Shown here: positions 1 to 64,000 of the stretch, one piece after another
Position numbering within the stretch: position 1 is the first letter of the stretch
How the letters are laid out: each line of letters opens with the position of its first letter
Assembly: GCF_023273895.1 (NCBI RefSeq)
Contig: NZ_CP096883.1
Coordinates: forward strand, 310,001-374,000
Origin: Sphingobacterium sp. PCS056
Lineage (GTDB): Bacteria; Bacteroidota; Bacteroidia; Sphingobacteriales; Sphingobacteriaceae
Reading direction: 5' to 3'
Length of the DNA: 64,000 bases
Program-made: the position numbers and the translations under genes
The notes under the pieces: generated by a model
Database searches by the model: none
Seen by the model: the letters and a program-made list of their open reading frames with translations, nothing else
What the model was told of the DNA's origin: nothing

Positions 1-1
1 G

Positions 2-2272
2 ATCCTCTGGATACAAGATGAACTATCCTTTGACCGATTTCATAAAAATGAGCGCATGATTTATAAAATTGGTATTGAGGGTGGAACTGGAATAACAAAA
101 AAAATATTTGAGAGTATCATTGCTCCTGTTGGTACTTTTGCGAAAAAAGAGATTCCAGAAGTAAAAGATGCTGTACGTATATTCAAAATCGGTGACGGCC
201 CCATCAAGTATAAAGAAAAGACATTTATCGAAAAAAGCTTTGCTTTTGTAGACCCAAGTTATTTTTATGTGTTTAGCTTTCCTTTAATAAAAGGCAATCA
301 AAAGTTGCCTTTTCCGGACAACAATTCAATTGTCATCACAGCAAGTACTGCCCGTCGTTATTTTGGTAATGAAAACCCCATAGGTAAAACTTTGACGATA
401 GGTCTAGATGAACTTTGTATGGTATCTGGTGTTATCGCAGACTATCCTGAGAATTCAAGTTTACAAATACAGGTACTTCTTCCCCTTTCGAGGTTTAATG
501 AGCAAGCCTATGTAAAAAACAAAACCACTTATGACAACAAAACATATTTGTCATCTATGGATATGGATTGGTCTAGTTTTTCCTTTGAAACTTATCTGCT
601 GTTAAGTCCTCACGCGAACCTCACTGCTTTAACCAAAAAGTTGCAGCAGATACATGAACGCAATAAACCAGAAGATACTCCTGTACCTTATGTCGCACAA
701 CCATTGTCTAAAGTTCATTTGTACCGTATTGATGGTACTGATGGGGGTATCGGTGCTGTACATATTTTTATGGGTGTCGCGCTAATGATTATAACAATAG
801 CGAGTATTAATTACATTAATCTTTCAACTGCACGTTCTTTAAATAGGGCCAAAGAGGTTGGGATTCGAAAAATTATTGGAGCTGGCAAAAAAGAACTTTT
901 CTTTCAATTTATCATAGAAACTACGTTATTATTTCTTTTTGCAGTAACCATTGCAATAGCTGTTGTTTTCATGTTCTTGCCCATTTTTAATACCTTCTCT
1001 GGTAAACAAATATCTCTGGATCTATCTAATATTCATTTATGGATGTACATTTTTATCTTGCTTGTTGGAACATTAATCTTAGTTAGCATCTATCCAGCCA
1101 TGCTACTATCAACTTTTGATCCGATCAAAGTCTTAAAAGGTAACCTGGGCATGAAAAAATCAAGTTCAAGAAAAGTATTGGTTGTATTACAGTTTACAGT
1201 TTCTATTGTTCTGATAACCATGACAATTGTGATTGGGCGTCAACTAGAGTTTATACGAAACAAAAATCTCGGTTACGAAAAAAAACATATCTTCACGGTT
1301 CCTATGGGATCAAAAATGGGCGAACATTTTGATGCTATCCGAAATGAATTGTTAAAAAATGGAGGCATAAATGATGTGATCCGACTTGGTCGTGATATGA
1401 TCCACGGCGGTGATGCTACTGGAGATAACGATTGGGAAGGAAAACCTGCAAAGTCAAACTTATGGTTTAGTATCACCCATTCAGACCAACATACACTCGA
1501 TTTCTTTAAGATAAAACTAGTAGAGGGACGAAATTTCACGGGTTCATTAGCAGACTCTACCCATTTTATCATCAATGAAACAGCTGTCAGAGAGATGGGT
1601 TTAAAAAATCCTATTGGCACTCGTTTGAGAATCAGAACTGTGCCTGGAACTATTATTGGTGTCGTGAATGATTTTAATTATGCTAGTGTACGTCAGAAGA
1701 TTGAACCTATCGTCTTTAAGTTTAATCCCAAGAATTCTCGGCAGCTTTATATAAAAACGAAAGAGAATGAAACTGTTGCTGCTATAAATGCTATGGAAAA
1801 AATTTGGAAGCAATACTATAATGATATGCCTTTCACTTACAATTTTCTAGATGATAGTTATCAAAAACTATACACAAGTGAACAAAAGCAGGGTACCATA
1901 TTTAATTTTTTTGCTGCCATAACCATATTAATCTCTTGCTTAGGTCTTTTAGGTTTATGTACGTACACGGCGCAGGTAAAAACAAAAGAAATTGGTATTA
2001 GAAAGGTGCTCGGCGCGACTGTTTTCCAGATTATACGGATGCTTAATAAGGAGTTTTTCATCTTAGTAATTATAGCGAATATTATTGCAGTTCCTCTTGC
2101 TTTATATTGTGCTACCGACTGGCTCCAAGGGTTTGCTTTTAGAACAACTCTACCAATATCGATATTTTTATTTTCAGGAATTCTGACATTGCTCATCACG
2201 GCACTTACTGTGAGCTTTCAATCTATTAAAGCTGCTATTATCAATCCTGCAAATAGTTTAAGAAACGAATAA
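2..2272 (+). CDS. ABC transporter permease, FtsX/MacB double-domain type (permease 1, 5' truncated)
   Basis: The reading frame is open from base 2 and already encodes family sequence (ILWIQDELSFDRFHK) before the first in-window ATG at 56. The true start therefore lies upstream of the window. The visible part has a periplasmic core, then a hydrophobic FtsX block beginning with the family motif NYINLSTARS and KEVGIRKIIGA. A second periplasmic core follows, and a C-terminal FtsX block with KEIGIRKVLGA. The chain ends in NPANSLRNE, as in the seven paralogues downstream. Such proteins form the membrane part of type VII (MacB/LolCDE-like) ABC systems that move substrates or force across the envelope. 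The substrate is unknown. Permease 2 starts 49 bp later, so the two probably share a transcript. Confidence 0.93.
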   Translation: MLWIQDELSFDRFHKNERMIYKIGIEGGTGITKKIFESIIAPVGTFAKKEIPEVKDAVRIFKIGDGPIKYKEKTFIEKSFAFVDPSYFYVFSFPLIKGNQKLPFPDNNSIVITASTARRYFGNENPIGKTLTIGLDELCMVSGVIADYPENSSLQIQVLLPLSRFNEQAYVKNKTTYDNKTYLSSMDMDWSSFSFETYLLLSPHANLTALTKKLQQIHERNKPEDTPVPYVAQPLSKVHLYRIDGTDGGIGAVHIFMGVALMIITIASINYINLSTARSLNRAKEVGIRKIIGAGKKELFFQFIIETTLLFLFAVTIAIAVVFMFLPIFNTFSGKQISLDLSNIHLWMYIFILLVGTLILVSIYPAMLLSTFDPIKVLKGNLGMKKSSSRKVLVVLQFTVSIVLITMTIVIGRQLEFIRNKNLGYEKKHIFTVPMGSKMGEHFDAIRNELLKNGGINDVIRLGRDMIHGGDATGDNDWEGKPAKSNLWFSITHSDQHTLDFFKIKLVEGRNFTGSLADSTHFIINETAVREMGLKNPIGTRLRIRTVPGTIIGVVNDFNYASVRQKIEPIVFKFNPKNSRQLYIKTKENETVAAINAMEKIWKQYYNDMPFTYNFLDDSYQKLYTSEQKQGTIFNFFAAITILISCLGLLGLCTYTAQVKTKEIGIRKVLGATVFQIIRMLNKEFFILVIIANIIAVPLALYCATDWLQGFAFRTTLPISIFLFSGILTLLITALTVSFQSIKAAIINPANSLRNE

Positions 2273-2321
2273 TTATCAAGTATCAAAAAGATTCCTACAA
2301 TAAGACAATTGATTAAGAATT

Positions 2322-4685
2322 ATGATAAAGCTATTTTTTAAAACTTCTCTAGGCCATATAAAACGTAATCCATGGAACGCAACGATCAATATCATCGGTC
2401 TTGCTCTCGGTTTTACCGTTGCTTTAATCAGTACCCTCTGGATATTGAAACAGTTTTCTTTTGATAAAAACTTTCAAAACTACGATACCATTTATCAAGT
2501 CATGGTCACAGGTACTTTCAATGACGAAATGTCTACCGATCCATCGACCTCAATTCCATTGGCAAAATGGATCGAATCTGATTTTAAAGATGAAATGGAA
2601 CAAGTCACTTTATCAACAGGATTGGAAAGTACCATTTTCAAAGCAGGGGATAAAAAACTAAGTGCCAGTGGCTGCTATGCTTTAGGTAAATTTTCGGAGA
2701 TCTTTAGTTTTCAAACTATTGAGGGTGAGGTCTCCACTCCTACTGACGCTAATACATTCATCATATCGCAATCATTAGCTTCTCGCTTATTTGGAAGCCA
2801 AAGTGCGATTGGAAAAATCGTTCAGCTCAATGGAAAGGATCAATATCTCGTTAAAGGGGTATATGCAGATCTTCCTCAGAATAGTACTTTTTACCAATTG
2901 GACTATATTTTACCGATTGCAGATTATTTAGCAAAAAACGAAGGGATTGCTGATGGATGGAACAATTGCTACTTTAATACTTATGTGCAGGTTACCAATA
3001 GTAAGCTGATTCCTACTATTGAATCAAAATTGACTGCGGTTTTCAAAACAAAACTCACCGATATCAATCCTGAAATACTATTGCATCCTATGGAGAAATG
3101 GCATTTGTACGAGTCTTTTAAAAATGGTAAAAATAATGGTGGACAGATTCAATACGTTTGGATGATTGCATTAATCAGCTGTTTGATCCTTTCATTGGCG
3201 TGTATCAATTTTATCAACCTGAGCACTGCCAGAAGTCTAAAAAGAGGTAAAGAAGTCGGAGTACTCAAATCATTTGGCGTCAATCGAAAACAATTAATTC
3301 AAGGCTTTCTAGTAGAATCCGTTTGGTCTGTTGGTATTTCGTTTGTATTTTCAATGCTATTCACACTCCTCCTATTACCATGGATTAATAAACTTACACA
3401 TGCACAGCTCGAACTTCCATTAAGTTCGTCTTTATTTTATGCTATTTCGTTTGCGGCAATCTTTGTAATCGGATTATTAGCAGGCATCTACCCTTCTATA
3501 TTTTTATCCTCCTTCAACCCGACTCTTGCTCTTAAAGGAAAACTACAACTTAGCAAAGGTAGATTTCAACCACGTAAAGTCATGGTGGTAATTCAATTTG
3601 CGATCTCCATTTTTATGATGATTGCCACTTATTTGGTTATACAGCAATTGTACCATGTCAAAGAACGCCCGATCGGCTATAATAACCAAAACCTAATCAA
3701 TGTGATCAGCAGCAGTCCAGAAATCAGGAAAAATTTTGAAGTTCTCAAAAGAGACTTACAAAATAAAGGACTTATTGAAGATGCAACCCTTTCTTCGAGT
3801 TTTGTGAATAGACTTGGACTATCTGGTGGTGGGTTTACATGGGAAGGTAATGATCCTATTGAGGGCTCTATATTGGGAATATGCACAGTTGATGAAAGCT
3901 TTGGCAATACGGTAGGCTGGAATTTCTTAAAAGGGCGAAACTTTTCTAAAGATTTCAAAACAGATTCGTCTGGGGTTATTATTAATGAAGCCGCTGCAAA
4001 ATTTATGGGTTTGACATCGTTGAATAGCAAAACATTAAGTAAACGCGGAAAGACTTATGAGATATTGGGTGTTATTGAAAACACCATTTCGGAATCTCCG
4101 TTTAAGTCGATCACGCCTACAGCGTATTTCTTGGATTTTCTTCCGAAAAACAAAATTACCATTGGCTTGAAAGATTATGAGCATCAAAGTCAAACACTTA
4201 AAGCTATTGGAGAAAAATTCATGGCAACGGATCCGAACCTTATATTTGAATATACTTTTACAGATCAAGCGTATGCCAAAGAATTTACTCAGATGGAAAT
4301 GATTCGAAGTCTAACCAGTCTATTTACGTGTCTTGCAATCTTGATCTCATGCCTTGGGCTCTATGCTCTTGTTTCCTTTCTGACCGAACAGCGTGAAAAA
4401 GAAATCGGAATTCGCAAAGTATTGGGTGCTTCAGAAATTGGTCTGTGGAGACTCTTATCTACCGAATATATCTGGCTTACATTAATTGGTTTTCTCATAG
4501 CTGCACCATTAGCATACTTATTTATGGAGAAGTGGTTGGAAAATTATGTTTATCGTATCTCTATAAACTGGTCTATTTTTATCGTTACTGGGAGCATCGC
4601 TTTATTGATAACGCTAGTAACCGTAAGTTTTCAAGCAATCAAAGCTGCTTTGTCCAATCCTATAGATACACTAAGGAATGAATAA
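2322..4685 (+). CDS. ABC transporter permease, FtsX/MacB double-domain type (permease 2)
   Basis: This 787-residue protein has a first membrane helix at about residues 20-42, followed by a MacB-like periplasmic core. An FtsX block starts at about residue 278 (CINFINLSTARS, then KEVGVLKSFG). A second core follows, then a last FtsX block from about 665 (EKEIGIRKVLGAS), and the chain ends in NPIDTLRNE. Length and order match the other permeases of the cluster. It lies 49 bp after permease 1. The next gene is 164 bp away, behind a palindrome and a sigma-54-like promoter, so this gene probably ends the first transcription unit. The family is clear but the transported substrate is not known. Confidence 0.93.
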   Translation: MIKLFFKTSLGHIKRNPWNATINIIGLALGFTVALISTLWILKQFSFDKNFQNYDTIYQVMVTGTFNDEMSTDPSTSIPLAKWIESDFKDEMEQVTLSTGLESTIFKAGDKKLSASGCYALGKFSEIFSFQTIEGEVSTPTDANTFIISQSLASRLFGSQSAIGKIVQLNGKDQYLVKGVYADLPQNSTFYQLDYILPIADYLAKNEGIADGWNNCYFNTYVQVTNSKLIPTIESKLTAVFKTKLTDINPEILLHPMEKWHLYESFKNGKNNGGQIQYVWMIALISCLILSLACINFINLSTARSLKRGKEVGVLKSFGVNRKQLIQGFLVESVWSVGISFVFSMLFTLLLLPWINKLTHAQLELPLSSSLFYAISFAAIFVIGLLAGIYPSIFLSSFNPTLALKGKLQLSKGRFQPRKVMVVIQFAISIFMMIATYLVIQQLYHVKERPIGYNNQNLINVISSSPEIRKNFEVLKRDLQNKGLIEDATLSSSFVNRLGLSGGGFTWEGNDPIEGSILGICTVDESFGNTVGWNFLKGRNFSKDFKTDSSGVIINEAAAKFMGLTSLNSKTLSKRGKTYEILGVIENTISESPFKSITPTAYFLDFLPKNKITIGLKDYEHQSQTLKAIGEKFMATDPNLIFEYTFTDQAYAKEFTQMEMIRSLTSLFTCLAILISCLGLYALVSFLTEQREKEIGIRKVLGASEIGLWRLLSTEYIWLTLIGFLIAAPLAYLFMEKWLENYVYRISINWSIFIVTGSIALLITLVTVSFQAIKAALSNPIDTLRNE

Positions 4686-4699
4686 GAATATGATTCACA

Positions 4700-4736
4700 T
4701 GTACGCTTACGAACGCTAAGTGTTCGAAAGCGTACA
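4700..4736. promoter_or_regulatory. 37-bp imperfect palindrome, copy 1 (putative enhancer/operator)
   Basis: Arms TGTACGCTT and AAGCGTACA flank the inner half-sites GAACG and TGTTCG. Two mismatched pairs are visible in the 18-bp arms. The same 37-bp layout recurs at 15861-15897 and 18535-18571. All three copies share TGT at positions 1-3, C at 5, GAACG at 12-16, TGTTCG at 22-27, G at 33 and ACA at 35-37. It ends 55 bp before a sigma-54-like element, a spacing typical of upstream activator sites of enhancer-binding proteins. The binding protein is not identified. Confidence 0.75.
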
Positions 4737-4791
4737 CTTACAGAAGACCAATACATAGATTAAGGTGCTGAAAAACAGCATTTTAAAACAA

Positions 4792-4807
4792 TGGCTTAGG
4801 TATTGAA
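4792..4807 (+). promoter_or_regulatory. Sigma-54-like -24/-12 promoter element, copy 1
   Basis: The element reads TGGCTTAGGTATTGAA. It has the -24 GG and a -12 TTG at the canonical sigma-54 distance (consensus TGGCAC-N5-TTGCW), but A replaces the -12 C. It is the weakest of the three copies in this window. It lies 42 bp before the start of permease 3 and 55 bp after the palindrome. Assignment to sigma-54 is inference from spacing, sequence and recurrence. Confidence 0.5.
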
Positions 4808-4849
4808 CTTTAAAAACAAAAATAAGACAACAGCCTAAAGTACAATACC

Positions 4850-7211
4850 ATGATACGGAACAATTTCAAAATCGCTTGGAGAAATCTACTGAAAAGTAAG
4901 GGATATGCAACCATTAACATTATCGGATTAGCTATTGGAATGGCGGCTGTTTTGATGATTGCTATTTGGGTACAGAATCAATCACAATTTGACAATTTCT
5001 ATAGTAACAAAGACAACTTATATCGTGTTTGGAATAAATATGAAGATGTAGGTCAAATCGGCATGAGTAATATCACTTCAGGCCCGGCATCTGTTACTTT
5101 AAAAGCTGAATACCCTGAGGTAGAGCATGCGGCACGTGTGTATTGGAATGTGGATAGATTATTATCTTTTGATGAGAATAAAATTAAGTCTAAAGGCACG
5201 GAGGTTGATCCTTCTTTTATGGAGATGTTTGATTTTAAACTTTTAAAGGGTAATCGCAGTCAAGTTCTCTCTGGTCCACAAAACATCATCTTAACAGAAA
5301 GCCTCTCCAAGAAAATATTTGGCGATACGGATCCTTTAAATAAAACCCTTATACTGGACAATAAGGAACCTTATCAAGTATCTGGAATTATTGCCGATTT
5401 GCCAAGCAATACCGATTTTGATTTTAACTATTTGATTCCCCTAACTAAGGCGGATAATTACTCTCCAAACTGGAATACAAGTACATTCATGACCTACATC
5501 CAACTTAAAGATGGTACAGATGTGGATGCCTTTAATAAAAAAACTAAAAAATATCATTGCAAAAAAGACAAATAACGAGTTAAAAGGTTCCCTATTTTTA
5601 TATCCGCTATCTAAAATGCACTTGTATTCAAAATTTGAACAGGGTGTACCAGTTGGTGGTAAAATTGATCAAGTTAAATTGGTGGCTGGTTTGGGATTTT
5701 TGATTCTATTGATCGCTTGCATCAATTTCGTTAATCTCAGCACTGCTCGTAGCCAAAAACGAGCCAAAGAAGTAGCGGTACGAAAAGTGGTGGGTGCGCA
5801 ACGCAGTAGTTTAATTGCCCAATTTTTGACGGAATCGGTATTGCTTTCATTCATTGCGGGAATTCTGTCGATCGGATTAACTTTCTTGGCACTTCCTTTT
5901 TTTAATAAAATCCTAGATAAACCGTTAGTTTTCTCCATTACAGATCCAATAATCTGGGTCTCATTAGTAGGATTTATCCTGTTAACTGGAGTGTTTGCAG
6001 GCTTATACCCTGCATTTGTACTATCCTCATTTAAGCCTATAAGATCTCTCAAAGTATTTGGAAAATCTAAAAAACTGGCTTTAAATTTTCGGGAAGTATT
6101 AGTCGTATTCCAATTTGGAATTGCGCTTATCTTAATTATTGCAACCTTGATTGTCCGTAGCCAAATTGAATACGCTGGAAAACGTGATATCGGCTATTCT
6201 CCTTCGCAACTGATCGAAATTCCTATGGAAGGTGATATGACAAAAAATTATAAAGTCATTAAATCTGAATTGATCAATAAAAATATTGCGCATGCTGTAA
6301 CCCGTACGGGGTGGTCGATAACCCGAAATGCGTCAAACTCAAGTGGTAATTTTTCATGGGAAGGGGCAACTCCTGAACAAGGAAAGAAAATCGTATTCAA
6401 TATTGGTAAGGCAGAAAGTGATTTTGTTAAAACTCTTGGCTTAAAGGTACTGGAAGGTCGTGACATCGACTTTGAACGGTTGGCTTCCGATAGTCTATCG
6501 GTGCTGGTGAACGAGGCTGCTATCAAAGAAATGAAATTGAAAAATCCTATTGGTAGCATCCTGAAATGGGGAAGCAACACATTTACGATAGTAGGGGTCA
6601 TTAATGATTACATTAATGATTCTCCCTACAGTCCTGTTACCCCTCTTCTCATTTACCCTGCTAAAGAGTGGATGTTAAATATGGTCGTTCGTACTAACCC
6701 ATCTTTGCCAATAGACCATAACTTGAAACAAATGGAGGAGATACTCAAAAAATTTAATCCAGAGTATCCCTTTGAATATAAATTTGTTGATCAGCAATTT
6801 GCGACCAAGTTTAAAGAACAGCAGCAAACTGCTCAGTTGGCACTTATTTTCTCTGGATTGGCCATTTTTATATCTTGTCTAGGCTTACTTGGACTAGCGT
6901 CGTATATTGCTGAATTAAGAACAAAAGAGATCGGTATTCGTAAAGTATTGGGTGCTTCTGTAACAGGTATAACAGCTATGCTGTCGCGAGATTTTGTAAA
7001 ACTGGTACTTATAGCGATTCTGCTTGCTTCACCTATTGCTTGGTGGACCATGAATAAATGGTTAGAAGATTTTTCTTACCGCATCGAAATTCAGTGGTGG
7101 ATCTTTGCAGTCGCTGGTATTGCGGCATTAACGATTGCGATATTAACGGTCAGTACACAAGCGATTAGAGCTGCGAATACAAATCCTGTAAAAACATTGA
7201 GAGATGAGTAA
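4850..7211 (+). pseudogene. ABC transporter permease, FtsX/MacB double-domain type, split by a +1 frameshift (permease 3)
   Basis: Two overlapping frames (4850-5575 and the frame ending at 7211) together give one complete family member of about 786 residues. The first encodes the N-terminal helix and core (KIAWRNLLKSKGYATINIIG). The second continues exactly where the first diverges (FLYPLSKMHLYS, then CINFVNLSTARS) and runs to NPVKTLRDE. The frames separate near a run of seven A at 5537-5543, with six more A at 5546-5551. Removing one A restores the alignment with permease 5. The ATG at 5511 that opens the second frame is not a family start. Possible causes are a real inactivating mutation, slippage-based phase variation or a sequencing error; the sequence alone does not decide. 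It is the first gene after the palindrome and sigma-54-like promoter. Confidence 0.85.
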
Positions 7212-7283
7212 TCTAATCGAAAATTTATCAACAAATCTGCATGGGCTAGTTTACAAAATACAAGAATTTAAAAGCATAAAATA

Positions 7284-9674
7284 ATGATCAAGAATCATAT
7301 CAAAATAGCATGGCGTAATATTCGGAAGAATAAGGGCTTTTCATTACTCAATATGTCTGGGTTAACAATGGGAATAACCTGCTTTCTTCTATTAGCTACT
7401 TATATCTATCACGAATCCAGTTATGAACGCTTTTTCTCTCATGCTGATCGGCTTGCTTATTTTAGTTTATCTTACAAATCTCCAAATAGTTCTGAATTGG
7501 TCTCATCGGGCACAACGCCCACTGGATTACAACAGGTCCTACAATCAGAGTTTCCTGAGGTAGAGCAAGCGAGCCGCTTATATGCTTACACTCAAGCGGG
7601 ATTAATTGATATTGATGACCAATCTTTGAAAGAAAATAAGCTTTACTATGCAGACCATAATTTGTTTGAAATATTGGATTACCAATTTATCGAAGGAAGT
7701 AAAAAACATGTACTCGAAGGTCCGAATCAAATTGTGCTTACGGAGAGTTTGGCTAAAAAATATTTTCCGAATGAACCTGCCACGAACAAAACTTTGGTCA
7801 TTGATAAGGTGAATTGGAAAGTGACTGGAGTTATACAGGATCTACCGAGCAATACGCAGTTGCAATTTTCTGCAATCTTATCTAATCAGGGTTTAGCTCG
7901 TTACAAAGAATCATCCTGGACTTCTGCTAATGATATCACCATAGCCTTATTGGCCAATGAGATGAGCTTCCAATCAGTTCAACTTAAGCTGGATAATCTG
8001 GTCAAGAATAAGTTTAATGATGCTATTAAACAAGGTTATCAATTTGGTTTCCAAATAGAAAAATTAACCGATATTCATCTGCACTCAAAAACATCAGGTA
8101 CTGGAAATATACTCTATGTCTACATACTAGGAGCCTTAGGTATTGCGCTAATTGTCTTGACCTGCATTAATTTTACAAATTTAATCCTTGCACATGCTAT
8201 AGAGCGCAAAAAAGAGATCGGCGTAAAGAAAGTGTTGGGAGCCCGCCGTCAAAACATTTTTTTCCAATTTTTATTGGAATGCAGTGTGATGATTTTAATT
8301 TCCTTATTGCTGAGTATATTGGCAACTTTTCTTCTTTTGCCGGTTTTTAGTCATTTTATGGGGGTAGATATCAGCATTAATATATGGGACAAACCTGCTG
8401 TTTATCTATCCTTATCGACATTCTTTATTGCCTTATCAATACTTGCTGGCGGATGGCCAGCTTACTCAATTTCTAGCTTAAAACCGATTTCAATCTTTAA
8501 GAGTAAACTGAGTGAAAAGCGAACTGGAATATCGCTGAGTAAAATACTGATTGCTTTCCAATTTTGTATTTCTATATTTTTTATCATTTGTACTTTATTT
8601 GCAAGTAGACAAATGGAATTTATTCAATCTAAAAATACTGGATTGGATCGCTCTGATATATTGGTGATTGATGGACGGGGATGGAAGGACAAAGAACGTC
8701 AGTTACTGAAAGACAAGTTGAGTCAGTTAAATAGTGTCAAAGGAATGACTGCTTCCTATGACAATCCTGTAAATATACAAGGCGGTTATAGCATCAGTGA
8801 TGTGGAGGGGCAACCGACGGATTTTTCTATTAATGTAACGGCTATCCCGATTGAAAAAGACTTTGTATCGTTATTTAATATTAAATCAGTTGCTGGCTCC
8901 CCTCTTTCGGATACGGACATATTAAGAGCAAGAGATACCGTATCTCCTGAAAATAGTTTTATTATCAATACGTTAACGGCATCAGCGCTGGGCTGGAGCC
9001 CTACAGAGGCTGTCGGTAAGAGAATAAATTTAAATGGTCGTAAAGGTTCTATTAAACAAGTTGTTGAAAGCTTCAATTTCACCTCACTGCATAATGAGAT
9101 TAGCCCTGTTGTCCTCTTCCCCGAGTATGATTATTTTGGAAATATATTCATCAAGCTTAATGCACAAGTTCCGATGCAGGATGCTATCAATCAAGTAAAA
9201 ACGATCGTGAAAGAAATTGATCCGAAAAACACCTATGAATATCACTTTCTTAATGATGACTATAATCAACTTTACCTCCAAGATCAACAGACTACCAAAG
9301 CGATGCAACTGTTTTCATTTATTACCATTACCATTGCGTGTATGGGCTTATTTGCTCTTTCCACTTATACGGTTCAACAACGGATCAAAGAGATCGGTAT
9401 CCGTAAAGTATTGGGTGCGTCTGTATTAAAAATAGTTAAGTTATTAAGTTTTGATTTTCTAAAATTAGTCGTATTTGCTTTACTGATCAGTGTTCCTTTT
9501 GGTTGGTTGGCGATGTACAAATGGATGGATAATTTTGCATATCATATTGAACTGGATTGGTGGGTATTTGTATTTGCTGGATGTGTCGCGTTAACAATTG
9601 CTTTTTTAACGATAAGCTACCAAACTATACGTGCAGCAATTATCAATCCTGTTGAATGCTTACGAGATGAATAA
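7284..9674 (+). CDS. ABC transporter permease, FtsX/MacB double-domain type (permease 4)
   Basis: This 796-residue protein begins with the family sequence KIAWRNIRKNKGFSLLNMSG, and its first helix is at about residues 20-42. The first FtsX block (CINFTNLILAHAIERKKEIGVKKVLGA) diverges from the usual NLSTARS motif. The last block has KEIGIRKVLGAS, and the C-terminus is NPVECLRDE. It follows permease 3 by 72 bp and precedes permease 5 by 39 bp, with no terminator seen between them. It probably belongs to the transcript starting near 4807. The substrate is unknown. Confidence 0.93.
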   Translation: MIKNHIKIAWRNIRKNKGFSLLNMSGLTMGITCFLLLATYIYHESSYERFFSHADRLAYFSLSYKSPNSSELVSSGTTPTGLQQVLQSEFPEVEQASRLYAYTQAGLIDIDDQSLKENKLYYADHNLFEILDYQFIEGSKKHVLEGPNQIVLTESLAKKYFPNEPATNKTLVIDKVNWKVTGVIQDLPSNTQLQFSAILSNQGLARYKESSWTSANDITIALLANEMSFQSVQLKLDNLVKNKFNDAIKQGYQFGFQIEKLTDIHLHSKTSGTGNILYVYILGALGIALIVLTCINFTNLILAHAIERKKEIGVKKVLGARRQNIFFQFLLECSVMILISLLLSILATFLLLPVFSHFMGVDISINIWDKPAVYLSLSTFFIALSILAGGWPAYSISSLKPISIFKSKLSEKRTGISLSKILIAFQFCISIFFIICTLFASRQMEFIQSKNTGLDRSDILVIDGRGWKDKERQLLKDKLSQLNSVKGMTASYDNPVNIQGGYSISDVEGQPTDFSINVTAIPIEKDFVSLFNIKSVAGSPLSDTDILRARDTVSPENSFIINTLTASALGWSPTEAVGKRINLNGRKGSIKQVVESFNFTSLHNEISPVVLFPEYDYFGNIFIKLNAQVPMQDAINQVKTIVKEIDPKNTYEYHFLNDDYNQLYLQDQQTTKAMQLFSFITITIACMGLFALSTYTVQQRIKEIGIRKVLGASVLKIVKLLSFDFLKLVVFALLISVPFGWLAMYKWMDNFAYHIELDWWVFVFAGCVALTIAFLTISYQTIRAAIINPVECLRDE

Positions 9675-9713
9675 AATAGTCATTTTGAATAGACACCTCT
9701 TGATAAAATAACA

Positions 9714-12092
9714 ATGATCAATAACTATATTAAAATCGCTTGGCGTAATTTGCTAAAAAATAAAGCTTTTTCAAGCATCAATATCATTGGATTGGCCATT
9801 GGTATGGCAGGGGCTTTACTGATCGCACTTTGGTTACAAAATATGCTGAGTATGGATCGCTTTCATATGAAGGGTGATAGACTGTACGTGATCAGTAATC
9901 GGGATATGAATCAGGGACAGGTGTGGGCTTGGGTGAATACACCAAAAATTATGGGGCCTACGTTGAAGAAAGATTTTCCAGATATTGAAAAATTCACGCG
10001 TTATGATCAATTTAATAATTTTCTAACGACCTATAACAATAAAAAAATCGTATCTCAAGTCGCATTTGTTGATCCTGGTTTTTTTGATATGTTTAGCTTT
10101 CCTATAGTCAAGGGTAATAAAAATAAATTGCTTCAAAATGCAAATTCCGTTGTTTTGACACAAAAGTTTGCTGAGACTTTATTTGGAAACTCTGATCCTG
10201 TGGGCAAAACCATCAAAATAGATTCTGTAAACTTAGTGACAGTGGATGCTGTATTACAAGATCTACCCAATAACACCAGTATGCAATTTGACTATTTGCT
10301 GTCATGGGAATATGCTAAAAAAATTGGCTATACGGATGAAAACTGGCAGAACAACTCCATCGAAACATATGTTCTGCTACGGGAGACAACACCATTAGAA
10401 GCCTTTAACAACAAAATAAGGCTTGTTAGTCAAAATCATATTAATGTGGGCAATAATGAAATCAGGTCGACAAATGAAATCTTTGCATTCCCTTATCAAG
10501 ATGCCTATTTGTACAACAAAAGTGTTAATGGCGCTTATACTGCTGGTCGCATTCAATTGGTGCATTTATTTACTTGGATTGGCTCATTTATCTTGTTGGT
10601 GGCTTGTATCAATTTCATGAACTTGAGTACTGCTCGTTCTGAGCGAAGGGCTAAAGAGGTAGGCGTTCGAAAGGTGGTAGGTGCTGATCGTAAAAGTCTG
10701 ATTGCACAGTTTATTGTAGAAAGTGTTTTAATCAGTTTTGCCGCCATGATACTAGCAGTAGGCTGTATCATCTTAATTCTTCCGGCATTTAATAATTTAG
10801 TTGAGAAAAATCTTCATATTTCCCTACTTTCTGGCAGCAATTGGTTATTTTTAATTATTTTCACGATTATTACAGGTGTTTTGGCAGGTAGCTACCCTGC
10901 ATTTTTCCTGTCCTCTTTTAAACCGCTAAAAACGTTAAAGGGAAAATTAAACTCTTATAAAAGGGGCTTAAGCGTACGCTCTATTCTGGTTATCTTGCAA
11001 TTTTCAATTGCTATTATTCTGACAATAGCAACCATTATTATATTCCAACAGATTCAGCATACTAAAGATCGGGATCGGGGTTATGATGACAATGGGTTAT
11101 TAGTGAGCAGTATTTCTGGAGAACTTGAAAAGAATTATTTAAATCTTCGTAACGAATTGCTGGCTAGCAATGCTGTTGTTTCTGTTTCTAAAAATATGTC
11201 GCCAGTGACTGATCGATATAGCAATGGCATGGGGTTTTCCTGGCCTGGAAGTAGCGAAAGCGATAAAAAAGTATCGTTCAATCGTTTCAGTACGGATGCT
11301 GATGCGGTTGAAAATTTAGGATTTACACTTTTATCAGGTAGAGATATTGATATTTATAAATATAAAACTGATAGTAATGCAATGTTATTGACAGAAACTG
11401 CTGTTAAAAGCATGCGATTACAAAATCCGATTGGTCAGGTTATCCATGGAGATAGAGAGGACTGGACTGTAGTAGGTGTAATCAAAGATTTCATCGTTGA
11501 TTCACCATATGGTGAAACTTTACCGATGATTATTTTTGGTCCTAAATCTTGGTTTACAAATATCCACTACCGATTGAACCCAAACAATAGTACTGTTAAT
11601 AATTTAAAAACGGTAGCGGATATCTTCAAAAAATTCAATCCGGATTACCCTTTTGAGTATAAGTTTATTGATAAAAATTTTGAAGCTAAATTTAAAGAGA
11701 CGCAATCTATTGGTACTCTGTCTATGCTTTTTGCGGTATTGACCATCTTTATTTCTTGCTTGGGTTTATTTGCTTTGATTGCTTATATGGCAGAAACGCG
11801 TATGAAAGAAATTGCTGTCAGGAAAGTCTTGGGTGCATCTATTGGACAATTAACATCTTTGCTTTCTGTTGATTTTATTAAATTAGTGCTTATGGCCATC
11901 CTTATTGCATCGCCAATAGCATGGTGGGTTATGGATAATTGGTTACAGGATTATAATTATCGCATAGAAATTCAATGGCAGTATTTTGCTGCTGCTGGAT
12001 TGATGGCTATTTTGATCAGTTTAGCCACCATTAGCTTCCAAACGATTAAAGCTGCTCTTTCAAATCCTGTTGATAGTTTGCGGGATGAGTAA
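9714..12092 (+). CDS. ABC transporter permease, FtsX/MacB double-domain type (permease 5)
   Basis: This 792-residue intact member has the N-terminus MINNYIKIAWRNLLKNKAFS and a helix at about residues 20-42. The first FtsX block contains CINFMNLSTARSERRAKEVG and the last contains KEIAVRKVLGAS. The C-terminus is NPVDSLRDE. By eye it is the closest relative of the frameshifted permease 3: both share SPIAWW followed by a short amphipathic stretch and YRIEIQW near the end. That makes it the best template for locating the frameshift. It lies 39 bp after permease 4. Confidence 0.93.
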   Translation: MINNYIKIAWRNLLKNKAFSSINIIGLAIGMAGALLIALWLQNMLSMDRFHMKGDRLYVISNRDMNQGQVWAWVNTPKIMGPTLKKDFPDIEKFTRYDQFNNFLTTYNNKKIVSQVAFVDPGFFDMFSFPIVKGNKNKLLQNANSVVLTQKFAETLFGNSDPVGKTIKIDSVNLVTVDAVLQDLPNNTSMQFDYLLSWEYAKKIGYTDENWQNNSIETYVLLRETTPLEAFNNKIRLVSQNHINVGNNEIRSTNEIFAFPYQDAYLYNKSVNGAYTAGRIQLVHLFTWIGSFILLVACINFMNLSTARSERRAKEVGVRKVVGADRKSLIAQFIVESVLISFAAMILAVGCIILILPAFNNLVEKNLHISLLSGSNWLFLIIFTIITGVLAGSYPAFFLSSFKPLKTLKGKLNSYKRGLSVRSILVILQFSIAIILTIATIIIFQQIQHTKDRDRGYDDNGLLVSSISGELEKNYLNLRNELLASNAVVSVSKNMSPVTDRYSNGMGFSWPGSSESDKKVSFNRFSTDADAVENLGFTLLSGRDIDIYKYKTDSNAMLLTETAVKSMRLQNPIGQVIHGDREDWTVVGVIKDFIVDSPYGETLPMIIFGPKSWFTNIHYRLNPNNSTVNNLKTVADIFKKFNPDYPFEYKFIDKNFEAKFKETQSIGTLSMLFAVLTIFISCLGLFALIAYMAETRMKEIAVRKVLGASIGQLTSLLSVDFIKLVLMAILIASPIAWWVMDNWLQDYNYRIEIQWQYFAAAGLMAILISLATISFQTIKAALSNPVDSLRDE

Positions 12093-12212
12093 GTGTGTTA
12101 TGAGAATAAAACGATCCGCGGTAAGAAAAATATGTTCTACGTAAACCCAATCTGATGGACGCGGTTACTATTTTAATGAGATCAACTAATATCGAAGGCA
12201 AAAAACAGGATA

Positions 12213-14615
12213 ATGCTAAAAAACAATATAAAAATCGCTTGGCGTAATATTATAAAGCGTAAATACGAAAGTTTAATCAATCTTGTGGGTTTGATTTGTA
12301 GTATTACTTTTGTCATACTTGTAGGGGCTTATGTCTGGGAAGTACATCAAGTTAACAGCCAACTACGCCATAAAGAACAGCAGTACCTACTACAAAGTAA
12401 TTATAAAAAAGAAGGTTTTGGTATACCATTAACAAGTATTGGTGCTTTGCCAAAGGCTTTAAAAGAAGAATATCCTCAATTGGTGGCAAATTACTATCGA
12501 ATCGATGGATTGACCTGTATTGTTTCCCATGGTCAGCAGATATTCGAAGAAGGTACAGTTGTTGGAGATCCTACCTTATTGGACATGTTCGGCTTCCAAT
12601 TGTTTGAAGGAAATTCAACAACTGCATTAACAAAACCATTCAGTGTAGTCATCACCGAAAAAGCCGCTAAAAAATATTTTGGAAAACTAAATGTTTTAGG
12701 TCAAACGTTGGAAATCAAAAACTTCAATGGCGATAAGCAGCCTTTCACGATCACAGGTGTAATCATAGAAAATACACAGAATTCCGTAATGCACTTAAAT
12801 GATGCCATGAAATCCGATATCTTTCTACCTATAGCAAGTGAATCTTATTTTGGAAGGTCTATCGACAACTGGCACAATCCTTATATCGTTTCTTTTATCG
12901 AGCTTCAAAAAGGAATTACTCCTGATCAATTACATGCTCCTATTCAGGATCTCATAAAGCGGAATATGGATGCGGAATTTTCTTTAAACTATACCCCAGA
13001 TCTAAAACCTTTAAAAAGCTACTTTTTAGATGACAACAACGGGGCTATTCGTAAAATGATTTCTACCTTACTTTGGATTGCAGGTTTCGTTTTACTAATG
13101 GCTGTCATCAATTTCATCAATATCACGATCAGTCAAAACTTCTCACGCCTTAAAGAGATGGGGGTGCGCAAAGTAATGGGTTCATCTCGTACACAGATTA
13201 TAGCTCAATTACTTACTGAATATGTGATTACGCTAATTATTGCTGTTATATTGAGCCTTCCTTTGTATGTATTGTTAACTCCCGTGTTTGAAGGTATCTT
13301 TATGCGTGAACTACCGACATTGACAGCTCTTCCTGCTGCATTTTTTATTTTATTATTTCTATTTGCTTGTATGGTCGGCTTTTTTGCTGGGATCTATCCT
13401 GCAATAAAACTATCAAGCAATGGTATATTGGAGTCTATAAAAAATAAATTCACTCAAAATAACAATAAACAGGTTATTCGTCGGGTATTAATCTTTATAC
13501 AATTTGCTGTGGCTATTATTATCTTAATGGCTACTATTATTATATCCAAACAGATCGATTTATTTTTACATGGCAACTCTGGGTATAATAAGGAATCGGT
13601 ATTGACGGTACAGGTACCTCGTGATTGGAGTGAAGTAGGATTAAAGAAAATGGAAACTACTCGAAATGAGTTTGAGAGGCTTCCGCAAATCGAATCGCTA
13701 AGCCTTTCTTATGAAATCCCTGGATTCATTGGAGGGAATAACAGTACATTAATAAACAATAAAACAGAAAAAGAAGTCAATACGAAAGTGATCATGTCTG
13801 ATGACCATTTTGCAAAAACGTATCAAATTCCAATATTAGCTGGAACATTTTTATCTAAAAACACAGCTGATCATCAGACTTCTTATATTGTGATCAATAG
13901 AAAGGCGATGCTTGCGTTGGGATTTAAACAACCTGACGAAGCTGTCGGACAAACGATTGGATTGGATGATGAACATCAATATGTCACGATTTCGGGTGTA
14001 ACTGCAGATTTTATTCCCAACTCTATGCTGGAAGAAACCGCTCCTGTTGTATGGATAGATATAAACAAATCATTGCAGTTTCGTTATTTTAGTCTCCGGT
14101 TGAAGGCTGGAAATTTGAGTTCTTCTATGTCAGCATTAGAACAAAAATGGAAAGAGTTACTTCCGGATGCTCCGTTTCAATATCAATTTACGGATGAACG
14201 TATTCAGAAATTGTACAAGACAGAACTCCAGTTACAGCGTGCCTCACAAGTCGCTTCCATCGCTGCTCTTTTAATTGTATCGTTGGGAATAATTGGTTTG
14301 ATTACATTGTCCATAAATTTGCGTAATAAAGAAGTAGGTGTACGCAAAGTTCTGGGAGCTTCACTATCACATTTAATTTTACTTTTCTCAAAAGAATTTT
14401 ACATGATTTTTGTTTTGGCTTTATTAGTGACGATACCTATTAGTTATATACTTATGCATATCTGGTTACAAAATTATAGCAGTCGAATCGAGATTGACTT
14501 ACTCACGTATTTGCTTCCACTGGGTTTTTTAACTTTATTATTGGGCACATTGATCATAGGTATAATATATCGTGCTACACGATTTAATCCGATTGAAAAA
14601 TTGAGAGATGAATAA
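12213..14615 (+). CDS. ABC transporter permease, FtsX/MacB double-domain type (permease 6, divergent)
   Basis: This 800-residue member keeps the N-terminal KIAWRN and C-terminal NPIEKLRDE signatures. It is more divergent inside: the first FtsX block reads NFINITISQNFSRLKEMGVRKVMGSS and the last reads NKEVGVRKVLGAS. The two periplasmic cores and two FtsX blocks are in the usual order. A 120-bp gap with neither the palindrome nor a sigma-54-like element separates it from permease 5. It may therefore be read through from upstream or have a promoter I do not recognise. It is followed by a strong hairpin and then by a gene on the opposite strand. Confidence 0.92.
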   Translation: MLKNNIKIAWRNIIKRKYESLINLVGLICSITFVILVGAYVWEVHQVNSQLRHKEQQYLLQSNYKKEGFGIPLTSIGALPKALKEEYPQLVANYYRIDGLTCIVSHGQQIFEEGTVVGDPTLLDMFGFQLFEGNSTTALTKPFSVVITEKAAKKYFGKLNVLGQTLEIKNFNGDKQPFTITGVIIENTQNSVMHLNDAMKSDIFLPIASESYFGRSIDNWHNPYIVSFIELQKGITPDQLHAPIQDLIKRNMDAEFSLNYTPDLKPLKSYFLDDNNGAIRKMISTLLWIAGFVLLMAVINFINITISQNFSRLKEMGVRKVMGSSRTQIIAQLLTEYVITLIIAVILSLPLYVLLTPVFEGIFMRELPTLTALPAAFFILLFLFACMVGFFAGIYPAIKLSSNGILESIKNKFTQNNNKQVIRRVLIFIQFAVAIIILMATIIISKQIDLFLHGNSGYNKESVLTVQVPRDWSEVGLKKMETTRNEFERLPQIESLSLSYEIPGFIGGNNSTLINNKTEKEVNTKVIMSDDHFAKTYQIPILAGTFLSKNTADHQTSYIVINRKAMLALGFKQPDEAVGQTIGLDDEHQYVTISGVTADFIPNSMLEETAPVVWIDINKSLQFRYFSLRLKAGNLSSSMSALEQKWKELLPDAPFQYQFTDERIQKLYKTELQLQRASQVASIAALLIVSLGIIGLITLSINLRNKEVGVRKVLGASLSHLILLFSKEFYMIFVLALLVTIPISYILMHIWLQNYSSRIEIDLLTYLLPLGFLTLLLGTLIIGIIYRATRFNPIEKLRDE

Positions 14616-14640
14616 AAAAAACATAAGATGCTAACTAAAG

Positions 14641-14671
14641 TATACACCGATCAATTATCAGTCGGTGTATA
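14641..14671. terminator. Inverted repeat between convergent genes, possible terminator
   Basis: A perfect 10-bp stem (TATACACCGA / TCGGTGTATA) surrounds an 11-base loop. It lies between permease 6 on the plus strand and the minus-strand gene at 14760. Neither side has a long T-run, so it is not a textbook intrinsic terminator, although its convergent position suits one. Confidence 0.45.
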
Positions 14672-14759
14672 AATATGGTGCTTGTAAGGCTTAAGATTTT
14701 GAGATGACTTCGAGCCTAATTTAAAAACAGTGCTCGATTCTCTATCTTTTCGTGAACTG

Positions 14760-15428
14760 TTATACCTGTAAATAAGCAACGCCAGAAAAATTCTTTTTAC
14801 TTGAAATCCTTTGTTCCAAATGATATTTTTCCTTATTATCTACATAATTTTGTAAAACAACTTTCAGATTTTTAGGAGCTATAGAGCTATCAATTGCATC
14901 TTGACATTTATATAATATTTCATATGCGAGTCTTTCTTGTGTAAAATATCCTTTCTCAAATAGCTTATCCATTAAATTCTTTAATTGTTCTATTTCATTA
15001 GCGGTTGAATTGCTAAAGCTATCAATATCATGTCTGGAGTCCATTAACAAAAAAATGGTTTTAAAAGCTTCTTTGTTTTCATCCAGCTGTTTGAGCTCAT
15101 AAATCACACGATCACTACAAATAGTTTTAAACATCTTATAATTAAACTTTTGATGATCAATATCAACAGAATTAGGATAAACTACGCCAGCATTATAATC
15201 TAACACCTGTGTAAACACGAAGAGATCATGGGCATAAATACTCTTTATCTTGAAACTTTCTATTTTTTCAATAAAGTCATCTTCTTTTCCCATTAAAAAT
15301 GAAACTTCTTCTGTAGATAGATTTTTTGCTGTCCGGAGTAGCATCATGCGGTATAAAATGATGATTTCAATTTCACTACACCGAATTTTGTACTCTTGAA
15401 TTGTTGGGGGAGATTGCTTCTTTTTCAT
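14760..15428 (-). CDS. Hypothetical protein with an N-terminal HTH-like segment
   Basis: This 222-residue soluble protein has no signal peptide or membrane helix. Residues about 28-62 (LYRMMLLRTAKNLSTEEVSFLMG) resemble the start of an XRE-type helix-turn-helix, but the match is weak. The rest is alpha-helical-looking, charged and unrecognised. It is divergent from the small XRE-like gene at 15558 across a 129-bp AT-rich gap. The pair interrupts the row of permeases, which suggests a local regulator or a later insertion. No function is assigned. Confidence 0.7.
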   Translation of the reverse strand: MKKKQSPPTIQEYKIRCSEIEIIILYRMMLLRTAKNLSTEEVSFLMGKEDDFIEKIESFKIKSIYAHDLFVFTQVLDYNAGVVYPNSVDIDHQKFNYKMFKTICSDRVIYELKQLDENKEAFKTIFLLMDSRHDIDSFSNSTANEIEQLKNLMDKLFEKGYFTQERLAYEILYKCQDAIDSSIAPKNLKVVLQNYVDNKEKYHLEQRISSKKNFSGVAYLQV

Positions 15429-15441
15429 AATTACAATTTAT

Positions 15442-15454
15442 ATAGATATTCTAT
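15442..15454. promoter_or_regulatory. Short palindrome in the divergent HTH-gene promoter region
   Basis: The sequence contains ATAGA-TAT-TCTAT, a perfect 5-bp dyad, just upstream of the start codon of the minus-strand gene. Its position would suit autoregulation by one of the two flanking HTH-like proteins. It is short and lies in AT-rich DNA, so chance occurrence is quite possible. Confidence 0.25.
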
Positions 15455-15557
15455 ACAAAAGAAAGGAATAACTAGCAATATTCAAAATATTTGTATATAT
15501 AATAACAACATTTAATATATTTAGCTATACACATGAATAGAAAAATAAATATACTGT

Positions 15558-15779
15558 ATGACAAAACTTGGAGAAATTCTAGCAAAAAAATCTGTCAATA
15601 AATCAATGGTAGCGCGCAAGACAGGATTAAGTAAAGCACGAATCAACGAACTCACCATGAATGATACGGCAAAATTAAGATTAGATGAAATGTATCTCAT
15701 TGCGCTAGCAATTGATAGTGATCCGAATGAAATGATGCTTAAATTATGTGAAGACCTACGTCTAAAAGATTCAATTTAA
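15558..15779 (+). CDS. Small XRE/Cro-like helix-turn-helix protein
   Basis: At 73 residues the protein is essentially only a DNA-binding domain: GEILAKKSVNKSMVARKTGLSKARINELT forms helices 1-3, with recognition helix about residues 23-33. The helix containing LRLDEMYLIALAIDSDPNEM follows, as in HTH_3 proteins. Such short XRE proteins usually act as repressors or as antitoxin-like partners. It is transcribed divergently from the 222-residue gene. A TTTG at 15490 and a TA-rich -7-like box near 15516 lie upstream, but their 22-bp spacing is slightly long. Targets are unknown. Confidence 0.8.
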   Translation: MTKLGEILAKKSVNKSMVARKTGLSKARINELTMNDTAKLRLDEMYLIALAIDSDPNEMMLKLCEDLRLKDSI

Positions 15780-15860
15780 CCGCATCTATTTGATAGACTA
15801 TACTTTGTTTTGTATTTAGCCGCTATATGAGCTCTTCCATTAATAGCTGATTAAGACATT

Positions 15861-15897
15861 TGTACGATATTGAACGTAAACTGTTCGTTATCGTACA
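15861..15897. promoter_or_regulatory. 37-bp imperfect palindrome, copy 2 (putative enhancer/operator)
   Basis: The outer arms TGTACGATA and TATCGTACA are perfectly complementary. The inner half-sites are GAACG and TGTTCG. The total length and the positions of the invariant bases equal copies 1 and 3. It ends 53 bp before the sigma-54-like element upstream of permease 7. It is the most symmetrical of the three copies. Confidence 0.78.
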
Positions 15898-15950
15898 AAA
15901 TTTTGGCCCTTAAAAATCACAAATAACTAACCAACAGCAACATACAGATT

Positions 15951-15966
15951 TGGCAATGCAATTGTT
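15951..15966 (+). promoter_or_regulatory. Sigma-54-like -24/-12 promoter element, copy 2
   Basis: The element reads TGGCAATGCAATTGTT. It matches TGGCA at -24 and TTG at -12 with canonical spacing; the -12 C is replaced by T. It differs from copy 3 at only two of 16 positions. It lies 61 bp before the chosen start of permease 7. Confidence 0.6.
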
Positions 15967-16027
15967 TTCATGATAATAGACTCCTTCTCATCATGATTTG
16001 ACAGGATTTATCGAAAATGAAATTGTT

Positions 16028-18472
16028 ATGCTTGTAAATAATCTTAAAATCGCTTGGCGGAATATCACAAAGAATAAATTGTACTCCAGTATCAAAATTG
16101 GTGGATTTGCTTTTGGTATTGCTATCTGTTTATTGATTGTTCTCTATATTAAACATGAAACTAGTTACAATAAGTTGTACCCTGCTATGGAGAGGGTTTA
16201 TCGTCTTGTTGTTCAGGCACCAGAAGGTAATAAAATCAATCGATGGGTATCTCTTTCTGCTCCTGGTGCGGCCACATTAAAAGATGAAATTCCTGCTATA
16301 GAAAGTTCGGGACGTATGCTTCCTAATCCTCAATTCGGTGCAGGTAGCAATCAATTGACTATTAATAGTTTGCCTGAAAGTCATTATGATGATGGATTTG
16401 TTTATATCGATCAATCCATATTGGACATGTTTCCCTCTCCTATGCAATACGGTCAATTGCAACATGCGTTAGATAAACCGAATACCGTGGTTCTGACAAA
16501 AAGTAAGGCAATTAAATATTTTAAAGGAAATCCTATTGGACAACAGATCTATTTGAACAATGACAAATCCAAGAGTTACACCATCACAGGGGTTATCGAT
16601 GATACCCCTAGCCATTCTACATTATCTGGTTATGGTTTTTTCATGTCACTGGCTGGTGAACCATTTTATCCAGGTGAACAGCAGAAATGGACGAGCAATA
16701 ATTATACGATCTATATCAAATTGAAGCCTGAAACAAATGTCAGCCTCGCAGAGCAAGAAATTTTCAAAACTTACATCTCCGGACATTATATTCCTGAACT
16801 GATCAAAGCTGGAAGAAAAGTTGGTCCTATCGTGAATCAAATTAAAATCAAGCTTCAAAATGCGCTGGATATCCACCTATATTCAGCAGACATCGAAGAT
16901 GATCGCGTATCAACATTGAATCGTGGTGATATTCGTATGGTATGGACTTTTGCTGCGGTAGCTTTTTTTATTTTGTTGATTGCAGGTATTAATTTTGTCA
17001 ACTTATCAACTGCTAATGCAACAAATAGAGCAAAGGAAATAGGTATTCGTAAGACTATTGGTTCGAGCAGGAATAGTTTGATCAGTCAATTTATGATCGA
17101 AGCATTAAGCTATAGCTTTCTATCTTTACTCTTAGGTGTTCTTTTAGCAAATCTGCTATTACCACTTTTCAATAACATCGCTAATAAATCAATTCAGATG
17201 CCATGGTTCAACTGGTATTTCATTCCTTCATTGGTACTTTCTACTGTTATCATCGGTGTTGTAGCCGGTATTTATCCTGCGCTCTACCTTTCTGGTTTTA
17301 GACCTATCGCGGCATTAAAAAATAAATTAATCGGTAACGTACGCAAACCCTCGCTGAGAAATGGTTTGGTCATTTTTCAATTTGCGACCTCCATTATTTT
17401 AATTATTGGAGCACTCATCAGTAATCAACAAATACAATATATCCTTCAAAAAGATCTGGGGTTTAGCAAAGATCAGGTGATCGTCCTTCGTGGATTGAAT
17501 GCTGTCGACGATAAATTAAGCCCACTTAAACGTGAACTTTACGCCCTTCCTACTGTCACCCATGTTTCTATTGGCGACTATTTGCCTGTTCCGATCGATG
17601 GAGCGAAGAGAAATGGTAATGCCTTTTGGTTGGATGGGAAGCGAGAACAAGACTTGGCAACACAGGGGCAATTCTGGAGAATAGATGAAGAGTATCTTGA
17701 CACTTATGGAATTAAATTGATTGAAGGGCGTAATTTTAATCCGGAAATGGCTTCGGATAGTATGGGCATCATTGTCAATAAACAAATGATAGCAGAACTG
17801 GGCATAAAAAATCCGATTGGCTCAAAAATCACAAATGGGGAGACCTGGACGATTGTAGGTGTGGTCGATGATTTTATTTTTGAATCTTTAAAAGGTGAGG
17901 GCATTGCTCCTATCGGTTTGGTGTTGCGCGATAGCCCTTCTCTGTTGTCCATTAAAGTACAGCCTCAAAACATGGACGAAACATTGGCTTCGATCACCAA
18001 GGTTTGGAATCAGTTTAGTCCAAACCAAAAGATCAATTATAGTTTTATGGATGAAGGTTTTGAAGCTTTATATCAAGATGTAAAACGGACAAAAAATATG
18101 TTCACCTGCTTTGCTGTAGTTGCTATTTTTATCGCTTCACTGGGTTTATTTGGTTTGGTAACCTATATTACTCAACAGCGGACTAAAGAAATAGGTATTA
18201 GAAAAGTGCTTGGAGCGAGCCATATGAGCTTGTTAAAATTACTGTCAGAGGATTTCATAAAACTGGTGTTTGTCGCCATTGTCATTGCCATACCAATCGC
18301 TTGGTGGGCAATGAACCAATGGCTTGCTGATTTTAATTACAGAATTAATATCAATTGGGTATATTTTATTGTTGCTGGAGGATCTGCCATTTTGATCGCC
18401 TTATTGACGATTAGTTTCCAAACAATAAAAGTGATCCGTACTAACCCAGTGGATAGCTTAAGAAATGAATAG
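16028..18472 (+). CDS. ABC transporter permease, FtsX/MacB double-domain type (permease 7)
   Basis: The start at 16028 gives MLVNNLKIAWRNITKNKLYS, aligned with the other permeases. An ATG ten codons upstream (15998) would add an unconserved extension and was not used. The product is 814 residues. The first FtsX block has GINFVNLSTANATNRAKEIGIRK, the last has KEIGIRKVLGAS, and the C-terminus is NPVDSLRNE. It is slightly longer than its paralogues because of insertions in the first periplasmic core. It has its own palindrome and sigma-54-like promoter, and 230 bp with another such module separate it from permease 8. It therefore looks like a separate unit under the same control. Confidence 0.92.
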   Translation: MLVNNLKIAWRNITKNKLYSSIKIGGFAFGIAICLLIVLYIKHETSYNKLYPAMERVYRLVVQAPEGNKINRWVSLSAPGAATLKDEIPAIESSGRMLPNPQFGAGSNQLTINSLPESHYDDGFVYIDQSILDMFPSPMQYGQLQHALDKPNTVVLTKSKAIKYFKGNPIGQQIYLNNDKSKSYTITGVIDDTPSHSTLSGYGFFMSLAGEPFYPGEQQKWTSNNYTIYIKLKPETNVSLAEQEIFKTYISGHYIPELIKAGRKVGPIVNQIKIKLQNALDIHLYSADIEDDRVSTLNRGDIRMVWTFAAVAFFILLIAGINFVNLSTANATNRAKEIGIRKTIGSSRNSLISQFMIEALSYSFLSLLLGVLLANLLLPLFNNIANKSIQMPWFNWYFIPSLVLSTVIIGVVAGIYPALYLSGFRPIAALKNKLIGNVRKPSLRNGLVIFQFATSIILIIGALISNQQIQYILQKDLGFSKDQVIVLRGLNAVDDKLSPLKRELYALPTVTHVSIGDYLPVPIDGAKRNGNAFWLDGKREQDLATQGQFWRIDEEYLDTYGIKLIEGRNFNPEMASDSMGIIVNKQMIAELGIKNPIGSKITNGETWTIVGVVDDFIFESLKGEGIAPIGLVLRDSPSLLSIKVQPQNMDETLASITKVWNQFSPNQKINYSFMDEGFEALYQDVKRTKNMFTCFAVVAIFIASLGLFGLVTYITQQRTKEIGIRKVLGASHMSLLKLLSEDFIKLVFVAIVIAIPIAWWAMNQWLADFNYRININWVYFIVAGGSAILIALLTISFQTIKVIRTNPVDSLRNE

Positions 18473-18534
18473 TTAAGCGCAACTAATGGATCTTCTGTTG
18501 GACGCAGAGATGTCTTCAATTCGTAAAAACACGT

Positions 18535-18571
18535 TGTCCATAACTGAACGTTTACTGTTCGATATTGAACA
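18535..18571. promoter_or_regulatory. 37-bp imperfect palindrome, copy 3 (putative enhancer/operator)
   Basis: This copy keeps the core GAACG-N5-TGTTCG and the terminal TGT and ACA at the same positions as copies 1 and 2, but its outer arms are degenerate. Within it, CTGTTC and GAACAG form an additional perfect dyad around GATATT, so a half-site may be duplicated. It ends 53 bp before the sigma-54-like element of permease 8. Confidence 0.72.
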
Positions 18572-18624
18572 GTAATAACAGGTATAGAAACAATAACATA
18601 CTGATAACTAGACTGTAATTAAAA

Positions 18625-18640
18625 TGGCAAAGCAATTGTA
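18625..18640 (+). promoter_or_regulatory. Sigma-54-like -24/-12 promoter element, copy 3
   Basis: The element reads TGGCAAAGCAATTGTA, nearly identical to copy 2. It carries the -24 TGGCA and the -12 TTG at sigma-54 spacing. It lies 62 bp before the start of permease 8, and its distance to the upstream palindrome (53 bp) equals that of copy 2. Confidence 0.6.
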
Positions 18641-18702
18641 TTCTTTTATTTATAGAATAAAGACACAAATTTCATTTTTAATTATAAAAAAATAAGCGAA
18701 AT

Positions 18703-21099
18703 ATGATCTTAAATGAAATCAAAATTGCATGGCGGAGCCTTTATAAGAACAAGGCTTTTTCCTTGTTAAATATATTTGGATTGATGTTAGGCTTTACTGG
18801 TTTTCTCTTATACTATCAATATATTAATAGAGAAACAAGTTATGATAAATGGAATCCGAATTATGATCAAATCTATTTGGTTGGACTAGCGGATAAAGGT
18901 GGTTTTTCGGATGAAACAAACGTCATGCTTGCTCCTTTACTAAAAGAAAGTCTACCAGAAATCGTAACCGCTGGTCGAAAAATCAATTATAATTTTGGGA
19001 CTTATCCACTATTTGGTGAAAATACAGTATTGGTTAAAAATGCTGCAGTGATAGATTCGGCAGCTGCACATATTTTTCAAGTAGAAAATAAGACGGGCAA
19101 CTTATATAGAAGTAAAATACAAAATGAAGCTACCTTAGTAAAGGAGACTGTTGCACAAAAAATATTCAAAAAAGGTGATCTAAATTTTGATACTCCCAAA
19201 TCCATTCCTGTTTTAAGTTTACAGCTGGATCAACATGAATTTATTTATGGAATAAGTAAAGATAATGGTCTTTCTTTGATTGATCATGATCTACTTGTTA
19301 TAAAGGAACCTGAGGATGTGTTTGCTGGCGAAAACCCTTTTTCATACCAAACATATATTCAGGTAAAAGATGGAACAAATATTCCTGAATTGGTTAAAAA
19401 AATCGATGCCCTCTACCAAGACAAAATCGCTTCAAAAGTACAACCTCCGACTTTGATTAAAGGTGAAATTTACTTAGATCCTTTATCTCATTTGCATTTA
19501 AGACCTAAAACGGGTAGCAATACCCCTTATCTGATGCTCTGGATAATCGGAAGTATATCCATTATCATCCTGATTTTAGCTTCAGCTAATTTTGCCAATA
19601 TGATCATTGCACAGGCTGATCGAAGAATCAAAGAACTGGCATTAAAAAAGATTTTAGGGAGTTCTCGTTGGGCTATCATTCGTCAATTACTTTTAGAGGT
19701 GTTTATACTCACCTTTATCGCGGCTGCCTGTAGCTTTATGATCCTGAATATAACAGGAAATATATTACAAAAATGGTTTAATGACGACTTGAAACAATAT
19801 ATATTAAATCAGGATACGCTATTATATCTGTCCATCGGAATCGTGGGTACAACCTGTTTATCCGGTATTTATCCTGCCTTTGTTCTTTCGGGATTCAAAT
19901 CTGTTCATTTGCTAAAAGGTAAACTTAATCACACTCAGGGCAAAAGTATGCTCCAAAGCAGTTTGTTGGTCTTTCAAATCAGTGTAGCATTACTTTTTAT
20001 CAGCGGGATGATTGTCATACATAGTCAAATCAACTATATGCAAACCACGGATAAAGGATTCGAACCTGAGCAAGTCATCAATTTTAAGGGCTTGGGGATG
20101 TATTATGATAATAAATTGGATGGTACTTACCAAAACTTAAAGGAAAGGCTGGAGCAAGATCCCAGTATCTTATCAGTAGCTTCGGCTACAAATATACCTG
20201 GAGAGGCAGAGCTTCCACTAACAGTACAATTTAAACATAATCACAAGCAACTTGATCTGGAACATATCGGAATTGATAAAAATTATTTTAATACGTTGAA
20301 TATAGCTATACTAAAAGGAGATATACCTATTTCAATCAAACAACTTCTTCAGGACTCATCGTCACACTATGCTGTGATCAATGAATCTGCAGCAGCATTT
20401 TTAAATGTAGATCAACCTATCGGGGCTCAGATAGCAGGCTGTGATGTGAATTTTCAAATCGTCGCGGTAGTAAAAGATACAAAAGCCTACGGCTTTGAGA
20501 ATAATGTTAAACCGACTGTCTACTCTTATAAAAATGAATGTGGAACAGTCAGACCTCAGGGCACATTAATGGTAAAAGCGGTCAAAGGAAAAGTTGATCA
20601 GGCTATTGAGATCGTAAAAAAAGAATGGCAACAAAATCCATCGACAAAGTCACTGCCTCTTGAATATGCTTTTATGGATCAACAATATGCTTTGTTGCAC
20701 AAAAAGCAAGAAGAAATGCAGACTGCTTTTAATAGCTTCACTTTTTTGGCGGTTATCATTGCCGCTCTTGGTCTTTTTAGTATGGCTGCTTATCAAGTAA
20801 CCGTACGTAAAAAGGAAATGAGTGTACGCAAAGTTTTAGGTGCTTCTGTTAAGACGATTTTCATACAGCTGAATAAGCCCTTTTTTCAACTTTTTGTTAT
20901 TGGTGGATTAGTCTCTATTCCTCTGACTTATTTGATCCTTAATAAATGGTTGGAAAATTTCGCTTACCGAATTGAACTGCAATGGTGGTACTTCACGATT
21001 GCCCTGGCAATTATTTTCATTATCATTTGTATTTCCATCGGCTACCAAACTCTAAGAGCAGCAAAAGCAAACCCGATAGATAGTCTAAGAAATGAATAG
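18703..21099 (+). CDS. ABC transporter permease, FtsX/MacB double-domain type (permease 8, divergent)
   Basis: This 798-residue protein has the N-terminus MILNEIKIAWRSLYKNKAFS, so the usual KIAWRN is KIAWRS. The first FtsX block reads ANFANMIIAQADRRIKELALKKILGSS and is the most divergent in the cluster. The last block has KEMSVRKVLGAS and the C-terminus is NPIDSLRNE. It is the last permease. The ATPase gene follows after 133 bp on the same strand. It is preceded by copy 3 of the palindrome and sigma-54-like module. Confidence 0.92.
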   Translation: MILNEIKIAWRSLYKNKAFSLLNIFGLMLGFTGFLLYYQYINRETSYDKWNPNYDQIYLVGLADKGGFSDETNVMLAPLLKESLPEIVTAGRKINYNFGTYPLFGENTVLVKNAAVIDSAAAHIFQVENKTGNLYRSKIQNEATLVKETVAQKIFKKGDLNFDTPKSIPVLSLQLDQHEFIYGISKDNGLSLIDHDLLVIKEPEDVFAGENPFSYQTYIQVKDGTNIPELVKKIDALYQDKIASKVQPPTLIKGEIYLDPLSHLHLRPKTGSNTPYLMLWIIGSISIIILILASANFANMIIAQADRRIKELALKKILGSSRWAIIRQLLLEVFILTFIAAACSFMILNITGNILQKWFNDDLKQYILNQDTLLYLSIGIVGTTCLSGIYPAFVLSGFKSVHLLKGKLNHTQGKSMLQSSLLVFQISVALLFISGMIVIHSQINYMQTTDKGFEPEQVINFKGLGMYYDNKLDGTYQNLKERLEQDPSILSVASATNIPGEAELPLTVQFKHNHKQLDLEHIGIDKNYFNTLNIAILKGDIPISIKQLLQDSSSHYAVINESAAAFLNVDQPIGAQIAGCDVNFQIVAVVKDTKAYGFENNVKPTVYSYKNECGTVRPQGTLMVKAVKGKVDQAIEIVKKEWQQNPSTKSLPLEYAFMDQQYALLHKKQEEMQTAFNSFTFLAVIIAALGLFSMAAYQVTVRKKEMSVRKVLGASVKTIFIQLNKPFFQLFVIGGLVSIPLTYLILNKWLENFAYRIELQWWYFTIALAIIFIIICISIGYQTLRAAKANPIDSLRNE

Positions 21100-21191
21100 G
21101 GTATACATGATGTCAGGTATTGACCTAAATACGGACTGAAATCGCGATAAAACAAGAACTTATTAGTAAGTATATAAAAAATGCTTTTGGC

Positions 21192-21203
21192 ATTGTTAAC
21201 AAT
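21192..21203. promoter_or_regulatory. 12-bp perfect palindrome upstream of the ATPase gene
   Basis: The palindrome ATTGTTAACAAT lies 29 bp before the ATPase start, just after a small hairpin (AATGC-TTTTG-GCATT). No palindrome of the 37-bp type and no sigma-54-like element is present in this 133-bp gap. The ATPase may have its own control or be read through from permease 8. It may also be a chance palindrome. Confidence 0.25.
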
Positions 21204-21232
21204 TAGAAATAACCAACAAAAAGATAGATAAA

Positions 21233-21892
21233 ATGATACAGCTAAAGCACTTATTTAAATGGTATAATGTTGGAAGTACTCGTTCATTTGTACTTAAAGA
21301 TGTGAGTCTAACTATTGAACAGGGAGAATTTATTTCGATCATGGGACCATCAGGTTCTGGAAAATCAACGTTGTTGAACATCATCGGTATGCTGGATGCT
21401 CCAGATGAAGGTGAGTACTTTTTTCAGGGTGAAAATGTTCTGGATCTAAAACAGAAGAAAAGAACACAACTTTTTCAATCGCACATGGGATATGTCTTTC
21501 AATCTTATCATTTACTCGATGAGATGACCGTATATGAAAATATTGAAACACCATTGATCTATAAAAACAAATCTTCGTCTGAACGTAAATCTATCGTCAG
21601 CGATTTATTAGATCGTTTTAACATCGTAGGAAAAAAAGATTTATTTCCTTCACAATTATCTGGTGGACAGCAACAAATTGTAGGTATTGCTAGAGCTTTG
21701 GCAGGTTCTCCTTCTCTCCTATTGGCTGATGAACCCACTGGTAATCTAAACTCTAAACAGGGGGAAGAAATCATGGAGTTGTTTCAGCAGCTCAATGCCG
21801 AAGGAGTCACCATCATTCAGGTGACACACTCTGAAAAAAATGCCACTTATGGTAAGAGAACCATCCACATGCTGGATGGTCAATTAAAGTAA
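21233..21892 (+). CDS. ABC transporter ATP-binding protein, MacB/LolD-like
   Basis: This 219-residue single nucleotide-binding domain has Walker A GPSGSGKST at residues 38-46 and a Q-loop in YVFQSYHLLDEMT. The signature LSGGQQQ is near residue 142 and Walker B LLLADEPTGNL starts near 162. The H-loop histidine is in QVTHSEKNA. After the signature the usual arginine (LSGGQQQR) is isoleucine here. The domain would power FtsX-type permeases at the inner face of the cytoplasmic membrane. It is the only ATPase in the cluster, so it probably serves several of the eight permeases. A strong terminator follows. Confidence 0.95.
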   Translation: MIQLKHLFKWYNVGSTRSFVLKDVSLTIEQGEFISIMGPSGSGKSTLLNIIGMLDAPDEGEYFFQGENVLDLKQKKRTQLFQSHMGYVFQSYHLLDEMTVYENIETPLIYKNKSSSERKSIVSDLLDRFNIVGKKDLFPSQLSGGQQQIVGIARALAGSPSLLLADEPTGNLNSKQGEEIMELFQQLNAEGVTIIQVTHSEKNATYGKRTIHMLDGQLK

Positions 21893-21916
21893 TTTTTTAA
21901 CCATATACCTAAATAT

Positions 21917-21960
21917 ATCCCTGCATATGCATCATTTGGCATATCGCAGGGATTTTTATT
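21917..21960 (+). terminator. Intrinsic terminator after the ABC cluster
   Basis: A stem formed by ATCCCTGC-ATATGC and GCATAT-C-GCAGGGAT is followed by TTTTTATT. It sits 24 bp after the ATPase stop codon and closes the cluster. Confidence 0.85.
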
Positions 21961-21970
21961 AAATTTGTAT

Positions 21971-22819
21971 ATGGATGAAAAAGAATTACAGGCTTTGGTA
22001 CACCTATTGGATGATCCGGATCAACTTATTGCTGAGGAAATCGAAAATAAGCTTTTAAGTTTAGGTCCTGATATCATTCCATCTCTTGAAGAATATTGGG
22101 AATCTGCATTTGATCCTTATATCCAGGAGCGTTTAGAAAAAATTATCCACGCGATACAATTTGATCAAACAAAGAGTGAACTTTTAGTTTGGAAAATGAG
22201 CAACTCATTTAACCTTCTAGAGGGCTTATTGATTATCAACAGCTACCAGTACCCATCTTATAATAATAATCTCATACGCATTACCATAGAGGAGTTAAAA
22301 CGAGAGATATGGATGGAACTGCGCTATGAAATGACTCCTTACGAAAAGGTATCCCTGATAAATTATATTTTATTTGAAAAATTTGGTCTTTCAGGAAATA
22401 CAAATGACTATCATAATCCTCAAAATTCGTTTATTGGAAGGGTGCTGGAATCCAAAAAGGGGAATCCTTTGACACTTTCTTGTATTTATAGCATCATTGC
22501 TCAAAAATTAGATATCCCGATTTTCGGCATTAATCTGCCTAAACATTTTATTTTATCTTATTTAGCTGAGAACCAAACTGAGGATCATTTATTGTTTTAT
22601 ATCAATGCCTTTAATAAGGGGCAAGTGATGCAAAAAGCCGATGTGATTTCATTTCTGAAACAGCTTAATCTTCCACTATCAAAAGAATTTATGATGCCTT
22701 GTGATAATGTAATGATACTAAAAAGAGTATTACGCAATCTGATCACTGCTTACGAACAAAATGAAAGTGTCAGCAAGAAACAAGAAGTCGAAATACTCTT
22801 TAAACTCTTAGCGGAATAG
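21971..22819 (+). CDS. SirB1-family transglutaminase-like protein
   Basis: The ATG at 21971 gives 282 residues; a TTG two codons upstream is possible but less likely. Residues about 45-200 carry the SirB1 N-terminal/transglutaminase-like domain (ISLINYILFEKFGLSGNTNDYHNPQNSF, then LESKKGNPLTLSCIYSIIA and LPKHFIL). The papain-like cysteine and histidine occur in LSCIYS and PKHF. Members are conserved in many bacteria, but their biochemical role is not established. No signal peptide is seen, so it is probably cytoplasmic. It is convergent with the next gene, only 4 bp away. Confidence 0.8.
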   Translation: MDEKELQALVHLLDDPDQLIAEEIENKLLSLGPDIIPSLEEYWESAFDPYIQERLEKIIHAIQFDQTKSELLVWKMSNSFNLLEGLLIINSYQYPSYNNNLIRITIEELKREIWMELRYEMTPYEKVSLINYILFEKFGLSGNTNDYHNPQNSFIGRVLESKKGNPLTLSCIYSIIAQKLDIPIFGINLPKHFILSYLAENQTEDHLLFYINAFNKGQVMQKADVISFLKQLNLPLSKEFMMPCDNVMILKRVLRNLITAYEQNESVSKKQEVEILFKLLAE

Positions 22820-22823
22820 GAGA

Positions 22824-23954
22824 TTAGAAATCTTCTCCAGGTCCTCTTGCATCCAATGATAAGGCAACGGGTGTCAATGTATATTGTTTGATCTTATTTG
22901 GTGCTACATTACCTGTATCATTAATTAAGAAACGGGAAACAATTTTCGAATCGGCATCAGCTACGTATAGGTATTTTGCTCCATCGCGATTGTCTATCGC
23001 AACATCTAATGGTCTTACTAAACCTGTTGTGCTACCTGTAATAATACGTGTGGGGTCAATTGCACGATCACCTGTGGCCGATAATAAGGAAGAAGCCTTT
23101 TCAAACAATAAGATCCGACCAACATTTGGGTGTCCTCCAGTTCCTGCTGTATAACAGGCTACCGCCAATAAATCTTGGCGTGCCGAATAACTAAATCCTC
23201 TCACTTCACCCTGATTTGCGATCGTTAAAACCGCTTTTGGTGGAAATTGAGTTGCTGTTAAAACTGAATCTGCTGGAAGATTTTTTCTCAATATATCTCG
23301 AAATATGGCTATTCCTCTCTTCTCCCCTGTGACTGACATTAATAAATCGGCATTATCTTCGGTGTTCTTAAAAGCCATCGTCCAAGGAGTAAGTGTTCCT
23401 AAGGCTATTTCCTGAGATCTTTTAGCTTTTCCTCTGAAATTTCCAGGCTTTTGAAATAAGTAAATATGTGAAGGATTGGATCCAGCACCAAGATTAGACA
23501 CGTACAGATTTTCAGAACCCTTATTATAATGATAGGCTAAGCCCGTCACATTTCTCAATAAACCATTTGAAATTAAGCCTTTATAAGCAGGAGCTCCGGT
23601 CTTTGCATTTACAGACATGACTTGAATACTTGTATCATTTACCGAGCCAGCACCATTAGCACTGCTTTGAAAAATAAACTTTGCAATTGGACTAAAGGAT
23701 ATTGCAGCTCCGCCTTTTATTCCTGAATTATAGGATAAAGCGGGTTCAAAAGTTAAAGTATCAGCACGATCGATGATATCAATATTATTGTAGGGAGGCC
23801 GAGATTCGTCCAATTGAAATTCGGAAAAAGAGATATAAAGTCTAGAAACGGAAATCTTTGCCAATGCTGGTTCATCATCTTCTCGAACACAAGAAGTTAA
23901 ACATGTTACAATCGCAAAAAAAAGAAGCGTTATATATACTGATAGTGATTTCAT
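22824..23954 (-). CDS. Putative lipoprotein with beta-propeller-like repeats
   Basis: This 376-residue protein has an N-terminal signal peptide ending in a lipobox (CLTSC, Cys at about residue 22). It is followed by an acidic stretch VREDDEP, which in Bacteroidota favours surface or outer-membrane sorting. The body has repeated blocks such as ENLYVSNLGAGSNPSHIYLF and AKYLYVADADSKIVSRF. These resemble strands of NHL/YncE-type beta-propellers. No enzymatic motif is visible. It stands alone between the SirB1-like gene and queH and is transcribed away from queH across a 155-bp gap. Confidence 0.7.
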   Translation of the reverse strand: MKSLSVYITLLFFAIVTCLTSCVREDDEPALAKISVSRLYISFSEFQLDESRPPYNNIDIIDRADTLTFEPALSYNSGIKGGAAISFSPIAKFIFQSSANGAGSVNDTSIQVMSVNAKTGAPAYKGLISNGLLRNVTGLAYHYNKGSENLYVSNLGAGSNPSHIYLFQKPGNFRGKAKRSQEIALGTLTPWTMAFKNTEDNADLLMSVTGEKRGIAIFRDILRKNLPADSVLTATQFPPKAVLTIANQGEVRGFSYSARQDLLAVACYTAGTGGHPNVGRILLFEKASSLLSATGDRAIDPTRIITGSTTGLVRPLDVAIDNRDGAKYLYVADADSKIVSRFLINDTGNVAPNKIKQYTLTPVALSLDARGPGEDF

Positions 23955-24052
23955 TTTTAATCTGATATAGGTACAAATCTACAAATATGCTCGAATATAA
24001 AGATAAAAAAAGAGAGATTCAGTGTGTGGCAATAAATTCTATTTCTCAAATA

Positions 24053-24084
24053 TTTGTTAGTTCAGTACTTTTTGAGTAAAATTG
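24053..24084 (+). promoter_or_regulatory. Bacteroidota-type promoter upstream of queH
   Basis: TTTG at 24053 and TAAAATTG at 24077-24084 are separated by 20 bp. This fits the Bacteroidota pattern (TTTG, 19-21 bp, TAnnTTTG) with one mismatch in the -7 box. The start codon of queH follows 25 bp later. Confidence 0.5.
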
Positions 24085-24109
24085 CCAAACTTTTATCAGT
24101 AAAATAGCA

Positions 24110-24760
24110 ATGGAAGAGAAGGAGTTCATCAGAGAAAAGTTAACATTACCTAATGAGGGCAAGAATTTGCTTTTACACTCATGCTGTGCACCCTGTGCTG
24201 GTGAAGTAATGGAGGCTTTAATCAGCTCGGATATCAAATTCACGATCTATTTCTACAATCCCAATATTCATCCTCGTAAAGAATATGATTTGCGGAAAGA
24301 GGAAAATATTCGTTTTGCAGAAAAACATCATATTCCTTTTATCGATGCCGACTACGATGTGGACCACTGGTTTGATTTGGCAAAAGGAATGGAAAACGAA
24401 CCTGAGAAGGGTATTCGTTGTACGATGTGTTTTGATATGCGCTTTGAGAAAACAGCAGAATATGCTGCTGCAAATGGATTTGATGTGATTTCAAGTTCAC
24501 TTGGAATCTCCCGTTGGAAAAACATGGATCAAATCAACGATTGTGGTGTTCGTGCTGCATCCCGTTACGAGGGTATGGATTATTGGACATTCAACTGGAG
24601 AAAGAAAGGTGGTGCCATTCGAATGTTAGAAATTTCTAAAAAAGAACGTTTCTATATGCAAGAATACTGTGGCTGTGCCTACTCGTTACGAGATACCAAT
24701 CGATGGAGAATGGAGACTGGTAGAGAAAAAATAGAACTAGGTAAAAATTATTATGAATAA
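24110..24760 (+). CDS. queH: Epoxyqueuosine reductase QueH
   Basis: This 216-residue DUF208/QueH-family protein has the family cysteine motifs [10 protein letters not shown] near the N-terminus (residues about 23-32), [10 protein letters not shown] in the middle and [10 protein letters not shown] near the C-terminus. These ligate the Fe-S cluster. It performs the last step of queuosine biosynthesis, reducing epoxyqueuosine in tRNA to queuosine, in place of the cobalamin-dependent QueG. It appears monocistronic, with its own promoter upstream and the promoter of the DUF177-rpmF unit 107 bp downstream. Confidence 0.93.
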
Positions 24761-24816
24761 CTGCTTGCTGAAAGGCATATAAATGAATCCAGATTGAAAT
24801 ATATTTTTAAAAAAAG

Positions 24817-24848
24817 TTTCAATTCTAACTTATTTATATATACCTTTG
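24817..24848 (+). promoter_or_regulatory. Bacteroidota-type promoter of the DUF177-rpmF-plsX-fabH unit
   Basis: TACCTTTG at 24841-24848 is a perfect TAnnTTTG -7 box. TTTC at 24817-24820, 20 bp upstream, is a near match to the -33 TTTG. The first gene starts at 24868. Confidence 0.55.
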
Positions 24849-24867
24849 CAGGCTCAAATGCAAGATT

Positions 24868-25404
24868 GTGAAACATCTAAAACAATACAGAATACCGTTT
24901 TCGGGGCTAAATGCAGGGAAGCACAATTTTGAGTTTGAAATAAATAAAAAGTTCTTTGATTGTTTTGAGCATTCCATTGTTAAAGATGGTCATCTAACAG
25001 CAAATGTCGAATTACAGAAGCAAGAGAATCTGCTTATTCTGAATTTCACAATTGTTGGCGATATCCAATTGACATGCGATATTTGTTTAAGCGAGTTTCC
25101 ATCGCCAATAACAGTAAAAGAACGGATATTAGTCAAATTCACAGCTGAAGACTGGACTGATAATACAGAAGAAGTATTGGTATTATCTAAAAGCGATCAT
25201 GAGCTAGACCTGACTGAATTGTTATATGAATATATCAATTTAGCTGTCCCTTTGTTTACGAAATGTAGTGATCAAGGAAGAAATATTACTTGTGATCCTG
25301 AAATGTTAGCACATATATCTATTGAGCAACCAAAGGAAGATCAAGCAGAAGAAGAAAACATTGACCCACGTTGGGCCGCATTAAGAAATATTAAAAATAA
25401 CTAA
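24868..25404 (+). CDS. DUF177 (YceD-like) protein, predicted 23S rRNA accumulation factor
   Basis: The 178-residue protein uses GTG at 24868; no in-frame ATG fits better, and the nearby ATG at 24858 is out of frame. The DUF177 core contains [10 protein letters not shown] (a CxxC) and [14 protein letters not shown]. The C-terminus has the typical [14 protein letters not shown] ending. In other bacteria YceD/DUF177 proteins affect 23S rRNA maturation, and in many genomes they precede rpmF, as here (14 bp). The function in this phylum is inferred from family and context only. Confidence 0.88.
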
Positions 25405-25418
25405 AACAGAAATACGAG

Positions 25419-25610
25419 ATGGCACATCCAAAGCGTAAGACTTCTAAATCAAGAAGAGACAAAAGAAGAACACATTATAAAGCAGACAGACCTAGCTTAA
25501 GCATTTGTAAAGAAACTGGTGCAGTTCATTTACCACATCGTGCATACACTGTAGATGGTAATTTGTACTACAACGGTAAATTAATCATTGAAAATACAGC
25601 TGTTGTCTAA
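25419..25610 (+). CDS. rpmF: 50S ribosomal protein L32
   Basis: This 63-residue basic protein begins [21 protein letters not shown], the typical L32 N-terminus in this phylum. It lacks the four zinc cysteines found in some L32 paralogues; only one cysteine (SICKETG) is present. It is a structural component of the large ribosomal subunit. It follows the DUF177 gene by 14 bp and is followed by a strong hairpin before plsX. Confidence 0.96.
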
Positions 25611-25631
25611 CTTAGATCTTTCAGAACATAA

Positions 25632-25687
25632 AACATCCCAAAATGAGTATAATTTTCAAATTATACTTTAATTTGGGATGTTTTTTG
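25632..25687 (+). terminator. Terminator/attenuator hairpin between rpmF and plsX
   Basis: An outer stem AACATCCCAAA / TTTGGGATGTT encloses an inner dyad AGTATAATT / AATTATACT. A run of six T follows. It would end most transcripts after rpmF; plsX starts 30 bp later, so the lipid genes may depend on read-through or a promoter inside this gap. Confidence 0.8.
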
Positions 25688-25716
25688 CGTATTATTGACT
25701 TGAAAAATAATCACGA

Positions 25717-26655
25717 ATGAAGATTGGTTTAGATATTTTAGGTGGCGATTATGCCCCTAAAGCAACAATATTAGGTGCTATAGAAGCTCAACAACTCTTA
25801 TCAGAGGATCAAAAACTTGTTCTTTTTGGTGATGAGGAAGAGACGAAGATACTTATTGAGAAAGCGGGGGGTAATCCTTCAGACTTTGAATATATACATG
25901 CACCCGAGAATATCAGTATGGGTGAACACCCTACTAAAGCGATTACACAAAAACCCAATTCTAGTATAGCCAAAGGCTTTGAATTGCTAAAAAATGGGGA
26001 AATTGACTCTTTTGCATCTGCCGGCAATACTGGTGCGATGCTTGTCGGATCAATTTTTAGTGTAAAAACAGTACCCGGCGTACTAAGACCTGCTATCACG
26101 ACAATTGTACCCAAATTAAAATCTGGTTTTGGATTACTGCTTGATGTCGGTGCTAATGCAGATTGTAAACCCGAAATGCTTAATCAATTTGCCATTTTGG
26201 GAAGTTTGTATTCGCAGCACATGTTTGGCATCCCTTCGCCAAAAGTGGGTTTATTAAACATCGGTGAAGAAGAAGAAAAAGGAAATATCCTAACCACAAC
26301 CACCTATCCCCTTTTAAAAAGTAATGATCGCATTAACTTCATCGGAAATGCTGAAGGTCGAGATCTGTTTTCAGATATTGCTGACGTATATGTTTGTGAT
26401 GGTTTTACAGGGAATGTTGTGTTAAAGCTAGCAGAATCATTTTACGTAGTAACTTTGAAAAAAGGATTCAAGGACGAATTCTTCGATCGATTCAACTACG
26501 AGCAATATGGAGGCAGTCCTGTTTTGGGAGTAAATGCTCCTGTTATAATAGGCCATGGAATTTCGACTCCTCAGGCTATTAAAAATATGGTTTTACAATC
26601 TAGAGATATGATCCAGTCAGATTTTATTGACAAAATCAGATCTGCTTTTAATTAA
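25717..26655 (+). CDS. plsX: Phosphate acyltransferase PlsX
   Basis: This 312-residue protein starts MKIGLDILGGDYAPKATILGA, the characteristic GGD-x-AP N-terminus of PlsX. It also has AGNTGAMLVGSIF, LLDVGANADCKP and a C-terminal NAPVIIGHGIS. It converts acyl-ACP to acyl-phosphate, the first acyl donor for phospholipid synthesis, at the inner membrane surface. fabH follows after 5 bp in the classic rpmF-plsX-fabH order. Confidence 0.96.
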   Translation: MKIGLDILGGDYAPKATILGAIEAQQLLSEDQKLVLFGDEEETKILIEKAGGNPSDFEYIHAPENISMGEHPTKAITQKPNSSIAKGFELLKNGEIDSFASAGNTGAMLVGSIFSVKTVPGVLRPAITTIVPKLKSGFGLLLDVGANADCKPEMLNQFAILGSLYSQHMFGIPSPKVGLLNIGEEEEKGNILTTTTYPLLKSNDRINFIGNAEGRDLFSDIADVYVCDGFTGNVVLKLAESFYVVTLKKGFKDEFFDRFNYEQYGGSPVLGVNAPVIIGHGISTPQAIKNMVLQSRDMIQSDFIDKIRSAFN

Positions 26656-26660
26656 ATTTT

Positions 26661-27650
26661 ATGTCAAAAATTCATGCTGCAATTACAGCAGTGGGGGGAT
26701 ATGTACCTGATTATATCCTCACAAATAAAGAGCTGGAAACTATGGTTGAAACCAATGACGAGTGGATTGTATCTCGTACAGGTATCAAAGAACGTAGAAT
26801 CTTAAAAGGAGAAGGTAAAGCGACTTCAGACCTTGCTGTACCTGCGGTACAACAATTATTGGAAAAAAGAGGAATAGCTGCCACAGATATTGATTTAATC
26901 ATCTTCTGTACGAGTACTCCTGATATGCTTTTTCCAGCTACAGCCAATATCTTAGCAGATAAAATTGGGGCTAAAAATGCTTGGGGATATGACCTACAGG
27001 CTGCTTGCTCTGGATTTCTTTTTGGATTGACAACAGGTGTTCAATTTATTGAATCTGGAAAACACAAAAAAGTATTGGTAGTCGGTGCTGATAAAATGTC
27101 TTCGGTGGTAAATTACGAAGATCGTAATACTTGTATTTTATTTGGCGATGGTTGCGGTGTGGTATTATTGGAACCTAATACAGAAGGAATGGGTATTCAG
27201 GATAGTATCTTGAAAACTGATGGCTCTGGTGGCCAATATTTAAATATCAAAGGTGGTGGTTCATTAAACCCTGCATCGCATGCTACTGTAGACGCTGGTT
27301 TGCACTACGCTTATCAAGAGGGAAAAACAGTATTTAAATTTGCTGTTACGAATATGGCGAATGTGGCTGCTGAGGTTATGGAAAAAAATAATCTTAAGGC
27401 TTCAGATATTGCTTATTTAGTACCCCATCAAGCAAACAAGCGTATTATCGATGCGACTGCTGAACGTGCTGGTCTACCCGAAGAAAAGGTCATGATTAAC
27501 ATCCAGAAATACGGTAATACAACAAGTGCTACAATTCCTTTATGCTTATGGGAATGGGAAAGTAAATTGAAAAAAGGTGATAACCTGATTTTAGCGGCTT
27601 TCGGTGGTGGATTTACTTGGGGATCAATATACTTAAAATGGGCTTACTAA
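26661..27650 (+). CDS. fabH: Beta-ketoacyl-ACP synthase III FabH
   Basis: This 329-residue thiolase-fold enzyme has its catalytic Cys in LQAACSGFLFGL (about residue 116). The His is in VPHQANKRI and the Asn in KYGNTTSATIPL. It condenses acetyl-CoA with malonyl-ACP to start fatty acid synthesis. It is tightly coupled to plsX (5 bp). A short dyad CTACAAA / TTTGTAG directly after the stop may be a weak terminator. Confidence 0.97.
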   Translation: MSKIHAAITAVGGYVPDYILTNKELETMVETNDEWIVSRTGIKERRILKGEGKATSDLAVPAVQQLLEKRGIAATDIDLIIFCTSTPDMLFPATANILADKIGAKNAWGYDLQAACSGFLFGLTTGVQFIESGKHKKVLVVGADKMSSVVNYEDRNTCILFGDGCGVVLLEPNTEGMGIQDSILKTDGSGGQYLNIKGGGSLNPASHATVDAGLHYAYQEGKTVFKFAVTNMANVAAEVMEKNNLKASDIAYLVPHQANKRIIDATAERAGLPEEKVMINIQKYGNTTSATIPLCLWEWESKLKKGDNLILAAFGGGFTWGSIYLKWAY

Positions 27651-27667
27651 CTACAAATATTATTTTG

Positions 27668-27675
27668 TAGCTTTG
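27668..27675 (+). promoter_or_regulatory. Candidate -7 box upstream of accB
   Basis: TAGCTTTG is a perfect match to TAnnTTTG, but I find no TTTG-like -33 box at the proper distance. It is 56-63 bp before the accB start. Confidence 0.3.
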
Positions 27676-27730
27676 AAGGCTGTTTTAAGAATTTTAAAAA
27701 TTAACACTAAAATATTTAACCTGCATAACT

Positions 27731-28195
27731 ATGGGTATGGACATTAAACAAATTCAAGACTTGATTAAATTCGTTTCAAAATCAGGTGTGAATGAAGTAG
27801 CAATCGAAGAAAAAGATTTCAAAATTACGATAAAAACGAATCAGGAGCCTACATATGTAACAGCTTCGGTTCCAGTTGCAGCAGCACCAATGGCTCCTCA
27901 ACCTGCAGCCGTTGCTCCAGCAGCTGTTCCTGTCGCAGTTTCTGAGGAATCTAATTTTATCACTATCAAATCTCCAATGATCGGAACTTTTTACCGTTCG
28001 GCGGGACCAGGTAAGCCATCATTTGTAAATGCTGGTGATGAAATCAATACTGGTAATGTATTGTGTATTATTGAAGCAATGAAATTATTCAATGAAATTG
28101 AATCTGAAGTTTCAGGTAAAATTGTTAAAATATTGGTAGAAGATGCTCAACCAGTTGAGTTCGATCAACCATTATTCTTGGTAGATCCTAGATAA
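27731..28195 (+). CDS. accB: Biotin carboxyl carrier protein of acetyl-CoA carboxylase
   Basis: This 154-residue protein starts MGMDIKQIQDLIKFVSKS; the second ATG at 27737 is an equally possible start. A conserved N-terminal helical segment is followed by an Ala/Pro-rich linker at about residues 47-73. The C-terminal biotinyl domain has the lipoyl/biotin motif IEAMKLFNEIE, in which the Lys is biotinylated. It carries the carboxyl group between AccC and the carboxyltransferase. accC follows after 82 bp. Confidence 0.96.
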   Translation: MGMDIKQIQDLIKFVSKSGVNEVAIEEKDFKITIKTNQEPTYVTASVPVAAAPMAPQPAAVAPAAVPVAVSEESNFITIKSPMIGTFYRSAGPGKPSFVNAGDEINTGNVLCIIEAMKLFNEIESEVSGKIVKILVEDAQPVEFDQPLFLVDPR

Positions 28196-28277
28196 ACAGT
28201 CGTCAATATTTTTATTGTCGATCCACATGAGCACACAGTAACTGTGCACTCATACCTCAAAACTTACAGAAAATACA

Positions 28278-29627
28278 ATGTTTAAAAAAATATTAATAGC
28301 TAATAGAGGAGAAATCGCTTTACGCATTATTCGCACTTGCCGCGAAATGGGTATTAAAAGTGTAGCTGTTTATTCAACAGCTGATAAAGATAGTTTACAC
28401 GTTCGTTTTGCGGATGAAGCTGTTTGTATCGGTCCTCCTGCCAGTAAAGATTCTTACTTAAACATCCCCAATATTATCTCGGCTGCAGAATTAACAAATG
28501 CAGATGCGATACACCCTGGATATGGTTTCTTAGCAGAAAATGCGCGTTTTTCAGCGATATGTGCACAGTATGGTATCAAATTTATTGGTCCAACTTCGGA
28601 ACAAATTGAGAAAATGGGCGATAAATCACAAGCAAAAGCAACCATGAAGGAAGCTGGTGTACCTACGGTGCCTGGTTCAGATGGTCTTTTAAGCTCATTG
28701 CAAGAAGGTATTAAACTTGCTAAAGAAATCGGTTACCCTATTATCATTAAAGCTACGGCTGGTGGTGGCGGTAAGGGTATGCGTATTATATGGAAAGAAG
28801 AAGAATTTGAACATGCTTGGGATTCTGCTCGTCAGGAATCGGCTGCTGCTTTCGGTAACGACGGTATGTATTTAGAGAAATATGTAGAAGAGCCAAGACA
28901 TATTGAAATTCAAGTAGTAGGTGATCAATATGGTACTGTGTGCCATTTATCGGAAAGAGATTGTTCTATTCAACGTCGTCACCAAAAATTATTGGAAGAG
29001 GCTCCTTCTCCTTTCATAACACCTGAGCTACGTCAGAAAATGGGCGAAGCTGCAATCAAAGGCGCTAAGGCTGTTAACTATGAAGGTGCAGGTACGGTGG
29101 AGTTTTTAGTTGATAAAAATCGTAACTTCTACTTCATGGAAATGAATACACGTATTCAGGTGGAGCACCCGGTAACGGAAGAAGTCATTAATTTTGATCT
29201 GATCAAAGAACAGATCAAAGTCGCTGCCGGCATTCCGATTTCTGGTAAAAACTACGAACCTACGATGCATGCGATCGAATGTCGTATCAATGCTGAAGAT
29301 CCATTTAACAACTTCCGCCCGTCACCAGGAAAGATAACTAATTTTCATTCACCTGGGGGGCATGGGGTACGTATCGATACGCACGTATATGCTGGTTACA
29401 CGATTCCTCCATATTATGACTCGATGATTGCTAAGGTAATCTGTGTGGCGCAAACACGTGAAGAAGCTATCTCGACAATGGAAAGAGCTTTGAGCGAATT
29501 CGTTATCGAAGGTATTAAAACTACAATCCCTCTTCATTTGCGATTAATGCGTGATCCAAACTTCAGAGCAGGTAACTTTACAACTAAGTTTATGGAAAGT
29601 TTTGACCTTTCAGAAGATCATATATAA
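28278..29627 (+). CDS. accC: Biotin carboxylase of acetyl-CoA carboxylase
   Basis: This 449-residue ATP-grasp enzyme starts [20 protein letters not shown]. It has the glycine-rich ATP loop [12 protein letters not shown] and catalytic-site motifs [14 protein letters not shown] and ECRINAEDP. It carboxylates the biotin on AccB using bicarbonate and ATP. The AccA and AccD subunits are not in this window. A strong terminator follows. Confidence 0.97.
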
Positions 29628-29651
29628 TAAAATTATCTTTACATAGATAAA

Positions 29652-29685
29652 AAATACCATTCTTTTCAATAAGAATGGTATTTTT
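29652..29685 (+). terminator. Intrinsic terminator after accC
   Basis: A perfect 13-bp stem (AAATACCATTCTT / AAGAATGGTATTT) with a 6-base loop is followed by a T-run. It ends the accBC unit. Confidence 0.9.
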
Positions 29686-29702
29686 GTTTACAAACAATTT
29701 TT

Positions 29703-30572
29703 ATGAGTACTACAGAACGGAAAAGCCTAGTCGAATCTATAAAAGATAAAGGAAAAAATTTAGAAGCAGAAATGTCATTCTTTGATCATCTCGAAGTACT
29801 GAGATGGCATTTGGTGCGTTCGGTGATTGCGATTTGTATTTTTGCAGGTTTATCATTTACTTTCTATGATTTCGTTTTCAACGAGATCATCATGGGACCC
29901 AAAAATTTGAATTTCTGGACATACAGAATGATGTGTATCGTTGGGAACAAGTTTAATATTGATGGGTTCTGTGTGGAACATATTCCGTTCAATATTATCA
30001 ATACCGAATTAGCGGGACAGTTTATGTTGCAAATCAACTCTTGTTTGCTCATGTCTTTATTAATGGGATTTCCTTATATTTTATTTGAAATTTGGCTTTT
30101 TATTAAACCTGCACTAACAGATATCGAACGAAGATCGGCTCGCGGATTTGTCTTTTATGCAACCTTATTGTTTGTATTAGGGGTTTTATTTGGATACTAC
30201 GTCGTGGTGCCTTTATCGGTCAATTTCTTAGCTAATATTTCTTTAAGTATTGAAATCACCAATCAGATTACTATAGACTCTTATCTATCAACAATAGCGA
30301 CTTTATCATTAGGTTGTGGTATTGTATTCTTACTACCAATATTGATCTTTATTCTTTCAAAATTAGGTATTATGACTCCAGAGTTTATGCGCGCTAGTAG
30401 AAGATATGCAACTGTAATTATTTTGGTTGTTGCAGCGATCATCACTCCTACTGCTGATGTCATCACGATGTTGACCGTGGCTACTCCGATGTTCCTTCTA
30501 TACGAAATTAGTATCTTAGTATCGGCTAAGGTGAAAAAACAAAAATTAGCACAAGAAAAAAACAATATATAA
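29703..30572 (+). CDS. tatC: Sec-independent protein translocase TatC
   Basis: This 289-residue membrane protein has the TatC landmark MSFFDHLEVLRWHLVRS near residues 21-38, including the conserved Glu for twin-arginine recognition. About six hydrophobic helices and the conserved FP-x4-E segment (MGFPYILFEIWLF) follow. It exports folded proteins with twin-arginine signals. A likely Tat substrate is encoded at 44168. Its stop overlaps the rpiB start (TAATG). Confidence 0.95.
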   Translation: MSTTERKSLVESIKDKGKNLEAEMSFFDHLEVLRWHLVRSVIAICIFAGLSFTFYDFVFNEIIMGPKNLNFWTYRMMCIVGNKFNIDGFCVEHIPFNIINTELAGQFMLQINSCLLMSLLMGFPYILFEIWLFIKPALTDIERRSARGFVFYATLLFVLGVLFGYYVVVPLSVNFLANISLSIEITNQITIDSYLSTIATLSLGCGIVFLLPILIFILSKLGIMTPEFMRASRRYATVIILVVAAIITPTADVITMLTVATPMFLLYEISILVSAKVKKQKLAQEKNNI

Positions 30573-31018
30573 TGAGTACGTTAAAAACAATTGCAATAGG
30601 AAGTGATCATGCAGGTTTTGAATACAAAACAGCTATCGTAGCTTTATTAAAAGAATTAGGTTACGAAGTAAATGATTTGGGACCATACAACAGCGACTCG
30701 GTTGATTATCCAGATTACGCTCATCCTGTCGCAAGTCAAGTTGAGGATAAAAAAGCAGAACTAGGTGTATTGATTTGTGGCAGTGCCAATGGCGTAGCTA
30801 TTACAGCAAACAAACATCAGGGGATACGTGCTGCAATCGCTTGGTTGGAAGAAATTGCAGCTTTAGCACGTCAACATAACGATGCAAATGTCGTATGTAT
30901 ACCCGCTCGATTTATCGACCTAGATCTTGCTAAATCAATCGTAAAAACATTTGTGACAACTGATTTTGAAGGTGGCAGACATGCAACTCGAGTTAATAAA
31001 ATGGCCTGTGGTTGTTAA
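30572..31018 (+). CDS. rpiB: Ribose 5-phosphate isomerase B
   Basis: This 148-residue RpiB/LacAB-family enzyme has IAIGSDHAGFEYK at the N-terminus and the active-site loop LICGSANGVAITANKHQGIRA, with the catalytic Cys in ICGS. It also has HNDANV, and the C-terminus is GGRHATRVNK. It interconverts ribose-5-P and ribulose-5-P. It is translationally coupled to tatC by a one-base overlap. Confidence 0.95.
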   Translation: MSTLKTIAIGSDHAGFEYKTAIVALLKELGYEVNDLGPYNSDSVDYPDYAHPVASQVEDKKAELGVLICGSANGVAITANKHQGIRAAIAWLEEIAALARQHNDANVVCIPARFIDLDLAKSIVKTFVTTDFEGGRHATRVNKMACGC

Positions 31019-31036
31019 TTTAACATAATTTAATAA

Positions 31037-31076
31037 GCGGAGAAGAGGTGCATATACTTTTTCTCCGTTTTTTTTG
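31037..31076 (+). terminator. Intrinsic terminator after rpiB
   Basis: Arms CGGAGAA (31038) and TTCTCCG (31061) are followed directly by eight or more T. Confidence 0.85.
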
Positions 31077-31102
31077 TTCTATTTGTTCTAAATGAAAAAA
31101 CA

Positions 31103-32677
31103 ATGAAAAAATTATTTAGTTTAATTTGTCTTATTTCTTCTATCTATAGCTGTGCCGTAGCCCAAAACCCAGCGGCCAAGTATGCTAATTTGATTACTGA
31201 AGAATCGTCAAAAAAACATCTTACCATTCTAGCATCGGTAGATTTTGAGGGACGTGGCACGGGTCAAAAAGGTGGCAGGCTGGCTACTGAATACATTGCA
31301 AATGAATTTAAAAAATTGGGATTAAGTGCACCGGTTGATGGTAAATATTTTCAACCTGTGAGTTTATTGAAAAATAGTTATCAAGTTAAAAATTTCAAAA
31401 TTGATGGACGCCCTTTTATTAATGGACAAGATCTACTGGCATTGGGTAATAATGAACTAAAATCCATCAACGATAATGAAATTATTTTCATTGGTTATGG
31501 CATCGATGACCCTAAATATTCGGATATTAAAGGACTTGATCTGAAAGATAAGGTCGTACTGCTACTTAATGACAAAGAACCTGTTGATGAAAAGGGGAAA
31601 TCTGTCATTACTGGAACATCTAAACTATCAGAATGGTCCACCGTCCGCAATAAGAAAATCAGAGAGATTTTGAAACATAAGCCTAAATTAGTATTAGCGT
31701 ATACAGAGGATCTTGGCACATGGTTAGAAAATGCTGGTGATCGTGCTACTGAAGGTCGCTTCAATTTAGCTCAGGATCAAGCTCCTCCTGAAACCAATCC
31801 AATGCCAATCGTAGTCAATATTACAGACCATGTAGCAAATTATATTCTGAATCAAGGAAAAACTAGCCTTGCAAATATCACGGCTAAAATAAATCGCAAT
31901 CAAAAACCACAATCTTTTGCAATCAAGACAGTTATTAATACGCAATTGGGTATAGTAACAGAACAATTCACAGATCCAAATGTATTGGGTCTGCTTGAAG
32001 GATCTGATCTAAAAGATGAAATCATTGTGATTGGTGGACATTATGATCACGATGGTAAGAGTGCCAATGGTACAATCTTCCCAGGAGCCGATGACAATGC
32101 GTCTGGTACTACTGCAGTGTTGGAACTGGCGAGAGCTTTTAGCCAAGCGAAAGCTGAAGGTAATGGTCCTCGAAGAAGTATATTATTCATCACTTATGCT
32201 GCCGAAGAAAAAGGATTATTAGGTTCTAAGTATTATACTGAAAATCCAATTTTTCCACTGAGCAATACGGTTACCTGTATTAATATTGATATGATCGGCC
32301 GTATTGATAATAAACATTTAAATGGTAATCATAACTATATACATGCTATTGGAGCAGATAAATTAAGCTCAGAATTGGCTACCATCAATAAAGAAGCGAA
32401 TGCTAAGTCTAGCCAGTTGGAACTGGATTTTATGTATGATGATCCTCAAGATCCTATGCGATTATATTATCGTTCGGACCATTATAATTTCGCAAAGAAA
32501 GGTATACCTTCTATTTTTTACTTCTCTGGCTTACACCCTCATTATCACACACCGGATGATACTGTGGATAAAATTAATTTCCCTATTATGGTTAAAAGAG
32601 AGAAGTTTATTTTTCAAACTGCATGGGATGTTGCAAATCGTGATAAAAAACCTGCGGTAGATAGTCAAAAAGAATAG
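31103..32677 (+). CDS. M28-family zinc aminopeptidase with PA-like insert
   Basis: This 524-residue secreted protein has a signal peptide of about 20 residues ending in CAVAQ. A predicted PA-like insert lies at about residues 120-270. The M28 catalytic domain follows, with zinc-ligand motifs GGHYDHDG, GADDNASGT, AAEEKGLLGS, NIDMIGR and a late HPHYHTPDD. It probably acts as a periplasmic or outer-membrane aminopeptidase in peptide utilisation. A smaller paralogue without the insert is at 58292. It is bounded by terminators on both sides and so is monocistronic. Confidence 0.9.
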   Translation: MKKLFSLICLISSIYSCAVAQNPAAKYANLITEESSKKHLTILASVDFEGRGTGQKGGRLATEYIANEFKKLGLSAPVDGKYFQPVSLLKNSYQVKNFKIDGRPFINGQDLLALGNNELKSINDNEIIFIGYGIDDPKYSDIKGLDLKDKVVLLLNDKEPVDEKGKSVITGTSKLSEWSTVRNKKIREILKHKPKLVLAYTEDLGTWLENAGDRATEGRFNLAQDQAPPETNPMPIVVNITDHVANYILNQGKTSLANITAKINRNQKPQSFAIKTVINTQLGIVTEQFTDPNVLGLLEGSDLKDEIIVIGGHYDHDGKSANGTIFPGADDNASGTTAVLELARAFSQAKAEGNGPRRSILFITYAAEEKGLLGSKYYTENPIFPLSNTVTCINIDMIGRIDNKHLNGNHNYIHAIGADKLSSELATINKEANAKSSQLELDFMYDDPQDPMRLYYRSDHYNFAKKGIPSIFYFSGLHPHYHTPDDTVDKINFPIMVKREKFIFQTAWDVANRDKKPAVDSQKE

Positions 32678-32699
32678 TCTTAAAATACGATAACATTTG

Positions 32700-32729
32700 A
32701 AAGTGGCTCCGAAGGAGGCCACTTTTTTT
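32700..32729 (+). terminator. Intrinsic terminator after the M28 peptidase
   Basis: The stem AAAGTGGCTCC / GGAGGCCACTTT has a GAA loop and one bulge, and a T-run follows. Confidence 0.88.
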
Positions 32730-33000
32730 ATGGCTAATATTATTTATTTGATGTACTATGGCGTTAGCGTGCACGTATCGATCTTGACTACCAGTTGACA
32801 GCCCTGAACTAATCATTTAATTGTATATTGAAGATATCATCTGTAAATCACCTCTTTAATAGTACCTCTTATGCATAGCTGTTTGGTCAACCACGAGCAA
32901 AATACCCACGAGTTGTTAAAAATAAGTTAATTAATAACCTTTACATAAAAAATCAATTATCTTAGAGAGCAATAAACCAACCTTTACCCTAAGATCAATT
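32730..33000. other. Gene-free stretch upstream of the outer-membrane barrel gene
   Basis: These 271 bp after the terminator contain no open frame of note and no convincing hairpin. TATCTTAG near 32959 is a one-mismatch -7 box, but no -33 box lies at the right distance. It presumably holds the promoter of the gene at 33001. Confidence 0.4.
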
Positions 33001-35688
33001 ATGAAGCTATATCTAATCGTATTGCTATGCTTATTTTTTAATTATGCCTTTTCCCAAAACTCTGGAAGTTTGAGTGGTACTGTCGTTGATCAAGACAATA
33101 AACCTCTTGAAAAGGCTACCGTTTCTATTCTCATGCAACAAGATTCAGCTGTACTCTCTTATTCTTTAAGCAATGGGAAGGGGGAATTCAACTTTGTTAA
33201 GCTTCCTGCGAATAAAAAATTGATCTTATACATTTCTCATATCAACAGCAATAACCATCATCAAGATATTGTATTGGCTGTTGAAGAAAAAAAACAATTA
33301 GATACAATCAAACTTGGAGGTAAGCTTTTAGATGAAGTGGTCATATCAGTAGCTCCCCCTGTCCGGATGAATAAAGATACTCTTGAATACAATACTGATT
33401 TTTTTAAAACAAGACCAAATGCTAATGCCGAAGAACTTTTAAAGCAGCTACCAGGACTACAAATCAATATGGATGGTACTATTTATTATCAAGGTAAAGA
33501 GGTGTCGCAAGTAAAAGTAAATGGAAAAGATTTTTTTGCAAGCGACCTACGCATAGCAACTCGAAACCTAGATGCTTCTCTTATTAAAACGGTACAAGTA
33601 TATCGTGATAAAGGTGAATCCAAAAAGATAGTGGAAGATGAAGAAAAATTGCCAATCACGATCAATCTAAAATTCAAAAAAGATTTTCTCAGAGCTAGTT
33701 TTGGCAAATTATATGGGAGTGCGGGTACTAGAGATCGCTATGAAGCTGGGGGACTATTCAATACTTTTCGAGATACACTACAAGTGAGTTTTATAGGTTT
33801 TGGTAATAATATCAATCGGGAAAGTTTCGACTATAATGAACTTAATCAACATGGTGGACTGGGAAGATCCGAAAATTATGGGTTTAACGATTTTGGCGGA
33901 CGAAATTATAATGGAAAAGCAAATGATATAGCAGCAGGATTTAACCTCAATAATGACTGGGGAAAAAAAAGTAAGCTAAATATCATGTATATGTTAAAAT
34001 ACAAGAAAGAAGAAGGACAAAATACCGGAAATCAAACTGCTCTTTTTGACAATGTCGAACAATTTAATGAAAATGAATATAATACGTACAACAATTCATT
34101 ATCACATAATGTCAATTCTCTTTTTAGATATAGGATGGATACTACCGCCTATTTTGAGTTTATCCCTAAGATTTCGATCAACAATAATGATGGACATAGT
34201 GATAGTTGGATGAGGACGTATACAAAAGAGAACTCGTTAAACTATAGTATCAATAACAACAAGACCGAGAGGTCTAATTTCAACTATGATCATGGGTTTT
34301 ATATTGAAAAACTATTACATAAAAACCATATTATCTCATTAAGAAATAACATCAATATTAGAAATGATAAAGAAGAAGAAAACGGAAATCAATGGACTCA
34401 AATTTTTCAAAACCCAGTTCCAAGTTCTAGTTTATTTGAAAACAAAAGGAAAAACGAAAAATCAAATAGTACCAATACTTTTCTAGGATATAATAATAAA
34501 AGTATTGAAAAATTAAATTTTGACTTTTACATTTCTTTTAACACAATTGAGCAAGGCCCACAAGAAAGTATATACTATGACCGGGATAGTACAGGCATCG
34601 TACATGGTGAACAATTTGAGAATAGCTATCGGTTTAAATCGGAAGAATATATATCTGGAATTAAATTCTTTTGGAAACCCGTCAAAAAATTATTCGTAAA
34701 CTTTGGCACTGCCTATGCAATTAAAGATAATCACTTTAATTTATTGAAGATTAATGAGCGAAAATCGACATCCAATGGATATTGGCTTCCTAATATTAAT
34801 ATCCGATTTCATGATTTTGATGTCTCTTGGTCAAAAGATCTGGAGTCACCAGCGACATATAGAACTCAGGTTGTGACAGATACTTTGAATCCGCTGATAA
34901 CCCGATTACCATCTTTTTTTTACGAAAATATTCTTCGGCAAAATGCTAGATTCTCCTTTAATAAATACAAACAAAAATACCAGGTCGGTATTCATATCAA
35001 TATAAATTATAAAGATAAAAGTGAAGGCTACAAAAGTTGGAGAGATGTATCTAATGGTCACTATACGGTCCAATCATTTCAAGCTAGATCTACAAGTAAC
35101 CAAAGCTTTTATCTCTATGGAAGATACAATTTTAAATCAGGAAAAGATTGGACTTTTTATATTTCTCAAAATACTAGTTTATACACTTATCAGCAATATG
35201 CGTCTATCAATAATGTGGATAATAAATTAACAAACCTAGGTATAAATCTGACGCAAGAATTTTCTATTACTTGGAAAAATCTAATTGGTTTTACACCGAA
35301 ATACACGTATAGCTGGAATAAATCCATGAACTCTGTTAAAAACAATCCTGACTTTCTAGAGAATGCTTATGAAACTCACAAAATCGGAGCGGGACTAAAT
35401 ATAAATCCTTTAAAAGGATTTTCTTTGGAAACTTCTTATTCTTTGGAAAATAGAGCAAGTGGTTTAAATGAAAGAGAAAATTATCATATCTTAAATTCAT
35501 CTTTTTACTATACCCTGAAAAATAATTCTCAAATTAAGTTAACAGGTTTTGATATATTAAATCAAAATAGACAAAACTATTGGGGCAACAGCGGAAATAC
35601 AACTTATTTCCAAAATACTATTACTTTGAGACAATACTTTTTATTGGGATATATTTATAAATTTAAAGTAACGAAATTGAAAAATTAA
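33001..35688 (+). CDS. TonB-linked outer-membrane beta-barrel family protein
   Basis: This 895-residue protein has a signal peptide (LIVLLCLFFNYAFSQ). Residues about 23-110 form a carboxypeptidase-regulatory-like domain (SLSGTVVDQDNKPLEKATVSI). A plug-like segment follows (LLKQLPGLQINMDGTIYYQGKEV, then VKVNGKDFFA), and a long beta-barrel rich in aromatic strands ends in GYIYKFKV. It belongs to the Bacteroidota outer membrane beta-barrel family related to SusC-type receptors. It has no SusD partner nearby, so the ligand is unknown. A classic N-terminal TonB box is not evident. Confidence 0.85.
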   Translation: MKLYLIVLLCLFFNYAFSQNSGSLSGTVVDQDNKPLEKATVSILMQQDSAVLSYSLSNGKGEFNFVKLPANKKLILYISHINSNNHHQDIVLAVEEKKQLDTIKLGGKLLDEVVISVAPPVRMNKDTLEYNTDFFKTRPNANAEELLKQLPGLQINMDGTIYYQGKEVSQVKVNGKDFFASDLRIATRNLDASLIKTVQVYRDKGESKKIVEDEEKLPITINLKFKKDFLRASFGKLYGSAGTRDRYEAGGLFNTFRDTLQVSFIGFGNNINRESFDYNELNQHGGLGRSENYGFNDFGGRNYNGKANDIAAGFNLNNDWGKKSKLNIMYMLKYKKEEGQNTGNQTALFDNVEQFNENEYNTYNNSLSHNVNSLFRYRMDTTAYFEFIPKISINNNDGHSDSWMRTYTKENSLNYSINNNKTERSNFNYDHGFYIEKLLHKNHIISLRNNINIRNDKEEENGNQWTQIFQNPVPSSSLFENKRKNEKSNSTNTFLGYNNKSIEKLNFDFYISFNTIEQGPQESIYYDRDSTGIVHGEQFENSYRFKSEEYISGIKFFWKPVKKLFVNFGTAYAIKDNHFNLLKINERKSTSNGYWLPNINIRFHDFDVSWSKDLESPATYRTQVVTDTLNPLITRLPSFFYENILRQNARFSFNKYKQKYQVGIHININYKDKSEGYKSWRDVSNGHYTVQSFQARSTSNQSFYLYGRYNFKSGKDWTFYISQNTSLYTYQQYASINNVDNKLTNLGINLTQEFSITWKNLIGFTPKYTYSWNKSMNSVKNNPDFLENAYETHKIGAGLNINPLKGFSLETSYSLENRASGLNERENYHILNSSFYYTLKNNSQIKLTGFDILNQNRQNYWGNSGNTTYFQNTITLRQYFLLGYIYKFKVTKLKN

Positions 35689-35734
35689 ACAAACATGGTT
35701 TTGATTTGTTGAAACTATAGCAAATATATTAAAT

Positions 35735-36631
35735 ATGGCATTTGTAGATTACTATAAAGTACTAGGTATTGAAAAAACCGCATCTACTGATGATGTGAAA
35801 AAGGCGTATCGCAAATTAGCGCGAAAATATCATCCTGATCTTAATCCTAACGATGAGGCTGCGAAACAAAAATTTCAGGAAATCAATGAGGCAAACGAAG
35901 TGCTTTCAGATAGTGAAAAGCGTAAAAAGTACGATCAATATGGAGAAAACTGGCAACGTGGTGAGGAATATGAGAAAGCACAGCAGCAGTATCGTCAATC
36001 GGGAGGCAATACCTATGGTGGATCTCAAAGCTACTCAGGTAATTTTGACGATGGACAATTTTCTGATTTTTTTGAACAAATGTTTGGTAGCAGAGCCGGT
36101 GGTGGAAGAAGAAATAATTTCCGTGGTCAGGATCTGAATGCCGACTTAGAGTTGACACAACAACAAGCATACACCACGCATGCACAGACCTTTACCATTA
36201 ATGGAAAAAATATCCGCATCACCATCCAAGCTGGTATGGAAGATGGTCAAAAAATAAAACTAAAGGGTCTTGGCAGTGAGGGACTCAATGGAGGGCCCAA
36301 AGGCGACCTTTACATCACTTTTCACATTGTTCCCGACCCAAAGTTCAAGAGACAGGGAAATGATCTGTATACGTCTTTAGATATTGATTTATACACCGCT
36401 ATTTTGGGAGGTGAGGGTATTCTTGAGACATATGGTGGTAAAGTAAAACTTAAAATTCATCCGGAAACACAAAACAATGCCAAAGTAAGATTAAAAGGAA
36501 AAGGTTTCCCTATCTATAAAAAAGAAGGTGAATACGGTGATTTATATGTCACTATAAATATTGTTATCCCGACTAATCTAACGGATAAAGAAAAGGAACT
36601 ATTCCAACAATTAGCTGATCTAAAAAAATAA
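35735..36631 (+). CDS. cbpA: DnaJ-family co-chaperone, CbpA type
   Basis: This 298-residue protein has an N-terminal J domain ([14 protein letters not shown]) with the HPD motif in KYHPDLNP at about residues 34-36. A Gly/Phe-rich linker follows (about 80-125), then the DnaJ C-terminal substrate-binding domains. The cysteine-rich zinc domain of classical DnaJ is absent, as in CbpA. It would stimulate DnaK. The next gene, 4 bp on, encodes a CbpM-like modulator, which supports the CbpA assignment. Confidence 0.9.
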
Positions 36632-36635
36632 TCTC

Positions 36636-36926
36636 ATGGAACGGACTCTTATAAAATTATCGGATTACTGCCTTTCAGGGAAAGCTGAAATCACGTTTAT
36701 TGACACGCTAAATGAATATGGTCTTCTTCACATTATCATTGAACAAGAGGAAAAATATATCGAAGAAGATCAACTTAAAGATTTGGAAAGATTTTCGGAT
36801 TGGTATTATGATTTGGATGTCAATCCCGCTGGTATAGAGGTTGCCCATCATCTTATTCAAAAAGTAGAGGCACTTCAACATGAATTGTACCGATTAAAAA
36901 ATCAGCTTAAATCTTGGGACACATAA
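36636..36926 (+). CDS. cbpM: Chaperone modulator CbpM-like protein
   Basis: This 96-residue all-helical protein contains LIKLSDYCLSGKAEITFIDTLNEYGLL and DLERFSDWYYDLDVNPAGIEVAHHLIQKVEAL. The latter matches the MerR-like CbpM family pattern of Leu-Asn-x-aGIe near the end. CbpM binds the J domain of CbpA and inhibits it. The 4-bp spacing implies a shared transcript. The last codons lie inside a 15-bp terminator stem. Confidence 0.85.
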   Translation: MERTLIKLSDYCLSGKAEITFIDTLNEYGLLHIIIEQEEKYIEEDQLKDLERFSDWYYDLDVNPAGIEVAHHLIQKVEALQHELYRLKNQLKSWDT

Positions 36927-36943
36927 TTCCAAGATTTAAGCTG
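36903..36943. terminator. Bidirectional terminator overlapping the cbpM 3' end
   Basis: A perfect 15-bp stem (CAGCTTAAATCTTGG / CCAAGATTTAAGCTG) with an 11-base loop lies between convergent cbpM and the minus-strand lipoprotein gene. Its left arm is coding sequence of cbpM. Confidence 0.75.
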
Positions 36944-36949
36944 TATTGG

Positions 36950-37840
36950 TCAATGCTTATCATGGTCTAAATGATCATCGTTAACAACTACTTCCTTTCG
37001 CCAAATAACACGATGCTGCAGATCTGTTAATTCTAACTGATATATTCCTTTACAAACAACAAAAGATCCATATGATTGGCCTGGCTGTAGAAGTCTATAG
37101 ATGATTAGTTTCGTTGCGCCATCGCCATTTTGCAAAAAACCTTTCATCAATGTGTAATTTTCTCGTTGAATGAAATCAGTTGGGATTTTATAATCAAAAT
37201 GACCTCTACTACTATCATCAGGACAAAGAATCTCCGTGCGGCTAGGTGTAAAAATATAATGCTGACTATACATGGCGGCATTTGAAATGGCAAGATCTTC
37301 TATTTGATCAAAATGATCATTATATCTGTCCGGAATAATATAGATCAAGCTTACATACTCTTCTTTTCCTAATTCCTGCTTAAAGGGAATTATAGCATGA
37401 TAGATCTTACGTCTTTTAAATGTAGTTATTTGATAATAATATTTTCCTTCTTCAGTTCTTTTAATTGAAAATCCATCTTTGGAGATTAAATTTTTTGTAT
37501 TTTTAAAACGTTCACTAGTTTTATTATTGATTAAACTAATCAATCTGAATGTGCTATCACCAGTACTCTGCCCACTAAATAAAACAGTATAGCCAGAAGT
37601 GGAATAACCGAGTTTCTGGATGAGCTGCTTATCACTTTTTGACAGATGACCGGTCTGCAATCCAATTTTTGTCTTTTTATCATAATTTAAGAAATGATTC
37701 CCCACATATACCGACATATTGCGGTCAACATTAACAAAATATTCATCCCCCTCGACTATAAACCCTTTGGGCGTAAACTGATAGGATGATCGGCATGAAA
37801 TCAAGACGTTCACTGTAAATAATATAACAAGAATTTTCAT
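36950..37840 (-). CDS. Putative lipoprotein of unknown function
   Basis: This 296-residue protein has a short signal peptide and a lipobox (LISC, Cys at about residue 16). The mature part is beta-rich and without motifs I recognise; it contains scattered Cys and a His/Asp-rich C-terminus (NDDHLDHDKH). It lies 41 bp downstream of the M56-TonB gene on the same strand, with a hairpin between. It may belong to that regulatory system or merely follow it. No function is assigned. Confidence 0.65.
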   Translation of the reverse strand: MKILVILFTVNVLISCRSSYQFTPKGFIVEGDEYFVNVDRNMSVYVGNHFLNYDKKTKIGLQTGHLSKSDKQLIQKLGYSTSGYTVLFSGQSTGDSTFRLISLINNKTSERFKNTKNLISKDGFSIKRTEEGKYYYQITTFKRRKIYHAIIPFKQELGKEEYVSLIYIIPDRYNDHFDQIEDLAISNAAMYSQHYIFTPSRTEILCPDDSSRGHFDYKIPTDFIQRENYTLMKGFLQNGDGATKLIIYRLLQPGQSYGSFVVCKGIYQLELTDLQHRVIWRKEVVVNDDHLDHDKH

Positions 37841-37849
37841 GATATGTCA

Positions 37850-37878
37850 AAAATAAAGCTCCCTGGAAGGAGCCTTTA
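37850..37878 (-). terminator. Terminator after the M56-TonB gene
   Basis: On the minus strand, AAAGGCTCC and GGAGCTTT form a stem followed by a T-rich tail (ATTTTTG). It separates the M56-TonB gene from the downstream lipoprotein gene, probably allowing partial read-through. Confidence 0.7.
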
Positions 37879-37881
37879 AGT

Positions 37882-39549
37882 TTATTGAATGATTGTGTTT
37901 AATCGGATGGGCAATGTGTAAGCAACGCGCACAGTATGTCCGTTTTGAATGCCAGGCCTCCATTTTTCAGGATAATTTTTAATGACATCAACTGCCGCCT
38001 GACCGGTTCCATACTTTAAATCCTTTTTAATTTCTACATTGGAAAGGCTTCCATCCTTTTCAACAATAAAACTAACTTCTACTACACCGTTTATTCCGTT
38101 TTTCAATGCTTCGGAAGGATAGCTATAATGAGCACCAATATATTTCATGAATTCTCCCATGCCCTGAGGGGGATTAGGTTTTACTTCGACAGCACTAAAT
38201 ATGGTATTTGGTCCTGGATTACTATCTTCTTGAACTGTTGATGAGCTCTGCAAAATGTATTTTTGATTGCTATCATGAGATACCTGATCTTTAGTGACTA
38301 TAGGAGGAGGAAATTTGACATGATCGATTTTAATTGGAAGTGTAAATGCAACACGTACGGGCTTTCCTTTGTGAATTCCTGCTTTCCATTTTTTCCCATT
38401 TTTAACAACGGCTTCAGCTGCTAGAGCAGATCCAAATCCTAAATCATTTTTTGCTTTCACATGGGTTACGCGACCATCTTTTTCAACAGTAAATCCTACT
38501 GAAATTGTACCTGTTATATGGTTGTCAGTCATTTCTTTTGTATACTTGAAATTCTGACCAATGTATTTCATATAAGCCTGCATACCTCCAACTGGCTGAG
38601 GTAAGACTTCAGGTCTAGCATAAATTTTATCCTCTTGTTCTAATTCTGGCATTTCAATCAGTGAACTTACGGCATGTGACACTGCTGGTAATTTTACATC
38701 TATGACTTTAATCAGTTCGGTCTTAGCATCGACTGTATTATTTAAAACAAGTCCTGCAAAACCAATGATACCAGCAATTGGAATCATCAAAGTATATTTC
38801 CATTGATTGGATTTTTTTGATCTATTTTGAAATAACATCATAATTCTCTTTTTTAAAATGGACTCACTGGCAAACTCATGTGATAAGATATGAGTGGGCA
38901 CGCGAAGTGCATTTGCGATTAATAATTCTGCATAAGATGTTTTATCTGTTGCAGCACAAAGTTGATCAGCAATACATTCATGCTGAAATTTCAATTCTTT
39001 GATATAAAAAAAGAGTACAGGATTGAACCAGTTAAAAATTCGGACGATCTCTATTAATAAAATATCATAAGAATGACCTTGCTGAACATGAACCAATTCA
39101 TGACGATAAATGATGGTATTGTGCTTAGCTTCCTGACCGATATAAATAAAACTTAGAAAAGAAAATGATGTATTTCCCTCTGATTGATTAAATCGCTGAT
39201 AAAGTCTGATTAATCGAATCAAAAAATACAGAACTGCAATGGATATCGAAAGCCAATATATGAGCTCAAAATTCCAGTTTAATTGCGAAAAATGATGCTG
39301 ATGAACGATTTTGATTTCAGGAATACTCAATTCGGCCAATTCGAGAGAGATAGCAGGCATTAACTTCGCTTTATAAGCTAGATTGGATAAATCTATAAAC
39401 CGTATCGCTGGTAGAGTAAAAGACAATACTACTGCACTCAATAAATAAACTCTATTTCCCTGAAAAAAAGTTAGTTTGCGCAAAAACACATGGTAAATGA
39501 TATAGAATGCAATTAAACTTAAATTGGCTAAAATGAGATAAGCGATCAT
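37882..39549 (-). CDS. BlaR1-like M56 peptidase with two TonB C-terminal domains
   Basis: This 555-residue protein has membrane helices near residues 1-25, 33-52, 95-115 and 250-270. The zinc peptidase motif RHELVHVQQGH is near residue 150, followed by NWFNPVLFFY and the third-ligand region FQHECIADQ. Two tandem TonB_C-type domains are appended at about residues 310-400 and 460-553. Both have MKYIG, GxxxVxFxVEKDG and VRVAxTLPI. A BlaR1-type penicillin-binding sensor domain is absent. It probably senses envelope stress and triggers cleavage of the BlaI-type repressor encoded 27 bp upstream. The TonB-like domains might bind cell-wall or outer-membrane partners. Confidence 0.88.
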   Translation of the reverse strand: MIAYLILANLSLIAFYIIYHVFLRKLTFFQGNRVYLLSAVVLSFTLPAIRFIDLSNLAYKAKLMPAISLELAELSIPEIKIVHQHHFSQLNWNFELIYWLSISIAVLYFLIRLIRLYQRFNQSEGNTSFSFLSFIYIGQEAKHNTIIYRHELVHVQQGHSYDILLIEIVRIFNWFNPVLFFYIKELKFQHECIADQLCAATDKTSYAELLIANALRVPTHILSHEFASESILKKRIMMLFQNRSKKSNQWKYTLMIPIAGIIGFAGLVLNNTVDAKTELIKVIDVKLPAVSHAVSSLIEMPELEQEDKIYARPEVLPQPVGGMQAYMKYIGQNFKYTKEMTDNHITGTISVGFTVEKDGRVTHVKAKNDLGFGSALAAEAVVKNGKKWKAGIHKGKPVRVAFTLPIKIDHVKFPPPIVTKDQVSHDSNQKYILQSSSTVQEDSNPGPNTIFSAVEVKPNPPQGMGEFMKYIGAHYSYPSEALKNGINGVVEVSFIVEKDGSLSNVEIKKDLKYGTGQAAVDVIKNYPEKWRPGIQNGHTVRVAYTLPIRLNTIIQ

Positions 39550-39576
39550 AATATGGGATTTAATTGTTGAAAAACA

Positions 39577-39951
39577 CTACATTTTCTTTTGTTTTGCAAT
39601 CATCTCTAATAACTCATTGACTTCACCAAGGTCCAACTTATTTTCTTCTAAAAAATAAGATAGCATACTCGTAGCTGAGTTATCAAAATAATTATGCAAT
39701 AGTTTTCCTGTTATTAGTTTTTTATATTCTTCTTTTGAAATCTTTGGGATATAACGATGGCTTTTCCCATAAGATTCGTGCTCCAGAAAACCCTTGGTTT
39801 CCAAAATGCGCACTATTGTAGAAACTGTATTATATGCTGGTTTTGGTTCTGGTAAACGATCGATCACTTCTTTAACAAAGGCTCCATTCATTTCCCATAG
39901 CTCATGCATAATTTGCTCTTCAGCTTTTGTAAGTTCTTTAATTTCGTTCAT
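39577..39951 (-). CDS. BlaI/MecI/CopY-family transcriptional repressor
   Basis: This 124-residue winged-helix protein starts MNEIKELTKAEEQIMHELWEMNGAFVKEVIDRLP. The family recognition segment PAYNTVSTIVRILETKGFLEHE is followed by a C-terminal dimerisation helix region. Members repress their own operon until cleaved by the adjacent M56 peptidase. It is the first gene of the unit. Two dyads that fit BlaI-type operators cover its predicted promoter. Confidence 0.93.
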   Translation of the reverse strand: MNEIKELTKAEEQIMHELWEMNGAFVKEVIDRLPEPKPAYNTVSTIVRILETKGFLEHESYGKSHRYIPKISKEEYKKLITGKLLHNYFDNSATSMLSYFLEENKLDLGEVNELLEMIAKQKKM

Positions 39952-39998
39952 AACTCTTTTTAATAAAAAGGCACGTCTGCCGATAATCGATTATATAA

Positions 39999-40029
39999 CA
40001 AGTATAAAACTAAAAATTTAGTTATCCAA
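39999..40029 (-). promoter_or_regulatory. Predicted promoter of the BlaI/M56-TonB unit
   Basis: On the minus strand, TTG (40027-40029) and TATACTTG (39999-40006) are 20 bp apart. This fits the Bacteroidota -33/-7 pattern with one mismatch in the -7 box. The start codon lies about 47 bp downstream. The spacer contains one complete dyad, and the -33 box overlaps the second. Confidence 0.55.
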
Positions 40030-40043
40030 CTAAAAGATTAGTT
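40008..40043. promoter_or_regulatory. Tandem BlaI-type operator dyads
   Basis: AACTAAAAATTTAGTT (40008-40023) and AACTAAAAGATTAGTT (40028-40043) are near-identical 16-bp dyads. Their centres are exactly 20 bp apart, about two helical turns, so dimers would sit on one face of the DNA. Their position over the predicted promoter fits autorepression by the neighbouring BlaI-type protein. Binding itself is inferred. Confidence 0.72.
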
Positions 40044-40254
40044 ATTGTATTTAAAACACTAATAATGAGGAATATAAAATTAATTAGGATCTATAATTGT
40101 ATTAAAGATTTCCATATATTTTATAAAGAAGTTTCTCTAAATCCCGTGTTTTGATTTAAAGCGTTAAAATAATAAGGGGGTTAACGATCATGAATAATTT
40201 TAAATGCTGTGGAGTAGCTATTTAAAATTAATGATTGGAAGCACAGATACTTTT
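40044..40254. other. Gene-free stretch between the BlaI operators and arfB
   Basis: This is the rest of the 303-bp gap. It is AT-rich, without a convincing hairpin, open frame or repeat. It may hold the 3' untranslated region of the arfB unit. Confidence 0.4.
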
Positions 40255-40659
40255 TTAATCTCCACTCCATCGACGATTATTTTTCTTTTCGGCCTGTTTA
40301 GCCTTTCGATCTAATCGATCTAAAACTTTACGATATGGTATTTTTGTCTTCTTACGAGATTTCATAGGCGTCAAAGCGGTATTGACGATATGCAAAAAAC
40401 GTTCTATAGCTATTTCTTTATTTTTTAATTGGGAACGATCAGTATCACATTCCAACTGAAATATCGCTTCTTTATTAATTCTATTACTTAGAACATCCGT
40501 AATCAATGTTTTCTGATCTTCATTTAGGCACATACTTTCCAAAACGGGCCATTGTAATAGCACTTTGGAAGACACTTTATTAACATGTTGTCCACCTGCG
40601 CCACCTGAACGCGTAAATTTGAATGTTAATTCTTTTATTAATAATTCCTTATTTATCAT
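40255..40659 (-). CDS. arfB: Alternative ribosome-rescue factor ArfB (peptidyl-tRNA hydrolase)
   Basis: This 134-residue protein is a class-I release-factor-like domain with the GGQ motif at residues 22-24 (RSGGAGGQHVNKVSSKV). A basic C-terminal tail (RLDRKAKQAEKKNNRRWSGD) enters the mRNA channel of stalled ribosomes. It releases peptides from non-stop complexes. Its start overlaps the end of the DUF1003 gene by 11 bp, indicating translational coupling. Confidence 0.94.
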   Translation of the reverse strand: MINKELLIKELTFKFTRSGGAGGQHVNKVSSKVLLQWPVLESMCLNEDQKTLITDVLSNRINKEAIFQLECDTDRSQLKNKEIAIERFLHIVNTALTPMKSRKKTKIPYRKVLDRLDRKAKQAEKKNNRRWSGD

Positions 40660-41365
40660 GAGTATTTCTCTCTAATTTATCTATTTTTTCAATTAGATCC
40701 TTAATGATATCGAGCTGAAACTGTTGCATTTCGATTAATTCTTGCTCTTTATGAATCAATAAATGATCAACTTTTTCATGTAAAGTACGAATCTCCAATT
40801 CGGCCTTTAGATTGATCATATAGTCATTTTGAGCACGTTTTCGATCCTTATCTTCTTGTCTATTTTGACTCATCATAATGACGGGTGCTTGTAGTGCTGC
40901 TATACATGATAATAACAAATTGAGCAAAATAAATGGATATGGATCGAATCCCTTATCATTTAACCAATAAATGTTAAAAAAGATCCAACACATCAAAAAT
41001 GCCAGAAAAGATAAGATAAAGGTCCAACTTCCTCCAAAATTAGCGACTTTGTCTGCTATGCGCTCACCAAAAGATTCTTTGATTTCTTCTTGGTCGATTG
41101 AAGCACTGAGTACTTGATTGTTACTTAAACTTTCAACCACTAACTTATCAAGCTGTTTCAACTCTCCCAATTCATTTTTTAAAATTGTGGAAATATATTT
41201 TTCTTTATATCCGTCCAATTCATTAGATGAAATCAACGATTCTTTGGAAAATTGTGGAAAGTCTTCTTTAACAAGATCAAAAATGGAGCTTCTTAATGTT
41301 GATCCCAGGACTTTACTACTGATCGGAAAAGTTTTTCCTGATATGCTACTTACAAAAGTCTTCAT
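40649..41365 (-). CDS. DUF1003 membrane protein
   Basis: This 238-residue protein has a hydrophilic N-terminal part. The DUF1003 core follows: helices at about 111-133 (SWTFILSFLAFLMCWIFFNI) and 143-165 (FILLNLLLSCIAALQAPVIM), the family motif MSQNRQEDKDR, and a C-terminal coiled-coil-like segment (LEIRTLHEKVDHLL). The family's function is not established. It heads a two-gene unit with arfB. Confidence 0.85.
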   Translation of the reverse strand: MKTFVSSISGKTFPISSKVLGSTLRSSIFDLVKEDFPQFSKESLISSNELDGYKEKYISTILKNELGELKQLDKLVVESLSNNQVLSASIDQEEIKESFGERIADKVANFGGSWTFILSFLAFLMCWIFFNIYWLNDKGFDPYPFILLNLLLSCIAALQAPVIMMSQNRQEDKDRKRAQNDYMINLKAELEIRTLHEKVDHLLIHKEQELIEMQQFQLDIIKDLIEKIDKLERNTHDK

Positions 41366-41522
41366 AATATGTTTTCTTAATACGGTACAAGATAATTTTT
41401 TTCAATCAATAAAGTGTCAACAACATCTCATGACTCTGAGTTATGCTTAAAAAAATTATTGCATTCGTGTGATAGGCTGTTTTACAAAATAATCTTTAAT
41501 TTGCAGTAAATAAAAAAGCATT

Positions 41523-42659
41523 ATGAAAATTGGGATTGTATGTTATCCAACATTCGGCGGTAGTGGCGTCGTAGCGACAGAACTTGGAAAGGCTTTGGCT
41601 ACGCATGGACATCAGGTTCATTTCATCACTTACCGGCAACCTGCGCGCTTAGACTTTTTTTCGGAAAATCTATTTTATCATGAAGTCGCTGTTTCACAAT
41701 ACCCACTTTTTGATTTTTTACCTTACGAATCGGCATTGGCGAGTAAACTGGTGGATGTTGTCCGTTTTGAAAAATTGGACGTTATTCATGTTCATTATGC
41801 CATCCCACATGCTTCAGCGGCCTTTATGGCTAAACAAATTTTGTTAACATATGGCATTAATATTCCTGTTGTAACAACACTACACGGTACAGATATCACT
41901 TTAGTTGGTAAGGATAAAAGTTTTAGCCCTGTTGTGACGTTTTCCATCAATCAGTCCGATGGTGTAACGACGGTATCACAAAGTTTAAAAGATCAAACGC
42001 TTACATTTTTCGATATTAAAAGAGATATTCAAGTTATTCCAAACTTTATTGACTTGGAAAGATTCAGTATCAAAGATCGCTCTCATTTCAAAAGAGCAAT
42101 TGCTCCCGGCAATGAGCGTATTTTGATCCATACTTCAAACTTCAGAAAAGTAAAAAATACAGGTGATGTTATTCGTATTTTCCAAAAAGTAAATGAACAT
42201 ATTCCGAGTAAGCTATTGATGGTCGGTGACGGTCCTGAACGAACCAACGCGGAAGAATTGTGTCGTGATCTGGGTGTATGTCAAGATGTTCGATTTTTAG
42301 GAAAGCAGGATGCTGTAGAAGAAATTTTATCGGTTTCGGATCTCTTTCTAATGCCATCAAGTTCCGAAAGTTTTGGTCTTGCAGCTTTGGAGGCAATGGC
42401 TTGTAAAGTTCCCGTTATTTCTACCAATACAGGGGGATTACCGGAACTGAATGTAAATGGTGAGACGGGTTTTTTAAGTGACATCGGTGATGTGGATGAG
42501 ATGGCAAAAAATGCGATCTATATATTAGAGGATAATGATCGTCTAGAAAAATTTAAAGATGCTGCATTAGCACGCGCGAAAACATTTCAGCTCAGTAATA
42601 TCATGCCCCAGTATGAAGAATATTATAGAGAAGTGATAGAAAAAGTTAAAAATTCCTAA
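41523..42659 (+). CDS. bshA: N-acetyl-alpha-D-glucosaminyl L-malate synthase BshA
   Basis: This 378-residue GT4-type glycosyltransferase starts MKIGIVCYPTFGGSGVVATELGKALA. It has VTTLHGTDITLVG, a nucleotide-sugar binding region and the E-x7-E motif in ESFGLAALE. It matches BshA, the first step of bacillithiol synthesis (UDP-GlcNAc + malate). Bacillithiol occurs in several Bacteroidota. The bshB and bshC genes are not in the window. Confidence 0.9.
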   Translation: MKIGIVCYPTFGGSGVVATELGKALATHGHQVHFITYRQPARLDFFSENLFYHEVAVSQYPLFDFLPYESALASKLVDVVRFEKLDVIHVHYAIPHASAAFMAKQILLTYGINIPVVTTLHGTDITLVGKDKSFSPVVTFSINQSDGVTTVSQSLKDQTLTFFDIKRDIQVIPNFIDLERFSIKDRSHFKRAIAPGNERILIHTSNFRKVKNTGDVIRIFQKVNEHIPSKLLMVGDGPERTNAEELCRDLGVCQDVRFLGKQDAVEEILSVSDLFLMPSSSESFGLAALEAMACKVPVISTNTGGLPELNVNGETGFLSDIGDVDEMAKNAIYILEDNDRLEKFKDAALARAKTFQLSNIMPQYEEYYREVIEKVKNS

Positions 42660-42699
42660 TAAATATAACTTTCGTCCTTATCGGATGAAAAAAAAATTT

Positions 42700-42707
42700 T
42701 ATCTTTG
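42700..42707 (+). promoter_or_regulatory. Candidate -7 box upstream of pyrH
   Basis: TATCTTTG is a perfect match to TAnnTTTG, 29 bp before the pyrH start. It comes after a small hairpin (TTTCGTCC / GGATGAAA) that may end the bshA transcript. No clear -33 box is seen. Confidence 0.35.
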
Positions 42708-42736
42708 GCCTTTGGAGAATTTCCAAAAAAACAATT

Positions 42737-43441
42737 ATGAAATACAAACGTATCCTATTAAAACTTAGCGGCGAATCCTTAATGGGAGATCAAAGCTATG
42801 GCATTGACATCAAGAGAGTTGCACAATATGCAAAAGATATCAAAGAGTTACATACTCAAGGTTTAGAAATTGCTATTGTTATTGGTGGAGGTAATATCTA
42901 TAGAGGTTTAAGTGCAGAGCAGTCTGGTATGGACCGTGTACAAGCGGATTATATGGGCATGTTAGCAACTGTCATCAATAGTATGGCGCTGCAAGATGGT
43001 CTTGAAAAAGTAGGTTTAAAAACTCGTTTGTTGACAGCAATCAAGATGGAACAGATCTGCGAGCCTTTTATTCGTAGAAGAGCTGTTCGTCACTTGGAAA
43101 AGGGACGTATTGTGATATTCGGAGCGGGAACTGGTAACCCTTATTTTACAACAGATACTGCAGCTTCGCTTCGTGCGATTGAAATTAACGCTGATGCAGT
43201 TTTAAAAGGTACTCGTGTGGATGGTATTTATACGGCAGATCCTGAGAAAGACCCTTCTGCTACTCGTTTTGATGAAATTTCGTTTACAGAAGTTTATCAA
43301 AGGGGTCTAAATGTCATGGACATGACAGCTTTTACATTGTGTCAAGAGAACAACTTACCGATTATTGTGTTCGATATGAACAAACCTGGTAACTTGTCAA
43401 AATTAGCAAATGGAGAACCAGTAGGTACTATCGTACGCTAA
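42737..43441 (+). CDS. pyrH: UMP kinase
   Basis: This 234-residue amino-acid-kinase-fold protein starts [17 protein letters not shown]. It has [11 protein letters not shown], an ATP site in [19 protein letters not shown] and [13 protein letters not shown]. It phosphorylates UMP to UDP. frr follows 30 bp later, the widespread pyrH-frr arrangement. Confidence 0.97.
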
Positions 43442-43471
43442 TCATAAAAAAGAAAAAAACGATATTAAGAT

Positions 43472-44035
43472 ATGAATGAATTGATTTCACTTGAATTGGA
43501 CGATTGTAAGGAGAGTATGTCCAAAGCTGTTTCTTTTACAGAATCAGAATTAACAAAAATTCGTGCCGGAAAGGCTTCGCCCGCTATGTTAGATGGTATT
43601 TCCGTAGATTACTATGGATCTCCAACTCCATTGTCTCAAGTTAGTAATATTAATACAACTGATGCACGTACAATTGTTATCCAACCATGGGAAAAACAAT
43701 TGATCAATGCGATTGAAAAGGCTATTACTGATGCTAATCTTGGTGTAAATCCACAAAACGATGGTATTGTCATCCGTTTGGTAATTCCTGCTTTGACAGA
43801 AGAAAGAAGACGCGACCTTGTTAGAAAGGCAAAAGAAGAAACTGAAAAAGGCCGTGTTGTCGTTCGTAATATCCGTAAAGAAACTAATGAGTCTTTGAAA
43901 AAGTTGAAAAATGACGGAGCTTCTGAAGACGAAATTAAAGTTGGTGAAGCTGAGGTTCAAAAATTGACTGATTTATTTATTGCAAAAGTCGATAAATTAG
44001 CTGAATTAAAAGAAAAAGATATCATGACGGTATAA
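43472..44035 (+). CDS. frr: Ribosome-recycling factor
   Basis: This 187-residue protein has the RRF pattern: LTKIRAGKASPAMLDGISVDYYG, then TIVIQPWEK, and a C-terminal RKAKEETEKGRVVVRNIRKE. With EF-G it splits post-termination ribosomes. A perfect 20-bp terminator stem follows. Confidence 0.97.
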   Translation: MNELISLELDDCKESMSKAVSFTESELTKIRAGKASPAMLDGISVDYYGSPTPLSQVSNINTTDARTIVIQPWEKQLINAIEKAITDANLGVNPQNDGIVIRLVIPALTEERRRDLVRKAKEETEKGRVVVRNIRKETNESLKKLKNDGASEDEIKVGEAEVQKLTDLFIAKVDKLAELKEKDIMTV

Positions 44036-44054
44036 TTTTCTTCAATAAAAAAGA

Positions 44055-44100
44055 AAACAAAAAATGGGGATGTAGGTAATACATCCCCATTTTTTGTTTA
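44055..44100 (+). terminator. Intrinsic terminator after frr
   Basis: A perfect 20-bp stem with GGGGATGTA / TACATCCCC at its top and a 5-base loop. The lower stem is A-rich and T-rich, so it could work in both directions. Confidence 0.92.
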
Positions 44101-44167
44101 TAATAATACTTTTCTTTAAAATTAGTTGTAACTTAATCCTTACTAAACTAAAAACAAATTAAACAGT

Positions 44168-45148
44168 ATGAATAATTCACGCCGTCAATTTATCAAAAAA
44201 GCTGGTCTTGGACTTTCTGCCGCATATTTCCTACCACAGTTACTCTCTTGTGAAAATAAAAAAATGGGTATTGATTCTCCCTTTACCAACCTAGGGGTGC
44301 AGCTTTATTCTATTCGTGATCTGATGGCAACAAATCCAACAGATTCCTTACAGCAGGTTGCAAAGATTGGCTATAAACACGTAGAGACATATGGAATAGA
44401 TCCCGCTACAAAATCTTTTTGGGGTCTAGATTACAAAGCCTTAAAAAAAGTATTGGATGATAATGGATTAAAGTCGCACAGTGGTCATTACGACATGTCA
44501 AAATACTTTAGTCGTAATCATCAGGATAAAGAGGATCTGAATATCTACTTTGATGCCGCAAAAGAACTTGGTCAAGAGTATGTCATAGCCCCAGTATCTC
44601 CCATGTTTGACATTTCGGCTTTGAAGAAAGATGATTATCTATACATAGCAGAACAATTGAATAAGGCTGGTGAAGAGGCTAAAAAGCATGGATTGAAAGT
44701 TGCTTTCCATAATCATTTTTGGGAATTTAGGGATTTAGGTAATGGTACTAGAGGTGAGGAAGTTCTATTAGCATTTACTGAACCTGATCTGGTTGATTTT
44801 GAGCTTGATTTATATTGGGCTGAAAAAGCGGGAATGAATCCAGTCAGTTTGTTTGAGAAATTCCCTAATCGATTCAAATTATGGCATATCAAAGACATGG
44901 ATAAAGGGTTTACTAAAACAATTGTCGGTCCTGAATTTGATAAATTAGATTTCGGTGCGATCTCGAAAGAAGTGAAATATACAGAGGTGGGTACTGGTCA
45001 TATTGATTTCATCGCTATCGCTCAAGCGAAAGCAAAAGCAGGTTTAAAATATGCTTTTGTAGAACAAGATGACATTTATATACCTAACAAGTTTGAGAGT
45101 TTAAAAAAGAGCTACGACTACGTACAGGAGCATTTAGGGAAAATATGA
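44168..45148 (+). CDS. Sugar phosphate isomerase/epimerase-fold lipoprotein with a twin-arginine signal
   Basis: This 326-residue protein begins with NNSRRQFIKKAGLGLSAAYF, a twin-arginine signal, followed by a lipobox (LLSC, Cys at about residue 29). The mature part is an AP-endonuclease-2/xylose-isomerase-like TIM barrel: GVQLYSIRD, GYKHVETYG, VAFHNHFWEF, FELDLYWAEKAG and LWHIKDM. These carry the His/Glu/Asp metal ligands. It is probably a periplasmic sugar epimerase or isomerase exported folded by Tat; tatC is at 29703. The substrate is unknown. The stop codon lies inside a 26-bp perfect hairpin. Confidence 0.85.
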   Translation: MNNSRRQFIKKAGLGLSAAYFLPQLLSCENKKMGIDSPFTNLGVQLYSIRDLMATNPTDSLQQVAKIGYKHVETYGIDPATKSFWGLDYKALKKVLDDNGLKSHSGHYDMSKYFSRNHQDKEDLNIYFDAAKELGQEYVIAPVSPMFDISALKKDDYLYIAEQLNKAGEEAKKHGLKVAFHNHFWEFRDLGNGTRGEEVLLAFTEPDLVDFELDLYWAEKAGMNPVSLFEKFPNRFKLWHIKDMDKGFTKTIVGPEFDKLDFGAISKEVKYTEVGTGHIDFIAIAQAKAKAGLKYAFVEQDDIYIPNKFESLKKSYDYVQEHLGKI

Positions 45149-45195
45149 TAACAAAATAAAAGGGGCTTGGCCCCTTTTATTTTGTTATCATATTT
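45141..45195. terminator. Bidirectional terminator with a perfect 26-bp stem
   Basis: The arms 45141-45166 and 45170-45195 are exactly complementary around the loop TTG. The top is GGGGC / GCCCC, with A-rich and T-rich flanks. It serves the convergent epimerase-like gene and purE, and it overlaps the last codons of the former. Confidence 0.93.
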
Positions 45196-45203
45196 AACGA
45201 CTA

Positions 45204-45713
45204 TTAAAAGGTCATTTTTTCGACTTCTTCAGCTGTTTCAATTACTTTTTCTGCCAAATCAGCTTTAAAAGCAATGATATTTTTTTCAATTGCTTTATCT
45301 TGAGTTCCAAGAATCTGAGCGGCTAGAATACCTGCATTTTTAGCCGCATTTAAAGCTACTGTAGCTACTGGAATACCATTGGGCATCTGTAAGATTGATA
45401 ATACTGAATCCCAACCGTCGATCGAATTAGAAGACTTTACAGGAACTCCAATAACGGGCAAATGCGTAATTGATGCTACCATACCTGGCAAATGTGCGGC
45501 ACCGCCTGCCCCTGCAATAATAACTTTCAATCCTCTTTTTGCGGCATCTTGTGCATAATCAAACATTCTCTGTGGGGTACGATGCGCAGAAACAATAGTC
45601 ACCTCAAAAGGTACTCCTAATGTTTTTAATACATCTACCGCATCTTGCATAACAGGTAAGTCTGATTTACTTCCCATAATAATCCCTACTAAGGCTTGGT
45701 TCACTATTGACAT
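45204..45713 (-). CDS. purE: N5-carboxyaminoimidazole ribonucleotide mutase PurE
   Basis: This 169-residue PurE class I protein has [13 protein letters not shown], the active-site [10 protein letters not shown] and [14 protein letters not shown]. It also has the later [16 protein letters not shown]. It rearranges N5-CAIR to CAIR in purine synthesis. It follows purK by 5 bp. Confidence 0.97.
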
Positions 45714-45718
45714 ATATC

Positions 45719-46861
45719 TTAAGCTTTTACTTTCAAAATTTCTTGTACTTTTCTTGCATTGCTGATCGCTAACTCTCGATCGTCATTGATGATACAAACG
45801 TGCCCCATCTTACGGAAAGGTTTTGTAAATTTTTTTCCATACAAATGTACGTATACGCCCTCCATAGCTAAAATTTCTTCAACGCCTTCGTATTTTGCTA
45901 ATCCTTCATAGCCTTCTTCACCTAACAGATTAATCATTACTGCATTTGTACGACAGCGAGTATCACCTAAAGGTAAATTGAAAATTGCTCTTAAATGTTG
46001 TGCAAATTGTGATACATAATTTCCTTCGATGGTTTGGTGTCCACTATTGTGTGTACGAGGTGCTAGTTCATTGACTAATATCTCTCCATCTTTTGTTAAG
46101 AACATCTCAACGGCAAGTAATCCGACTATCTGTAGATCATTGGCAATCTTTTTTGCTAGTTCTTCTGCCCGTTGCTGAATATCAAAACCATAAGTAGATG
46201 GGGCAATCAAAAATTCAACTAGATTCGCATCTGGATTGAATTCCATCTCTACCATAGGAAAGGTCGATACATCACCGTTATCATTTCTTGCGACAATGAC
46301 AGCAATCTCTTTCTCAAAATCTACCCATTCTTCTATTAAAGATGGTTCATCAAAAGCAGTTTCTAAATCCGCTAATGAATTAATTTTCTTCACACCTTTA
46401 CCGTCATAACCATCTTTACGAAGCTTCTGAATATAAGGTATACTTAAATTAGCATTATTCAGGTGCTCCTTAGTAGAAATCAGCTGAAATAACGAAGTAG
46501 GTATGTCATTTTGTTTAAAGAATTGTTTTTGCAAACCTTTGTCTTGTATCAATCTGATAATACGCGATTGAGGATAAACTAGAACACCCTCTTCTTCTAA
46601 TTTTTCCAACGCATCCACATTGACCTTTTCAATCTCAATAGTAATCATATCGAGATCTTTTCCAAAATTGTATACGGTTTCAAAATCGCTCAAAGAGCCA
46701 CACTCAAAACGATTGCATAATTTACGGCAAGGAGCATTCTTATCTGGATCAAGAATATGAACATTAACATTATAATTAATGGCCTCTTGAATCAACATTC
46801 GGCCCAATTGACCACCGCCAAGAACACCTAATTGCAAATCACCATAAAAATCTTTTCCCAT
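45719..46861 (-). CDS. purK: N5-carboxyaminoimidazole ribonucleotide synthase PurK
   Basis: This 380-residue ATP-grasp protein starts with [18 protein letters not shown]. It has [11 protein letters not shown], the substrate-site [17 protein letters not shown], and [12 protein letters not shown]. It carboxylates AIR with ATP and bicarbonate. It lies between nuoB (24 bp upstream) and purE (5 bp downstream), so purine and respiratory genes probably share a transcript. Confidence 0.97.
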
Positions 46862-46885
46862 GTCTATTTTTCTATATCTATTCTA

Positions 46886-47389
46886 TTAAGCTTTCTGATT
46901 GAACAACTGTTCTCCCAGTAAACTTTCTTTTTCAATTTTCTTTTGTAATTCTAAAAAAGCACCGATCAATGCTTCGGGCCTTGGGGGACATCCTTGCACG
47001 TATACATCGACGGGTATAACGCGATCAACACCTTTGACTACGTGATAACCGTGTTGCCAATAAGGTCCTCCGCAATTTGAGCATGATCCCATGGAGATCA
47101 CATATTTTGGCTCGGGCATCTGTTCATATAGCTTGCGGATACGATCTGCCATTTTGAACGTTACTGTACCCGCTATAATCATCACATCTGACTGCCTCGG
47201 AGAAGGACGAGGAAATACACCTAAACGATCCAAATCATAATTTGCAGCCATGGCTCCCATCATCTCAATAGCGCAACAGGCTATTCCAAAACTGATTGGC
47301 CACATCGATGATAATCTTGCCCAATTGAGTAGGTCATCCAATTTGGCAACAATAACACCATTATTCTGTATTTGACTTTCTAAACTCAT
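46886..47389 (-). CDS. nuoB: NADH-quinone oxidoreductase subunit B
   Basis: This 167-residue NuoB/PSST protein has the ligands of cluster N2: [25 protein letters not shown] and [12 protein letters not shown]. The segment [21 protein letters not shown] is also typical. It links the peripheral arm of complex I to the quinone site. It overlaps nuoA by 4 bp (ATGA). The expected nuoC does not follow; purK does. Confidence 0.96.
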
Positions 47390-47982
47390 GATGTTGCTCC
47401 TGGTTTTTTAAATCTCGGCTTAAAAGCTACTTTTGGAGAAGCGGATACGACATCACTCTTTGCTATAACTGTTTCTTCCTGCAGATCTTCTCTATGATTT
47501 CGCAATTGATAGGTTGCTTGGTTCAGCATATCATAAGCTGTACTTGGAATATTTACTTTTACATGTGGACGTTGATGAATCGGTTTTACCCATTCTAGAT
47601 CACCTTTTACCCAAACAAAGATCAATCCTATGATCAATATACCGACAAATAATGCCATTTCAATTAATGTAAACCAACCCCACCTCCCATCGGCTGCGAT
47701 GTATTCAGCTTGTCCAAAAACGGTCGCCCAAGGAAAAATAAAAATTAATTCGACATCAAAGAGTAAAAATATGAGTGCAATAACATAGAACCTAGGGTTG
47801 AATTGTACCCAAGAAGAGCCTACGGCATCTTCACCACATTCATATGTACTCAATTTTTGTGGTGTAGGTTTATTAACAGACAGTAATCGTGCTGCCATAA
47901 TGGTCATCGCGACTAAAAATATCCCTATCAAAATTATGATAAGTATCTTTCCGTATTCCGATAATTGCCCGGGGTCATCCAT
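47386..47982 (-). CDS. nuoA: NADH-quinone oxidoreductase subunit A with a C-terminal extension
   Basis: Three membrane helices at about residues 9-30, 67-90 and 100-125 contain the NuoA landmarks [23 protein letters not shown] and [14 protein letters not shown]. The protein is 198 residues, whereas NuoA is usually about 120-150. The extra C-terminal part (about residue 130 on) is hydrophilic and ends in a basic tail ([14 protein letters not shown]). It heads the nuoA-nuoB-purK-purE gene run. A -7 box (TAACTTTG, 47990-47997 on the minus strand) sits only 7 bp before the start codon. Confidence 0.94.
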
Positions 47983-47989
47983 TGTGTTA

Positions 47990-47997
47990 CAAAGTTA
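47990..47997 (-). promoter_or_regulatory. Candidate -7 box directly before nuoA
   Basis: TAACTTTG on the minus strand is a perfect TAnnTTTG match. If used, the transcript would start at or near the initiation codon, giving a leaderless or nearly leaderless message. No good -33 box is found, so confidence is limited. Confidence 0.3.
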
Positions 47998-48164
47998 AAA
48001 AATAATTCTATTACAATTAGTACTAAGTCTAAAATACAAAAAATAAATACGATTTGTAAAAGCCTAAAATTATAATTTCATGTTTTTATGATTTCTGCAT
48101 CTTCCCTTATCAGATCTGCAGAACTAAATTGGATATCTTTTTAGAATTTTACTAAATGACATTT

Positions 48165-48200
48165 AAAAAAATACCCTAAAAATTGTCAATTTTTAGGGTA
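48165..48200 (-). terminator. Intrinsic terminator after ffh
   Basis: A perfect 13-bp stem (TACCCTAAAAATT / AATTTTTAGGGTA) with a 3-base loop. On the minus strand it is followed by a run of seven T. It is 26 bp past the ffh stop. Confidence 0.92.
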
Positions 48201-48226
48201 CAATGATTTAATAAATATGTTCTATC

Positions 48227-49564
48227 TTATTTCCCTGGCATTTTAGGCATATTTTTCATAAGTTTTGCTGCCATTGCAGGATTTGACATTTGTTTCATCA
48301 CTTTACGCATGTCACCAAATTGTTTCATCAACTTATTTACTTCATTGATATCAGTACCTGATCCCTTTGCGATACGAATGCGTCTTTTTTGATCAATAGC
48401 ATCCGGATTTTCTCTTTCAAATGGTGTCATGGAATCAATAATTGCTTCAATTGGTCTAAATGCATTATCATCTACTTCAATGTCTTTCATCGCTTTACCC
48501 ACACCTGGTATCATTCCCATCAAATCTTTCATGTTACCCATTTTTTTGATTTGTTGGATTTGTGATTTAAAGTCATTGAAGTCAAATTTATTCTTGCGGA
48601 TTTTCTTTTGAAGTTCAGCAGCTTGTTTTTCGTCAAATTGCTGTTGTGCGCGTTCTACTAAAGATACGACGTCACCCATACCCAATATACGGGAAGCCAT
48701 ACGTTCTGGATAAAACACGTCTAATGCATCCATTTTCTCGCCCGTACCTATAAATTTAATTGGCTTGTTGACAACAGATTTAATTGACAATGCGGCACCA
48801 CCACGGGTATCACCATCTAATTTTGTCAAAACAACACCAGTGAAATCTAATCGATCATTGAAGGTTTTTGCAGTATTAACAGCATCTTGTCCTGTCATAG
48901 AATCGACAACAAAAAGAATTTCATGCGGTTGTGTAGCTTCTTTTACAGCTGTGATCTCCACCATCAAGGGTTCGTCAATAGCCAAACGACCTGCTGTATC
49001 AATAATAACAACATTGTGTCCACTTCTCTTTGCTTCTTCAACACCTGCTTTTGCAATCGCAATAGGATCTGTTGAATGACGATCTACATATACAGGAACA
49101 CCAACTTGGCTAGCTAACACTTCCAATTGGTCAATAGCTGCTGGACGATAAACATCACCAGCTACCAATAATGGTTTCTTTCCTTTTTTATCTTTTAGAT
49201 ATAGCGCTAACTTTCCCGAGAATGTCGTTTTACCTGCTCCATTTAAACCAGCAATGAGTATAACTGTCGGATTTTTAGAAACTTCTAACTCGGTAACAGT
49301 GCCTCCCATTAATGCTGTCAACTCATCATTCATGATCTTAGTCAACAATTGTCCAGGTGAAATGCTTGTTAGTACGTTTTCTCCTAATGCTTTTTGTTTA
49401 ACATCGTCAGTAAATGTCTTTGCAGTTTTATAATTCACATCGGCATCCAATAATGCCTTACGAATTTCTTTCATCGTTTCTGCAACGTTGATCTCGGTAA
49501 TACTACCTTGGCCCTTTAAAACCTTAAAGGCTCTATCTAATTTATCCTGTAAGTTTTGAAACAT
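48227..49564 (-). CDS. ffh: Signal recognition particle protein Ffh
   Basis: This 445-residue protein has an N-terminal helical bundle. The GTPase domain has P-loop GLNGAGKTTFSGKLA near residue 105, DVYRPAAIDQL, DTAGRLAID and TKLDGDTRGGAALS. A methionine-rich M domain follows, ending MKNMPKMPGK. It targets nascent membrane proteins to FtsY and the translocon. On the minus strand a TAACTTTG -7 box (49596-49603) lies 31 bp before the start. Confidence 0.98.
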   Translation of the reverse strand: MFQNLQDKLDRAFKVLKGQGSITEINVAETMKEIRKALLDADVNYKTAKTFTDDVKQKALGENVLTSISPGQLLTKIMNDELTALMGGTVTELEVSKNPTVILIAGLNGAGKTTFSGKLALYLKDKKGKKPLLVAGDVYRPAAIDQLEVLASQVGVPVYVDRHSTDPIAIAKAGVEEAKRSGHNVVIIDTAGRLAIDEPLMVEITAVKEATQPHEILFVVDSMTGQDAVNTAKTFNDRLDFTGVVLTKLDGDTRGGAALSIKSVVNKPIKFIGTGEKMDALDVFYPERMASRILGMGDVVSLVERAQQQFDEKQAAELQKKIRKNKFDFNDFKSQIQQIKKMGNMKDLMGMIPGVGKAMKDIEVDDNAFRPIEAIIDSMTPFERENPDAIDQKRRIRIAKGSGTDINEVNKLMKQFGDMRKVMKQMSNPAMAAKLMKNMPKMPGK

Positions 49565-49595
49565 GATAATTGTAAGTCTATGCTAATATAAAAAG

Positions 49596-49603
49596 CAAAG
49601 TTA
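49596..49603 (-). promoter_or_regulatory. Candidate -7 box upstream of ffh
   Basis: TAACTTTG on the minus strand matches TAnnTTTG exactly. It is about 31 bp before the start codon; no clear -33 TTTG was found at 19-21 bp. Confidence 0.35.
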
Positions 49604-49654
49604 AAAAAATTGTCGGAAGCTGAAGCATATAGAATTCAATTCCAAGCGTTAAAC

Positions 49655-49696
49655 ATAAAAAAAAGCGAATATTGATAAAAATATTCACTTTTTTAT
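49655..49696 (-). terminator. Intrinsic terminator after the YugP-type peptidase gene
   Basis: AGTGAATATT and AATATTCGCT (minus strand, one mismatch) form a stem around a short loop. It is followed by a run of eight T. Confidence 0.82.
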
Positions 49697-49718
49697 GCTG
49701 TAAGTATACTTAAAACAA

Positions 49719-50402
49719 TTAATCTCTTCTTCCAAATAATAGGGAAGCATAATATAATAGAGTAACTAACGCACTTAATGCTGCTACTACGTAGGTCATA
49801 GCTGCCCATTTTAAGGCATCTCTGACACCTTCATCTTCTGCCGCACTATGTGTTACACCGTTATTACTCAACCAAGCTTTTGCACGATTTGACGCATCAA
49901 ATTCTACAGGTAGCGTCACGAAACTAAATATTGTTGTAATGGCTAGCGCTGCGACACCTATTGCTAAGACAATATAATTTTGTGAAAAGGCCATTAATAT
50001 AACACCTAACATCAAAACCCATGATGTCAATTTTGAGGCGAAGCTCACCATTGGTACCATCGCTGATCTAAATCCTAACCATTTATATGCTGTAGCATGT
50101 TGCACAGCGTGCCCACATTCATGAGCAGAAACTGCAGCAGCTGCTATACTTCTGCCGCTGTACACTTCAGGACTCAAATTTACCGTCTTATCAGCTGGGT
50201 TGTAATGATCCCCTAAACGATCGGGAATCGAAACTACTTGCACATCATAGATCCCATTGTCCGTCAACATTTTTTGAGCAATTTCCCCTCCTGTCAATCC
50301 ACTTGTCAATGGAATTTCAGAATATTTTTTAAACTTATTTTTAAATCGGGTTTGTACGATCAGGCTCACCACCATGATCCCTATAAATAAAATCCAATAC
50401 AT
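49719..50402 (-). CDS. YugP-family (DUF2268-unrelated) neutral zinc metallopeptidase, membrane-bound
   Basis: This 227-residue protein has an N-terminal membrane helix (residues 2-16). The zinc motif HECGH occurs in AAVSAHECGHAVQHATAYKWL at about residues 92-96. Two or three more hydrophobic segments follow (about 115-160 and 195-220). The pattern VQVVSIPDRLGDHYNPADKTVNLSPEVY is typical of the family. Substrates are unknown; relatives are probably membrane-proximal proteases. It is bounded by terminators on both sides and appears monocistronic. Confidence 0.9.
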   Translation of the reverse strand: MYWILFIGIMVVSLIVQTRFKNKFKKYSEIPLTSGLTGGEIAQKMLTDNGIYDVQVVSIPDRLGDHYNPADKTVNLSPEVYSGRSIAAAAVSAHECGHAVQHATAYKWLGFRSAMVPMVSFASKLTSWVLMLGVILMAFSQNYIVLAIGVAALAITTIFSFVTLPVEFDASNRAKAWLSNNGVTHSAAEDEGVRDALKWAAMTYVVAALSALVTLLYYASLLFGRRD

Positions 50403-50554
50403 AATATTTTCCTTGTTTTTGTAAATGCTTAATCAAAATATATTCCACCTTACCATAGTAGACAAAATTTCATACACTAATGTACTAAAATCATCCGCGA
50501 ATCCATAATGGAACGATAAGTGAAACAAAAATATGACATTATTACAGATAAAGT

Positions 50555-50594
50555 TAAAATAAATGGGATGAACTTCTGCAGTTCATCCCATTTT
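50555..50594 (-). terminator. Intrinsic terminator after the sigma-factor gene
   Basis: A perfect 14-bp stem (AAATGGGATGAACT / AGTTCATCCCATTT) with a 5-base loop. On the minus strand the tail is T-rich (ATTTTAACTTT). Confidence 0.88.
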
Positions 50595-50620
50595 ACAAAT
50601 TATTATTTTTTCAGTATGTC

Positions 50621-51211
50621 TTATCCGATCTGCAACATCAAACTTTGTCCTTCTATCATTTTTCTTAGGTTTGCCAATGCATAACGCATACGACCTAATG
50701 CTGTATTGATACTTACCTCAGTAATATCTGCAATATCTTTAAAACTCATATCACAAAAATGTCTCATAATTAAAACTTCTTTTTGATCATCTGGAAGTTT
50801 TTGAATCATTTTTTTCAAATCAATATCCCTTTGCTCCTTGAGCATTTTGGACTCTACATTTTCATCACTAAAGTCTAATACATCGAAAATATCAAATCCT
50901 TCGGTATTGACAATATTCGGAGCTCTTTTCTCTTTTCTGAAATGATCAATAATCATATTGTGTGCAATGCGCATAACCCAAGGTAAAAACTTACCTTCAT
51001 CGTTATACTTACCGCCTTTTAATGTATTGATTACTTTTATAAAAGTTTCTTGAAAAATATCTTCTGCAAGATATTCATCTTTTACTTTCATATAAATGGA
51101 GGTATATATTTTAGATTTATAACGTTCTAACAAAGCTGCTAACGCTGTTTCTTTACCATCTAAATATATATGGATTAATTCTTGATCCGTTTTTTTATTT
51201 AAAACACTCAT
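50621..51211 (-). CDS. ECF-type RNA polymerase sigma factor
   Basis: This 196-residue protein has region 2 (YLAEDIFQETFIKVINTL, then FLPWVMRIAHNMIIDHFRKEKR). Region 4 (LPDDQKEVLIMRHFCDMSFKDIADITEVSINTALGRMRYALANLRK) has a clear helix-turn-helix. No anti-sigma gene is adjacent, so the signal is not evident. In this phylum similar stand-alone sigma factors are highly conserved. It is transcribed on its own and ends at a strong terminator. Confidence 0.93.
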   Translation of the reverse strand: MSVLNKKTDQELIHIYLDGKETALAALLERYKSKIYTSIYMKVKDEYLAEDIFQETFIKVINTLKGGKYNDEGKFLPWVMRIAHNMIIDHFRKEKRAPNIVNTEGFDIFDVLDFSDENVESKMLKEQRDIDLKKMIQKLPDDQKEVLIMRHFCDMSFKDIADITEVSINTALGRMRYALANLRKMIEGQSLMLQIG

Positions 51212-51389
51212 ACTTCACCTATTTTTAGCAGTTACCAAATTAATTTAACTAAAACCTGTTCAAAAAAGTAAATGTATTCCGTATAGTAAGATATTTATGA
51301 AGTGATCAATTTTTGTATACTCAAAACAAGAGAAAATTATCGAGTAATCAAATTATTACAATATTATTTAAGACTTTTTAACATTTGCA

Positions 51390-51428
51390 CAAAAAAAAGC
51401 GCCTTGATTCAACTCTAAGGCACTTTTC
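51390..51428 (-). terminator. Intrinsic terminator after glyA
   Basis: On the minus strand, AAGTGCCTT and AAGGCGCTT form an almost complete stem with an 11-base loop. A run of eight T follows. Confidence 0.88.
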
Positions 51429-51449
51429 CATATAGCAATATGTTATATT

Positions 51450-52721
51450 TTATTTGTAAAGAGGGAATGCTGCCATCAATTCTTTTACTTTAGAATGGAT
51501 TTTAGCAAGCTCTGAATCATTTGATGCATTTACAATAGCTGCATCAATTAGTTCTCCAATTTGGATAATCTCTGTTTCTTTGATACCACGTGTCGTGATC
51601 GCAGCTGTACCGAAACGAACACCTGAAGTAACAAATGGAGAACGAGAATCAAATGGAACCATATTTTTGTTTGTAGTAATACCTGCTTTTCCTAAAACAG
51701 CTTCTGCTTCTTTACCAGAAATATCTTTATTTCGTAGGTCTACCAACATCAAATGATTATCTGTACCACCAGAAATAATTTTATAATCTCTTTCGACGAA
51801 GAATTGTGCTAGAGTAGCCGCATTTTTCTTAACTTGAACAATGTATTCCATATATTCGTCAGAAAGCGCTTCACCATAAGCAATTGCTTTAGCTGCGATG
51901 GTATGCTCCAAAGGTCCTCCTTGTGTACCAGGGAAAACAGCTAGATCCAACAATTTTGTAATAGTACGAGTTTCGCCCTTTGGTGTTTTTACTCCCCAAG
52001 TATTTTCAAAATCTTTGCCAACCATAATCATACCACCACGAGGTCCGCGAAGGGTTTTATGTGTAGTTGTAGTTACGATATGACAGTGAGGAAGTGGATC
52101 ATTTAATAATCCTCTTGCGATAAGTCCTGCTGGATGAGAAATATCGGCTAAAACTAAAGCGCCAATTTCATCAGCAACTTTTCGGATTCGTGCATAGTCC
52201 CAGTCACGAGAATAAGCTGAAGCACCACAGATAATCATTTTCGGTTTTTCACGAAGTGCCGTTTCTTCTAATTGTTCATAATCAATTAGACCAGTTTCTT
52301 CTTTTACACCGTAAAACAAAGGTTGGTAAATTTTACCTGATAAATTCGCTGGAGAACCGTGCGTCAAGTGACCGCCATGAGATAAGTCAAGACCTAAGAT
52401 TTTATCACCAGGCTTGATCGTTGCTAAAAACACAGCGGCATTTGCCTGTGCTCCTGAATGTGGTTGTACATTTACCCATTCAGCACCAAATAATTGTTTT
52501 GCACGATTAATGGCAATAGTTTCGATTTCATCGACTACCTCGCAACCACCATAGTAACGTTTTCCCGGTAAGCCTTCAGCATATTTATTTGTCAAAACTG
52601 AACCTGCAGCTTCCATAACTTGTTTTGAAACGAAGTTTTCTGATGCAATTAATTCGATACCTTCTTCTTGGCGTTTAAGCTCATCAGCTATCAAATTGAA
52701 AATGGCTTGATCTCTTTCCAT
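51450..52721 (-). CDS. glyA: Serine hydroxymethyltransferase
   Basis: This 423-residue fold-type-I PLP enzyme has [27 protein letters not shown] and [10 protein letters not shown]-like [18 protein letters not shown]. The PLP lysine is in [14 protein letters not shown] near residue 225. It interconverts serine and glycine with tetrahydrofolate, feeding one-carbon metabolism. On the minus strand a perfect -7 box (TATCTTTG, 52766-52773) lies about 45 bp upstream. Confidence 0.98.
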
Positions 52722-52765
52722 TGTTTTAATCTAGTATAAAATATGAATATTATGATTTTAGTCTA

Positions 52766-52773
52766 CAAAGATA
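52766..52773 (-). promoter_or_regulatory. Candidate -7 box upstream of glyA
   Basis: TATCTTTG on the minus strand matches TAnnTTTG exactly. The nearest TTTG-like sequence is 24 bp further upstream, slightly too far for a standard -33 box. Confidence 0.35.
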
Positions 52774-52851
52774 GTATAATACTTAAAAAAGGCTTCACAA
52801 AACGCCCTTTATTATTACAAAATATCATAAAATCACCTAATTTATTAAAAT

Positions 52852-52956
52852 ATGACAAAATCAATATTCTTAATTCGTAACGAATTACTTCAACGTCATC
52901 AACAAGAAGACTTGAAGAAGCGACACAAGTTGTATAATAAAGATTATCGATATTGA
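52852..52956 (+). CDS. Possible small open frame (34 codons), uncertain
   Basis: The ATG at 52852 opens MTKSIFLIRNELLQRHQQ and ends 16 residues later after a very basic segment (KKRHKLYNKDYRY). It lies in the otherwise empty 399-bp gap between glyA and the HesB-type gene. It contains a perfect 17-bp dyad (TAATTCGT-A-ACGAATTA, 52871-52887). There is no clear ribosome binding site, and coding is unproven. The rest of the gap shows nothing beyond the glyA -7 box and TAATTTTG at 53087. Confidence 0.2.
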   Translation: MTKSIFLIRNELLQRHQQEDLKKRHKLYNKDYRY

Positions 52957-53086
52957 CATGTTAGGTCATCACAAATTTTTTGTCTGCTCGTTAAGTCCTG
53001 TTGCACAAAAGGTAAGGATCAGAATTATAGCAGTGTATAATCAATGTCATAAATTTGTAGCTCTCTTATTTTCTATTAAAATTATG

Positions 53087-53094
53087 TAATTTTG
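53087..53094 (+). promoter_or_regulatory. Candidate -7 box upstream of the HesB/IscA-type gene
   Basis: TAATTTTG matches TAnnTTTG exactly, 26 bp before the start codon. The TTTG at 53054 is 29 bp away, too distant for a normal -33 box. Confidence 0.35.
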
Positions 53095-53120
53095 TTTAAG
53101 TTGGTTAAAATATTATCACG

Positions 53121-53474
53121 ATGAGTACAGAGACTATAACAGAGAAAGCTCCTTTAACATTAACTGATGGAGCAATAAAGGAATTAAAAAAGCTGAAAGA
53201 TCAACAAGAAATTTCAGATGATTTTGGATTACGTATTGGTGTTGAAGGTGGTGGTTGTTCTGGAATGAGCTATATTTTAGGTTTCGACCAGAAAAAAGAA
53301 GGGGATAGCGAATACAGTATTGCAGGAATTAGAGTTTTTATGAATAAAGCACACGGTTTATATCTGGCAGGAATGGAAGTTGACTTCAGAAATGGCCTGG
53401 ATGCGCGTGGATTTACTTTCAATAATCCCAATGCCTCAAGTACATGTGGCTGCGGAAGCTCTTTCTCCGCATAA
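53121..53474 (+). CDS. HesB/IscA-family iron-sulfur carrier protein
   Basis: This 117-residue protein has the three family cysteines in GGCSGMSY (about residue 50) and the C-terminal CGCGSSFSA. The conserved LTDGAIKELKKL start is also present. A-type carriers deliver Fe-S clusters to target enzymes. Whether this is the IscA, ErpA or SufA equivalent cannot be told from the sequence. It is monocistronic, ending at a hairpin. Confidence 0.93.
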   Translation: MSTETITEKAPLTLTDGAIKELKKLKDQQEISDDFGLRIGVEGGGCSGMSYILGFDQKKEGDSEYSIAGIRVFMNKAHGLYLAGMEVDFRNGLDARGFTFNNPNASSTCGCGSSFSA

Positions 53475-53492
53475 AAAATTAAAGATATAATC

Positions 53493-53525
53493 CAAAGCCC
53501 GATATTCGCTGGATATTGGGCTTTG
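53493..53525 (+). terminator. Terminator-like hairpin after the HesB/IscA-type gene
   Basis: CAAAGCCC-G-ATAT and ATAT-T-GGGCTTTG pair around a 7-base loop. The T-tail is short (TTCGTTTT), so efficiency is uncertain. Confidence 0.7.
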
Positions 53526-53713
53526 TTCGTTTTACAAAAACGTACCTTCTGATCAATACCGAATGCTACAAATGTAGTTTTTTTGACTAAAAAGTACATT
53601 AACTCTGCGTCAAAGAGGAATACATATGCCTTAAAACTGTTCATTTTTTAACTTTCAGCTTTCAGCTTAATTGATTAAATTAGCGACCTTTAGAAAAAGA
53701 TTACGAGACACCG

Positions 53714-56700
53714 ATGTATAAAGAATATAAGCAGCTTAATTTGCCGGAAATAGGCAAAGAAATATTGACCCGTTGGGAACAGGAAAAAATATTCGAAAAA
53801 AGTATCACAAACCGTCCAGGAAATAAACCTTACACATTTTATGAAGGCCCTCCTTCGGCTAATGGTATGCCCGGTATTCACCATGTGATGGGTCGTACGA
53901 TTAAGGATATCTTCTGCCGTTACAAAACTCTAAAAGGATTTCAAGTAAAACGTAAGGGTGGATGGGATACTCATGGGCTTCCAATCGAACTTGCTGTCGA
54001 AAAGAAATTGGGGATTACAAAAGAAGACATCGGTAAAAAAATAACTGTAGAAGAATACAATGATGCCTGTCGTACGGAGGTCATGAAATATACTGATGTA
54101 TGGAATGATCTGACTACTAAAATGGGTTATTGGGTAGATCTTGAAAACCCATATGTGACATATGAAAATAAGTATATCGAAACACTCTGGTACCTTTTAA
54201 AAGAATTTTACAAAAAAGGCCTTCTCTATAAAGGGTACACTATACAGCCTTACTCCCCTGCTGCAGGTACAGGATTGAGTTCGCATGAATTAAATCAGCC
54301 CGGTACTTACAAAGATGTGAAGGATACTACTATTGTTGCTCAATTTAGACTCATCAACAATCAATTACATCCAGCAATCGGTACTCTGGTAGAAGATACA
54401 GCCGAGGATGTAGCTTTCATCGCATGGACGACTACACCTTGGACACTTCCGTCCAATACTGCTTTGATTGTTGGGAAAAAAATCTCTTACGTAAAAATTA
54501 AAACTTTCAATCAATATACAGGTGCACCAGTTTCTGTTATACTGGCAAAAGATTTAATTTCAAAACATTTCAAGGCTGAAGGAAAAGACGCTTCGTTTCA
54601 AGATTATAAATTAGGGGATAAAGTTATCCCTTGGGAAGTGGCCGCAACTGTTACTGGTGAGGAGCTTGTTGGTCTACGTTATGAGCAATTAATGCCCTAT
54701 ATTACTTCAGATGAACTGCAAGAAAGGGCTTTCCGTGTAATCCCAGGTGATTTTGTAACTACAGAAGATGGTACGGGTATCGTACATGCTGCTCCTACTT
54801 ATGGTGCAGATGACTTTAGAGTAGCTAAAGAACAAGGTGTACCCGGAATTTTGATTAAGGATGAAAATGGAAAAGAGGTTCCAACAGTAGATCGTACTGG
54901 TCGTTTTGTAAAAGAAATTACTGACTTTGCTGGTCGTTTTGTGAAAGAAGAATATTATTCGGATGCTGAACGTGCTGATAAAGATTTCCGTCCTACTGAT
55001 GTACTCATTGCAATTAAACTAAAAGAAGACAACAAGGCTTTTGATGTCAAAAAATATGAACATACATACCCACACTGCTGGCGTACAGATAAACCGGTTC
55101 TATACTATCCATTGGATAGCTGGTTTATTAAATCTACAGCAGTTAAAAATGATCTAGTTGCTCTTAATAAAACTATTAATTGGAAACCTGAGGCAACTGG
55201 CACAGGGCGTTTTGGTAATTGGTTAGAAAATTTAGTTGACTGGAACTTATCACGTTCTCGTTACTGGGGTACTCCACTTCCAATCTGGCGTTCTGAAGAT
55301 GAAAATGAAGAAATATGTGTAGGCTCTATGCCTGAATTAAAATCTTTATTAGAGGCTTCTTTAATATCAGATGTTTTATCAGAAAAAGAAAAAGAAACAA
55401 ACAAATCATATTTAGATAAATTCGGTACGGAGCAACTTGACTTACACCGTCCATATGTAGACGATATCATCTTGGTATCCGATGCTGGTCAAAAATTATT
55501 CCGTGAACCAGACTTAATCGATGTTTGGTTTGATTCTGGTGCTATGCCTTATGCACAATGGGGTCTGGATTATGAAAAATTAGCAAATGGAGAAGCGCTA
55601 CCTTTCAAAGATGGATATAAAGAAGCATTTCCTGCAGATTTCATTGCTGAAGGTGTGGATCAAACACGTGGTTGGTTCTTCACACTTCATGCGATATCCA
55701 CGATGCTTCAAAAATCTGTTGCTTTTAAGAATGTGGTATCTAATGGTTTGGTTTTAGACAAAAACGGTAATAAAATGTCTAAACGTCTTGGTAATGGTAT
55801 TGATCCATTTGCAACGTTAGATAAATATAGTGCTGATGCTACTCGTTGGTATATGATCAGTAATGCATCTCCGTGGGATAACTTAAAGTTTAACGAAGAG
55901 GGATTGGACGAGGTACGTCGTAAGTTTTTTGGGACTTTATATAATACATATGCTTTCTTTGCTTTATATGCGAATATTGATAAATTCAGTTATGCGGAAG
56001 CAGATATCGAGCTAGCGAATCGTCCTGAAATCGATCGTTGGGTAATTTCATTATTAAATAGTTTAACGAAAGAGGTAGATGAGTATTATGCAGAATTCGA
56101 ACCTACAAAAGCCGCTCGTGCAATACAAAATTTTGTTGATGAGCATCTAAGTAATTGGTATGTTCGTCTTTGCAGACGTCGCTTTTGGAAGGGCGAATAT
56201 TCGGAAGATAAAATATCTGCCTACCAAACACTTTTTACTTGTCTGGATACCATTGCAAAGTTAATGTCTCCGATATCTCCTTTCTTTTCAGATCAATTAT
56301 ACTTGGATCTGAATAACACAACAGGAAAAGAAACTTTTGAATCTGTACATTTAGCTAATTTCCCAATATATCACGAGCAATTGGTTGATAAAGATTTGGA
56401 AGAACGCATGTCCTTGGCTCAAGATATCTCATCATTGACGCTGTCACTGCGCAAAAAAGTAGGCATCAATGTTAGACAGCCATTAAATAAAATATTACTT
56501 CCAGTATTAGATAATAGTTTCCAAGAGCGGGTTGAAAAGGTAAAAGATTTGATACTTTCGGAGACTAATATCAAAGATATTCAATTCATTACGGATACTA
56601 CAGGTATCATCAAGAAAAAAATAAAGCCAAATTTCAAAGCTCTTGGCTCGAAAGTTGGTAAAGACATGAAGTTAGTGTCTGCAAAAATCAATGCGCTTTC

Positions 56701-57127
56701 TATGGAAGAGGTTGCGAAATTGGAACGCGATGGCGAAATAATGTTAGCCGATACGCCGTATACGATCCAATTAACTGATGTAGAAATTATAGCAGAAGAT
56801 GTTGCGGGATGGCAGGTCGCTAATTTAGCTAAATTAACCGTTGCGCTAGATATTCATATTTCTGACGAATTAAGACAAGAAGGATTGTCTCGAGAGTTGG
56901 TTAACCGTATCCAAAACCTAAGAAAAGATAAGGGTTTTGAAGTTACTGACCGTATCGTTGTTTTCGTTAGTAAAGATGCTGATATTGAGCAAGCCACGAA
57001 TAAAAATTTATCTTATATTTGTACCGAAATTCTAGCGGATTCATTGAGATTCGAAGAATCACTAACCACTGGAGATAACATTGATATCGATGGTAAGGAA
57101 TTGAATGTTTTAATCGAAAAAATTTAA
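53714..57127 (+). CDS. ileS: Isoleucyl-tRNA synthetase
   Basis: This 1137-residue class-I synthetase has its HIGH-equivalent in GPPSANGMPGIHHVMGR near residues 45-61 and the KMSKS loop as NKMSKRLGN near residue 687. An editing domain lies between (WTTTPWTLPSNTAL), and an anticodon-binding domain and a long C-terminal part follow. The size and the KMSKR form resemble the eukaryote-like (type 2) IleS clade, which is often less sensitive to mupirocin; that property is inferred. The dksA-like gene follows after 3 bp. Confidence 0.97.
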   Translation: MYKEYKQLNLPEIGKEILTRWEQEKIFEKSITNRPGNKPYTFYEGPPSANGMPGIHHVMGRTIKDIFCRYKTLKGFQVKRKGGWDTHGLPIELAVEKKLGITKEDIGKKITVEEYNDACRTEVMKYTDVWNDLTTKMGYWVDLENPYVTYENKYIETLWYLLKEFYKKGLLYKGYTIQPYSPAAGTGLSSHELNQPGTYKDVKDTTIVAQFRLINNQLHPAIGTLVEDTAEDVAFIAWTTTPWTLPSNTALIVGKKISYVKIKTFNQYTGAPVSVILAKDLISKHFKAEGKDASFQDYKLGDKVIPWEVAATVTGEELVGLRYEQLMPYITSDELQERAFRVIPGDFVTTEDGTGIVHAAPTYGADDFRVAKEQGVPGILIKDENGKEVPTVDRTGRFVKEITDFAGRFVKEEYYSDAERADKDFRPTDVLIAIKLKEDNKAFDVKKYEHTYPHCWRTDKPVLYYPLDSWFIKSTAVKNDLVALNKTINWKPEATGTGRFGNWLENLVDWNLSRSRYWGTPLPIWRSEDENEEICVGSMPELKSLLEASLISDVLSEKEKETNKSYLDKFGTEQLDLHRPYVDDIILVSDAGQKLFREPDLIDVWFDSGAMPYAQWGLDYEKLANGEALPFKDGYKEAFPADFIAEGVDQTRGWFFTLHAISTMLQKSVAFKNVVSNGLVLDKNGNKMSKRLGNGIDPFATLDKYSADATRWYMISNASPWDNLKFNEEGLDEVRRKFFGTLYNTYAFFALYANIDKFSYAEADIELANRPEIDRWVISLLNSLTKEVDEYYAEFEPTKAARAIQNFVDEHLSNWYVRLCRRRFWKGEYSEDKISAYQTLFTCLDTIAKLMSPISPFFSDQLYLDLNNTTGKETFESVHLANFPIYHEQLVDKDLEERMSLAQDISSLTLSLRKKVGINVRQPLNKILLPVLDNSFQERVEKVKDLILSETNIKDIQFITDTTGIIKKKIKPNFKALGSKVGKDMKLVSAKINALSMEEVAKLERDGEIMLADTPYTIQLTDVEIIAEDVAGWQVANLAKLTVALDIHISDELRQEGLSRELVNRIQNLRKDKGFEVTDRIVVFVSKDADIEQATNKNLSYICTEILADSLRFEESLTTGDNIDIDGKELNVLIEKI

Positions 57128-57130
57128 ATT

Positions 57131-57517
57131 ATGGCAACTAATAACGAAAAGACACGCTATAGCGATTCAGAGCTACAAGAATTTAAAAGCATTATTTTAG
57201 AAAAATTAAGAATAGCAAAAGAAGAACTTTCAGCATTGACTGCCTCACTTAACAATAGTGATGCAAATGGTACAGATGATACTGCAGGAACCTATAAAAC
57301 ACTAGAAGATGGTTCTGCGACTTTGGAAAAAGAACAAACAAATCAATTAGCAGCGCGTCAACGAAAATTTATAGACAATTTGGATGCAGCTTTAGTGCGT
57401 ATTGAAAATAAAACATATGGTATCTGTAGAGAGACCGGAAAATTGATTCAAAAGGAAAGATTGAAAGCTGTCCCGCACACTACATTAAGTATTGAAGCTA
57501 AGAATAAGCAGTATTAA
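57131..57517 (+). CDS. TraR/DksA-family protein with a degenerate zinc finger
   Basis: This 128-residue protein has an N-terminal coiled coil and the acidic tip NGTDDTAGTYKTLEDGSA. The C-terminal finger region is YGICRETGKLIQKERLKAVPH. The classic four cysteines are reduced to one (GIC). In enterobacteria DksA acts with ppGpp in the RNA polymerase secondary channel. This form may differ in metal use. It is between ileS (3 bp) and lspA (60 bp, behind a terminator). Confidence 0.88.
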   Translation: MATNNEKTRYSDSELQEFKSIILEKLRIAKEELSALTASLNNSDANGTDDTAGTYKTLEDGSATLEKEQTNQLAARQRKFIDNLDAALVRIENKTYGICRETGKLIQKERLKAVPHTTLSIEAKNKQY

Positions 57518-57538
57518 TATTATTTAAATACAAAAAGA

Positions 57539-57571
57539 TAATGGTCTTTACTGTCGGTAAAGACCATTTTT
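57539..57571 (+). terminator. Intrinsic terminator between the dksA-like gene and lspA
   Basis: A perfect 12-bp stem (AATGGTCTTTAC / GTAAAGACCATT) with a 5-base loop, followed by TTTT. lspA starts only 7 bp later, so it must depend on read-through or a promoter inside the unit. Confidence 0.85.
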
Positions 57572-57577
57572 ACAACT

Positions 57578-58228
57578 ATGAAAGGCTATACTAAACCCGT
57601 AATTTTAATAATTCTAGTTCTTTTAATTGACCAAATATCAAAACTATGGGTTAAATTAAATATGACCATCGGTCAAAGCTATGAAGTGATTGGTAAATTT
57701 GTACAAATTCATTTCATAGAAAACAATGGGATGGCGTATGGAATGGAATTTGGTGGAGAATTTGGAAAACTCATGCTTACTCTTTTTCGTATTATCGCTG
57801 TTGGAGCAATCGGCTATGGTCTACATTACATGGTTCAAAAGAAATATAATCGAGGATTTATTCTCAATATTGCTTTAATATTTGCAGGAGCACTTGGGAA
57901 TATAATTGATTCTACTTTCTACGGTTTAATCTTTAGTGAAAGTACTTGGTATGACAAAGCGACCTTATTCCCTTCGGGTGGTGGTTATGCAACTATTTTT
58001 CATGGAAAAGTAGTGGACATGCTTTATTTTCCGCTTATTGAAGGTACCTTTCCCTCTTGGCTACCAATTTGGGGTGGTCAGGAATTTTTATTTTTCCGAC
58101 CTGTATTTAACATCGCTGATTCTGCAATATCGGTGGGCGTAATTCTGATTCTACTTTTTCAAAAAAAATACTTTAAAGAAGAAAAAGAAGAAAAAACAAG
58201 TATCCATAGTGAAATTGTAGAAGATTAA
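57578..58228 (+). CDS. lspA: Lipoprotein signal peptidase (signal peptidase II)
   Basis: This 216-residue membrane protein has four hydrophobic segments and the two catalytic aspartate regions. These are the conserved ALGNIIDSTFYG and the C-terminal RPVFNIADSAISVG. NNGMAYGMEFGGEFGK is the family NxGxAFG-like motif. It is longer than typical LspA (about 160 residues) because of an insert between the catalytic motifs, as in other Bacteroidota. It cleaves prolipoproteins, several of which are encoded in this window. Confidence 0.95.
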   Translation: MKGYTKPVILIILVLLIDQISKLWVKLNMTIGQSYEVIGKFVQIHFIENNGMAYGMEFGGEFGKLMLTLFRIIAVGAIGYGLHYMVQKKYNRGFILNIALIFAGALGNIIDSTFYGLIFSESTWYDKATLFPSGGGYATIFHGKVVDMLYFPLIEGTFPSWLPIWGGQEFLFFRPVFNIADSAISVGVILILLFQKKYFKEEKEEKTSIHSEIVED

Positions 58229-58245
58229 AAATGACTTCCTTAAGT

Positions 58246-58268
58246 CTTGAAAATTCAAGGCTTTTTTT
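58246..58268 (+). terminator. Intrinsic terminator after lspA
   Basis: CTTGAA and TTCAAG pair around AA, followed by GC and a run of seven T. This hairpin also argues against a start codon for the next gene at the TTG inside it (58247). Confidence 0.75.
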
Positions 58269-58291
58269 ATTCAATAACAATAGTTAAGACA

Positions 58292-59239
58292 ATGAAATTA
58301 GAAATGAAATGGGCAATATTGGCACTTCTAACTATTTTTAGTTTACCCAGCATTGCTCAATATAGCAATCCAGATTTAGTAAAAAAACATATTCATTACC
58401 TTGCAAGTGATAAAATGAAAGGTCGAGGTACAGGTAGTAAAGAAGTCTTTAAGGCAGCTGACTATATCGAAAAATATTTTAAAAAACTTAAACTACAACC
58501 GCTAGGTGAAAAAGGATTTCGTCAATCGTTTGAAGCTAAAGTCTGGAAAGTTAAAGTGAGTGACAGCATTCGTAAGGCAGATAATATCATTGCATTTTTA
58601 GATAATGGTGCACCGCTTACTATTGTTATTGGCGCTCATTATGATCATTTAGGAACTGGTCATCAAGGAAGTTCAAAAGATTCGTTAGGTGTTGGTAAAA
58701 TACATAACGGAGCTGATGATAATGCTTCTGGAGTAGCTGGTTTATTGGAGTTAGCACGCTACTATAGCACAAATAATATAAAGGAAAATCATAATTTTCT
58801 ATTTATTGCATTCGGTGCAGAAGAATTAGGATTAATAGGATCCAAATATTTTACCGAACACCCTACCCTACCCTTAGATAAGATAACTGGCATGTTGAAC
58901 ATGGATATGATCGGAAGATTAAATCCTGAACAGGGTGTTGCTGTAATCGGATATGGTACAAGTAAAAAGTGGCCAGAAATCTTTGAAGGCATTGCTCCAA
59001 AGATTAAGTTCTATACAGGTCATGACGGAAATGGTGGTTCAGATCAAACCTCTTTCTACAAAAAAAATATTCCTGTTTTGTTTTTCCACACCGGTGGTCA
59101 CCCAGATTATCATATGCCAACAGATGACCCAGATAAAATTAATTACACTGGATTGAATGGTATCATTGATTTCGAAGTCATGGTTATCAACAATATGTTA
59201 AAACAAAGTGGAAAACTAGAATTTCAATTCACAAATTAA
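58292..59239 (+). CDS. M28-family zinc aminopeptidase (short form)
   Basis: The start at 58292 gives 315 residues with a signal peptide ending SLPSIAQ. A TTG 15 codons upstream lies in a terminator and was rejected. The zinc motifs are GAHYDHLG, GADDNASGV, GAEELGLIGS, NMDMIGR and HPDYHMPTDD. It lacks the PA-like insert of the 524-residue paralogue at 31103. It is predicted to be exported and to act on peptides. The stop overlaps the start of the RmlD-like gene. Confidence 0.92.
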   Translation: MKLEMKWAILALLTIFSLPSIAQYSNPDLVKKHIHYLASDKMKGRGTGSKEVFKAADYIEKYFKKLKLQPLGEKGFRQSFEAKVWKVKVSDSIRKADNIIAFLDNGAPLTIVIGAHYDHLGTGHQGSSKDSLGVGKIHNGADDNASGVAGLLELARYYSTNNIKENHNFLFIAFGAEELGLIGSKYFTEHPTLPLDKITGMLNMDMIGRLNPEQGVAVIGYGTSKKWPEIFEGIAPKIKFYTGHDGNGGSDQTSFYKKNIPVLFFHTGGHPDYHMPTDDPDKINYTGLNGIIDFEVMVINNMLKQSGKLEFQFTN

Positions 59240-60156
59240 TGATGGTTTCCAACAAAGTGTTAATAACGGGTTCTAATGGTTTTTTAGGACAAAAACTGAT
59301 TGATCGTCTTAGTAAAGACAGTAGCTACGATACTTTTGCAATCTCTATGCATGAAAATGAGAATCCAAATAAGGAAAATTATCATTTTCAACAATTGGAT
59401 TTAATGAATTCGGAACTTCTAAATAACTATTTATCAGAATTTAAACCTAACTATATCATACATACTGCGGCTATCACAAGTGTTGAAGCATGTGAAGCTG
59501 ATCAGGCTAAGTGCCAGAAGATGAATGTTGATGTTGTCGAACAGCTAGCCCAATACTGCAAGCAATCAAATGCTTTTTTAGTACAGTTATCCACAGACTT
59601 TGTGTTTGATGGAAAAAATGGTCCTTATAAAGAGGAGGATTTGGCTCATCCATTGAGTGAATATGGGAAGAGCAAGTTACGTTCTGAACAAGTTATCCAC
59701 AATACGGGATGCGCCTATGCAATTTTAAGAACTATACTAGTATATGGAATAAATGCAAACCCAAAACGCTCTAATTTAGTACTTTGGGCAAAAGAAAAAC
59801 TATCTAGTAAAGAATCAATAAATGTAGTAAAAGATCAGTGGCGTATGCCAACTTTTGTTGATGACTTGGCAGAGGCATGTATTTTAGCAATTAAAAAACG
59901 TGTAACTGGGGTTTTCCACATTAGCGGAGAAGAAATGTTTACAATTGCAGAAGCTGTTTACCAAATTGCGGATTTTTGGAAACTGGATAAATCTTTAATT
60001 TTTGAATTAACAGCTTCAGAAATCAATCAATCCGAAAATCGTCCTCAGAAAACTGGTTTTATATTATCAAAAGCAAAATCAATCTTAGGTTATGAACCGA
60101 CTCCCTTCAAAGTGAGTTTAGAAATAATTGATCAACAATACGGAATCTTCCGTTAA
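59239..60156 (+). CDS. RmlD-like NAD(P)-dependent sugar reductase/epimerase (extended SDR)
   Basis: This 305-residue protein has the dinucleotide motif VLITGSNGFLGQKL at the N-terminus and the SDR active site YGKSK near residue 141 (HPLSEYGKSKLRSEQ). RmlD-type features include DEFVFDG-like STDFVFDGKNGPYKEED. The closest family is dTDP-4-dehydrorhamnose reductase, but no other rhamnose genes are nearby, so the substrate is open. It starts at ATGATG (59239 or 59242) and overlaps the previous stop by one base. Confidence 0.85.
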   Translation: MMVSNKVLITGSNGFLGQKLIDRLSKDSSYDTFAISMHENENPNKENYHFQQLDLMNSELLNNYLSEFKPNYIIHTAAITSVEACEADQAKCQKMNVDVVEQLAQYCKQSNAFLVQLSTDFVFDGKNGPYKEEDLAHPLSEYGKSKLRSEQVIHNTGCAYAILRTILVYGINANPKRSNLVLWAKEKLSSKESINVVKDQWRMPTFVDDLAEACILAIKKRVTGVFHISGEEMFTIAEAVYQIADFWKLDKSLIFELTASEINQSENRPQKTGFILSKAKSILGYEPTPFKVSLEIIDQQYGIFR

Positions 60157-60169
60157 TAATAAAAAAGAG

Positions 60170-60697
60170 ATGAAGGATAAATGTGCAAAAGAATCGACTA
60201 CAGTAATGAATGAATTGGTATTGCCAAACGATACCAACACTTTTGGAAATTTGATGGGTGGTAGGTTGTTGTATTGGATGGATATCTGTTCGGCTATGGC
60301 TGCTCAGAAACATTGTAACAGTCCAGTAGTGACGGTATCTGTTGATAACGTATCGTTCAAAAGATCTATTCGATTAGGAGAAGTGGTTACTATTGAGGCT
60401 AAAGTGACACGTGCTTTTAATACTTCAATAGAAGTAAGAATGGAAGTATTTGCTCAAAACTTACCTTTGGGTACTAAAGAGAAATCCAACGAAGCATATT
60501 ACACTTTTGTAGCTATAGATGAACATGCGAAACCGCAACCTATTCCAAAAGTTATTCCTGAAACGGAATTGGAACATAGACTCTATGACGAAGCCATGAG
60601 ACGCCGTGAGTTGCGCTTAATCTTAAGTGGTAAACTAGACCCTAGTAAAGCGACAGAATTGAAAAACCTAGTCAATCTATTTGATCATAAAGGTTAA
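60170..60697 (+). CDS. Acyl-CoA thioesterase, hotdog fold
   Basis: The ATG at 60170 follows AAAAAAGAG and gives 175 residues. A TTG at 60128 would overlap the previous gene and was not used. It contains the YciA/BACH-type pattern NELVLPNDTNTFGNLMGGRLLYWMD, with the catalytic Asn and Asp, and VDNVSFKRSIRLGEVV. It hydrolyses acyl-CoA thioesters in the cytoplasm. It lies 13 bp after the RmlD-like gene and ends at a strong terminator. Confidence 0.9.
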   Translation: MKDKCAKESTTVMNELVLPNDTNTFGNLMGGRLLYWMDICSAMAAQKHCNSPVVTVSVDNVSFKRSIRLGEVVTIEAKVTRAFNTSIEVRMEVFAQNLPLGTKEKSNEAYYTFVAIDEHAKPQPIPKVIPETELEHRLYDEAMRRRELRLILSGKLDPSKATELKNLVNLFDHKG

Positions 60698-60736
60698 TTG
60701 AAAAAGCCTCAAATTTATCATTTGAGGCTTTTTCAA
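60698..60736. terminator. Bidirectional terminator between thioesterase and EVE genes
   Basis: A perfect 17-bp stem including AAAAAGCCTCAAAT / ATTTGAGGCTTTTT, with a 5-base loop. Both strands end in T-runs, as expected between convergent genes. Confidence 0.92.
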
Positions 60737-60755
60737 TCTAATTGGGAGTCACTTA

Positions 60756-61163
60756 TTACTCACTCCCTAATGCGACTATACGATCAAACTCTTCGGCTTT
60801 TAGTGGCATCACTGATAATCTTCCTTGACGAACTAAAGCAACATCTTGAAGAAATTCATCAGCTTTTATCTGTTCAAGAGTGACCGATTTTTTGAATGTT
60901 TCGACTGGAGCTAAATCAACAACAACCCATTTCGGATCTTCAGTTGTGGGATCCTGATAATATTCTTTTACAACTTTTGCTATACCTACTACTTCTTTGC
61001 CCTCATTACTATGGTAGAATAAAACAAGATCACCTTCTTTCATTGCTTTGAGATTATTACGTGCTTGATAATTACGTACACCATCCCAAAAGGTTTGACC
61101 ATCCTTGTTAAATTGTTCCCAACTGTATTTAAAGGGTTCTGATTTGACCAAAAAGTAATTCAT
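60756..61163 (-). CDS. EVE-domain protein
   Basis: This 135-residue protein has the EVE/PUA-like fold signature: NYFLVKSEPFKYSWEQF, then WDGVRNYQARNNLKAMKEGDLVLFYHS and VGIAKVVKEYY. EVE domains are thought to bind modified bases in DNA or RNA. It follows gldC by 9 bp. No restriction or modification genes lie nearby, so a housekeeping role is more likely than defence. Confidence 0.92.
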   Translation of the reverse strand: MNYFLVKSEPFKYSWEQFNKDGQTFWDGVRNYQARNNLKAMKEGDLVLFYHSNEGKEVVGIAKVVKEYYQDPTTEDPKWVVVDLAPVETFKKSVTLEQIKADEFLQDVALVRQGRLSVMPLKAEEFDRIVALGSE

Positions 61164-61172
61164 ATTAAAAAA

Positions 61173-61523
61173 TTAGTTTTGTTGCTCTAATACTTCCATT
61201 TTATCCGCAAAATGTGCACAGTAGTCACGTAAATCAGCGATGACTTTCTCTGCCATAGGATCTCCTCCAGAAGAACGAAGAAATGAATCACCTAATGTTT
61301 GTAATGTTTCGTAAAAAAAACGTTTCATTTCATCATAAGGCATATCTTTTGTCCACAAATCGATACGCATTGAATTTTTATATGCTGAATCCCATAATGC
61401 TAAAAACATGGCTTTTGCAGGTAGTTCATCAGAAGATTCACCATCATTTGAAGACCAAGTTATTGTATTTGGAACATTGGTTTCGTCCAATTCAATCTGT
61501 AATTTTATTTCTGCTTTTTTCAT
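61173..61523 (-). CDS. gldC: Gliding motility-associated protein GldC
   Basis: The ATG at 61523 gives 116 residues (MKKAEIKLQIELDETNVPNTITW); a longer frame upstream is unconserved. WDSAYKNSMRIDLWTKDMPYDEMKRFFYETL is the characteristic GldC block. GldC is linked to gliding and type IX secretion in Flavobacteria but is also kept in non-gliding relatives. No other gld gene is present here. The 9-bp spacing implies co-transcription with the EVE gene. Confidence 0.88.
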   Translation of the reverse strand: MKKAEIKLQIELDETNVPNTITWSSNDGESSDELPAKAMFLALWDSAYKNSMRIDLWTKDMPYDEMKRFFYETLQTLGDSFLRSSGGDPMAEKVIADLRDYCAHFADKMEVLEQQN

Positions 61524-61651
61524 TATAATATTGTTTGTTTTAATAATGAGTGAATGCTGATCGCTGTATTTAACAGCTCTTTTCACTCGGTTTTAAAGCC
61601 TATGAATATATTAAAAGTATATCCATTTATAAATGCTATGTATAAATGGGA

Positions 61652-61891
61652 TTATGTTATTTTTATGATCAAAGTCAATATCGCTACTGCTACTATAAAA
61701 AATAATTCATAAAGCCATAACTTCTTATCTTGTTTGACAATAACACGAAAGAAAATATCCACGAATAGAAGTACAACAAGTAAGCTGATGAGTGCTGTAA
61801 TAGTTAGCAACGGATTTCCGTCTGCCATATCTTCTACAAAATACCAAGCTATCAGGCATGCCGATACAATATTAATGGGTGTTAGTCTCAC
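61652..61891 (-). CDS. Small membrane protein of unknown function
   Basis: This 79-residue protein has two to three hydrophobic segments (about residues 5-18, 29-50 and 57-78) and no recognised motif. It probably starts at GTG, overlapping the helicase stop codon (TAGTG), which suggests translational coupling. The positively charged loop VKQDKK sits between the last two segments. No function is assigned. Confidence 0.6.
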   Translation of the reverse strand: MRLTPINIVSACLIAWYFVEDMADGNPLLTITALISLLVVLLFVDIFFRVIVKQDKKLWLYELFFIVAVAILTLIIKIT

Positions 61892-63240
61892 TATTTCGTT
61901 CTATAATTTCTTTTAGTCGAAGTTTTAGGACCCTTTTTATTGGATTTAAACCCTGAAGCACGTTGTGATGCTTTTGCTTCTTTCTGTTTAATCACAAATT
62001 TCTTTTCGTGAAAAGCTCCTTTAAAATCTGGATCATCTTTTCGCTTTTGATTGTCAATTTCTTTAGCAATGATTTGACGTTCGAAATAAGGAGTTTCTTC
62101 TACAAAAACTTCATCTGGTAAAGGTGCAACATCTACAGATTGGCGCATTAACTTTTCAATTTTTCTGAAATAATGCTTTTCTGCATCATTACAAAAAGTA
62201 ATAGCATCGCCAGAATTAAATGCACGTCCGGTACGTCCGATACGATGAACATAATCTTCTGTAACAATGGGTACTTCGAAATTAATAACATGGGACACAT
62301 TGGTTACATCTAATCCACGGGCAGCTACATCTGTGGCTACTAAGATCCTAATATTTCCTTCTTTAAACGCATTAATAGAGTTAATTCGAGTATTCTGACC
62401 TTTGTTGGCATGGATGACACGTACTTGATCTTTTCCATATTTACGTTCTAAAAAAGCGAAAACATTATCTGCAACTGTCCTCGTTTTACAAAAAACAATT
62501 AAACGGTGAAATGACTCATCATCTTTCAATAAATGTTGTAGTAAATTTAACTTTGTCTTTTGATTAGGAACAAAATAGACCCTTTGACTTACTGTGGAGG
62601 CTGGTGTTGCTTGTTCAGAAACTTCCACAATAGTAGGGAAAGCTAAAAAATCACCAGCAATTTTACGAACCAGTTCGCTCATTGTTGCTGAAAACAATAA
62701 ATTCTGTCTTTTACGGGGTACGACTTCTAAAATACGGTGAAGTTTAGAAATAAACCCCATATCCATCATTTTATCGGCTTCATCCATTACAAGAAATTTC
62801 AACGATTTTACGTTGATATGTCCCTCTAAGTATAAGTCCAAAAATCGACCTGGTGTAGCTACAATGATATCTACTCCTTTTTCAAGATTTTCAATTTGGG
62901 TTTTAGGTCCTAATCCGCCGTATAATACTACCGTACGTAAATCAAGGTATTTAGAAAATGTTTGAATATTTTCCTCGATTTGCATCGCAAGTTCTCGTGT
63001 TGGCGACAAAATCAATGCACGTGCATCTTGCCCCTGTGCATATTTCAATTTCATTAATATAGGTAAGACAAATGCAGCAGTCTTCCCAGTGCCAGTTTGT
63101 GCTACTCCCATGATATCTTGACCAGCAAGAATTGGTGTAATCGTTTTTTCTTGTATTTCTGTTGGAACCGAATAACCTGCCTCTTCAATTGCGTTCAAAA
63201 GCTGCTTATTCAATTTAAAATTTTCAAATGTTTGCTGCAT
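61891..63240 (-). CDS. DEAD-box ATP-dependent RNA helicase (RhlE-like)
   Basis: The start at 63240 gives 449 residues (MQQTFENFKLNKQLLNAIEEAG); an ATG nine codons upstream is less likely. The Q motif is followed by motif I AQTGTGKTAAF, PTRELA, TPGR, DEAD in VMDEADKMMDMGF, SATM, ATDVAARGLD and HRIGRTGRA. A basic C-terminal tail (KSNKKGPKTSTKRNYRTK) probably aids RNA binding. Such helicases act in ribosome assembly or RNA decay. Confidence 0.95.
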   Translation of the reverse strand: MQQTFENFKLNKQLLNAIEEAGYSVPTEIQEKTITPILAGQDIMGVAQTGTGKTAAFVLPILMKLKYAQGQDARALILSPTRELAMQIEENIQTFSKYLDLRTVVLYGGLGPKTQIENLEKGVDIIVATPGRFLDLYLEGHINVKSLKFLVMDEADKMMDMGFISKLHRILEVVPRKRQNLLFSATMSELVRKIAGDFLAFPTIVEVSEQATPASTVSQRVYFVPNQKTKLNLLQHLLKDDESFHRLIVFCKTRTVADNVFAFLERKYGKDQVRVIHANKGQNTRINSINAFKEGNIRILVATDVAARGLDVTNVSHVINFEVPIVTEDYVHRIGRTGRAFNSGDAITFCNDAEKHYFRKIEKLMRQSVDVAPLPDEVFVEETPYFERQIIAKEIDNQKRKDDPDFKGAFHEKKFVIKQKEAKASQRASGFKSNKKGPKTSTKRNYRTK

Positions 63241-63362
63241 TTTACAAAGGTAATGAAAAGCATTCACTTGCTTATCCTATGCTTTAAATGATTCTGAGAT
63301 TGACGTAAAATTGACATAACTATTTCATTATTATTCAAAAGTAGCTGTTGCATAAGCTACAT

Positions 63363-63393
63363 TTTGAATTCAAGCAGAATTAAACCACCTTTG
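63363..63393 (+). promoter_or_regulatory. Candidate promoter of the S46 peptidase gene
   Basis: TTTG (63363-63366) and CACCTTTG (63386-63393) are 19 bp apart. This fits the Bacteroidota -33/-7 pattern with one mismatch (C for T) in the -7 box. A 6-bp inverted repeat, GTAGCT / AGCTAC, lies just upstream at about 63342-63361. Confidence 0.45.
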
Positions 63394-63426
63394 TAGTAAA
63401 TAACTAAACTTTTTTATCAAGTTTGT

Positions 63427-64000
63427 ATGAAAAAATTATGGATCTTATTGCTGCTTATTACAGCAAGTTTGACCACATTTGCTGATGAAGGAATGTGGTT
63501 CTTAATGCATTTGAAGCGCCTGAATGAGGCTGATATGCAAAAGAAAGGATTGAAATTGACTGCTGAAGAAATTTACAGTATCAACAATTCTAGTTTAAAA
63601 GACGCAATCGTACAATTCAATGGTGGTTGTACTGCTGAAATTGTTTCTGATCAGGGATTAGTATTCACAAACCATCACTGTGGTTATGGAGCTATCGCCG
63701 AACTTTCAACTCCTGAAAATGACCACTTAACCAATGGCTTTTGGGCGAAAACAAAATCAGAAGAGCTCAAACCTAAGTCGTTATTCGTTCGTTTCTTTGT
63801 TCGTATGGATGATGTTTCAAAAAGAATCTTATCGTTAGTAAATGATAAGATGTCTGAATCTGAACGTCAAAAAATCATTAATCAAGAAATTGCTAAAATC
63901 GAAAAAGAGAATAGCGAAAATGGCAAGTACATCGTGAACGTAAAATCATTTTACAATGGAAATGAATATTACTATTTCGTTTATCAAGATTTTAACGATG
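63427..64000 (+). CDS. S46-family dipeptidyl-peptidase (DPP7/DPP11-like), 3' truncated
   Basis: The frame opens at 63427 with a signal peptide (MKKLWILLLLITASLTTFA) and continues to the window end without a stop, giving about 191 residues. DEGMWFLMHLKRLN, LKDAIVQFNGGCTAEIVS and LVFTNHHCGYGAI are the S46 N-terminal blocks; the last contains the catalytic His. These serine exopeptidases release dipeptides in the periplasm. The part with the catalytic Ser and the P1-determining residue is outside the window, so DPP7 and DPP11 cannot be separated. Confidence 0.92.
   Translation, partial: MKKLWILLLLITASLTTFADEGMWFLMHLKRLNEADMQKKGLKLTAEEIYSINNSSLKDAIVQFNGGCTAEIVSDQGLVFTNHHCGYGAIAELSTPENDHLTNGFWAKTKSEELKPKSLFVRFFVRMDDVSKRILSLVNDKMSESERQKIINQEIAKIEKENSENGKYIVNVKSFYNGNEYYYFVYQDFND

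Follow-up and report, generated by a model that had tools for sequence, protein, structure and literature searches.

A probable self-controlled two-component/sigma-54 regulon driving an exporter cluster with a variable permease set in Sphingobacterium sp. PCS056

The window that was analysed comprises 64,000 nucleotides (bases 310001-374000) of the 5.2 Mb single-contig genome of Sphingobacterium sp. PCS056. It opens inside a gene cluster that extends up to 19 kb left of the window start and carries 13 duplicated MacB/FtsX-type permeases (P1-P13) of about 790 aa each. The genes are given below in genome coordinates left of the window and in window coordinates within it.

Genome 290602-291921, minus strand: histidine kinase
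Genome 291925-293286, minus strand: NtrC-type response regulator (enhancer-binding protein, EBP)
Genome 293390-294697, minus strand: TolC-like channel
Genome 295023-296273, plus strand: HlyD-like (HlyD/MacA-like) adaptor
Genome 296364-298730, plus strand: permease P1
Genome 298765-299469, plus strand: ATPase a (LolD-like)
Genome, up to 331099, plus strand: permeases P2-P13
Window 56-2272, plus strand: duplicated MacB/FtsX permease 1 of the window (P6), with its gene start left of the window
Window 2322-4685, plus strand: permease 2 (P7)
Window 4850-7211, plus strand: permease 3 (P8), frame broken in A-runs near 5526-5545
Window 7284-9674, plus strand: permease 4 (P9)
Window 9714-12092, plus strand: permease 5 (P10), predicted fold matching YbbP, MacB and LolCDE
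Window 12213-14615, plus strand: permease 6 (P11)
Window 16028-18472, plus strand: permease 7 (P12)
Window 18703-21099, plus strand: permease 8 (P13)
Window 21233-21892 (genome 331233-331892), plus strand: ATPase b (ATPb), a second MacB/LolD-like ATPase, at the cluster end

The gene set of a tripartite system is complete, with matches to HlyD_3, MacB_PCD plus FtsX, ABC_tran and OEP. P1 has two MacB_PCD and two FtsX stretches, and 26 of the 33 FtsX-domain matches in the genome fall inside the cluster, the remainder being found one apiece in shorter open frames elsewhere. A structure predicted for P10 (pLDDT 86, pTM 0.79) has E. coli YbbP as its best match, followed by MacB, LolCDE and BceAB, and the sequence profiles agree. 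The adaptor protein is identical to one of Sphingobacterium faecium DSM 11690.

The number of permeases within 40 kb ranges from 2 to 13 across the genus. The third permease of the window consists of two overlapping frames, which may reflect a frameshift, a sequencing error or a decaying copy, and a permease remnant at genome 307160-307330 consists of an N-terminal start fused to a C-terminal end. This decayed remnant and the frame-broken copy point to permease turnover. Two further frames lie between permeases 6 and 7: a 222-aa protein (window 14760-15428, minus strand) that matches neither Pfam nor NCBIfam, and a small helix-turn-helix-like frame (about 15559-15779, plus strand).

Three intergenic 37-bp palindromes, each followed by a 16-bp element of the form TGGC-N3-G-N2-ATTG, had been noted in a preliminary description, and both proved to be real. 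The palindromes show 0 mismatches to the reported pattern, and the window contains no other match with up to three mismatches (0.01 expected from dinucleotide shuffles). The 16-bp element has exactly three matches, each behind a palindrome, vs. a chance expectation of 0.44, and the gaps of 55, 53 and 53 bp were reproduced.

Window 4700-4736, plus strand: double dyad (putative EBP enhancer), 5' of permease 3
Window 4792-4807, plus strand: sigma-54-type -24/-12 element TGGCTTAGGTATTGAA, 55 bp past its double dyad
Window 15861-15897, plus strand: double dyad, 5' of permease 7
Window 15951-15966, plus strand: -24/-12 element TGGCAATGCAATTGTT, 53 bp past its double dyad
Window 18535-18571, plus strand: double dyad, weakest copy, 5' of permease 8
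Window 18625-18640, plus strand: -24/-12 element TGGCAAAGCAATTGTA, 53 bp past its double dyad
Genome starts of the six double sites from the pattern search: 294789, 294888, 307000, 314700, 325861, 328535

The description of the palindromes can be refined: each consists of two tandem 16-bp dyads, TGTnCG-N4-CGnACA, the starts of which are 21 bp apart in the window copies. When 29 related loci and the present one were analysed, dyad starts were spaced by 21 bp in 61 pairs and by 22 bp in 37 pairs; the remaining spacings between 8 and 40 bp accounted for 5 pairs in total, and the reversed-sequence control yielded none at 8 to 40 bp in the same 30 regions. A spacing of 21-22 bp (two helical turns) is as expected for two dimers of one protein bound to the same DNA face.

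The genome-wide search with the palindrome pattern, which had been proposed earlier, revealed three further double sites left of the window (294789, a 22-bp variant; 294888; 307000). All six double sites are located inside the exporter cluster and none elsewhere; the reversed-pattern control gave counts of 2 and 1, and all its listed matches were within the cluster. Sites 294789 and 294888 share the divergent region, which has one double site for each direction, each with its own -24/-12 element. The element of the outer site is on the minus strand and faces the channel-regulator-kinase operon, while that of the inner site faces the adaptor. The fact that the regulator's own operon is addressed indicates that the regulator very probably controls its own expression.

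The suggestion that an NtrC-type regulator and a histidine kinase might be found left of the window, 5' of the first permease, turned out to be correct. The EBP has a receiver domain (PF00072), a Sigma54_activat domain (PF00158) and a Fis-type helix-turn-helix (PF02954), all above cut-off, and the kinase gene adjoins. As in nearly all orthologues, its loop reads GAFTDA, not GAFTGA. The genome encodes RpoN (one match, E 2.5e-56). In its receiver, AAA+ and Fis HTH domains, adjacent kinase, tandem upstream dyads, -24/-12 elements and the presence of rpoN, the system corresponds to NtrC/ZraR/AtoC-type control. The EBP scores far under the equivalog cut-offs for ZraR, AtoC and NtrC. Unlike in those systems, the distance between enhancer and promoter stays within 4 bp from genus to genus and the targets are a permease array.

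This distance emerged from related loci, for which double sites were gathered blind to the promoter and the sequence downstream was inspected only afterwards. In 95 of 109 sites, a TGGC starts at an offset of 52, 53, 54 or 55 bp, compared to 0.16 sites per offset at other positions. Palindromes were present in all 29 relative loci examined (29/29), mostly with a -24/-12 element at 52-55 bp. Three promoter classes can be distinguished: array (TGGCaaancaaTTG), channel (TTTGGCAtgggctatG) and adaptor (TGGCAcAncnTTntat). The array and channel classes conform to the sigma-54 criterion of a GG at -24 with GG-N10-G spacing to -12. The class of the adaptor (MFP), TGGCAyAnnnTTnTAT, is devoid of the -12 G in every genus, Chitinophagales included, and is therefore unusual as a sigma-54 promoter; one idea is that the missing G results in altered basal expression. 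A C at -12 is seldom found in the elements.

Of 25 genera sampled from the family, 17 have the regulator, and an adaptor with divergent regulator is also encoded in Chitinophagales (Segetibacter, Ginsengibacter and others). Class-wide, few genomes encode the adaptor (12 of 198 at E 1e-90). The Chitinophagales dyad reads TGTATC-N5-CGnACA; in most cases its copies keep the 22-bp spacing and lie 51-53 bp from TGGCAy. In the corresponding loci (L231-L253), the left half-dyad TGTnCG is replaced by TGTATC with one extra spacer base, and spacing and promoter are kept. The recognition helix was examined for co-change with this half-site: the two helix forms, TRAALYRRLEK and TRTALYRRLSK, are little different and the latter also occurs in genomes with ordinary sites, so there is no clear link to the half-site change.

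Among 61 Sphingobacterium genomes, rpoN was found in 60 and the EBP in 49. Double sites were detected in 49 of the 49 genomes with EBP vs. one of the 12 without (nine with no site, two with one-strand-only matches, and one with a single site, which was counted as positive). The association has a Fisher p of 3e-11, a value that ignores kinship among the 61 genomes, of which close relatives are not independent. All 12 EBP-less genomes have retained rpoN and all 12 lack the adaptor; the sites therefore follow the whole cluster, not the regulator alone. The cluster and its sites disappear jointly.

These data bear on the alternative that the double dyads bind another regulator, a repressor or an activator working with the main sigma factor, and that TGGC...TTG is not a sigma-54 promoter. 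Such a reading could draw on the deviation of the adaptor promoter class at -12, on three further EBP genes in the genome and on additional dyad-binding regulators that it surely encodes. However, it does not account for the constant distance of 52-55 bp from an element spaced GG-N10-G, for the EBP gene lying next door at almost every locus in two orders, or for the lack of sites where the EBP cluster is missing despite retention of rpoN, and we consider it improbable.

The composite of double dyad and promoter element is not confined to the clusters of the relatives. Among 20 places outside these clusters that were read for it, lone duplicated permease genes follow the composite in nine and a lone ATPase gene in one, with the element at 52-55 bp; it is weaker at two of the lone-gene sites (L147 and L150). 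At three places outside the cluster (L137, L141, L151) a convincing composite was not found and these were left out. The recurrence of the same composite at permease genes elsewhere in relatives is the best evidence that the promoter forms a functional unit. In addition, several loci attributed to Parapedobacter, a genus assignment we infer, have near-perfect sites at the adaptor promoter with no EBP gene alongside; genomes of that genus carry the regulator elsewhere. Together, the sites at orphan genes and these EBP-less adaptor loci indicate that the site is separable from mere neighbourhood.

Two other alternatives are less probable still. If the copies were recent duplications of permease-plus-promoter blocks, their likeness would be due to descent, not function. 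The array has clearly been expanded by duplication, and the permease remnant is located directly behind the composite promoter at 307000. Nevertheless, the spacer DNA between dyads and promoter has diverged, whereas the elements are kept across Sphingobacteriales and Chitinophagales and site variants retain the geometry, which makes this origin of the likeness very hard to uphold. Equally implausible is that the palindromes act in the RNA, as hairpins that terminate or process transcripts between permease genes, with a secondary downstream match: they do lie between array genes and could form hairpins in a transcript, but they also occur in the divergent region and 5' of lone genes, their symmetry is that of each 16-bp dyad, and they keep a constant distance from the promoter element but not from the gene. 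Hairpin/terminator, mobile-repeat and chance readings were all rejected on geometry, placement and conservation.

We thus consider it highly likely (probability roughly 0.9) that the locus represents a self-controlled two-component/sigma-54 regulon which drives a MacAB-TolC-like exporter with a variable permease set. An enhancer-binding-protein site with a sigma-54 promoter had been proposed earlier; rpoN, the EBP with its kinase, the geometry and the co-occurrence support this, and binding and RpoN dependence are predicted from them. The three intergenic elements of the window would act as sigma-54 promoters, and the upstream enhancer of each would offer the cluster's own NtrC-type regulator two dimer sites. 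An envelope signal would activate the kinase, which would phosphorylate the regulator. The phosphorylated regulator would occupy the two neighbouring dyads, which lie on one face of the DNA (21-22 bp), and form an AAA+ hexamer; across 52-55 bp, this would contact RNA polymerase-sigma-54 at the -24/-12 element, and the promoter would open for transcription. Predicted targets are the regulator's operon with the TolC-like channel, the adaptor-ATPase-permease operon, and permease segments further along the array. This would yield a MacAB-TolC/YbbAP-like export system, assembled from many alternative permeases, one adaptor, and one or two ATPases; all permeases presumably use a common ATPase and adaptor. 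From the proposal of an envelope-stress or export regulon, the export part is retained as a prediction.

The predicted exporter is related to several known systems. MacAB-TolC, DarBCD and YbbAP (Type VII ABC) share the adaptor, a separate LolD/MacB-like ATPase, a MacB_PCD plus FtsX permease and a TolC-like channel. Unlike in these, the present permease is duplicated and fused, and there are 13 of them; scores stay under the MacB cut-off, and the NCBIfam equivalog cut-offs for DarBCD were missed (DarC 163 of 450, DarD 302 of 375, DarB 140 of 700 bits). ADOP (TIGR03434) is the best NCBIfam match of P1 and likewise comprises duplicated permeases of about 790 aa, at a score below the curated cut-off (300.5 vs. 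622.3 bits); unlike ADOP, the present permeases share a cluster with an ATPase, an adaptor, a channel and a regulator of their own. Bacteroidota and Acidobacteria commonly encode large sets of duplicated MacB/FtsX permeases, which, to our knowledge, are mostly without an assigned regulator or substrate. One such set is now tied to a specific sensor pair, with an exact predicted binding site and promoter. BceAB also combines an FtsX-type ABC transporter with a two-component system (PMC5985334), whereas the present regulator is an NtrC-type sigma-54 activator and the permease is duplicated and MacB-like, not BceB-like. There is precedent for a fused half-transporter pair whose ATPase is a separate protein (PMC5985334).

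The preliminary description had called the regulon undescribed. For this circuit, the term holds in the literature searched, with subscription journals mostly outside its scope, where no description of this regulator, site, geometry or cluster was found; for a duplicated orphan permease, a species description alone turned up. It does not hold for the link between sigma-54 and FtsX permeases, which a 2025 in silico survey had already reported statistically (PLoS One, PMC12316311). There, predicted sigma-54 promoters were found to be enriched in Bacteroidia at permeases of COG0577 (FtsX), the family of the present ones, and this was called the first evidence for such a link. That association is statistical, per COG, and a term search of the text yielded no regulator, enhancer site or cluster for COG0577, nor did it turn up Sphingobacteri- or Chitinophag-. 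Genes for envelope stress and motility have been assigned sigma-54 promoters in Flavobacterium psychrophilum (PMC9723704).

The present system is a new, well-defined regulon built from parts of known kinds; it is unusual in its rigid geometry, in the portability of its promoter-permease units and in the odd promoter of the adaptor. The spacing, constant to about 4 bp between Sphingobacterium and Chitinophagales, provides a clean natural data set on close-range sigma-54 enhancers. A more tentative reading, possible rather than probable, is an exporter with swappable permeases, in which one adaptor, channel and ATPase serve fast-changing permeases, each enrolled by a portable promoter of rigid geometry. 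If so, copies which moved elsewhere in the genome would remain in the regulon of the single sensor pair.

The composite motif allows a motif-based search for regulon members, which may show what the pump exports or protects against. In some relatives, it lies 5' of genes for small secreted proteins that weakly match PF12893 (NTF2-like; loci L142, L143, L144, L145, L146 and L153), some of the genes occurring in several copies. These might be unexpected regulon members and hint at the function. In one relative, a PF00144 protein of the serine-hydrolase/beta-lactamase family (L138:2519-3940) is encoded behind a double site with the element at 53 bp.
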